Below, in pieces: positions 1-33,174 of a stretch of DNA of 33,174 bases. Every line of letters starts with the position of its first letter. Within the stretch, counting starts at the first letter, position 1. The translations under genes were made by a program, and so were the position numbers. The DNA comes from an uncultured Desulfobacterium sp. (GTDB taxonomy: Bacteria > Desulfobacterota > Desulfobacteria > Desulfobacterales > Desulfobacteraceae). Below the pieces are notes generated by a model that saw nothing but the letters and a program-made list of their open reading frames with translations, did no database searches and had not been told where the DNA came from. Location: assembly GCA_937124525.1 (NCBI GenBank), contig CAKZLA010000547.1:1-33174 (forward strand), read 5' to 3'.

Positions 1-12
1 ATCTATTCCTCC
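1..12 (-). promoter_or_regulatory. Ribosome-binding site for a gene starting just outside the window (probably dnaK)
   Basis: On the minus strand GGAGGA lies at 12..7 and is followed by six bases to the window edge, which is correct spacing for a start codon immediately outside. It lies about 35 bp downstream of the grpE stop codon. grpE-dnaK is a very common order, so dnaK is the likely gene; that identity is inferred from context only. Confidence 0.55.
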
Positions 13-45
13 AAATATGATGTATATATGATCTGTCTTTAATTT

Positions 46-660
46 TTAATTGTCTTGTTTTGCAACGGATTTAGAAACCACCACCATGGACGGTCGCAGC
101 AGGCGATCGTGGATAAGATATCCCTTTTGAAGTTCGTTGATCACCGTGTTGTCCGGGTGTTCATCGGTTTCCTGCTGGGTGACTGCCTGGTGAAATGCAG
201 GATCAAAGGCTGTACCTTCAGATTTCAGGGATTTCACGTGGAAGGTGTCAAACAGTTTGATCAGTTCTTTGTGGGTTAACTGGATTCCTTCAAGGATGCT
301 GGCGGCATCACTGTGCTTTTCCCCTGAATCAAGGGCACGCTCAAGATTATCCACCACAGTGAGCAGTTTCTTGAAAACCGATTCATTGGCAAATCGTCTG
401 AAGTCTGCAAGTTCCCTTGAAGAGCGCTTCTTGTAATTGTCAAACTCCGCAGAAAGCCGTAGACAACGGTCCTGTTCTGCCCGGAGCTGTGCCTGAAGCG
501 TTTCAATGTCCGGTTGTGCTTCGGTTGATTTGTTATTGCAGGAATCTTTTTCAGATGCTGAATCTGTTGCTTCGGGTGACGCTGCATCTGTTTTGCTGTC
601 ACCGTTGACGGATTCTTTGCCGGTGTCTTCCCTTAGGGATTCATCTTTTTCAGCCAACAT
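46..660 (-). CDS. grpE: Nucleotide exchange factor GrpE
   Basis: GrpE is the dimeric nucleotide exchange factor that releases ADP from the chaperone DnaK during protein folding in the cytosol. The product is about 204 residues, normal for the family. The first ~50 residues are polar and low-complexity (Glu, Asp, Ser, Lys), typical of the disordered GrpE N-terminus. A long coiled-coil region follows with the recognisable EFDNYKKR segment, and the C-terminal beta-wing part carries FDPAFHQAV, a GrpE hallmark, and ends in the family pattern of a hydrophobic strand near RPSMVVVSK. I chose the start at 660 because AGGAG lies 5 bases upstream; an in-frame extension to 717 has no such site and would add residues unlike GrpE. 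It lies downstream of the SRP RNA gene and directly before a probable dnaK site at the window edge. Confidence 0.96.
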   Translation of the reverse strand: MLAEKDESLREDTGKESVNGDSKTDAASPEATDSASEKDSCNNKSTEAQPDIETLQAQLRAEQDRCLRLSAEFDNYKKRSSRELADFRRFANESVFKKLLTVVDNLERALDSGEKHSDAASILEGIQLTHKELIKLFDTFHVKSLKSEGTAFDPAFHQAVTQQETDEHPDNTVINELQKGYLIHDRLLRPSMVVVSKSVAKQDN

Positions 661-796
661 TTTCTCCTGATCCAAGTATTTTGATATATAACGTCTTAAA
701 AAGTATATAATAAACATAGATTTAATTTTAGGAGAAAATAAGACCGTTTGATGTCATGTCAAGAAATAAAAATGGGGGGGAGGGGGTAAAAAAAGA
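661..796 (-). terminator. U-tract terminator after the SRP RNA, plus grpE leader
   Basis: On the minus strand the outer GC-rich stem of the SRP RNA (strand 797-804) is followed at once by a TCTTTTTTT tract at 796..788, a typical intrinsic terminator arrangement. The remaining bases up to the grpE start are C-rich then AT-rich, with no gene. A grpE promoter is expected here, but I cannot name clean -35/-10 boxes. Confidence 0.6.
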
Positions 797-963
797 CCCG
801 GCTGGCTGGCAAATCACCGGAATATTGCATGACCGGGATCAATCCACGACACAGATGATATCACTTATCGCTGCTTCCTTCCGGATCTGACGAGGTTCAT
901 GACCTTCTGTTACGCGGCGACCGATCAGAATACCCATGGGCAATTTGACACAGCACAGCCGGG
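797..963 (-). ncRNA. ffs: Signal recognition particle RNA (4.5S-type)
   Basis: The minus strand carries the near-universal SRP RNA apical motif CAGATCCGGAAGGAAGCAGC (around 889..870), the site bound by Ffh in helix 8. The ends pair: CCCGGCTG at 963..956 with CAGCCGGG at 804..797. Further matching segments inside (for example CAAAT with ATTTG) support the long rod-like hairpin. A T-run directly follows the 3' end. The predicted length is about 167 nt, longer than the ~114 nt E. coli 4.5S RNA but without an obvious Alu domain. The ends are inferred from pairing, so either could be off by a few bases. The RNA works with Ffh to target nascent membrane proteins to the SecYEG translocon. Confidence 0.93.
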
Positions 964-1077
964 AGACAAAATCTATACTTCAAATTTAAGGGTTTTACAA
1001 GGAAAATTTTGTCATTGTTTTTTTGGGGGTGTGGTGGGCAAGATTTTTTTGAGAAGAATAAAAATGGGAATACGCCC
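964..1077. other. Intergenic between tamA and ffs
   Basis: A short AT-rich stretch with a plus-strand T-run (around 1016-1049) and no open frame of interest. It must hold the ffs promoter reading leftward and the end of the tamA transcript. No clear boxes could be assigned. Confidence 0.4.
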
Positions 1078-3423
1078 TCAAAATGTATACCCTATGGAAA
1101 AATGAATTTGTCCCGGGCTTTCTCCGTCTTCTGGATTCAGTTTATGGCCGTATAACAGCCCTATGGGCCCAATGGGGGTGTTGTATCGAAGGCCGGTGCC
1201 AATGGCATACCTGAAGTCATTCAAGGCTTCTGGTTCATCGGTGTTATCAATTTTACCGGTGTCCATAAAGAATGTCAGCTCAAAATTGGCAGGCAGGTCA
1301 ATGCGGGCTTCCAGACTGGCGGATATGGATGTCCTGCCCCCCAGGGCAGTGTCGTTATCATCGGGTTCGGTGAGGAGCATATTTTCTCTGAATCCCCGGA
1401 CATCGGAAATGCCTCCCAGGAAAAAAAGCTGATCATCGGCAACGGTGTTGGAGGACCCCAAGGGCTGGATATGTCCCATGCGACCTGCCATGGCAAAGGT
1501 GAATCCTTTAAAAGGAGAGAGATAGTGCCTTGCGTCCAGCTGATATTTTAAAAATCGATCCAGGTCGTTACCAAATCCTGAAAAGAGATCCACCGATGCA
1601 AAGGATAAAAATCCCCGGGTGGGCTTTATGGGCGAATCCCGGTTATCCCATGCCAGGGAGGAGGAGGAGATAAGGATGTTCCGGGTCTCTTCCTGCTCCT
1701 CATCGTCTCCACCAAATTGAACTCGGTTTTCGTACTCAAAATTGAGACCTGCCGTCAGATGGGGGGTTAATCGTCTGGCAAAGGCAGATTGAGCCCCCCA
1801 GCTGCGGGTACCAAAATCCTGGTTCAGGGGCTCTTCTTTCTCTTCATAAATGGTGAAGGTGGCAGAGATGAGTGTATCCAGAAAAAAAGGATCTTTAATA
1901 CCGGCTTCAACCCGGTGACCGATGCCGCTGATATACCCCTCCACCCAGGCATTCATATCCTCTCCCATGAAGTTGGTGTCTCCGGTTTTGACTTTGAGAT
2001 AGCCTAAATTTTCCGTATCAAAGCCTGCGGCAGCTTCAACATAATAGGGTTTTCTTTCTTTTATGGTAATGTCAATGTCAGGTTGGACCTCCTGGGTCTT
2101 TAAACCCGGTGCCGTGATTTTCACCGATTCCACGGAATAAATTTCCCGGACCTTTTTCTGGGTGGTAAAGAGCTGTTTCAGAGAAAAGGGCTCTCCCGTG
2201 GTGATCCTCACCTTTTTCTCCATGACTTTTTGTTTGAGCCGCTTGTTGCCGGCATAGTGGAGCTCTCCAAACCGGGTAAAGACGCCTGGTTGAACCTGCC
2301 ATGTGATGTCTACCAGGGTTTTGTCCGGGTTTAACCGGGTTTCAGCGGTGACCTTGACATGGGGATAGCCCTTTTCTGAGATTTTTGCCGCCAGTACATT
2401 GGCATCACTTTTTACCATATAGTCCCGGAAGGGTTTCCCCGGGGAGAGGGTGAGGAGTTCCCGGGCCTCTTCCTGGGAAAGAATATCTCCAAGACCTGAT
2501 ATTTCGGTATTCTCCACCAATGTGCGGGGACCTTCAATAATATGGATGGTGATATACATCTGCTGGGTGGTCTGGTTTTTTTCGGGGGGGGCGTTGCCGT
2601 CATTTTCACTTTCCACGCGGATATCATGGGTGATTTTTGCATTGAGAAACCCCTGACTGAAATAGACCAGATCAATGGCTTCCAGATCTTTTTTTAGTGT
2701 TTTTAAGTTGAAACCACCGACATCCGTCAGTCCCTTGGGGTGGGTGAGCATGGCATCTCGGATTTTTGAGGCATCCACCAGGCTGTTGCCTGTGATATCA
2801 AGCTGTTTTACCACCTGCTGGGTGCCTTCTTTAATACGATAGATCACCTGCCGGATGACTTTTGACGGTTTTTCTTCAAGTGTCTGGGACTCCAAGGTCA
2901 CTTCCACGTTGGCGAATCCTGCTTCCAAGTATTTTTTCTGGAGACTGTTTTTTCCTTTTCTAAGGCCGGAACCGTTGGGATCTCCCTTTTCAAAGATGAT
3001 AATCTCTTTTTTCAGTTGATGGTGGGAAAAAAAGGCATTGCCTTCAAAGGAAATTTTATATTGGGGGCCTTCCTGGATAATTATTTCAACAATATGTTTC
3101 TTTTTTCCGGGAATGGGAACCGTTTTTGTTTCTATGTTAGCTTGGGCAAACCCTTTTGCCATATAAAAAGCGATGAGATTCTTAATGTCCTGTTTTAACC
3201 AATTTTCATTGAGACAATTCATTTGCCCTGGCAAAAGGGAGGATATCCATATTTTCAGACGGAGTTTAAGTCTGGCACTGGAAAAATGGGTGTTTCCAGT
3301 GAATTCAATGCGTTTAATTCGGGTGCACGGCTTTGCAGGAGTTGCCTCTTCTGCCTTGGCAGGGGTTGTGCCAAGGGTTAATGCCAGGGCAAAGATAGCC
3401 AACATCATGGTGATCTTTTTCAT
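1078..3423 (-). CDS. tamA: TamA-like outer membrane assembly protein (BamA/Omp85 family)
   Basis: An Omp85-family outer membrane protein expected to work with TamB, encoded just upstream, in inserting proteins into the outer membrane or moving lipids to it. The first ~24 residues are a Sec signal peptide ending TPAKA. I see five POTRA-like modules, each marked by a beta-strand plus GN-type turn: near residues 36-44 (RIKRIEFTGN), ~128 (ISFEGN), ~208 (LDITGN), ~305 (TEISGLG) and ~385 (ELHYAGN). The second half is a beta-barrel with the conserved GGxxxVRGF-like segment (FLGGISDVRGF) and a terminal phenylalanine (FSIGYTF) expected of a BAM substrate. Its ATG overlaps the tamB stop codon by 4 bases, indicating translational coupling. 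E. coli TamA has three POTRA domains and ~577 residues; this 781-residue protein has BamA-like length, but its pairing with tamB favours the TamA name. Confidence 0.85.
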   Translation of the reverse strand: MKKITMMLAIFALALTLGTTPAKAEEATPAKPCTRIKRIEFTGNTHFSSARLKLRLKIWISSLLPGQMNCLNENWLKQDIKNLIAFYMAKGFAQANIETKTVPIPGKKKHIVEIIIQEGPQYKISFEGNAFFSHHQLKKEIIIFEKGDPNGSGLRKGKNSLQKKYLEAGFANVEVTLESQTLEEKPSKVIRQVIYRIKEGTQQVVKQLDITGNSLVDASKIRDAMLTHPKGLTDVGGFNLKTLKKDLEAIDLVYFSQGFLNAKITHDIRVESENDGNAPPEKNQTTQQMYITIHIIEGPRTLVENTEISGLGDILSQEEARELLTLSPGKPFRDYMVKSDANVLAAKISEKGYPHVKVTAETRLNPDKTLVDITWQVQPGVFTRFGELHYAGNKRLKQKVMEKKVRITTGEPFSLKQLFTTQKKVREIYSVESVKITAPGLKTQEVQPDIDITIKERKPYYVEAAAGFDTENLGYLKVKTGDTNFMGEDMNAWVEGYISGIGHRVEAGIKDPFFLDTLISATFTIYEEKEEPLNQDFGTRSWGAQSAFARRLTPHLTAGLNFEYENRVQFGGDDEEQEETRNILISSSSLAWDNRDSPIKPTRGFLSFASVDLFSGFGNDLDRFLKYQLDARHYLSPFKGFTFAMAGRMGHIQPLGSSNTVADDQLFFLGGISDVRGFRENMLLTEPDDNDTALGGRTSISASLEARIDLPANFELTFFMDTGKIDNTDEPEALNDFRYAIGTGLRYNTPIGPIGLLYGHKLNPEDGESPGQIHFSIGYTF

Positions 3424-6400
3424 TCAAATTCCAATCTGTATTTTAGTTCCCCGCCAAATTTTCCCTGGGAGTCCTGGAAACCTGAAGCGCTGACATTGTC
3501 AGACACCCGGTAATCGGCAGAGGTGGTCTGGACCATCTGTCCATCCTTGGAGGCGGTGCCATATTTTACGGTGATACGGTCGGTGAGCTTTTTACCCACA
3601 GTTACGTTGACACTGCCCACCCCCCCATTACTGTCGGGGTCATCAAACCCCATTTCAAAAATATCCAGGCCCGTGGCGGCCCGCATATTATCCTGGACAG
3701 AGGACGCTGCAAACTGGGCCAGGGCATTTTCTGGAGAAAAAGTGGTTCCTCCCTCGGAGGAGATTAATTCATTGGTGGTTCTTCCCCTTAACAAAAGGGA
3801 TGTGATATCTGCCTGTTCCAGCTCCGGGTCCGATGTCAGTGAAAAAATAAGCTCCTCTGGAGTGCCGGTGACGGACAGGGTAATATCCCAATCCCTGACT
3901 TCATGGAGGGCCTGGATGTCTATTTCCGGTTCTATTTTATAGGGGTTGATAAAATCAATGATGCCCCGGGTTAGGGTAAACTCTTTATTATACTGCTGGA
4001 TGGTCCCAGGATCAATGGTGGAGCGCCCCGATACCATGGGGGCCAGTGGGGAACCCTGTATGCGGATGTCCGGGTGGATCTCAAGATTGGCAAGGTCCAG
4101 GTCGACAATGAAATTGTTTTTGGCCTGGATAAAAATGTCCAGGGTCAGGTTTTCCAGATAGGGGCTGGGCTTTTCTTCTGTTTTAACTCCTTTGCGGGAG
4201 CGCTGGGGGTTGATAATTGCCGAAAGGATCTCTTTGTTGATACTGATTTCCTTGGTTAACTCCCCGGAGTCCAACAGGATGGTGCCGGTTAGGGCCGATT
4301 TTTCCATGGTGCCGTCGAGGTTAAGATTCACATCAAACAGGGCATCAAGTCCATCGGGAACGTTCACCGGCAGGGCCTTGCCGGTGACCTGGGCCGTGTA
4401 TACCTGGGGCGTGAAATCCATGAGAGACGTTTTGCCGGTGATGAAAAAAGTTCCCTTGTCCAGAAAGCCCTTGATCCCCTTTATTTCCACCTGGTCCATG
4501 TCCGCCAGGATGGTGCCGTTGATGCCGTGGAGTTTTGACTGAGAGTCCGGTATGGTGAGCCCCAGATTATTGAGATTGAGTGCCGCATTAAATTGGGATG
4601 CTTTAAGCTCTCTTTTGATCAGGGCTGTGGCATCAAGGGTTATTTCTCCCTCTAAATCGGGAATGGTATCTGCAAATAGTTTGGTTGCCTTTGCTGGAAT
4701 TCGGGCCGTGGCTTTGGCTGTGATATCTCCGCCCACCTTCCCCGATGCCTCCAGAGTGATGCTTCCCTGTCCCGGTAAGGATGTTGTGAAGGGGGCAACC
4801 TGAAAGGTCTTTCCCTGGAGCACGGCATTCATGTCTGTTGAGTTAACGGTGAATTTTTTCTGCACCACCATGGAGAGGTCTTTGATGCTGCTTTTCACCG
4901 TGATATCATCGGGGTGATCGGCATTGCCCTTAAGAGAAATATTCCCGGTTACATGGCCAATTATATCCTTCTGGCCCGCCAGTTGGAGCCATGGGGTGAG
5001 GGCTGTTTTTTGGAAAACAAGGTCTCCTTGGAAATCCTGGGTGGCCAGGTTAAAACCGGCATTGATATCAAAATTGAGTTTTCCTTTTATTTCGGCATAC
5101 TGATCCTGGAGTGTCACATTGGCGGTGAAATCCTGGATCTGCTTTCCATCTACGGTGAGGTCTGTGAGGGAAATATCCCCCTGGACCCGGGGATCTTCAA
5201 AGGTTCCCGTGCCAGATAAATTACAGGAGAAAATGCCATCGGCAGGGCTCTGGGATTTTATGTGATTAAAACTGGAGAGTCTGATGTCATTGGCTTTAAG
5301 GTTCACTTCAAAACGATGTTGGAGATTTGCCCATCCTGTTGCTGTGAGTTTCCGGGTCTCATCCAGTGCGATGTTAAGGGTATCAATATAGAGCTTTTGG
5401 GGATCAACACGGGCGGACAGGTCCACTTTTTTGATGGATTCTCCAGCCACTTCAATGTCCTGGCCCAGGAGTGTTAGCGTTGCTTTGGGAAGGTCTTTAC
5501 TGCCATTGACATTTGCTGCAAGGGTTATTACCCCCTTAAGCCCCTGTTCTTCCAGTGCTTTTATATAAGGGATGAATGTTTCAAGAAGAATGGGGCTTGA
5601 ATTTAATTTGAGATTAAACCTGGGATTTTTTAAGGGCACCATTTTTCCGGGTTCCAGAACGGCAGCATCCCCCAGGAGGGTTATGTTCGTTGAGCCAGAC
5701 GTGATCTTGCACTGCTTGATATCAACGATTCCCTGGTCCAATGTGAGGCGAATATCGGTGTCGGCCCGGGGGTAATCCTGGTATCCGGCCCCAATGGCTT
5801 TAAAGCTGAGGGTCCCCTTGGGGGGGGCGGTGATGCCCCCTGAAAAGGTGATGCTCAGCTGACAGGTACCGAAAATGCCCTTGGTACCAAAGGTGTCAAG
5901 CAAGGTGCCAGGAACAATATCTTTCCCCTCAAGGACAATATCCCAGGCCAGGGCATCCAGATTCTTTTCCGGGTTCATAAACCCTTTGGGAAAGGCCTGG
6001 GAGAGATCCACATTGCCCTTTGCGCTTATCAGGCCACTGTTATGATCCAGAAAAAAATTACTAATATGACAAATTTTGTTTGTCATGGTAATGTCAATAT
6101 CTGCCCGGTTGATCTTTTGGTTAAGTACCATTCCCCCGGGATAGTTAAGGAAAAGGCTAATGTCCGGGTTATCCAGAGGTCCTTTAACCGTGGCACGGGC
6201 CGCAATCTGCCCGGAAATATCTGTGGTGTTTTTCACAGCCATGAGGGTTTGGGCGATATCTCCCTCCAGGGTCAAATTGATATCAGTCTCGGGGGTGGAA
6301 AAAAGGGTGTGAGCGCTGCCGGTTAATACAAGGTTGGCTGCATCGGTATCAATGTGAAGGCTCAAATCGGTGAGGGCATCCTTTAAAAAGGCCGTAGAAA

Positions 6401-7058
6401 GGGTGAACCGGTTTATGGTGGTTTGTACCTCTGGCCGATTTATCCGGATATTGCCCGTGGAGAGATTGAGAGTTGCTGCCATTTTTTTAAGATTGCCCTG
6501 ACTTTCAAGGGACAACCCTTCAATGGTGGCATCCATGGCATCGGGAACCGACATAAAGGAAAAGGTCCCATCGGTGATGGCAATGGCCTTGGCAATGATG
6601 TTCAGGGGCAGGGCAGCCGGGGGGGATTCCGGTTCCTCGGGGGTGGGCTCGATTGGGGAGGGGTCACCAACCAGGGCGGCAAGTATGTTTAGTTCATTGT
6701 CTTTGTTTTTTTCAATGGCCATGGTGGGGGCATTAATGGAGAGTTCTTTTATGACAAGTTCCCGGTTAAAAAGGGCTGCAAGATCCAGGGAGAGAAAAAG
6801 ACGGTTAAATTTTGCAACCGGTTGGTTCTCCTGGGAGACAAGGGCTGCATCGGTGATCTCAAGCACCCCCCTGGCCGGGGAAAATTTAAGGGTCTCCCAT
6901 GTGAGACTGCCGGGGATTTGATCATTGATGATGTTTTGAAGTTTTTTGGACCCCTGGGAAGATTCAATGTAAAACAGGCCGGAAACAAGGGTTATGCAAA
7001 TTAAGAGGCAGATTCCTGCAAGGGTGACACCGGTGATGATGGAAATTTTTTTTAACAT
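3420..7058 (-). CDS. tamB: TamB-like inner membrane protein, DUF490 family
   Basis: TamB belongs to the AsmA-like/bridge-type family of long periplasmic beta-rich proteins that span from inner to outer membrane and are implicated in outer membrane protein assembly and phospholipid transport. The product has 1212 residues, close to the ~1260 of E. coli TamB. A single N-terminal signal anchor lies at about residues 7-30. The rest is a long series of repetitive amphipathic beta-strands with many Gly, Asp and Asn turns and no further membrane segment. The C-terminal ~350 residues carry the conserved DUF490 region (segments such as GSPLAPMVSGR, EPEIDIQA and DRITVKYG). The gene starts 8 bp after the lipoprotein gene and ends inside the tamA start codon, so lipoprotein-tamB-tamA form one operon. 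The Shine-Dalgarno (GAGGA) lies rather far from the ATG. Confidence 0.9.
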   Translation of the reverse strand: MLKKISIITGVTLAGICLLICITLVSGLFYIESSQGSKKLQNIINDQIPGSLTWETLKFSPARGVLEITDAALVSQENQPVAKFNRLFLSLDLAALFNRELVIKELSINAPTMAIEKNKDNELNILAALVGDPSPIEPTPEEPESPPAALPLNIIAKAIAITDGTFSFMSVPDAMDATIEGLSLESQGNLKKMAATLNLSTGNIRINRPEVQTTINRFTLSTAFLKDALTDLSLHIDTDAANLVLTGSAHTLFSTPETDINLTLEGDIAQTLMAVKNTTDISGQIAARATVKGPLDNPDISLFLNYPGGMVLNQKINRADIDITMTNKICHISNFFLDHNSGLISAKGNVDLSQAFPKGFMNPEKNLDALAWDIVLEGKDIVPGTLLDTFGTKGIFGTCQLSITFSGGITAPPKGTLSFKAIGAGYQDYPRADTDIRLTLDQGIVDIKQCKITSGSTNITLLGDAAVLEPGKMVPLKNPRFNLKLNSSPILLETFIPYIKALEEQGLKGVITLAANVNGSKDLPKATLTLLGQDIEVAGESIKKVDLSARVDPQKLYIDTLNIALDETRKLTATGWANLQHRFEVNLKANDIRLSSFNHIKSQSPADGIFSCNLSGTGTFEDPRVQGDISLTDLTVDGKQIQDFTANVTLQDQYAEIKGKLNFDINAGFNLATQDFQGDLVFQKTALTPWLQLAGQKDIIGHVTGNISLKGNADHPDDITVKSSIKDLSMVVQKKFTVNSTDMNAVLQGKTFQVAPFTTSLPGQGSITLEASGKVGGDITAKATARIPAKATKLFADTIPDLEGEITLDATALIKRELKASQFNAALNLNNLGLTIPDSQSKLHGINGTILADMDQVEIKGIKGFLDKGTFFITGKTSLMDFTPQVYTAQVTGKALPVNVPDGLDALFDVNLNLDGTMEKSALTGTILLDSGELTKEISINKEILSAIINPQRSRKGVKTEEKPSPYLENLTLDIFIQAKNNFIVDLDLANLEIHPDIRIQGSPLAPMVSGRSTIDPGTIQQYNKEFTLTRGIIDFINPYKIEPEIDIQALHEVRDWDITLSVTGTPEELIFSLTSDPELEQADITSLLLRGRTTNELISSEGGTTFSPENALAQFAASSVQDNMRAATGLDIFEMGFDDPDSNGGVGSVNVTVGKKLTDRITVKYGTASKDGQMVQTTSADYRVSDNVSASGFQDSQGKFGGELKYRLEFE

Positions 7059-7066
7059 ACTATTTT

Positions 7067-7726
7067 TTATACATCCTCAAGGGCGTTGAGCTTTTTTTCC
7101 AGGGGCTTTGTTTCGTCCTTCATTCCTTTATCCTCCAGCGCCTTGGTCAGGGCTTCAAGCTCTTGCTTGAGTTTGGGGATGAGGTCATTTTTAATACTTT
7201 TTTGAAAGGCTTCTCCCGATGTTTTCATCTTTTGTGCAAGTTCATCAATTTTATTTTCAAGCTCTTGGTATTCTTTGCTTTCGGGTATGGACTTCATGTT
7301 ATTGACCATCTTGTCCAGACCGGTCTTGAATTTGTCAATAAAAGGGGTTAATCCCTGGAGGGGAGAGGGTGGGAGGGTTTTTATGATTATCCCTTTTTTG
7401 AGTGGCTCTCCGCCCTTTTGGGCCAAGCTCATGATAATTGCTTTTTCATGCTCCTTAAGGGGGGATTCGACGATTTTAAATCGAGAATGTTCTGTAAAGG
7501 CGGATTTAAATGCCTCTTCAATGTCAACGGACACTATATATTCACCCGTATCCGTGTAAGCAATGTGGGTTACATGCCCCACTTTGTTCTGATCAAAGAA
7601 AATTGGCTCCTCTTTTTTCAGGCCCTGGATGTCGGAAAAAGAGAGATCCAGGGAGAAGTTGCTGCATCCTGCCAGCAGAAAGAGGGTCAGAGGTATTGTT
7701 AAAAACAGTTTTAACCTGGCGTGCAT
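7067..7726 (-). CDS. Lipoprotein with MlaD/MCE-like domain
   Basis: The protein has 219 residues and a type II signal peptide with lipobox LLAGC (Cys at about residue 21), so it should be lipid-anchored. The segment right after the anchor reads SFSDIQGLKKEEPIFFDQNKVG..., matching the start of MCE/MlaD domains (strand, then GL-x-x-G/E-x-x-V, then VG-x-V). These domains form hexameric lipid-transfer rings. The second half (about 130-215) is a long charged helix or coiled coil, as in MlaD-type proteins. GGGAGG lies 6 bases before the ATG. Lying in one operon with tamB and tamA, it suggests a role in envelope lipid traffic. No permease or ATPase of a full Mla system is in the window. The MCE call rests on pattern recognition, not on a search. 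Confidence 0.68.
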   Translation of the reverse strand: MHARLKLFLTIPLTLFLLAGCSNFSLDLSFSDIQGLKKEEPIFFDQNKVGHVTHIAYTDTGEYIVSVDIEEAFKSAFTEHSRFKIVESPLKEHEKAIIMSLAQKGGEPLKKGIIIKTLPPSPLQGLTPFIDKFKTGLDKMVNNMKSIPESKEYQELENKIDELAQKMKTSGEAFQKSIKNDLIPKLKQELEALTKALEDKGMKDETKPLEKKLNALEDV

Positions 7727-7749
7727 GGTTGCCTCCCTATGATTGAGTC

Positions 7750-8175
7750 TTAGTTCAGTGTTTCCTTGTCTTCTTCCGGCAGGGAAAATTTTATCACCGG
7801 CACCCCCTCCTTATCCAGGAGTTTGTCTTCTTCTGGGGTGGTGATGCCTCTTATGTTTTTGGGACTTGAGCTGCCATAGTGGATTTTCAGGGCTTCCCGG
7901 GCAAAACTTGTACCCACATTTTCAAAGTTCTTTTCCACGAATTGGGTCAGTTTATCATTGATTCTGGACATCACATCCTGTTGGTTTTTCTGGATGGAGG
8001 TGGCCTGGGAGGATGTCCTCACCGCCACTGTGGAAAGTTTTTGCTGAACAGATGTGGTTTCACACACAGGGCATGACACAAGGCCCTGCTGGTATTGATG
8101 TTCAAACTCACTGCTGTCATCAAACCACCCCTCAAAGGTGTGGCCGTTAATGCATTCAAGATCAAATACAATCAT
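7750..8175 (-). CDS. DUF1178 family protein
   Basis: A 141-residue protein starting MIVFDLECINGHTFEGWF, the typical opening of DUF1178 proteins, which carry an N-terminal zinc-ribbon-like region. The cysteine pairs are Cys8 in the first strand and a CPVC knuckle near residue 35, and the middle is a charged helix. Function in this family is unknown. It precedes the MlaD-like lipoprotein by 23 bp on the same strand and may be the first gene of the envelope operon. AGGAT sits about 9 bases before the ATG. Confidence 0.82.
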   Translation of the reverse strand: MIVFDLECINGHTFEGWFDDSSEFEHQYQQGLVSCPVCETTSVQQKLSTVAVRTSSQATSIQKNQQDVMSRINDKLTQFVEKNFENVGTSFAREALKIHYGSSSPKNIRGITTPEEDKLLDKEGVPVIKFSLPEEDKETLN

Positions 8176-8533
8176 ATTGGATTATCCTGGTGTCCATCCT
8201 GCGATGGATAGTGTGTTTTCATATAACTGCCACGGGCAGACCGTATTCTGGGCACGGTCTGCCCATAACTAAAATTAAAAATCCTTTAATTCCAGCGTGT
8301 TGGTGGGGCTGGCATGGCAGGCCCGCCTGTCACGATAAAGTTTTAATGACACGTGCGTTTGCTGTGGTGGATTCTTATAAAAAATGCTGTTGTTTTTGGT
8401 CAAGGCCAGGAGATCGTCAGCATACCACCTGTGATGACTTAAAAAAAATATGTGCCAACCCTATGTATTGCTCCAAAATACCATAAAAAGTGCCAAAGGC
8501 CAACAGGTTGTCTATCTGTTGATCGTGTCAGGT
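8176..8533. other. Non-coding gap between the radical SAM gene and the DUF1178 gene
   Basis: No convincing gene on either strand. The notable structure is a perfect 11-bp inverted repeat with a 9-base loop: GGGCAGACCGT at 8234-8244 and ACGGTCTGCCC at 8254-8264. Neither side has a T-run, so it is not a classic intrinsic terminator; it could be a stem in the DUF1178 leader or a transcript end. A second small palindromic stretch (GGCAGG/GCCTGT) lies near 8315-8330. Confidence 0.5.
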
Positions 8534-9868
8534 TTACCTTCTTGTCAATGCCTTAAGTTTGGTGATGGTTTTAAATGTGTTGTCTTTATCCATGCAGGGA
8601 AGCAGGGCATTGTTGGTGAAAATAGGATTTTTTTCCAGATTAAACCGGGAGGTTTTACAGGCGGTTTCCCACATGGGGGTATGGGGTATGGGGGTATAAT
8701 AGGCTAACACGGGTTGTATGCCTTTTTCTTTAACGGCCATGATGGAGTGGGCCACGTCGCCGGGGTGTTGATCCGGCAGGGCACATAATAGATAGGCCCC
8801 GATCTGCTCCGATGCAAAGCCTGCTTGTTTCAAGCGGTCTACGGCCAGGGAAAACTCATTTCCCGTTACCTTGTGGTCACCGGGCCTTGATGGTGAAAAA
8901 TCTGCGGTTTCAAGTCCCAGTCGAATGGTTTTAAAGCCTGCCTGGAACATCATTTTTGCAATTTCCTGACTGATTTGCCGGATGTGCATGGCATTGGGGG
9001 TGTGAAAGTCCAGGGTCATGCCGGAGTCGATGATTTTTTCCAGCAAAGGGATAATATGATTTTCCGGGTGGATCAGCAAGGCATCATCATAAAATGCAAA
9101 ATTTTTAACACCGTGGGTCTTGTGCCAGTGCTGGATCTCCTGGAATACCGTTTCAGGAGATCGGTGTCGAAGGCGTTTTTCCAAAAATGAGGAGGCACAA
9201 TAACTGCAACTGAAGGGACACCCCCTGGAGGTGAGAATGGGGGCGTAGGCCATTTTTGAAACCAGGTCCAGTGCGGGCCGGGGCAGGGCATCCAGATCAT
9301 CGAAATTATATTTCGGGGTAAAGAAAAATCCGGTGTGAGCGTGGATGATACCAGGCAGTTGATCTTCTCCGTTACCGGTGATGATCTGGTCTGCCAGGGA
9401 AGAATTTCGGGCATGATCCGTGCACAAAGAGGCATACACCCCCCCCAGAATCACCGGCACATGGGGAAAAATTTCCTTGATAATAGAGATGGTCTCCCGG
9501 ACCCCCGGTGCCCAGTAGGTCATCATGGAGGTGACAAAGATAAGATCCGGTGGAGGGGTGCTTTTAAGATCCTGACGGAACCAGTCTGGTTCTATGCCAT
9601 AGCGTGAAAATCGTTGGCCTATCTCTTCCACACCCCGGGGAAGGGGGATCTCTTTTTTTCTGAAGGGCCCCCTACCGTCCTTGAGCACCTTCACCGGAGA
9701 CTCTGCCCGGGGATGAAATCGATCCAGACAGTCCAGAAAACTCACTCCCATGCCATGATCCCTTAAAATGGCTGCAAGACCCAGCAACCCCAGAGGTTTA
9801 GCCCAGAAATCATAGGCGGCAAAGTCGTGTATCCATGGGTTGACACAGAGGATATGGGGAGGGGTCAC
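8534..9868 (-). CDS. Radical SAM protein with N-terminal cobalamin-binding-type domain
   Basis: 444 residues. The N-terminal ~130 residues have the Rossmann-like layout of B12-binding radical SAM proteins (opening HILCVNPWIHDFAAYDFWAKPLG with later LIFVTSMMTYW and VPVILGGVYA strands). The radical SAM core carries the CPFSCSYC motif (CxxxCxxC) at about 216-223, which ligates the 4Fe-4S cluster that cleaves S-adenosylmethionine. Later strands include FAFYDDALL and TIRLGLET, typical of the barrel. The substrate cannot be told. The start appears to be GTG, 7 bp after the siroheme-decarboxylase-like gene, so the two are probably cotranscribed. The pairing hints at tetrapyrrole metabolism, but it is not a clear AhbC or AhbD. 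Confidence 0.85.
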   Translation of the reverse strand: MTPPHILCVNPWIHDFAAYDFWAKPLGLLGLAAILRDHGMGVSFLDCLDRFHPRAESPVKVLKDGRGPFRKKEIPLPRGVEEIGQRFSRYGIEPDWFRQDLKSTPPPDLIFVTSMMTYWAPGVRETISIIKEIFPHVPVILGGVYASLCTDHARNSSLADQIITGNGEDQLPGIIHAHTGFFFTPKYNFDDLDALPRPALDLVSKMAYAPILTSRGCPFSCSYCASSFLEKRLRHRSPETVFQEIQHWHKTHGVKNFAFYDDALLIHPENHIIPLLEKIIDSGMTLDFHTPNAMHIRQISQEIAKMMFQAGFKTIRLGLETADFSPSRPGDHKVTGNEFSLAVDRLKQAGFASEQIGAYLLCALPDQHPGDVAHSIMAVKEKGIQPVLAYYTPIPHTPMWETACKTSRFNLEKNPIFTNNALLPCMDKDNTFKTITKLKALTRR

Positions 9869-9875
9869 GTCCGGC

Positions 9876-10349
9876 TCATTTAAAATATTGCATGGAGGTT
9901 TTTTTCAGCTCTTTGCGGCTGAAGAGCAGGGTGTAGTCATCTGCATCCACGTCTGCGGCCGTTGCAATTCTTTCTGCAATGGCATGGCAGGTGGCCTCAT
10001 CTGCGGCATGGACCATGGTGTAGAGGTTGTAAGGCCAGGTGGGGGCCGGATCTCTTCGGTAGCAGTGGGTCACCTCCTGGAAGGAGGCCATGATTTCTCC
10101 CACGGCCCGGGCCCGGGTTTCATCCACCTTCCAGGCCACCATGGCATTGGCTTTGAATCCGGATTTCTGGTGTTTCAGGGTGGCACCAAAGCGTCGGATA
10201 ATGCCCTGCTCGTTGAGCCGGGCCACGATATCCAGATATTTTTCTTCCGAAATACCAATGGCTTCAGCCAGTGCCAGGAAAGGGCGTTGGCACACAGGGA
10301 TGTTTCCTTGGAGGGAAGCCACAACTTTTTTTTCGATGTCAGTCAGCAT
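9876..10349 (-). CDS. ahbB: Siroheme decarboxylase-type protein (AhbA/AhbB, Lrp/AsnC-like fold)
   Basis: AhbA and AhbB together remove two acetate carboxyls from siroheme to give didecarboxysiroheme in the alternative heme pathway of sulfate reducers and archaea; related NirDLGH proteins serve heme d1 synthesis. The N-terminal part is an AsnC-type helix-turn-helix (about residues 1-60, ending GIIRRFGATLKH), and the C-terminal part is the ferredoxin-like domain with the hallmark THCYRRDPAPTWPYNLYTM. The His and the neighbouring Tyr/Arg are where substrate-binding residues occur in this family. I chose ATG 10349 because it fits the family N-terminus. Longer starts exist at GTG 10388 (preceded by a G-rich Shine-Dalgarno-like run) and TTG 10433. 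I cannot separate AhbA from AhbB by eye, and no partner subunit is in the window. Confidence 0.75.
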   Translation of the reverse strand: MLTDIEKKVVASLQGNIPVCQRPFLALAEAIGISEEKYLDIVARLNEQGIIRRFGATLKHQKSGFKANAMVAWKVDETRARAVGEIMASFQEVTHCYRRDPAPTWPYNLYTMVHAADEATCHAIAERIATAADVDADDYTLLFSRKELKKTSMQYFK

Positions 10350-10356
10350 GGGTTTT

Positions 10357-10384
10357 ATTATGTATTTTATGGTTTCGTTGTCAA
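10357..10384 (-). promoter_or_regulatory. Possible promoter for the siroheme decarboxylase gene, implying a near-leaderless start
   Basis: On the minus strand TTGACA (10384..10379) is followed after 16 bases by CATAAT (10362..10357), and the ATG at 10349 begins only 7 bases later. If used, transcription would start at or next to the A of the ATG. The match could be chance, and the boxes would be coding if one of the longer starts is the real one. Confidence 0.3.
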
Positions 10385-10516
10385 GCACTAAATCCCCCCG
10401 GGAAGTTTTTAATCTGTTTCTGAGTGTATTCAACCCAGGCGGTTAAGAAATTTCACCCTCTTTCCCATGAATCATTTGTAAAGGATTGATCATTAAGGTT
10501 CACACAATGATCAAGT

Positions 10517-10689
10517 GTAAATATTCGGATCGCTAATGTAAATGTTTGGCCAGTGCCCCATATTCGCGTATTTGGGACTGCGTAGCATACTAATGCTATG
10601 TGAGCAGGCCAAACCTAAGTGAATATGGAATGCTGGCCGAATATTTACCATCAAGTTTTGCAGGAACGAGAATCGGCAAACCACTTGAT
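10517..10689 (+). repeat. Nested imperfect inverted repeat, possible structured RNA or MITE-like element
   Basis: A 31-base left arm at 10538-10568 pairs with 10618-10648. It includes blocks GGCCAG and CCATATTC; most mismatches become G-U pairs when read as plus-strand RNA. The loop holds its own stem, TAGCAT-acta-ATGCTA (10583-10598). A partial extra copy of the arm end, GTAAATATTCGG, sits at 10517-10528 and exactly matches the complement of 10637-10648. An alternative pairing GTTTGGCC (10544-10551) with GGCCAAAC (10607-10614) exists. A further stem ATCAAGT/ACTTGAT (10650-10656, 10683-10689) lies on the right. No coding potential is seen. It falls between the mtnA stop and the siroheme decarboxylase gene. 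Confidence 0.6.
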
Positions 10690-10695
10690 AAAGAT

Positions 10696-11802
10696 TCAGC
10701 TTCGTTCGGGAAAAAGGGACAGAATGGAAGCTTCAGAAGCGCTGCACACCCCCCTTTCCGTGATGAATCCAGACACCAGCCGGGCCGGGGTCACATCAAA
10801 GGCATGGTTGGCCGCCGGGCTGTGGGCCGGGGGGACCATCACCGTGGCAAGCTCACCGTTTTTATCCAGCCCCTGTATGTGGGTGATTTCGTGGGGATCA
10901 CGGGTTTCAATGGGAATTTCTGCAATGCCGTCCCGCAGGGTCCAGTCAAAGGTGCTGGAGGGAAGGGCCACATAAAAGGGGACGTTGTTGTCCTTTGCTG
11001 CCAGGGCCTTGAGATAGGTGCCGATCTTGTTGGCCACGTCTCCGGTGCGGGTGGTTCTATCTGTGCCCACGATGACCAGGTCCACCATGCCGTGCTGCAT
11101 GAGGTGGCCCCCGGCGTTGTCGGTGATGACGGTGTGGGCAATGCCGTGTTTGCCAAGCTCCCAGGCTGTGAGTCGTGCTCCCTGGTTTAATGGCCTGGTT
11201 TCATCCACCCACACATGGATGTCAATACCGTTGTCAAAGGCCGTGTACATGGGGGCTGTGGCCGTGCCATATTCCACCGTGGCCAGCCATCCGGCATTGC
11301 AATGGGTTAAAATGTTTACAGGGCCGTCTTTTTTGGTACTGCTGATCTCTTCAATGAGGGAAAGACCGTGGAGGCCAATGAGCCTGCAATTTTCTGCCTC
11401 CTCTTCCACAATGGCCAGGGATTCTTTAAGGGCTGCGGTTAATCTTGAATCATGGGTGCCGTGGGGTAAAACCATCTGAAGTATTCGATCCACCCCCCAG
11501 GCCAGGTTCACCGCCGTGGGACGGGCATCTTTGATACGCTGGCATTCCTGGATAAGGTGCTCGTCATTCATCCCTTTGCCTTTGTTCTCAAAAAGGGCCA
11601 TGTAGACCCCAAAGGCCCCGGTGGCACCGATGAGGGGGGCTCCCCGGACAAACATTTCCTGTATGGCTTCAATGACGGCATCCACAGAGTTAAGATTGGT
11701 CTTGATGAGCTGGTGGGGCAGTTTTCTCTGATCAATGACCCAGGGGGTTTTTGATGCAGCATCAAACCAGATGGGTCGCATTTCTTTTCCATCCACATTC
11801 AT
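10696..11802 (-). CDS. mtnA: S-methyl-5-thioribose-1-phosphate isomerase
   Basis: MtnA converts 5-methylthioribose-1-phosphate to 5-methylthioribulose-1-phosphate in methionine salvage and belongs to the eIF-2B alpha-like fold family. The 368-residue product has the expected RGAPLIG motif (53-59), the catalytic cysteine in LTHCNAGWLAT (Cys168) and the catalytic aspartate in GTDRTTRTGDVANKIGT (Asp255). The C-terminal ERGV segment is also family-typical. I placed the start at 11802, where AAGGA lies about 10 bases upstream; the frame is open to 11910, but the extra residues do not look like MtnA. The deaminase encoded at 13840-15153 would supply the same route from deaminated methylthioadenosine. 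The enzyme could also act on 5-deoxyribose-1-phosphate. Confidence 0.93.
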   Translation of the reverse strand: MNVDGKEMRPIWFDAASKTPWVIDQRKLPHQLIKTNLNSVDAVIEAIQEMFVRGAPLIGATGAFGVYMALFENKGKGMNDEHLIQECQRIKDARPTAVNLAWGVDRILQMVLPHGTHDSRLTAALKESLAIVEEEAENCRLIGLHGLSLIEEISSTKKDGPVNILTHCNAGWLATVEYGTATAPMYTAFDNGIDIHVWVDETRPLNQGARLTAWELGKHGIAHTVITDNAGGHLMQHGMVDLVIVGTDRTTRTGDVANKIGTYLKALAAKDNNVPFYVALPSSTFDWTLRDGIAEIPIETRDPHEITHIQGLDKNGELATVMVPPAHSPAANHAFDVTPARLVSGFITERGVCSASEASILSLFPERS

Positions 11803-12503
11803 GTTATTTATGTCCTTAATTTGTTGTGTTCGTTTTATAAGAAGCTCCAGCAGCAACGTACCGACAGCAGAGCCCCCGACGGACGATGGGTCCGGCCCAT
11901 TGGGACCCAAAGGCGATAAGCCCTTTTGCCCTGCCGGGCGTTAAGAAGCACAGACTGTTTGAGGAGCTTGCCCGCAGTTTCTGTGTTTTAGATCGGCAGA
12001 GCAAAAGGGCCGCCATGATGTTGCCATTGATAAACAGGATATCTGCCATGTCTATGCCTGCGGCAGCCGCAATTATAGTTTCAATATCCATGATATGATC
12101 CATTCAACCCCTGTTGTTTTTTTGCTTAACTTTTTAGACAAAACCAAGCTGCTGTTTCTTATCACCGGGAGCTTATCAGATTTGGATGGAAACTTCAATT
12201 TAGGAGAATTGGGTCAAGCCTGGGTTGTTGGCGCTTTTGTTGAATGCTGCCTTTGTGCCCGGATTGTGCAAAAAGCGCAACATGCCCCCTCCCCATAATG
12301 TCGGCCCATAAGCAAAAAATATGCAACCTTGAAAATAAAATGTAATTCAGCTATTACGAATAGCATATTAATTTAGGTTAAGCTCTCCATGCTTGGTTCA
12401 ATACACCCCGTTTTTTTTAAACCCATCCAGGAATGAAAAGCATTTTATCAATGATTTTATAATAAGAAAGGAGTCTTTTATCCCCTGTCCAAAGGAGGTC
12501 CCC
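11803..12503. other. Divergent intergenic region between mtnA and the aminomutase gene
   Basis: About 700 bp separate the two divergent genes. Frames present here look non-coding. The region includes a GC-rich hairpin-like block: GGGTCC (11888-11893) and GGACCC (11903-11908) around a 9-base loop, part of a repeat also found at the right edge of the window. 12290-12500 is AT-rich and should hold the aminomutase promoter; I could not assign boxes with confidence. A strong Shine-Dalgarno (AAAGGAGGT) at 12491-12499 serves the gene at 12504. Confidence 0.5.
11873..11898 (-). repeat. GC-rich dispersed repeat, copy 1
   Basis: This 26-bp block matches the copy at 33148-33173 at 22 of 26 positions in the same orientation (CCCCCGA-x-GG-x-C-x-ATGGG-x-CCGGCCC on the plus strand). 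It lies in the mtnA upstream region next to a short palindrome. It may be part of a longer extragenic repeat, because the second copy is cut by the window edge. Confidence 0.5.
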
Positions 12504-13808
12504 ATGAATACAGGCTATAACAATGAGAAATATAAGGTCTATACCCAGAAAAATTTTCAGGCCATTCCCCAGATTGATGTCATTGACCGGGAATACCTTG
12601 ACAATATGTCCGCCGTTGCCGAGGTTTTCCCCTTCCGCGTTAACAATCATGTGATCAACGAACTTATTGATTGGGAAAAAGTCCCCCATGATCCCATATT
12701 TCAGCTCACCTTTCCCCATCCAGACATGCTTTTACCTGAAGATCTCACCCGCATAAAGCGCCTTCAATGTGCCACGGAACATTCCCTGGCCTTGAAACAG
12801 GAGGTGCGTCGTATCCAGAAGACCCTCAATCCCCATCCGGCAGCCCAGGTGGAAAAGAACGTTCCCGTTGAAGATGGGCTGGAGGTCAAGGGGATACAAC
12901 ATAAATATAATGAAACGGTGCTGTTCTTTCCCACCCAGGGCCAGACCTGTCATGCCTATTGTACCTATTGTTTCCGGTGGGTGCAGTTTGTGGGTATGGA
13001 AGATCTGAAGTTTGCCTCTTCCACACCCCGGCATCTCACCGATTATCTGTCCCGGCATCCAGAGGTGAATGATGTCCTTTTCACCGGGGGTGATCCCCTG
13101 TTCATGCGGACCCGAACCCTGGAGCGCTATGTGGAACCCCTTTTGACACGGGGTGATAACAATGTCTCCAGCATTCGTATGGGGACCAAATCCGTGGTCT
13201 ACTGGCCCCATCGTTTTCTGGGGGATAAGGACGCCGAAGACTTGTTAAGACTGTTTGAAAAGATTGTTCAATCCGGCATTCATCTCTCCATTATGGCTCA
13301 TATTACCCATCCCCGGGAGCTTGAAAATCCCCTTGTCAAGGCGGCTGTCAGACGAATTTTGGGAACGGGTGCCCAGATGCGATGCCAAGCCCCCCTGGTG
13401 CGTCACATCAATGATGATCCCCAGATATGGCAGGAACTATGGAAAAAAGAGGTGGAGCTGGGGATGATCCCTTACTATCTGTTCATTGCCCGCAACACCG
13501 GCCCCAGGGCTTATTTTGAGGTCTCCCTGGCCCGGGCCCATGAAATTTTCACCCAGGCCTATGCCAATGTGTCAGGTCTGTGCCGCACGGTGAGAGGGCC
13601 TTCCATGTCTGCGGCACCGGGCAAGGTGGTGATTGACGGCACCCCTGAAATAAACGGAGAAAAGGTGTTTGCCTTGAAATTCATCCAGGCCCGGGATTCC
13701 CGGTGGGTAAACCTGCCATTTTATGCCCGGTTTGATGACACGGCCGTGTGGCTGGACGACCTGAAACCTGCCTTTGGCCGAGAACGTTTTTTCTTTCAGG
13801 AGGGATAA
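12504..13808 (+). CDS. Radical SAM aminomutase of the lysine 2,3-aminomutase (KamA) family
   Basis: Enzymes of this family use S-adenosylmethionine, a 4Fe-4S cluster and PLP to migrate an amino group (lysine to beta-lysine; relatives act on glutamate or other amino acids). The 434-residue product has the CHAYCTYCF cluster motif (Cys at about 149, 153 and 156), the FTGGDPLF glycine-rich SAM-binding segment and, near the C-terminus, PGKVVIDG, where the family has its PLP lysine. The N-terminus is not of the standard KamA type and the PLP segment lacks the Gly-rich PGGGGK form, so the substrate is uncertain. The start is set by AAAGGAGGT five bases upstream; an in-frame extension back to 12393 lacks support. 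It is transcribed toward mtaD, the two genes converging with 31 bp between stops. beta-Lysine derivatives are osmolytes in some anaerobes, so osmoadaptation is one possible role. Confidence 0.78.
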   Translation: MNTGYNNEKYKVYTQKNFQAIPQIDVIDREYLDNMSAVAEVFPFRVNNHVINELIDWEKVPHDPIFQLTFPHPDMLLPEDLTRIKRLQCATEHSLALKQEVRRIQKTLNPHPAAQVEKNVPVEDGLEVKGIQHKYNETVLFFPTQGQTCHAYCTYCFRWVQFVGMEDLKFASSTPRHLTDYLSRHPEVNDVLFTGGDPLFMRTRTLERYVEPLLTRGDNNVSSIRMGTKSVVYWPHRFLGDKDAEDLLRLFEKIVQSGIHLSIMAHITHPRELENPLVKAAVRRILGTGAQMRCQAPLVRHINDDPQIWQELWKKEVELGMIPYYLFIARNTGPRAYFEVSLARAHEIFTQAYANVSGLCRTVRGPSMSAAPGKVVIDGTPEINGEKVFALKFIQARDSRWVNLPFYARFDDTAVWLDDLKPAFGRERFFFQEG

Positions 13809-13815
13809 CTCCCAA

Positions 13816-13858
13816 CGCCGGGGTAAAATCCACGGTAACTTAAGCCGAATCCCCGGCG
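13816..13858. terminator. Hairpin between the convergent aminomutase and deaminase genes
   Basis: A perfect 8-bp inverted repeat CGCCGGGG (13816-13823) and CCCCGGCG (13851-13858) joins the ends of the two convergent genes; the right arm lies within the last codons of the deaminase gene. There is no T-run, so termination from this structure alone is uncertain, but the position suits a shared bidirectional transcript end. Confidence 0.4.
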
Positions 13859-15153
13859 GCAATGTCCTTTGCAATGTCCAGGACATCATCCATCACCTGA
13901 TCCACATTAAGGGTGGTCAGGTTTCGGTTTTCCATTAATACCTTGCCGTCAACAATGGTGGTAATGACATCGCTTCCCCTGGCAGAATACACCAGCTGGG
14001 AGTATGGGTTGTACATGGGAACCATGTGGGGGCTGCGGGTGTCCACCACAATGATGTCACCCCTTTTCCCCGGCTCCAGTGAGCCAATAATCCCATCCAG
14101 TCCCAGGGCCTTTGCACCGTTGATGGTGGCCATTTGCACGGAGGTTGTGGCATTCACAGCCTCCGGGTTCATGGAAAACACCTTGTGCAGCTTTGCTGCG
14201 CTGTCCATCTCCAGGAACAGATCCAGATCATTATTGCTGGCACACCCGTCGGTGCCGAGGGCCACACATATCCCCTCTGCCAGAAATTCCGGCACCGGTG
14301 CCACCCCCGAGGCCAACTTCATGTTGCTTTCCGGGCAATGGACCACCTTGACATCAAATTGTCGATACAATGTCCGCTCCTCCGGGGTGAGGTGCACACA
14401 ATGGCAGGCCACCACATTGGGGCCAAGCACCCCCAGATCGGCAAGGAACTTCACAGGGGTTTTCCCATACTTCTCTTCAATAAGTTTTACCTCATTGCAG
14501 GTTTCAGCCACATGGATGACAAGGGGTACCTGTTGTGTGCGGGCCATATCCGCCGCTCTTTTGAGCAGCTCCGGGGCACAGGTATAGGTGGAGTGGGGCT
14601 CCACAGCCACGGTGATCAGGGGGTTGTTTTTCCATTTTTCCATCATGGTACTGACATACTCAAACCCCTTGTCCAGGAGGCCATAACAGGGGGATGGGAA
14701 ATCATAGAGAACCTCCCCCACCACGGCCCGCATGCCAACCTTTGCGGCGGCCTTTGCCACCTCTTCTTCAAAGAGATACATGTCGCAAAAGCAGGTGGTG
14801 CCGGAAAGCAGCATCTCGGCACAGGCAAGCAGGGTTCCCCGGTACACCATATCCGCTGTGATCCGGGATTCTGCCGGAAAGATATGATCATTGAGCCACT
14901 CCATCAGGGGCAGATCATCGGCCAGCCCCCGGAACAGGGTCATGGCCGCATGGGTATGGCTGTTGATAAGGCCGGGCATGATGATTCCCCCATGGGCATC
15001 AATTTCCCGGGTTTGGGCATCCTGCGAACAATCAGCCGCATCCTTGCCAACGGATACGATAACCCCGTCCCTTACCCGAACAGCCCCTTTTTTAATGATT
15101 TGCAACCCAGCGTTCATGGTCAATATCATGCCGTTTTTTATCAACAGATCCAT
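13840..15153 (-). CDS. mtaD: 5-methylthioadenosine/S-adenosylhomocysteine deaminase-type amidohydrolase
   Basis: A metal-dependent amidohydrolase of the MtaD/TrzN-like group, which deaminates S-adenosylhomocysteine and/or methylthioadenosine to the inosine forms. The 437-residue product opens MDLLIKNGMILTMN, the family start, with metal ligands NSHTH (His66 and His68), then HVAET, HCVHLTPEE and GTDGCASNNDLDLF (metal Asp), and a C-terminal DIIVVDTRSPHMVP return to the beta-sandwich. The start at 15153 has AAGGAAA about 9 bases upstream; the frame stays open to 15336 but those residues do not fit the family. It is near mtnA though not in its operon. Together they would support conversion of methylthioadenosine via methylthioinosine, if a phosphorylase is present elsewhere. 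Confidence 0.9.
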   Translation of the reverse strand: MDLLIKNGMILTMNAGLQIIKKGAVRVRDGVIVSVGKDAADCSQDAQTREIDAHGGIIMPGLINSHTHAAMTLFRGLADDLPLMEWLNDHIFPAESRITADMVYRGTLLACAEMLLSGTTCFCDMYLFEEEVAKAAAKVGMRAVVGEVLYDFPSPCYGLLDKGFEYVSTMMEKWKNNPLITVAVEPHSTYTCAPELLKRAADMARTQQVPLVIHVAETCNEVKLIEEKYGKTPVKFLADLGVLGPNVVACHCVHLTPEERTLYRQFDVKVVHCPESNMKLASGVAPVPEFLAEGICVALGTDGCASNNDLDLFLEMDSAAKLHKVFSMNPEAVNATTSVQMATINGAKALGLDGIIGSLEPGKRGDIIVVDTRSPHMVPMYNPYSQLVYSARGSDVITTIVDGKVLMENRNLTTLNVDQVMDDVLDIAKDIAAGDSA

Positions 15154-15519
15154 TGGGCGTTTCCTTTTTTTTGTTAGAAAATAAAGCATTCGAGTGCCCA
15201 CAGCAGTCCTCGGGGGCGGCATTATGCCATTTTCAATATTTGTTGTGCCGGTAAAACGACATGGCAGTTGAATGAAATAAAATTTTGTTTCCAAGGGCAA
15301 TATCAAGATATGGAGTGCTTGTAAAGGGTTGGGCAAGCCTGATTACAAGGGTTGAAAATTGTTTGCCATTCCGGTGGCCTATGAATTAATCTCCAACCAA
15401 ATTGACTTTTGGATAGTTTGTGGATAAAATAGATAATTTTATTTAAAGCCCTTGAACCGTGTCTTTCTCATTTGGATGGTGGTGGGCCACAGAGTTGATT
15501 TTACAGGAGAAAAATATAT
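15154..15519. other. Divergent intergenic region ahead of the Srf-like cassette
   Basis: About 366 bp with no convincing gene. It holds the leader of mtaD on minus and, on plus, the promoter at 15402-15430 and the Shine-Dalgarno ACAGGAGA at about 15503-15510 for the gene at 15520. Confidence 0.5.
15402..15430 (+). promoter_or_regulatory. sigma70-like promoter of the Srf-like cassette
   Basis: TTGACT (15402-15407) and TAAAAT (15425-15430) are separated by exactly 17 bases, each matching the consensus at five of six positions. A start around 15437 would give a leader of about 80 nt before the ATG at 15520. It is the best promoter match in the window and lies in a clear intergenic region. Confidence 0.6.
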
Positions 15520-17394
15520 ATGGGTCGTTTTGATGACTTTGAGCTGCCCGTTGAAAAAATTCAGGCCTATCCCCTGGTTTTTGAAGCGCTGGTGCCACCG
15601 GAATGCAGTATTTTTCAGGATGTGAGGCGGTATCAGAGTGTAACCTCCAGCCTGGATGTGAGAATCATTGATATCAACGGGAAAATTCCCCTGGAACAGG
15701 GAATGACACAAATCCCCATGGCCAGCTTGTCTGCCAATGCACGAAAGGAGTTCATTGAATACCTGAAAGTGCGGGTGACAAGGGGGGACAACATTGGCTC
15801 CCTATGGGTTTTTTTCCGTTCAGAAGATAAAAAAATCATCACAGCCTATGGTGCCAACGTGGTGCACAAGGACTCCCTCCAGGGGCAGTCCCGGGCCATT
15901 GCCCTTCTTAAAGAACTTCAAAAAGGGGGACCCAGAACCACCTTTTTGATTAAGCTTGCTGTGATTTTGGGAGTATTGGCCCTTGTGTCCGCAGGGGGAT
16001 ATGCCCTGTATGATAAATTTTTCACCGGTAAATCCTTTGAGCTCTCACTGGGAAGCAGCGATCCTGACTCCATGGAAATGGTGTTCTACAATGAACTTTT
16101 CCCAGAAGTGTATTCGTGGCTGGATTCAGATAAGCCTGATGAAAAAAAAATTGCAGAAACCCTTTTAAACCCCGACTATGTCAAAGACCTTCTCTCCTGC
16201 ATGAATCAGGAAGCCTACCAGGACACTTCGGATTCCGATGCCAATTTTAAAAGCACCCGATTGGCACTTTTTGTCTATTTTAATTACAACAAGGCCGTGA
16301 CCAAGGCCCTGCGAAAATATGAAATGCAGCTGTCTGGAACAGAGATGAAGCGTCTTGCCAGGATTTATTCCTGCGCTGAGTCGGGCTACACCAGCAATGT
16401 ATTTTATTTCAAGGTGGGGGATCTGAACATCAAACAGCCCCAGGTGAGCCAAATCCTCAATGAGAACATGGTCTCCTACACAGATTATAAACGGCTAAGG
16501 GACTCCCAGGAATTCTCCCAGATGCTCAAGGCTGATACCATTGACTTTAAAATGAAAAATTTTCTTGCCGATGTATATACTTTCTCGCCCCTGAAAATAG
16601 AGGCCCCCCTGGATGACATTGACTGGTATCTGCTGGCCGGAAGAGACACCACGGGCAAGCTGTCCTTTGCTGCCTTTTTCAAGAGAGACGAGTCCACCCT
16701 GGTGCCCCGGCGCATTGCCTCGGCCCTCATGGGTGCAGGTGGCACAGACCAGACCTACACCTGGTATGCCATTGATGATACCCAGCAGCGGGAATTGAAA
16801 ATTTCCAATACTTCAGCCGTTTATTTCACGGACAAAATCGGGCAATCCTTTAAACTGGCACTGATTGCTGAAAAGATTGAAAATATGCAATTGAGCCCCA
16901 TTGAGTCAAACTTTCCCGTGGCAGTACACCGGGAATTACTCATGGAAGATTCCAAGGGAAAATATGGTATCCAGTGTTATGATCCCTTGACATCCCTTGT
17001 CTTGTCAAACCTCATTAATAAATCCTCCTTTGAAAAGAGCAGCCATGTTACCTTGAAGCGGGACCCCATCCAGGTCAATACCTCCCTTGTGCAGCTATCC
17101 AAGGATGACAGCTCCTCCACCCAGGCGGTGAATATCAGTCCGGGACGATCGGGGATTGTCAGCCTGTTTAAAAATGCAGATCATTTCCGGGGAAAGCTTG
17201 CAAATGGCCGGGTGGTGAAATTTGAGCGGGCAGACGTTAATCTTTTTAATCCCTTTTCATTCATGGTGTACAGTGACAGTATCACCTTTAGCTACAAGCA
17301 TGAAATCAATGGAATGAAATTTGGAATTGATGAGAAAAAACTTGAAATCATCAAGTCCGTGGATGGCGGCTACCAGATCACCGAGCAGGATTGA
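15520..17394 (+). CDS. Single-pass membrane protein, first gene of the Srf-like cassette, unknown function
   Basis: I do not recognise this family. The 624-residue protein has a soluble N-terminal domain of about 140 residues (mixed alpha/beta, no signal peptide), one strongly hydrophobic helix at about 143-166 (FLIKLAVILGVLALVSAGGYALY) with basic residues before it, and a ~455-residue C-terminal region rich in Asp, Ser and aromatic residues. By the positive-inside rule the N-terminal domain should be cytoplasmic and the large C-terminal part periplasmic. It is followed after 55 bp by a dynamin-like NTPase and then an actin-like ATPase. The arrangement suggests an envelope-anchored partner for two cytosolic nucleotide-driven proteins, as the SrfA position is in srfABC loci. 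I see no sequence reason to call it SrfA itself. Confidence 0.7.
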   Translation: MGRFDDFELPVEKIQAYPLVFEALVPPECSIFQDVRRYQSVTSSLDVRIIDINGKIPLEQGMTQIPMASLSANARKEFIEYLKVRVTRGDNIGSLWVFFRSEDKKIITAYGANVVHKDSLQGQSRAIALLKELQKGGPRTTFLIKLAVILGVLALVSAGGYALYDKFFTGKSFELSLGSSDPDSMEMVFYNELFPEVYSWLDSDKPDEKKIAETLLNPDYVKDLLSCMNQEAYQDTSDSDANFKSTRLALFVYFNYNKAVTKALRKYEMQLSGTEMKRLARIYSCAESGYTSNVFYFKVGDLNIKQPQVSQILNENMVSYTDYKRLRDSQEFSQMLKADTIDFKMKNFLADVYTFSPLKIEAPLDDIDWYLLAGRDTTGKLSFAAFFKRDESTLVPRRIASALMGAGGTDQTYTWYAIDDTQQRELKISNTSAVYFTDKIGQSFKLALIAEKIENMQLSPIESNFPVAVHRELLMEDSKGKYGIQCYDPLTSLVLSNLINKSSFEKSSHVTLKRDPIQVNTSLVQLSKDDSSSTQAVNISPGRSGIVSLFKNADHFRGKLANGRVVKFERADVNLFNPFSFMVYSDSITFSYKHEINGMKFGIDEKKLEIIKSVDGGYQITEQD

Positions 17395-17449
17395 CCTTGG
17401 GTGATCGACCCTGTTGAATGAAATAATTGTCAGGAGAGAATAAATTCCC

Positions 17450-18940
17450 ATGCGTTTTAACGAAAGCCGCCTGGTGCGGCTAAAAGATAATATTCAAAGT
17501 ATCATTGAAAAATTAAAAATTGTCCCTTCCCGTCAAAAAGAAAGAGCGTCTTTAGTGGTTACAGCCTGCCGGGAGTGTCTGGAGCATGTACCAGCCACAG
17601 ATACCCCGGTGTACGTCCACATCATGGGCACAGACAAATCCTTTAAAACCAGTTATCTTCTGGACCTGTTTGGCCATGAAGCCCTGGGAACTCTTTTTTC
17701 AGTCAAGACCCATAACACCTCGGAAAACACAGCAGTCCCATGCCTGGTGGAGCCTTCTGATGCCGTGAACCGCATCCTCATAAGGCAACTTGCCATCAGT
17801 ACCGGGCAGATCATCCGGGATGATATCACCCCGGACCTTTTTGGCAAGCTGTACGACCTTTCCCAGGGGGCAGTGCCCGACGATTATCTGCTCCAGGTAT
17901 TGGTACCCTCCGCACAAACACCCATGACCCTGCCGGTGATTGAGTACCCCGGGATCAAAGAGGGGGCAGATGCCATGGAAACCCAAAGGGCACTGCACAA
18001 AACCTTTGAAAAAAATCTGGTGGATAATCTCATCCGGTTCCCCGGTATTTTGGTGGCCTGTTTTCAACATAAAATTGCCATCCCCCTGGGCCATCCCATG
18101 GATATTATTTTGAGAAAATACCGGGAGGTGCTGGACACCGGTCCCCTGGATCGCAAATTGCCCCTGGTGGTGTCCCTCCAGGGGGAGAGCGCCATTGCCG
18201 GATATTGTGGTAACACCCATGTGGAAAAGGATATTGCCACGGATTTCAAGAGCTACACCGCCTTTGATACCATTATCCAGCTGGTGAATCCCTGTAATGG
18301 GAGTTATCCGGTGACCTTTGGTGCTCCAGGTCCCTACGTGGAGGGCTGGATTTCCGGGTTAAGCCGGTACAAAAACCTTGAAGAAATCCAGGAGAATATC
18401 ACCCTGGATGGGGGCATTGCCTGGTCCCGGGCCCTTCTTGAATCCATCTGTGGGGGTGAGACCATAAGAGAAGCCCTGGATATTATTTTTTTGATGCCCT
18501 GGATAACCCAGGCGGAAAACTGCATCACCGATGCCATGGCCGCGCTCAATGAGATCGAAACCTACGATGAGGTGGCTGAGGTGAAAGAAAAAATGCGCCG
18601 GATCATTGTCCAGGGGCGGTATCACGCCATCAGAAGCTATTTTAATAATGAGATGGCCACCCAGGCAGATGGCATTGTGGACAACCACGATCGGTTCTGG
18701 AATTCTGTTTTTGCCCAGTATCTCATGCAGTTTTTTGATGACGACGGGATGTGCCAGCGGGTGTCAGAAGAGCTGTGGCAAAACATGAAACAACGCCTGG
18801 ACGGTGGAAACAAGGGCTTTCTGGGCACCCGGGAGGAAGATCTGCCCTATATTATAATGAACAGTGCTGAATTGTATGTGCCCAATGCCCTGATTCGGGG
18901 AGATATTGCGGTCATGGGAAGAGCACTGGAGGACGAATAA
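17450..18940 (+). CDS. Dynamin-like P-loop NTPase, SrfC-like, with degenerate motifs
   Basis: The 496-residue protein begins with a charged helical stretch, followed by a strand and a P-loop-like motif MGTDKSFKTS (residues about 59-68). The usual second glycine of GxxxxGK[ST] is replaced by Phe. A G3/Walker B-like VIEYPGIKEG lies near 163-172, where Glu takes the place of the Asp of DxxG. No clean NKxD (G4) is visible. The C-terminal half (about 300-496) is mostly alpha-helical, as in dynamin-like proteins. The general plan matches the SrfC/'virulence factor' group of P-loop proteins found beside SrfB. AGGAGAG precedes the ATG. The stop codon overlaps the next start (TAATG), indicating tight coupling with the actin-like protein. 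The altered motifs could mean weak or absent hydrolysis. Confidence 0.55.
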   Translation: MRFNESRLVRLKDNIQSIIEKLKIVPSRQKERASLVVTACRECLEHVPATDTPVYVHIMGTDKSFKTSYLLDLFGHEALGTLFSVKTHNTSENTAVPCLVEPSDAVNRILIRQLAISTGQIIRDDITPDLFGKLYDLSQGAVPDDYLLQVLVPSAQTPMTLPVIEYPGIKEGADAMETQRALHKTFEKNLVDNLIRFPGILVACFQHKIAIPLGHPMDIILRKYREVLDTGPLDRKLPLVVSLQGESAIAGYCGNTHVEKDIATDFKSYTAFDTIIQLVNPCNGSYPVTFGAPGPYVEGWISGLSRYKNLEEIQENITLDGGIAWSRALLESICGGETIREALDIIFLMPWITQAENCITDAMAALNEIETYDEVAEVKEKMRRIIVQGRYHAIRSYFNNEMATQADGIVDNHDRFWNSVFAQYLMQFFDDDGMCQRVSEELWQNMKQRLDGGNKGFLGTREEDLPYIIMNSAELYVPNALIRGDIAVMGRALEDE

Positions 18941-20700
18941 TGCTGTTTGATTTTTTTAAACGAAAGAAAAAAAAGGTGGATGATTTTCAGCTGGAGCTGG
19001 CAGATGACAACCGCCTTTACTACGAAACCATTGCCGGAAGAACGTCAAGGGATCCCAATAACCGTGAAGAGTATATCCTTTTTGTGGATTTTGGCTCCTA
19101 CCGCACCTCTGTGCTCTGCTGGCCCTGTAGCTTTGGCCGGGATAAAATCACCGACACCTGGAAGTATGTGGTGCACTACGAAAATGGCAAAGGCACCGAA
19201 GGGGGCTTTCCCTCTGCTTTTATCAATCCTCCCTCGGGTGATGAACGCGATTTTGCCTTTGTGGATAATTTTGATGAGATCAATATTTCCAACAGCCAGA
19301 TTGTCAAAAGTGCAAAATCGGTGTTTGCCAGTAAATTTGCCGCCTACAAGGGCAATGTCCCCCAGTTCAGAATTTATATTAAAAAGGTGCTGGAGGAGAG
19401 CTTTAAATATATCACTGCTCCCAAGGAAGGGCGGCCCTGGAACGGCCCTGCCGTACCCGTGATTACGGAAATTCGGGTCACAGTACCGGATCTTTTCATT
19501 GAAAATTTAAGAAATGGATACCGGGACAGCATCTATTCGGTGTGCATGGAATTTGCCGGCCACAATAAGTGGAAACCTTTGCTTCCCCCCAACCTGAGAA
19601 GTCTTAAAAAAACCTTTGTGAATATATCCGCCGATGAGAGCGGGTCCTGCGAACTATACTTTCTCAATCTTATCAAGCTCATGCCTTTTTGGGATCTGTC
19701 CAGTGAAAAGGATCGACTGCCGGATTTAAAGGAGGTTGAGTTCCTTTTTTCCCAGAAGAAAAACACCCTCCAGGAAAAAAAGAAAGGCCTGACCTTTGTG
19801 GTGTGTCATGTGGACATTGGCGGCTTGACCACCGATGCCAGTATCCTTCTTATGCGCTCCTTTGAAGACCAGGATCTGGGTATTACCACCACCCTGAAGC
19901 GAAAAGAGTCCTTTTCTGAAAAAAAGGCGGGGGAGTACTTTAACGAGGTCTTTAAGGAAACCCGAATGCCCGATGATGAGGAAAAATGGTGGGATTCTGA
20001 CATCTTTATTGAAAAGGAATTTTCCCGGTTTCTGGAGCTACTCTTTGGCAAACAGTACGCCCTGCTCCAAGAGTGGCGAAAGGATCAATGCCTGGATGGG
20101 ATATACTTTTTGATTTCCGGACGGCCCACCAAGGCCACCAAGGTACGGGAGATCATTTCCCGGTTTATATTGCGCGAATTTAATAAGGAAGAGCTGCTGC
20201 TTTTGCCAGAGCATTGTCTGTTCATGGCCGATTATTATCATGTGGGTAAAAATCAGGAGGGGGAGCGCTACGCAAAGAAGATTGATAACTTTGAAAAGCT
20301 CATCACCATTCTTGGCAATGTTTATACCCTTTATGACGGGTATGAAATTGACTTTGATGAGCACCGGTATTACATCGCCCTGGACGTGGACACCCGCTAC
20401 ACCAACCGTATGGAGATATTGCCGGGCAAACAATATAATATGGAAGATTTTGAGAATTATCAAAAGGCGGCCCAGCGTAACAATGTGCTACATCTGGCCT
20501 TTACCCGTATTTCCTCCGGGGAAAATGCCACCCGGTTTCTCACGGTGAAGAAAATTGCAAGACAGACAGCCTATCCCACCATCAAGATTGCCGATAAGCA
20601 TGAATTTGATGACCAGGCCTGGATTACCCCTTCTTTGATCATTACCAATCTGGATCAGAATGACCAGGCCTTTGATCTGGCCTGGGCTTCCCATGTGTAA
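18940..20700 (+). CDS. Actin/Hsp70-fold ATPase, SrfB-like
   Basis: The 586-residue product shows the three nucleotide-binding signatures of the actin/Hsp70/MreB superfamily. Phosphate-1 is FVDFGSYRTS (Asp50), phosphate-2 is VDIGGLTTDAS (Asp at about 292), and an adenosine-type motif LISGRPTKATKVREII lies near 391-406. The [ST]GRP form of the last motif is the pattern I associate with SrfB-family proteins. SrfB of Salmonella is about 990 residues, so this would be a compact member. A basic N-terminal tail (FKRKKKK) could contact membrane or nucleic acid. The ATG overlaps the stop codon of the dynamin-like gene. In known loci SrfB and SrfC are neighbours and their function is unresolved. The actin-like fold is well supported; the SrfB link is inference. 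Confidence 0.7.
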   Translation: MLFDFFKRKKKKVDDFQLELADDNRLYYETIAGRTSRDPNNREEYILFVDFGSYRTSVLCWPCSFGRDKITDTWKYVVHYENGKGTEGGFPSAFINPPSGDERDFAFVDNFDEINISNSQIVKSAKSVFASKFAAYKGNVPQFRIYIKKVLEESFKYITAPKEGRPWNGPAVPVITEIRVTVPDLFIENLRNGYRDSIYSVCMEFAGHNKWKPLLPPNLRSLKKTFVNISADESGSCELYFLNLIKLMPFWDLSSEKDRLPDLKEVEFLFSQKKNTLQEKKKGLTFVVCHVDIGGLTTDASILLMRSFEDQDLGITTTLKRKESFSEKKAGEYFNEVFKETRMPDDEEKWWDSDIFIEKEFSRFLELLFGKQYALLQEWRKDQCLDGIYFLISGRPTKATKVREIISRFILREFNKEELLLLPEHCLFMADYYHVGKNQEGERYAKKIDNFEKLITILGNVYTLYDGYEIDFDEHRYYIALDVDTRYTNRMEILPGKQYNMEDFENYQKAAQRNNVLHLAFTRISSGENATRFLTVKKIARQTAYPTIKIADKHEFDDQAWITPSLIITNLDQNDQAFDLAWASHV

Positions 20701-20730
20701 GCCTTGGGATTGCCGCATTTTTGTTCTGAA

Positions 20731-21993
20731 ATGAGAAAATATATCGGATGGATCATCTTTGGCACCCTTGTCTTGTATCTTGTGAGCATTCCTGTACCCG
20801 TTGTGCTGGCGGTGCCGATGCTGCTTTCCTGGCTTGTGCCGATTCTGATGTGGCCCACCCTCGGGAAGAGCGCTCGCAATCAGACCTTAGCGCTCATGGC
20901 AATGGGCTCCATGCTTTTGATTTTTTCTGCCCACAGGGGTATTTTTTTCGGGTGGCAACAAATTCTTGCCCCCAATCTGCCACTGCTTGTCATGTTTGTT
21001 GCCGTCTCTTTTCTTGGCCTGACAAACACAGGTATGGAAGACAACACCCTGCCCAAGGGGAAAAAAGCTGTCATCATAACGGCCTTTGGTACCCATCTGC
21101 TGGCAGCCGTCATTAATTTGTCTGTGCTGTTTGTTTTTGGAGATCGACTTCAGAAGAACGGTACCTTAACACGGCCCCAACTGATTATTCTGGCCCGCTC
21201 ATTTTGTGCTGCGGCATGGTGGTCTCCCTTTTTTGTGGCCACCGGTGTTGCGCTGACCTATGCTCCGGGAATGCTGTGGCAGAAAACGCTGATTCCCGGT
21301 CTCCTCATGAGTGTCATTGCCATTGGGTACTCAATTGTTGAAGTGTGCTTTTTCCGAAAAGAAGAATTCTCCGGTTATCCCATTAAGGTGGAAAGCCTGA
21401 CAGTCCCGGCGTTCTTTGCCGTGGCAGTGATTTGTGCCCATTCTTTCCGGCCGGACATCAGCATTATGAATCTCATCAGTCTGCTTTCCCCGTTGGGTGC
21501 ACTGATTTTTATGAAATCAAGACCACGGCTGACAACCCTGGGCAGTTTTATAAATACTCGGCTGACATCCGTGAGCAGTCAATTTGCCCTGTTTCTTGCT
21601 GCCGGGGTTTTTTCCACCGGTATAAAAGCCATTACCCATGTGTATCCAGCGGTGTTCACCCTGGAAGGGGCAACCTTTACCGCCACCATGTTTTCTGTGA
21701 TTCTGGGAGGGATGGTCCTCCTATGCATCATGGGGGTGCACCCCATTGTCAGCATATCCGTGGTGAGTCCCTTATTGATACCCCTTCATCCGGGCAATTC
21801 CCAGTTGGGTTTTTTATTTCTCAGTAGCTGGGCCATATCAACGGGCAGTAGTCCCTTGTCAGGGGTTGGATTGGCTTTATTAAGCCGATACCGGGCATCG
21901 GCCCGGGGAATCATACAGAACAACTGGCATTATGCCATTGTGATGTGGGCCATTACCTCCATGATGAACATTTTTTTCTTTGGTGCGCCATAA
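20731..21993 (+). CDS. Polytopic inner membrane protein, transporter-like, end of the Srf-like cassette
   Basis: About 420 residues with roughly eleven or twelve hydrophobic helices spread over the whole length and short charged loops, the look of an ion-transporter-superfamily secondary transporter. A repeated character is visible: both halves contain Gly/Pro/Ser-rich segments (WWSPFFVATG near the middle, WAISTGSSPLSGVG near the end), as in permeases with inverted repeats and re-entrant loops. I cannot name a substrate. I use the ATG at 20731; TTG at 20704 would extend it by nine residues, and neither has a strong Shine-Dalgarno. It begins 30 bp after the actin-like gene, so it is probably the last gene of the same transcript. 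Whether it belongs functionally or just follows is open. Confidence 0.65.
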   Translation: MRKYIGWIIFGTLVLYLVSIPVPVVLAVPMLLSWLVPILMWPTLGKSARNQTLALMAMGSMLLIFSAHRGIFFGWQQILAPNLPLLVMFVAVSFLGLTNTGMEDNTLPKGKKAVIITAFGTHLLAAVINLSVLFVFGDRLQKNGTLTRPQLIILARSFCAAAWWSPFFVATGVALTYAPGMLWQKTLIPGLLMSVIAIGYSIVEVCFFRKEEFSGYPIKVESLTVPAFFAVAVICAHSFRPDISIMNLISLLSPLGALIFMKSRPRLTTLGSFINTRLTSVSSQFALFLAAGVFSTGIKAITHVYPAVFTLEGATFTATMFSVILGGMVLLCIMGVHPIVSISVVSPLLIPLHPGNSQLGFLFLSSWAISTGSSPLSGVGLALLSRYRASARGIIQNNWHYAIVMWAITSMMNIFFFGAP

Positions 21994-22078
21994 TCTGGCT
22001 TTTTTGGCCTTGACATATACTGAAGCTGGTGCAAATGATAATTGGAATATCTTTATACCTTTAATCTTAGGAGGATCT

Positions 22079-22288
22079 ATGAAGTCTGACAAGATAATGA
22101 ATGGAATTTCAAAGGAGATAATGATATCTCTAAAACAGATGAAAAAAACAACCACAACAGACGAAAAATTAAAGCACAGCAAAATTATCAAGAATTTATG
22201 TGAGTCACTTGAGGTCTTCTTTGGTTTCATGGACGAAATATCAGAATATGATTATGATTATGACGATGATGGCGACATTCCCTTCTAA
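22079..22288 (+). CDS. Small acidic-tailed protein of unknown function
   Basis: A 69-residue protein with a strong Shine-Dalgarno (TTAGGAGG) five bases upstream of the ATG. The first two thirds are helical and basic (many Lys, a run of Thr), and the end is strikingly acidic with alternating Tyr and Asp (EYDYDYDDDGDIPF). No family was recognised. The stop codon lies within the left arm of a perfect 15-bp inverted repeat. The strong ribosome-binding site is the main argument that it is real. Confidence 0.55.
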   Translation: MKSDKIMNGISKEIMISLKQMKKTTTTDEKLKHSKIIKNLCESLEVFFGFMDEISEYDYDYDDDGDIPF

Positions 22289-22337
22289 CATTAAGGATTG
22301 TGTCGACCTGCAAGATTGATCTCAATCCTTAATGTTA
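22286..22337. repeat. Perfect 15-bp inverted repeat
   Basis: TAACATTAAGGATTG (22286-22300) and CAATCCTTAATGTTA (22323-22337) enclose a 22-base loop. The left arm contains the stop codon of the small protein. There is no T-run after the right arm. It may terminate transcription, protect the mRNA end, or be an element boundary, since the right arm runs into a 17-bp sequence repeated at 27291. Confidence 0.8.
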
Positions 22338-22348
22338 TGACCAACCCC
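22332..22348 (+). repeat. 17-bp direct repeat, copy 1
   Basis: ATGTTATGACCAACCCC occurs here and identically at 27291-27307, each followed by (C)ATTA. A shorter match, TGACCAACCCC, occurs at 30727-30737, just after the stop of the U32 peptidase-family gene. The two full copies flank about 5 kb of accessory sequence. Confidence 0.6.
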
Positions 22349-22453
22349 ATTATTTTCAAAAATGGCCCAGGTTATGATCAAGCCCGGCAACTCCATGATC
22401 AAACGCTAACATTGAATTCTGACAGCCAGCAATATGAGAAAGGAAATACGCAA

Positions 22454-23497
22454 ATGAAGCTTCAAAAGGTAAATCCATGGCAATTGTATATTCAAGTGAT
22501 AAAAAAACAGGTGATATTCTCCACATTGGCTGTTGTCGTGCTGATGTACTGGGGCTGTGGAATCACTGCCCGGGCTGCAACAACTTCCGGGGAGGCCCCC
22601 CTGAGCCCTGATTATAGCAAGATATCTTCTTGGGTATTCCAGGCACCAACGCCGGATAAACCTGTGGATGTCTTTTACATTTATCCCACAATTTATGGAG
22701 ACTCCTCTCCGGCGAACATGGACATAAACAATGCCTCCTTGCGAAAAACCGCAGAGCATCTCATGGATGCCCAGGCTGGTGCCTATTCAAAAACAGCCAA
22801 TTTGTTTGCACCCTACTATCGCCAGATGTCATTTGCCAAATTGGATCCCCAGACAGATATGTTCCAGAATAAATATTTCAAACTGGGCTATTCCGATGCT
22901 TCCCGGGCCTTTAACTATTATCTTGAACACTTCAACCAGGGCCGGCCTTTCATCCTTGCCGGTCACAGCCAGGGGGCCATGATGCTGATTACCCTGATGC
23001 GGGAGCAGTTCAATAATCCGGAACTTCAGAAAAAGCTGGTGGCTGCCTATTTACTCGGATACTCTGTGACCCAGAAGGATTTCACCACTTATCCCTGGAT
23101 GAAACCCGCCACCGGTGCCACAGATACCGGGGTCATTATTTCTTATAATACCCAGTCCCCTGATGCCACGGATTCTCCGGTATTATTGCCGGGGGCATAT
23201 TGCATTAATCCCTTAAGCTGGACAACAGATGGAACACCGGCGGACAAAAGCTTAAACCTTGGTGCCGTGTTCTTCAATGACACCACCAGCCACATTGACC
23301 GGGAAGTTGTCCATTACACCGGTGCCAGGGTGGATCCAAAAATCGGTGCCCTTATCGCCACCCCTCCGGATACCCTGGACGTTGGCGACTTCCCTCCAGG
23401 GATATACCACAGGTTTGATTATGCCTTGTGGTATCGTAACCTTCAGGCCAATGTGGCCCTTCGGTGCCAACGCTACCTTGACCAGAAGGGGCAATAA
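22454..23497 (+). CDS. DUF3089 family alpha/beta hydrolase, exported
   Basis: About 347 residues. After a basic N-terminus there is a hydrophobic stretch at about 16-35 and a possible signal peptidase site after TARA; a Cys near residue 36 is not in a good lipobox. The mature part matches the DUF3089 lipase-like family: DVFYIYPTIYGD at the start, LFAPYYRQM in the middle and the nucleophile elbow GHSQGA (Ser172). DUF3089 proteins are predicted serine hydrolases of unknown substrate, related to lipases and esterases. I chose ATG 22454 with GAAAGGA about 10 bases upstream; in-frame upstream residues do not form a signal peptide. It lies beyond the inverted repeat and has no obvious operon partner. 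Confidence 0.8.
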   Translation: MKLQKVNPWQLYIQVIKKQVIFSTLAVVVLMYWGCGITARAATTSGEAPLSPDYSKISSWVFQAPTPDKPVDVFYIYPTIYGDSSPANMDINNASLRKTAEHLMDAQAGAYSKTANLFAPYYRQMSFAKLDPQTDMFQNKYFKLGYSDASRAFNYYLEHFNQGRPFILAGHSQGAMMLITLMREQFNNPELQKKLVAAYLLGYSVTQKDFTTYPWMKPATGATDTGVIISYNTQSPDATDSPVLLPGAYCINPLSWTTDGTPADKSLNLGAVFFNDTTSHIDREVVHYTGARVDPKIGALIATPPDTLDVGDFPPGIYHRFDYALWYRNLQANVALRCQRYLDQKGQ

Positions 23498-23672
23498 ATC
23501 CCAGCGGTAAAAAATGGGAGTGGTTCCTTGGTGTTAGCTTTTTGTCACCGCAGAGTTTCATCAATCATGTGTGCACCGGGTATGGGTGGGTCCTGGGGGA
23601 TACCGGAAAATGCCTGGGCCAGAGAGAGCCATTTCCCGGCATGTTCGCCCTGCCATTTTAACCGGGTATCTG

Positions 23673-23828
23673 CCAGGTTTCCATTAAACGCGCCGTGGCA
23701 AAAGATCAGGCATTCATGTCCGGCCCATACCATGGCAATCTGTCCCCGGGCATCATGGTGCGAATGTGCTGAAGCAGGCGGGTACGCGTCCTGCGCCAAT
23801 ATAACAGCAGCTCATCCGTTTTTTTGAA
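23673..23828 (-). pseudogene. Remnant of a DinB-like (TIGR03084 type) metal-binding protein gene
   Basis: Reading leftward right after the GNAT stop codon, the frame gives TDELLLYWRRTRTRLLQ, then PGDRLPWYGPDMNA, a TGA stop at 23708..23706, and then in the same frame SFATARLMETW. From memory, intact TIGR03084/DinB-superfamily proteins have PWYGPxMSARSFATARLMETW at this place, so the TGA appears to replace a CGA arginine codon. The frame breaks again soon after. Both ends of the gene are missing, so it is a decayed fragment. A frame at 23545-23799 overlaps it but has no recognisable content. Confidence 0.6.
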
Positions 23829-23829
23829 T

Positions 23830-24237
23830 TTAATGATCCTCCCCCTGGTAGATCCACATGGGTATTGTTTTGCCCGCCCTTTCAAAACCGCACTTGTTGT
23901 AGAACTGCACTGCATTGCCGTCGGCTGTGAGCATCTGCTGGTGGAAGTCACCATATTTTTTCTGCATGACGTCCATCATTTTACGTCCGACCCCTTTCCC
24001 CTGATAATCTGGATGCACCAGCATGTGAGGGTAATAGACCACCAGACATCCATCGGAGATGGCATTGGTAATTCCAACCATCCGCTCCCCCACCCATGCC
24101 GAAACAAGGGAATGGGAGTTTCTCAGGGCTTTGTAAAGTAGGTCTGGTTTCTCTGCGGATGACCACTGATTACGTTTATACAGTTCCATGAGCTGCTTTT
24201 TTGGAATTTCGCGTACTTCCTTGATGACAACTTCCAT
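23830..24237 (-). CDS. GNAT family N-acetyltransferase
   Basis: A 135-residue acetyltransferase of the GNAT fold, which transfers acetyl from acetyl-CoA to an amine. The acetyl-CoA-binding motif A is clear: MLVHPDYQGKGVGRKMM, with QGKGVG at 79-84. It is followed by the C-terminal signature AVQFYNKCGFERAG, in which a Tyr commonly acts as general acid. AGGAG lies 6 bases before ATG 24237; the frame is open further upstream but those residues are not GNAT-like. The substrate is unknown. It is a single gene on the minus strand in an accessory region, next to a gene remnant. Confidence 0.88.
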   Translation of the reverse strand: MEVVIKEVREIPKKQLMELYKRNQWSSAEKPDLLYKALRNSHSLVSAWVGERMVGITNAISDGCLVVYYPHMLVHPDYQGKGVGRKMMDVMQKKYGDFHQQMLTADGNAVQFYNKCGFERAGKTIPMWIYQGEDH

Positions 24238-24656
24238 TTTTGCTCCTGTTAAGTTTTGTTTTCCTTTCACAAGTTTTTGATGATTTTTCCACAATGCATA
24301 TATTTTTTTTGTTTTACAATAAAAATATGCCATTCTGCAAAGAATCTCCTATGGTGCACAAGGCACTGAAAAAAAGGAAACTGAACTTTCATCATTATCT
24401 TCTTAATTACTTTTTGGGGGAATCATAATGATTTTCAGGTGTGATTAAAAATTTGATTATTCTATGAAAATGGTTGGTATCCTTCATATGACCCTAAAAG
24501 TACTTTACAGTCTTTTGAGAAAAAGCCCCTGTAATTGGGAAATGCTTTAAAAAAGTGTAAAGTACTTTTGAAGGATGCCAAATTGTTCATGAAGATTGCC
24601 CTTAAGTTATATGCATTATGGTCCGATGTAATATGTAATTTAAACGGAGGTGAAAT
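24238..24656. other. Intergenic region with a repeat-bearing hairpin
   Basis: About 420 bp of AT-rich sequence without a convincing gene. The main content is the inverted repeat at 24476-24579. It also holds the leader of the small gene at 24657, whose strong Shine-Dalgarno CGGAGGTGA lies at about 24644-24652. Confidence 0.5.
24476..24579. repeat. Inverted pair of a 34-bp dispersed repeat
   Basis: AAAAGTACTTTACA (24496-24509) and TGTAAAGTACTTTT (24556-24569) are a perfect 14-bp inverted repeat around 46 bases. Outside it ATCCTTC (24479-24485) pairs with GAAGGAT (24570-24576); the left arm has ten extra bases between the two blocks. The full 34-bp left arm (24476-24509, read on minus) matches 27201-27234 on plus at 28 of 34 positions. 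Small size, symmetry and repetition suggest a MITE-like or REP-like element, or paired regulator sites built on AAAGTACTTT. Confidence 0.65.
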
Positions 24657-24944
24657 ATGCATTTTGTTATCGGGGCTCCCCAACGTATCGGCCCGTCCGC
24701 ACAAAAAATGGAAACCAGACATGGACAATTGGAAGCACGTGTTTTAAATATTCGGTCTCCCCGAAAACATCCAAGACGCAAATCCGCCCGGCCCCAGGAC
24801 AGGAGGTCCAGAACCCCGGAGCAGGATACTGCATCAGGTCGTGTCATGGTACTGCTGGTACCTGATGGGTATCAAATTCCAAGAGATATTAATTCCGGCG
24901 ACTACCGGGTTTTTGTAAGGTTTGCACGGCGTCATCGGCGATAA
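24657..24944 (+). CDS. Small Arg-rich protein, unknown function
   Basis: A 95-residue very basic protein (Arg-rich in residues 35-55 and at the C-terminal RFARRHRR) with a central hydrophobic strand VMVLLVPDGY. The family is not recognised. The ribosome-binding site is nearly ideal (CGGAGGTGA four to five bases before the ATG), which is why I accept it. It ends 49 bp before the poly-gamma-glutamate-hydrolase-like gene on the same strand, so the two may be cotranscribed. The basic character would suit nucleic-acid binding, but nothing shows that directly. Confidence 0.5.
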   Translation: MHFVIGAPQRIGPSAQKMETRHGQLEARVLNIRSPRKHPRRKSARPQDRRSRTPEQDTASGRVMVLLVPDGYQIPRDINSGDYRVFVRFARRHRR

Positions 24945-24993
24945 TCTATGGTTGCGAACAAACTTTAATAATCTTCTGATTTAATTTGAAATT

Positions 24994-25599
24994 ATGCCAG
25001 ATAAATATACGAATTATGATGAGTTAAGCCAGAAGGAAAGGCTAAATGTTGATTATACGATTTTCCATCGTGGGGTTGATTCTAACATTGCTGTAATATC
25101 TCCCCACGGAGGAGGCATAGAGCCGGGCACCATAGATATAGCAGATGCCATGGCCGGATGTGAGCATACCTTTTATGCATTCAAAGCTTTAAAAAAATCA
25201 GGGAACAGAATATTGCACATAACCAGCAATAGATTTGATGAACCCCTGGGAATACAGGTTGCACAAAATGCCCTTACTGTTATTTCAGTTCATGGCTCCA
25301 GATTCAGAACGGAAACAGTTCACATCGGCGGAAGAAATCAACACTTGAAACAAAAAATAATGCATGCATTGACAGTCGCTGGATTTAATGCCGAAATAAG
25401 TGAAGTATCTGGGCTTAAAGGGATCAGCCCTGAAAATATCTGCAACAGATGCAAAAGCGGGGAAGGGGTTCAACTGGAAATATCAAGGGGATTAAGGGAA
25501 AAAATGTTTGATAATCTTGATCACCGTAGTTTAAGAAAAAGGACGATTTGTTTTTACAAATTTGTTAACACCCTGAAAGAAGTTCTCTCAACCAATTAA
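24994..25599 (+). CDS. Poly-gamma-glutamate hydrolase family protein (DUF867/PghP-like)
   Basis: A 201-residue protein of the family that includes phage PghP, zinc enzymes that cut poly-gamma-glutamate. The signature VISPHGGGIEPGT (His38 in HGGG, Glu43) is clear. Later expected elements are the ITSNRFDEP block, SVHGSR (second His) and, near the end, GVQLEISRGLRE, the conserved E-(I/L)-(S/P)-xGLR segment. Length is normal for the family. Members occur in phages, where they strip capsules, and in bacterial chromosomes. It has no signal peptide. The start has no clear Shine-Dalgarno, suggesting coupling to the small gene upstream. Its end overlaps the LysR remnant tail to tail by 12 bp. Confidence 0.85.
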   Translation: MPDKYTNYDELSQKERLNVDYTIFHRGVDSNIAVISPHGGGIEPGTIDIADAMAGCEHTFYAFKALKKSGNRILHITSNRFDEPLGIQVAQNALTVISVHGSRFRTETVHIGGRNQHLKQKIMHALTVAGFNAEISEVSGLKGISPENICNRCKSGEGVQLEISRGLREKMFDNLDHRSLRKRTICFYKFVNTLKEVLSTN

Positions 25600-26109
25600 T
25601 CCGTTTGTTCTTCCTTCACCTGTCAAAGGCATGGAACGAAATTCTTCTGTGATATACTGGGCAAGGGTAGCCAAGGGCGAATTCTTACGAGAATGGGCTT
25701 GGTGCAGTGTCACCACTGCAGAGGGCAAGGCCGGTAAAGTCCCTTCGGGTAAAACGCGAAGGCCAGACAGATTGATGCTGGCCCCCACCGGTGCCACGGC
25801 CAACCCTGCTTTTACTGCTGCCAGAACCCCTGAAACGCTGGGGCTGGAATAGGCCACACGGAATTTAATATGGTTTTTCTTAAGAACCTTTTCTGTCCAC
25901 TGGCGGTAAATGCAATTATTAAATACCGCAATGGGTAAGGGCGAATGCTTTTCCGGCTCTGCATCTGTGGGGCTTACCCAGATAAGGGGTTCCTGCCTGA
26001 GCACCACCCCTTCGGGCTCAACCCCTTCGGCATTTCGAAGACAAAGGTCGATTTTGCCGGAATAAAACATTTTCAGCAGTTCTTCAGACATATCACACAA
26101 CAGATCCAC
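25588..26109 (-). pseudogene. LysR-type regulator remnant lacking the DNA-binding domain
   Basis: The 173 residues match only the effector-binding half of a LysR regulator: SEELLKMFYSGKIDLCLRN, LIWVSPTDAE, SVSGVLAAVKAGLAVAPVGAS and a C-terminal ALATLAQYITEEF-like helix. The ~85-residue N-terminal winged helix and linker are missing. The first codon I can offer is GTG at 26109, inside what should be the effector domain, and the frame is closed by a stop shortly upstream. No matching helix-turn-helix lies upstream in other frames, so the 5' part was deleted or replaced. A truncated product could still be made but would not bind DNA as a LysR protein. Confidence 0.75.
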
Positions 26110-26198
26110 ATATCTTATCCATTTGAGTTGCTTATGCCTACCATGACAATTAATTGCTTGTCAAACATCTGAAAAAAAGACCAAATAGCAAAATAGAA

Positions 26199-26218
26199 GG
26201 TACTCAGTATTGAGTACC
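26199..26218. promoter_or_regulatory. Palindrome upstream of the secreted repeat protein gene
   Basis: GGTACTCA (26199-26206) and TGAGTACC (26211-26218) form a perfect 8-bp inverted repeat around GTAT. It lies about 90 bp before the gene at 26305 and downstream of the missing LysR 5' end. It could be a dimeric regulator operator or a short hairpin; no T-run follows. Confidence 0.4.
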
Positions 26219-26304
26219 CGGGATTTGAAATTAACAAAAGCGATTTTGAATTACAATGATTTAAATGTGACTATTTTGATCTATACTAAAAAAGAGAGGA
26301 TATT

Positions 26305-26856
26305 ATGAAAACAAAAATAAAAAAAATTATCGGTATCTGGAGTGTTGCAGGCCTTCTGATTGCAGCAAATCTTGTTGTGGCAGCATCTCATAATCAGGAA
26401 AAAGCTTTAAACAAAGAATTGACGGCCCGCGTGGACATCAAAGGGGTTAGACTTTCTTCCCAACAATATGCAAAATACAAACATTCCCCGCTTTACATGG
26501 TCAGCATGGTTGGCAGCCTGGAAAAGAAAGATACTGATAAAACAACCCACGCTGTCAATGGAAAGACCGCCTTGGACTTATTATGTCAGAATAAGTCATT
26601 GTCCATTTCCAATAAGCATCCGTCCAGCAAATCTATGCAGGCCTCTTGCCATCATTCCCCACTTTACATGATTGGCCTTGGGAATATTCTGGAAAAGAAA
26701 AATATTGATAACGTATCCCATGCTCAAATTGTAAAACAAAGCAAGGGGGAGGCATCAACTTCACAGGGTGATATATCTGAAATAAAAAGTATTTCTAAAG
26801 AAAAAAGCCATGCATTCAATGGAAAAACTGCTTTAGACATAATGTGGGGTGCCTAA
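26305..26856 (+). CDS. Secreted protein with two internal repeats, unknown function
   Basis: A 183-residue protein with a good Sec signal peptide (basic start, hydrophobic 9-26, cleavage near VVAA-SHN). The mature part contains a duplicated module. Copy 1, residues 60-92, opens HSPLYMVSMVGSLEKK and ends HAVNGKTALDLL. Copy 2 opens HSPLYMIGLGNILEKK at 117-132 and ends HAFNGKTALDIM at 169-180, with a ~30-residue polar insertion between two HA pairs. The Shine-Dalgarno AGAGAGGAT is well placed. I know no family with this module. The location is unlinked to any operon, after the palindrome at 26199. The signal peptide suggests a periplasmic or extracellular role. Confidence 0.65.
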   Translation: MKTKIKKIIGIWSVAGLLIAANLVVAASHNQEKALNKELTARVDIKGVRLSSQQYAKYKHSPLYMVSMVGSLEKKDTDKTTHAVNGKTALDLLCQNKSLSISNKHPSSKSMQASCHHSPLYMIGLGNILEKKNIDNVSHAQIVKQSKGEASTSQGDISEIKSISKEKSHAFNGKTALDIMWGA

Positions 26857-27039
26857 TATCCGTCAATATTTTTCTGTACCATTCACGATTATCCATTTTT
26901 TCTTTCATCATAAATTGTTTAACAGGCCAGGGCACCTTGATTTCCCTGTGGAAAACCCGGCGGGGGCTTGATCATAACGTCGGCCATTTGATGTTGGAGT
27001 TTGCATTTTGCGTAAAATTGTCATATTGAGAGTTCATAG

Positions 27040-27128
27040 CCCGGTTTGTTGGTGTAACTCCTTTCTGAATAGATTGTTGATAGTGCATTATTTATTCTCA
27101 AACCGGGCATTTTTTGTCTATTTTTTTT
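27040..27128 (+). terminator. Terminator-like hairpin with large loop and T-run, possibly a small RNA
   Basis: GCCCGGTTTG (27040-27049) and CAAACCGGGC (27099-27108) are a perfect 10-bp inverted repeat, followed at once by ATTTTTTGTCTATTTTTTTT. The arms and U-tract are those of an intrinsic terminator on plus, but the 49-base loop is large. It may end the secreted-protein transcript or be a small stand-alone RNA. Confidence 0.5.
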
Positions 27129-27200
27129 GGCATCTTTCATTTTCCAGTTTACACTTGTTGGAGCAATCGGCCCATTTCTCGGGAACTATTTCCTAAAAAA

Positions 27201-27234
27201 TGTCAAGTACATTTGGAGTGATATGAAGGATGCC
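27201..27234 (+). repeat. 34-bp dispersed repeat, third copy
   Basis: Begins TGTCAAGTAC and ends GATATGAAGGATGCC. It matches the complement of 24476-24509 at 28 of 34 positions and the shortened copy at 24556-24579 over both ends. Unlike the 24.5-kb pair, it has no inverted partner nearby. Confidence 0.6.
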
Positions 27235-27290
27235 ACTTTTTTTCTCATTTATTATGATTTTGCTAACACCAATCAATGGCTATGTGGCCC

Positions 27291-27307
27291 ATGTTATGAC
27301 CAACCCC
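27291..27307 (+). repeat. 17-bp direct repeat, copy 2
   Basis: Identical to 22332-22348 (ATGTTATGACCAACCCC), followed by CATTA here and ATTA there. See copy 1. Confidence 0.6.
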
Positions 27308-27493
27308 CATTAACAGATATAGCCTAACCTGGACAAGATAGAACCAAAAAGGTTTTCTGATTTTTTTGCCAAAATAACATGAAAATTAGAGATAAGGATC
27401 TAATTTAAAAGGATTTACTCGTTTTCTAAAGTACAATTTATCATAAGTATTCTGAACTGGTAGACAATATTTTTCTTGCGGTTTCTGGGGCTC

Positions 27494-27522
27494 TTGACAT
27501 CAGGATATCCGCCTTATATTGT
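27494..27522 (+). promoter_or_regulatory. sigma70-like promoter of the pRiA4b ORF-3-like gene
   Basis: TTGACA (27494-27499), 17 bases, then TATTGT (27517-27522); TATATT two bases earlier is an alternative -10 with a 15-base spacer. A start near 27529 gives a ~35-nt leader with AAGGAGAT before the ATG. Confidence 0.55.
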
Positions 27523-27563
27523 TCTTGTGAACATAAATTGAAAAAAATAAATAAGGAGATAAA

Positions 27564-27980
27564 ATGATCTGGATACTAAAGGCAAAATTACTTTTTGGTG
27601 CTTATGCAAGGGAAGAATGGGAAGGAACGATTGAAATAGATGCTTCATCGACCTTAGAAGACTTTCACCTTGCATTACAAGAGAGCTTGGATTTTGAGAA
27701 TGATCATCTATATGAGTTTTATACTTCAAGAACAGAAAGGAGTTATAAACGTATTGCATACAATGATGACAATGGGTTGGTACATAAAAAAACCTTAGAA
27801 GCGTTATATCCCCTGGAGAAGGGTCATAAGCTTTTTTATTTATTTGATTATGGTGATAGTTGGACATTCAAAATCACCAAAAGTAGAAAAAAGCCCCAAG
27901 AGCCTGCTTTAGGTATAAAATATCCCAGACTCATTGAAGAAACAGGCGTTAAACCGGAACAATACCCTTCATGTGAGTAA
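27564..27980 (+). CDS. Plasmid pRiA4b ORF-3-like family protein
   Basis: A 138-residue protein matching the family named after ORF-3 of plasmid pRiA4b, small alpha/beta proteins of unknown function that are common on plasmids and islands. Family-typical features are WEGTIEIDASSTLEDFHLALQ near the start (substrate-like ubiquitin-fold strand-helix), DHLYEFYT, the LEKGHKLFYLFDYGDSWTFKI core (residues about 84-104, with the hallmark Y-x-F-D-x-G-D-x-W) and a C-terminal PRLIEETG-like segment. The family often ends with ...CPPED; here it ends YPSCE, so the C-terminus may be slightly shortened. A clean promoter and a strong Shine-Dalgarno (AAGGAGAT) precede it. The alpha/beta hydrolase remnant starts 5 bp downstream. 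Confidence 0.8.
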   Translation: MIWILKAKLLFGAYAREEWEGTIEIDASSTLEDFHLALQESLDFENDHLYEFYTSRTERSYKRIAYNDDNGLVHKKTLEALYPLEKGHKLFYLFDYGDSWTFKITKSRKKPQEPALGIKYPRLIEETGVKPEQYPSCE

Positions 27981-27985
27981 ACCCA

Positions 27986-28229
27986 ATGCTTTTACGTGAA
28001 AAAATTATCAAATCCATGGGTGCTCCAGTGGAAGAAAAGGTTGATCTTGTCGGCAATTCACAGGGGGGGACCAATTGCCTTGCAATTTGCCCATGACTAT
28101 CCTAAACGGGTGGAGAAACTTGTGCTGGCAGATTCCAGAAGCCTTGGTAAGGATATACCACTGGGGTCCGCCTTGGCCTATGGGCATTATTCCCAGAAAT
28201 TTCCGGCTTGCATGGATCGGGATGAATAA
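27986..28229 (+). pseudogene. Alpha/beta hydrolase remnant with a frameshift
   Basis: From ATG 27986 one frame gives VEEKVDLVGNSQGG, a nucleophile elbow, and then runs into a stop. At the run of seven G (28063-28069) the reading shifts, and another frame continues GPIALQFAHDYPKRVEKLVLADSR, exactly what should follow GxSxGG in this fold. Restoring one frame would give a continuous fragment of ~80 residues. Both the N-terminal strands and the C-terminal catalytic Asp/His region are missing, so it is a fragment as well as frameshifted. A sequencing error in the G-run would not restore the missing ends. Confidence 0.7.
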
Positions 28230-28278
28230 CACCCATAAGCCAAGCCTGACCCCGTTCTTGTATAAGCAAGGGCCAAAA

Positions 28279-28293
28279 ACTTGATAATCAAGT
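28279..28293. promoter_or_regulatory. Palindromic operator candidate before the U32 peptidase-family gene
   Basis: ACTTGAT (28279-28285), one base, ATCAAGT (28287-28293): a perfect 7-bp inverted repeat, flanked on both sides by a TATAAGC direct repeat (28260-28266, partly inferred, and 28293-28299). It lies ~110 bp upstream of the chosen start. It could be a regulator site; nothing shows which. Confidence 0.35.
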
Positions 28294-28405
28294 ATAAGCG
28301 CCCGGCATGGGCAAAAAACAGGAGTCTTATACCATTTTCATCCATTCCCGTCCCACAACCATCTTATGTAACAAGCAATCTGAAATTCGTCCCATAAAAA
28401 GAGAA

Positions 28406-30721
28406 ATGGAACTGCTGGCACCCGGCGGAGACATGGATTCAATCAAAGCTGCAGTCACAGCAGGGGCTGATGCCGTATACTGTGGTCTGAATAAATTCAA
28501 TGCCCGGGACCGTGCCACCAATATTAATTTTGAGGATTTGAACGGGATATTAAGTTTTGCCCATCGAAATGCCTGCAAAGTGTTTCTCACCCTTAATATC
28601 ATGGTGGTGGGAAGTGAAATCCCTCTTCTCATCAGTTTGATGAACAAACTTGTTAACACCTCAATAGATGGAGTCATTGTCCAGGATCTGGGCTTGTTCT
28701 ATCTTTTGTCAATATATTTTAAAACGATTGAAATCCATGCCTCCACCCAGTTGACAACCCACAATGAAGGTCAAATCCTTTTTTTAAACAAACTTGCTGC
28801 GTCCCGGGTCAATCTTTCCAGAGAATTAAATTTAAAGGAGATCAAGGCCCTTACCACCAAGGCCAATGAGCTTAATATCCTGACCGAAGTATTTGTCCAC
28901 GGCTCCCAATGCATCTCTTTTTCCGGCATCTGCTATATGAGCTCTGCGATGGGAGGAAATTCGGGAAATCGCGGCAGGTGCAGTCAACCCTGCAGAGACC
29001 GATATGTAACCACCCCCCAGGGTAAAGAGTTCCCCCTTAATCTCAAAGACAATTGTGCATACCTGGACCTGAGGCAGCTATACGATGCAGGGGTTGCATC
29101 ATTAAAGATTGAGGGACGGATAAAGAAATCTGATTATGTATATACGGTGGTCAATTCCTGGAGAAAACAACTTCATGGATTTTACACCAAAGATACACTG
29201 AGCCATGACACCAGTGATCTTTATAAAGTGTTTAACCGAGATTTTTCAGACCACTATTTAAGGGGAGACATTAACAAGTCCATGTTCATTGATAATCCCC
29301 GGGATAATTCCATCAAACATCTTATTGAAGTCAATCACCTTTCCAGGGAGAGAAAATGGGTAAAAGGTCAGAAAGATAATTTTAAAGAAAAAGCAGAAAT
29401 AAAAAGCATTGTAAAGAATAAAATTGAATCTGTAAGCACCTTAAAGGTTCCTTTAATCCTGACGATTTCAGGAAGACGAGGAACCCTTTTAAAAATATGT
29501 GTCAAGACACCCGAGACTTCCTTTGAGGTACTTTCAAAAAGCCCACTTGTAAATGCTGCAAAAACAAACCCGGCAAGGCCCGACGGCCATTCGGAGCATG
29601 AACCCGTTATTCCGGCAAAAAAACACAAAAAAAAGAAAAGTGCCTTTAAAACCCTGGATCACGATGATTTGTTAGTCCGCCTGAGCGCCATAAACGATAC
29701 GGAATATTACATTGAGGACCTGGACACAGCCGGGCTTGAAAGGGATCTTTTCATATCGTTTAATGCCTTCTCCTCAATAAAGAAAAGAATTTTATTCCTC
29801 CTGAATGGTTCAAGACAGCGGATTGAGCCCATTGAAATTCCCTTCTTACACAAACAACCCAGGCTGGAAGACGGACCTTCCCTGGCCATACTGATCTCAT
29901 CCCGGGAAGATGTGTATCTTTCCAATGCGACCTCAGCAGATATCTACTTTCAATTGCCCAATGGTTTCAAAAGGGAGCAGGCAAGATGCATGGATCTTTT
30001 TCTGAAAAACAGAAAATTGATTCCCTGGTTTCCTTCCATTTTAATCGGAGATGATTACACAGCTGCGGTGGAATTTCTTCATCAACTGCGCCCCCGGATG
30101 ATTGTGACAAACAACACCGGAATTGCCCATGAGTCCTGGAAAAAAGGAATCTCCTGGATAGCAGGTCCCCATCTTAATGTCGCCAATTCATTCAGTCTTT
30201 TGTGTTTAAAGGAAGGCTTTAACTGCCATGGCTCTTTTATTTCCAATGAATTGAGTAAATTTCAGATAAAACGCATGATTCAGCCTGAAAATTTCAAGCT
30301 CTACTATAGTATCTATCACCCTATTTTACTTATGACCAGCAGACAATGTCTGATTCATCAGGTCATTGGGTGTGAAAAAGACTGCATTGATGAAGACTGC
30401 ATTCAAAGTTGCCACAGATCTTCAACCCTGACAAATTTAAAGAACAATCCGCTTTTTATTCAAAAGACAAAGGGCAATTATCATTCCATCTATCATCGTA
30501 ACCATTTTTTAAATACAGATATCCTGGCAGACATACCTGGTATTTTTTCAAGTCTTTTCATTGATTTAAGGGATATAAAAACAGAAACTCAAATTGAGAC
30601 AAACAAAGTTGGCCTGATTGATCTTTTTGAAAATTTTTTAAAGGGTTCCCCAGGTTCAGAAGAGAGACTCAAACTGAACCTTCATCCAACCACGTGCACC
30701 CAATACAAAAAAGGGGTTTGA
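28406..30721 (+). CDS. U32 family peptidase-like protein (RlhA/YdcP-type)
   Basis: U32 proteins act in tRNA/rRNA modification (TrhP, RlhA) or as collagenase-like proteins. This 771-residue one opens MELLAPGGDMDSIKAAVTAGADAVYCGLNKFNAR, the standard U32 start. It goes on with IHASTQLTTHN, then FVHGSQCISFSGICYMSS and RGRCSQPCRDRY, whose cysteines match the cluster-type Cys of the family, and IEGRIKKSDYV. A U32-associated collagenase-like domain (DUF3656 type) follows at about 350-500, then a second barrel-like half with a CEKDCIDEDCIQSCH cluster near the end. RlhA, which hydroxylates 23S rRNA C2501 in E. coli, has a comparable architecture, so that role is possible. I chose ATG 28406 (AGAGA upstream) because the family starts there; the frame opens at 28307. 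The YkgJ-like gene follows after 38 bp. Confidence 0.85.
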   Translation: MELLAPGGDMDSIKAAVTAGADAVYCGLNKFNARDRATNINFEDLNGILSFAHRNACKVFLTLNIMVVGSEIPLLISLMNKLVNTSIDGVIVQDLGLFYLLSIYFKTIEIHASTQLTTHNEGQILFLNKLAASRVNLSRELNLKEIKALTTKANELNILTEVFVHGSQCISFSGICYMSSAMGGNSGNRGRCSQPCRDRYVTTPQGKEFPLNLKDNCAYLDLRQLYDAGVASLKIEGRIKKSDYVYTVVNSWRKQLHGFYTKDTLSHDTSDLYKVFNRDFSDHYLRGDINKSMFIDNPRDNSIKHLIEVNHLSRERKWVKGQKDNFKEKAEIKSIVKNKIESVSTLKVPLILTISGRRGTLLKICVKTPETSFEVLSKSPLVNAAKTNPARPDGHSEHEPVIPAKKHKKKKSAFKTLDHDDLLVRLSAINDTEYYIEDLDTAGLERDLFISFNAFSSIKKRILFLLNGSRQRIEPIEIPFLHKQPRLEDGPSLAILISSREDVYLSNATSADIYFQLPNGFKREQARCMDLFLKNRKLIPWFPSILIGDDYTAAVEFLHQLRPRMIVTNNTGIAHESWKKGISWIAGPHLNVANSFSLLCLKEGFNCHGSFISNELSKFQIKRMIQPENFKLYYSIYHPILLMTSRQCLIHQVIGCEKDCIDEDCIQSCHRSSTLTNLKNNPLFIQKTKGNYHSIYHRNHFLNTDILADIPGIFSSLFIDLRDIKTETQIETNKVGLIDLFENFLKGSPGSEERLKLNLHPTTCTQYKKGV

Positions 30722-30759
30722 CCCGGTGACCAACCCCAAATTTTAATATTGTTTGGAAT

Positions 30760-31422
30760 GTGGTACAAAAGGATAGCGCATCAAAAAATAATTTTAATAT
30801 TATCTGCCGGGGAATGCCCACCGGCATTGGAATAAATTTAGAAATGATAAAAGAAAAATTACCGAAATTAAAAGGTGTTTACAAAGAATTTGCCCAAAAG
30901 GCCAATGACGCAAAAAGAGAACAGGCCTGTGAAAAAGGGTGTGGCTTTTGCTGCAAAGAGGCAGGAAGCATTGATATTACCACCCTTGAAGGGCTTGCTA
31001 TAAGAGAAGCCATGAAGGCCTTACCCAGATCCCGGCAGAAAAGTCTTACCAAACTTTTTCAGCAGGAGATCAAAAAAAGGGAAAAGAGCCTTGTGGTTGC
31101 CTGCCCCTTTTTAATGAAAAACAATGCCTGCATGATTTATGAGGATCGTCCCTTTTCCTGCCAAAGAATCTACTCCACCCATGTGTGCACCCGGGAGAAC
31201 CCTCCCATGGTAAGCCGCCAGGTTATGGAAGATGCCAAGCTCACCATTAAGGCCCTGCAGGAGTTAGACATCACCGGATACTCAGGTCATATGTCCTATA
31301 TCCTGTATATGCTGTCCACGCCGGAATTTATGGACACCTATCTTAAGGGTGATTGTAAACCTGAAGAGATCATGGTTTTTGGAAAAGCCCATAAGATCGT
31401 CATTAACAAAATGGTGGTCTGA
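30760..31422 (+). CDS. YkgJ family cysteine cluster protein
   Basis: The product has 220 residues (202 if ATG 30814 is the start). The cysteine pattern of the zinc/iron-chelating YkgJ-type domain is present: CEKGCGFCC early, then ACPFL...ACMIYEDRPFSCQ and CTREN, giving about eight cysteines in the expected order C-x(3)-C-x(2)-CC ... C ... C-x-I-Y-E-x-RP-x-x-C. The biochemical role of the family is unsettled; metal binding is assumed. GTG 30760 has no good Shine-Dalgarno, while ATG 30814 has GGGGA just upstream, so the shorter form is quite possible. It lies 3 bp before the JetA-like gene, so these two are one transcript, probably with the U32 gene. Confidence 0.85.
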   Translation: MVQKDSASKNNFNIICRGMPTGIGINLEMIKEKLPKLKGVYKEFAQKANDAKREQACEKGCGFCCKEAGSIDITTLEGLAIREAMKALPRSRQKSLTKLFQQEIKKREKSLVVACPFLMKNNACMIYEDRPFSCQRIYSTHVCTRENPPMVSRQVMEDAKLTIKALQELDITGYSGHMSYILYMLSTPEFMDTYLKGDCKPEEIMVFGKAHKIVINKMVV

Positions 31423-31425
31423 GCC

Positions 31426-32970
31426 ATGCAAAATGAGCAAAATGAGACGGCTTTCCCCGTGAGCATGGAAATGGATTCCCTGGAATCAGACACAACCCAG
31501 GTAATAAGAACCCGGGAATCTGATGTAACCCGTGTGGTGCATTCAAGTCTGATTATGCGCCCAATCTATGAACTGGAAGCCCGCAGACTCACCACAGAGG
31601 ATGAAGAAGGACCGGATCTGCGGGATCTTGTTGATCTGATGTGGGTGGCCTTTGCCATTTTGGACAGTGTATCCGAGCTCACCGAATATCATGTGGGGGC
31701 CAGCAGAAAAGAGGTACTGGAGAAGGTAAGTCCGGCCATTAAAAAGCAGCTCCAGTCCCCGGAAGCACTTTCCCAAGAGGCCCTGTCCGACCTTTTAAAA
31801 AAAGTATTTGACCATCTGGTGAACAGGAACAATCGTTATCTTCCCTTTGAATATCGCTATTATGAAGGGGCCTCGGGTAGGTTTAAGCACCGAAAATTTT
31901 GGTTGATAAAAGCGGTTTACACGGGCAAAGGGCAGGAAACGTTGTTTTCTCTCACAGACGAGGGATATGCCGCTTATTTTGGCCTCCATGAAACCAGTGC
32001 CCTGGATTCCACGGCCATTGGAAACCTGCGTATCAAGCTTCTCATTGAACGGGGGAACGTGGATGATGCCATTGCCGTGGCAGAACAGAACAACAAGCAG
32101 TGCACCCGAAAGGCCCATGACATCCGCAACACCCGCCGGGCCATCCAGCGAAACATCCATTCCATTGATTTTCACCGGATCAACACAATGGCCGACCAGG
32201 GGGCAGGGCAGGCCACCCAGATTCAGATGGAAAGTGGCCGCCTCCACCACATGGTGATGGACAACCTCCAGGTCACTGAGAACAGAGACCAGGAGTTAAA
32301 GCTTTTGCAATTGGCCCGGCACCTGAAAGGGTTGAACCGGCGTCAGATGGAACTGGTGAGAGAACTGCAACGTCTTCCCGACGATTATCACCAGAATAGC
32401 TATAAATTGTTCAGAAAACGAAAGCTTGGAATTTTACCTCCCCTGGAAGAGGTGCTTCGCAGGGTGTGTAGGATGGAAGAGGGGGATGCCGCCGCTGTGG
32501 GTCGGGAATTCATTGCCATGTTTGATCCCCCGGTGCAGACATCTTTGTTTGATCCGGGTGCCATCATTGATACCATCAGCCAGGCCCTGGAACGCCGCAG
32601 CACCACAGGGGATAAGCCTTCGGTCCTCCAGGAGATTGACGGAGAATCCATTGCCCATTACGAGGCGGAACTCACAGAACCCCTCATGAAACATGCCCGG
32701 GGGATGATCCTGAATCGGGTGAGGACCTCCGAAGCCACAATGATGGAAGATCTTTTAAAAGAGGCGTCCTTGGAAGAAGAGACCCCACTTTTGCCCGTGG
32801 CTGTGGCCCTTACGGTGTTTCAGTCTATCATAGACTATCGCACCGGCCACCGGAACGGATTCCAGGTAAAGCTGGGTTTCCGGGATAAATATATGTCCAT
32901 TGACTTGCCCGGGGGCAGACGGTATCGGGGACATCACCTGGTGCTGGTCCCGGTGAAAAAACAGCCCTGA
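31426..32970 (+). CDS. Large helical protein with winged-helix region, resembling JetA/MukF-type kleisin subunits
   Basis: 514 residues, soluble, mostly alpha-helical. The N-terminal ~50 residues are polar and perhaps disordered. A winged-helix-like section ends in WLIKAVYTGKGQETLFSLTDEGYAAYFGL (the LTDEGY turn near 176-181). Then come a helix with IKLLIERGNVDDAIAVAEQN, a long charged coiled coil (about 210-340) and a C-terminal helical and beta part. The order LTDEGY, then IK-x-x-x-x-RGN-x-x-x-A, then a long helix with regular R/N is the pattern I associate with JetA-like (DUF5716) proteins, kleisin subunits of Wadjet/MksBEF systems. In those systems JetB, JetC (SMC) and JetD follow directly; here the next ~200 bp are non-coding and the window then ends. 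Without them the assignment is tentative; otherwise it would be a hypothetical protein. Confidence 0.45.
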   Translation: MQNEQNETAFPVSMEMDSLESDTTQVIRTRESDVTRVVHSSLIMRPIYELEARRLTTEDEEGPDLRDLVDLMWVAFAILDSVSELTEYHVGASRKEVLEKVSPAIKKQLQSPEALSQEALSDLLKKVFDHLVNRNNRYLPFEYRYYEGASGRFKHRKFWLIKAVYTGKGQETLFSLTDEGYAAYFGLHETSALDSTAIGNLRIKLLIERGNVDDAIAVAEQNNKQCTRKAHDIRNTRRAIQRNIHSIDFHRINTMADQGAGQATQIQMESGRLHHMVMDNLQVTENRDQELKLLQLARHLKGLNRRQMELVRELQRLPDDYHQNSYKLFRKRKLGILPPLEEVLRRVCRMEEGDAAAVGREFIAMFDPPVQTSLFDPGAIIDTISQALERRSTTGDKPSVLQEIDGESIAHYEAELTEPLMKHARGMILNRVRTSEATMMEDLLKEASLEEETPLLPVAVALTVFQSIIDYRTGHRNGFQVKLGFRDKYMSIDLPGGRRYRGHHLVLVPVKKQP

Positions 32971-32991
32971 TATCATTAAATACTCGTCAGT

Positions 32992-33109
32992 CCTAAGTTC
33001 TTTGCATGTTGTGTATTGAGATTTGCTAACCCCTTGAAATTATAGAGCCTGCGCCTTAGAGCTTGATTTTATAGGCCTTAATGATTTCAATGAGTTATGA
33101 GAACTTAGG
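32992..33109. repeat. Inverted-repeat element after the JetA-like gene
   Basis: CCTAAGTTCT (32992-33001) and AGAACTTAGG (33100-33109) are a perfect 10-bp inverted repeat. Inside, TTGAAAT (33034-33040) and ATTTCAA (33083-33089) form a second one, with partial matches between. The whole is ~118 bp and symmetric. It is MITE-like or a large transcript-end hairpin; no T-run follows. Confidence 0.55.
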
Positions 33110-33147
33110 GCTCTTGAGTTAAATATTGAAAGTGGTATCATGCCGCC

Positions 33148-33173
33148 CCCCCGAGGGGCAATGGGCCCGGCCC
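33148..33173 (-). repeat. GC-rich dispersed repeat, copy 2, cut by the window edge
   Basis: Matches 11873-11898 at 22 of 26 positions in the same orientation. The element may continue past the window. No gene is visible between 32971 and the end. Confidence 0.5.
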
Positions 33174-33174
33174 G

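Follow-up and report, generated by a model that had tools for sequence, protein, structure and literature searches.

The srf operon is reported to be widespread and to be cytotoxic in Xenorhabdus (PMC6950479), and the function of srfB and srfC is termed unclear in PMC3608642. SrfB (PF07520 / COG4457) is a protein of 1021–1184 aa (12 sequences) whose gene, like that of the g3 protein described below, adjoins one for a dynamin-like protein. SrfC (PF10139 / COG4458; 876–970 aa) is similar to dynamin-like proteins of bacteria (set DLPb, hhalign probability 90.9) and carries GPSQxGKS, DFPG and [NT]KxD in 10/10 sequences. In the Srf loci of Desulfobacterota, the SrfA-like proteins (alignment A6) are upstream-encoded membrane proteins in which an N-terminal domain is followed by a TM-like segment. 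The open-licence PMC titles and abstract beginnings that we covered describe no actin-fold/dynamin-fold pair of the kind considered here.

The locus and its genes

The locus lies on contig CAKZLA010000547.1 of an uncultured Desulfobacterium sp. (GCA_937124525.1), within a 33,174-nt stretch read on the forward strand, hereafter the window. The initial annotation had placed four plus-strand open reading frames with short gaps in this region, and their coordinates and spacing are borne out by the sequence. The genes are g1 (15520..17394, +; 624 aa), encoding a bitopic membrane protein that matches no known family; g2 (17450..18940, +; 496 aa), encoding a protein with a predicted dynamin-superfamily fold; g3 (18940..20700, +; 586 aa), encoding a protein with a predicted actin/Hsp70 fold that is probably a compact relative of SrfB; and g4 (20731..21993, +), encoding a polytopic membrane protein. 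A gap of 55 bases separates g1 from g2, the g2 stop and g3 start overlap by one base (TAATG), and 30 bases lie between g3 and g4, given a g4 start at the ATG at 20731. That g1, g2 and g3 form a unit with these predicted folds is very probable; that they constitute a single functional unit in the form of a compact, divergent Srf-like module is the explanation towards which we lean.

A candidate sigma-70-type promoter, TTGACT-17-TAAAAT (15402..15430, +; 10/12 matches), is present ahead of g1, as had been proposed. This was the top value of a promoter scan across 13000–25000 and is reached there by six sites including this one; because promoter-like sites are over-abundant in the interval (38 found vs 16.1 expected from shuffles), the match alone is weak evidence. 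The surrounding block is conserved in D. vacuolatum, to which 15382–15519 could be aligned with an 84% match; the counterpart has an identical -35 element, TAATAT as the -10 element and 3 differences in the first 68 alignment columns.

The g1 protein consists of ~136 residues, one predicted TM segment (residues 137–165; 15928..16014, +) and a further ~459 residues. In the Kyte-Doolittle analysis this segment was the sole hydrophobic one, in keeping with the single-pass topology first ascribed to the protein, and a single hydrophobic region occupied the same place in 14/14 aligned g1 proteins, with overlapping windows in some rows. Searches of Pfam, NCBIfam, PADLOC and PHROGs yielded no usable assignment for g1, g2 or g3, and the g1 search of PDB returned non-significant rows only.

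Hydrophobicity analysis supported the polytopic nature of g4. Its inclusion in the cassette did not hold up: in a survey of cassette flanks g4 lay beside the other genes in 2/38 compared sequences, the window and L001, and in L001 a hairpin and T run stand between g3 and g4. We therefore rejected g4 as a member and treat it as a neighbour outside the module. Its sole family hint was Holin_9, under the curated cut-off.

Predicted folds and motifs of g3 and g2

The predicted model of g3 (pLDDT 83.2) matches Hsp70, MreB and FtsA, so that structure prediction upheld the actin/Hsp70 fold originally suggested for this protein. The three families are equal as structural matches, and a family missing from the fold-match lists is no evidence of absence. 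All three nucleotide-binding motifs read earlier from the sequence are present, namely phosphate-1 DFGSYRT (residues 50–56; 19087..19107, +), which recurs as DxGxxRT in 37/37 homologues, phosphate-2 DIGGLTTD (residues 292–299; 19813..19836, +), recurring as D[IV]GGxTTD in 37/37, and the adenosine-type motif SGRPT (residues 393–397; 20116..20130, +), found as [ST]GRP[ST] in 34/37 and replaced by AGRPT in the other 3/37. The predicted fold together with these motifs places g3 in the actin/Hsp70 superfamily. Identity to Hsp70/DnaK, MreB, FtsA and PilM is 8–16 percent, the window g3 has no Pfam family at E<=5, and a g3 sequence search of PDB gave no matches. The N-terminal tail MLFDFFKRKKKK (18940..18975, +), hydrophobic and then polybasic, is a candidate membrane-binding tail; a similar tail occurs in 32/32 sequences with g2 and g3, in which the same pattern was used for start placement, and was not seen in eight divergent g3 homologues (P0034-P0041).

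Two other readings of g3 bear on these matches. The protein could be a chaperone ATPase for envelope proteins, within an Hsp70-like chaperone module, as the full-length Hsp70s at the top of the Foldseek list (E 6.6e-11) would suggest. However, TM-scores to these proteins are about 0.39, and the 12 families listed at E<=10 for the 37 g3 members do not include HSP70 (PF00012); we regard such a role as quite improbable. Alternatively, g3 could serve as an actin-fold adapter on the cytoplasmic end of g1, with g2 as an accessory GTPase-fold protein, in a PilM-PilN-like assembly platform whose product would be an envelope or secretion structure rather than membrane remodelling. The equal matches to FtsA, MreB and Hsp70 argue against this arrangement, as does the lack of any consistent partner, the commonest neighbour gene of the cassette recurring in 12/38 sequences, although the neighbours were mostly compared as unnamed clusters and pilus or secretion genes may be among them. 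We consider the platform unlikely.

The predicted model of g2 (pLDDT 84.9) combines a dynamin-type G domain with a helical bundle and matches mitofusin, Fzo1, BDLP and dynamin. Structure prediction had been set beforehand as the check on a dynamin fold, which the model and its matches bear out. By sequence, g2 stands apart from mitofusin/Fzo1, BDLP, IniA and dynamin, with an identity of about 10 percent, an altered P-loop and no TM segment found on inspection; the window g2 has no Pfam family at E<=5, and its search of PDB yielded non-significant rows only. The P-loop GTDKSFKTS (residues 60–68; 17627..17653, +) is non-canonical in that F replaces the second G, and this form is itself conserved (G....FKT in 58/59 homologues). 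Canonical G....GK[ST] was found in 0/59 g2 homologues vs 16/16 proteins in three other dynamin-like sets (16/19 chosen loci yielded an ORF, and one set is a single protein). The G3-like EYPG (residues 165–168; 17942..17953, +) is present in 59/59. Thus, the P-loop and G3-like motifs attributed to g2 at the outset are both there, but the first departs from the canonical form, and because of this alteration the nucleotide used by g2 is uncertain.

Comparison with SrfB, SrfC and SrfA

Among the five actin-fold sets compared, SrfB is the closest to g3. The hhalign score of g3 with SrfB was 45.0 (P 2.3e-4) vs 28.8–31.7 for MreB (11 proteins), DnaK (14), a second Hsp70 set (5) and FtsA (12), from which L100-L102 and L117 were excluded; column-shuffled SrfB scored 19.0 on average and at most 27.5 with g3 in 30 shuffles. 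SrfB also carries DxGxxR, D[IV]GGxT and [ST]GRP, arranged along the protein as they are in g3. With patterns picked after the sequences were seen, DxGxxRT occurred in 37/37 g3, 9/12 SrfB and 0/42 control proteins, and [ST]GRP[ST] in 34/37, 12/12 and 0/42, so that the MreB, DnaK, Hsp70 and FtsA sets lack both motifs, unlike g3. DIGGxTTD (36/37 g3, 10/12 SrfB) is non-diagnostic, being present in 6/12 FtsA. These sequence comparisons suggest that g3 is probably related to SrfB specifically. Against the SrfB profile itself, DnaK scored 50.2, the second Hsp70 set 46.6 and FtsA 44.0, similar to or above the 45.0 of g3, and SrfB may therefore be merely the best-conserved actin-fold profile here.

The two proteins also differ in size and layout, phosphate-1 lying at residue 252–365 in SrfB and at residue 50 in the shorter g3. 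No g3 member reached the PF07520 curated cut-off of 27.1 bits; the best match (15.7 bits, E 0.004) spans 37 residues around phosphate-2, and 5/37 homologues matched PF07520 at E<=10.

For g2, the likeness is to SrfC, whose resemblance to bacterial dynamin-like proteins parallels the predicted g2 fold. DGGIAWSR (residues 320–327; 18407..18430, +) belongs to a motif common to both proteins, DGG[IV]xxxRxxL, which lies after the G domain and occurs in 56/59 g2, 7/10 SrfC and 0/16 other bacterial dynamin-like proteins. The g2-SrfC hhalign score of 29.4 (P 0.017, over 18 columns only) compares with 18.8–25.7 for four other sets, three of them dynamin-like and one of GTPases, and was reached by 0/30 shuffles. 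In contrast to SrfC, g2 is 496 aa long and has GTDKSFKTS and EYPG, with DFPG in 0/59 and [NT]KxD in 1/59 homologues; [NT]KxD is also missing from DLPb (0/9). PF10139 is not among the 25 of 30 families listed for the 59 g2 homologues. On these sequence grounds a specific kinship of g2 with SrfC may exist, at close to even chances.

The g1 protein shares with SrfA-like proteins its upstream gene position and the order of N-terminal domain and TM segment; the part after the TM segment is shorter in the SrfA-like proteins and has conserved cysteines. Whole-profile comparisons of g1 with SrfA gave P 0.14–0.32, and the N-domains alone scored 20.5 (P 0.028, over 18 columns only), the largest of 60 shuffles being 18.2. 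Enlarging the g1 profile brought no gain: with 89 g1 sequences (those of at least 590 aa among 95 matches, P0112-P0205) SrfA scored 17.8, below SrfB (18.8) and g2 (18.1). g1 is no more than a possible SrfA counterpart. The gene order differs as well: Srf operons run SrfA-SrfB-SrfC, whereas here the anchor is followed by the dynamin-fold and then the actin-fold gene, a reversal of the dynamin-like/actin-like order. All 12 SrfABC loci compared have a VWA-like gene downstream and 9 of them a cluster-C4 gene, and such downstream genes are not among the recurring neighbours of the cassette in 38 sequences.

These differences would fit a convergent pairing, in which dynamin-fold and actin-fold proteins were joined independently of SrfB and SrfC and the common motifs are superfamily features or convergence. 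The absence of curated-family matches, the non-canonical g2 P-loop, a g1 unrelated to SrfA by profile, the gene order and an SrfB-DnaK match as good as that of SrfB with g3 all favour it. Against it, g3 prefers SrfB over four other actin-fold sets, two unusual motifs shared by g3 and SrfB are missing from 42 control proteins, and Srf loci and the cassette both combine the same two protein kinds next to a membrane protein. We judge convergence to be the less probable account, though one to be taken seriously. Of the SrfB/SrfC arrangement initially seen here, the likeness to SrfB survives a controlled profile test, but the Pfam searches and the canonical SrfC motifs do not support counting g2 and g3 as SrfC and SrfB proper.

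Distribution and proposed mechanism

The g3 gene was found in 32/86 Desulfobacteraceae genomes, g2 in the same 32/86 plus one 27-residue stray match, and g1 in 30/86, 29 of them shared with g2 and g3. Within these 29 genomes the three genes are contiguous in 25 and split but retained in 4, and the g2/g3 frames overlap in 27/32 sequences. Because the co-occurring genomes are related, the counts are not independent events. Distances of the g1, g2 and g3 proteins correlate (r 0.977–0.982, 30 taxa), and dN/dS against D. vacuolatum (g1 0.086, g2 0.070, g3 0.014) indicates purifying selection. Co-occurrence in 29/86 family genomes together with purifying selection makes the locus more than chance. 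The co-occurrence expected of all four genes thus holds for g1, g2 and g3 and, in the cassette flanks surveyed, fails for g4.

The g3 family is narrow, as a phylum-wide search of 395 evenly drawn genomes found it only in D. vacuolatum itself; SrfB was above its cut-off in 17/395 genomes of the phylum search and in 0/147 genomes of the class of D. vacuolatum, where no control matched either. Some defence systems include dynamin-like proteins, and the cassette could in principle be an anti-phage or stress-defence system. PADLOC, however, gave 0 families at E<=5 for g1–g4, and g3 had no match in 72,556 plasmid or 50,697 phage records. Each genome carries a single full-length g3, accompanied in one case by an additional 50-residue piece, and this pattern and the correlated protein distances look vertical. 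A defence role is therefore very improbable.

For the Srf-like module that we favour, we tentatively propose the following mechanism. g1 would anchor the system in the inner membrane, its N-terminus facing the cytoplasm and its large C-terminal region the periplasm. Two elements would bring g3 to the membrane, namely its own hydrophobic-polybasic tail and the g1 cytoplasmic domain, and an ATP cycle could toggle either the conformation of g3 or its state of assembly. The g2 protein, encoded by a gene that in most loci overlaps the g3 start with its stop, would associate with g3 and may act in a nucleotide-dependent manner on the membrane or the envelope complex.

More speculatively, and with some doubt, SrfB/SrfC and the cassette could be two branches of an ancient envelope machine in which an actin-fold ATPase and a dynamin-fold NTPase are coupled via a bitopic membrane protein, the Desulfobacteraceae form being minimal, about half the size and having given up the canonical P-loop. 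A half-sized Srf relative that occurs in free-living sulfate reducers and whose proteins are predicted to adopt actin and dynamin folds would offer small proteins for biochemistry and opens the questions of whether the actin-fold protein is a filament, a switch or a chaperone, and whether its dynamin-fold partner remodels membranes.

Gene layout and flanking genes

The four plus-strand open reading frames comprise g1 (15520–17394, 624 aa), g2 (17450–18940, 496 aa), g3 (18940–20700, 586 aa) and g4 (20731–21993), and their strands, their spacings and the polytopic nature of the g4 protein are as described in the initial annotation. The g1 protein, correctly called single-pass, has one hydrophobic segment (residues 137–165). 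Because Lys/Arg residues are in excess near the segment start (four in residues 126–146, one in 167–187), and the more positively charged flank of such a segment is cytoplasmic under the positive-inside rule, its N-terminus is placed in the cytoplasm. The site upstream of g1 (TTGACT-17-TAAAAT, 15402–15430), previously described as a well-formed promoter, matches the consensus well. Sites of this quality occur at over twice the shuffled frequency in this region, but this one is conserved in D. vacuolatum (identical -35, a single base changed in the -10, and 3 differences across 68 columns), in contrast to the synonymous sites of g1–g3, 40–48% of which differ.

The flanks outside g1–g3 vary, with the commonest neighbour, C3 (~160 aa), present in 12 of 38 sequences and the next in 7. 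The proposal of g4 as a fourth cassette gene was rejected, since g4 lies beside the cassette in only two of the 38 sequences, the window and the D. vacuolatum locus. In the latter, g4 is ~200 bases 3' of g3, and in the gap a hairpin of 14 pairs, with a minimum free energy of -21.1 kcal/mol (z -5.47), precedes a T run; an automatic scan listed a weaker terminator-like site nearby, not this hairpin. The 30-base g3–g4 gap of the window has no comparable structure (z -0.67). Elsewhere in the window, 1078–7058 (minus strand) encodes an Omp85/POTRA protein and an adjoining TamB protein, which together resemble a TAM-like envelope pair. The interval 8534–15336 encodes a Radical SAM/B12-binding protein and an IF-2B family protein, a further ORF whose radical SAM match is weak and falls below cut-off, and, divergent from g1, an amidohydrolase. 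A DUF3089 protein (22448–23497) and a poly-gamma-glutamate hydrolase family protein (24994–25599) are also encoded.

Co-occurrence of g1, g2 and g3

A neighbourhood survey of 86 genomes from the family of D. vacuolatum revealed that g1, g2 and g3 co-occur. g3 was present in 32 genomes, all with g2 adjoining by coordinates (a 33rd g2 match, in G477, is 27 residues), and g1 in 30. All three were present in 29 genomes and contiguous in 25. G405 has g1 without g2 or g3. G005, G008 and G009 have g2 and g3 but yielded no g1; linkage is not assessable in the last two, where g2 reaches the contig end. In G002, G003, G004 and G407, which are close relatives and not independent events, g1 lies on a different contig from g2–g3, and this retention without linkage argues for a shared function. 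With g3 starts set by the conserved N-terminal tail, the reading frame of g2 runs into that of g3 in 27 of 32 sequences, the usual overlap being 11 bases. Pairwise protein distances of g1, g2 and g3 correlate at 0.977–0.982 (30 taxa), as would be expected for joint vertical inheritance.

At the loci where g1 is split from g2–g3, or alone in G405 (L173, L174, L175, L176 and L177), a ~250-aa gene family (C10) lies near g1 in 5/5. In three Desulfamplus loci where g1 is not adjacent (L004, L005 and L008), a large ORF ends 4 bases inside g2; it clusters with response-regulator-like proteins, its nature judged by eye only.

No match for g1, g2 or g3 was found in Pfam (E≤5) or PADLOC, and NCBIfam gave non-significant rows only. 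Searches of 5.8 billion proteins yielded 41 relatives of g3 (31–98% identity) and, by profiles scored on the ~8,000 candidates with most words in common, 70 of g2 and 95 of g1. Those with an organism name belong to Desulfobacteraceae genera, Desulfobacterales or Thermodesulfobacteriota. Two g3 peptide patterns likewise retrieved 20 loci from genome_contigs (84,980 species), all titled Desulfobacteraceae or Desulfobacterales. Identical longest-contig sizes in the divergent g3/g2 pairs P0029/P0103 and P0032/P0106 (51078, 11425) and g2/g1 pairs P0101/P0201 and P0102/P0202 (33577, 10460) suggest that the genes stay together there. The distant g3 homologues P0036–P0041 (31–36% identity) lack the N-terminal tail and keep all three actin-type motifs, P0036–P0038 with AGRPT in place of SGRPT. 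The three-gene unit is real, conserved and unnamed.

Comparison with Srf proteins

One published account reports that srfB and srfC lie near tagQ and ppkA in host-associated Deltaproteobacteria, and terms their function unclear (PMC3608642). A search of 147 genomes of the class, in which no positive control signalled, did not find SrfB; among 395 genomes from across the phylum, 17 had an SrfB match above cut-off. In the 12 Srf loci sampled, SrfB and SrfC are preceded by an SrfA-like membrane protein in 11, and followed by a cluster-C4 gene in nine and, in all 12, by a gene whose VWA matches are weak.

Profile comparison of g3 with SrfB gave a probability of 55.6 (P 1.2e-4) and, in a plainer setting, a score of 45.0 (P 2.3e-4), against 28.8–31.7 for g3 with MreB, DnaK, a second Hsp70 and FtsA, 15.8–23.8 for off-diagonal controls (three window families with SrfA/B/C) and at most 27.5 in 30 shuffles. 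The SrfB profile may simply be better conserved, because its own scores against DnaK (50.2), the second Hsp70 (46.6) and FtsA (44.0) are also high. The comparison gains from two motifs common to g3 and SrfB, picked after the sequences had been inspected: DxGxxRT (37/37 g3 homologues, 9/12 SrfB) and [ST]GRP[ST] (34/37 and 12/12), each in 0/42 MreB, DnaK, Hsp70 and FtsA proteins. We conclude that g3 is likely kin to SrfB. The match of g2 to SrfC, although weak (P 0.017), outscores those to the other four sets compared; both have DGG[IV]xxxRxxL after the G domain, and kinship is possible. Kinship of g1 to SrfA is unproven. The SrfB/SrfC arrangement proposed initially is retained as probable kinship for g3 and possible kinship for g2, but on the available tests g1-g2-g3 is not a member of SrfABC.

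Predicted folds and a possible mechanism

The dynamin-like and actin-like folds guessed for g2 and g3 agree with the predicted folds. The nucleotide of g2 is doubtful, because its P-loop is altered. The g2 protein lacks the [NT]KxD pattern, as does DLPb, another dynamin-like set (0/9), and its fold matches also include EHD proteins, ATPases by entry title. The g3 sequence is near-frozen (dN/dS 0.014), which would suit a protein with several binding partners, and its tail MLFDFFKRKKKK recalls the membrane-binding N-terminus of MreB. We infer from this anatomy that the unit may form a machine at the inner membrane, on its cytoplasmic side, in which g1 would be the bitopic anchor, g3 an ATP-driven actin-fold switch or polymer able to touch the membrane via its tail, and g2 its dynamin-fold partner.
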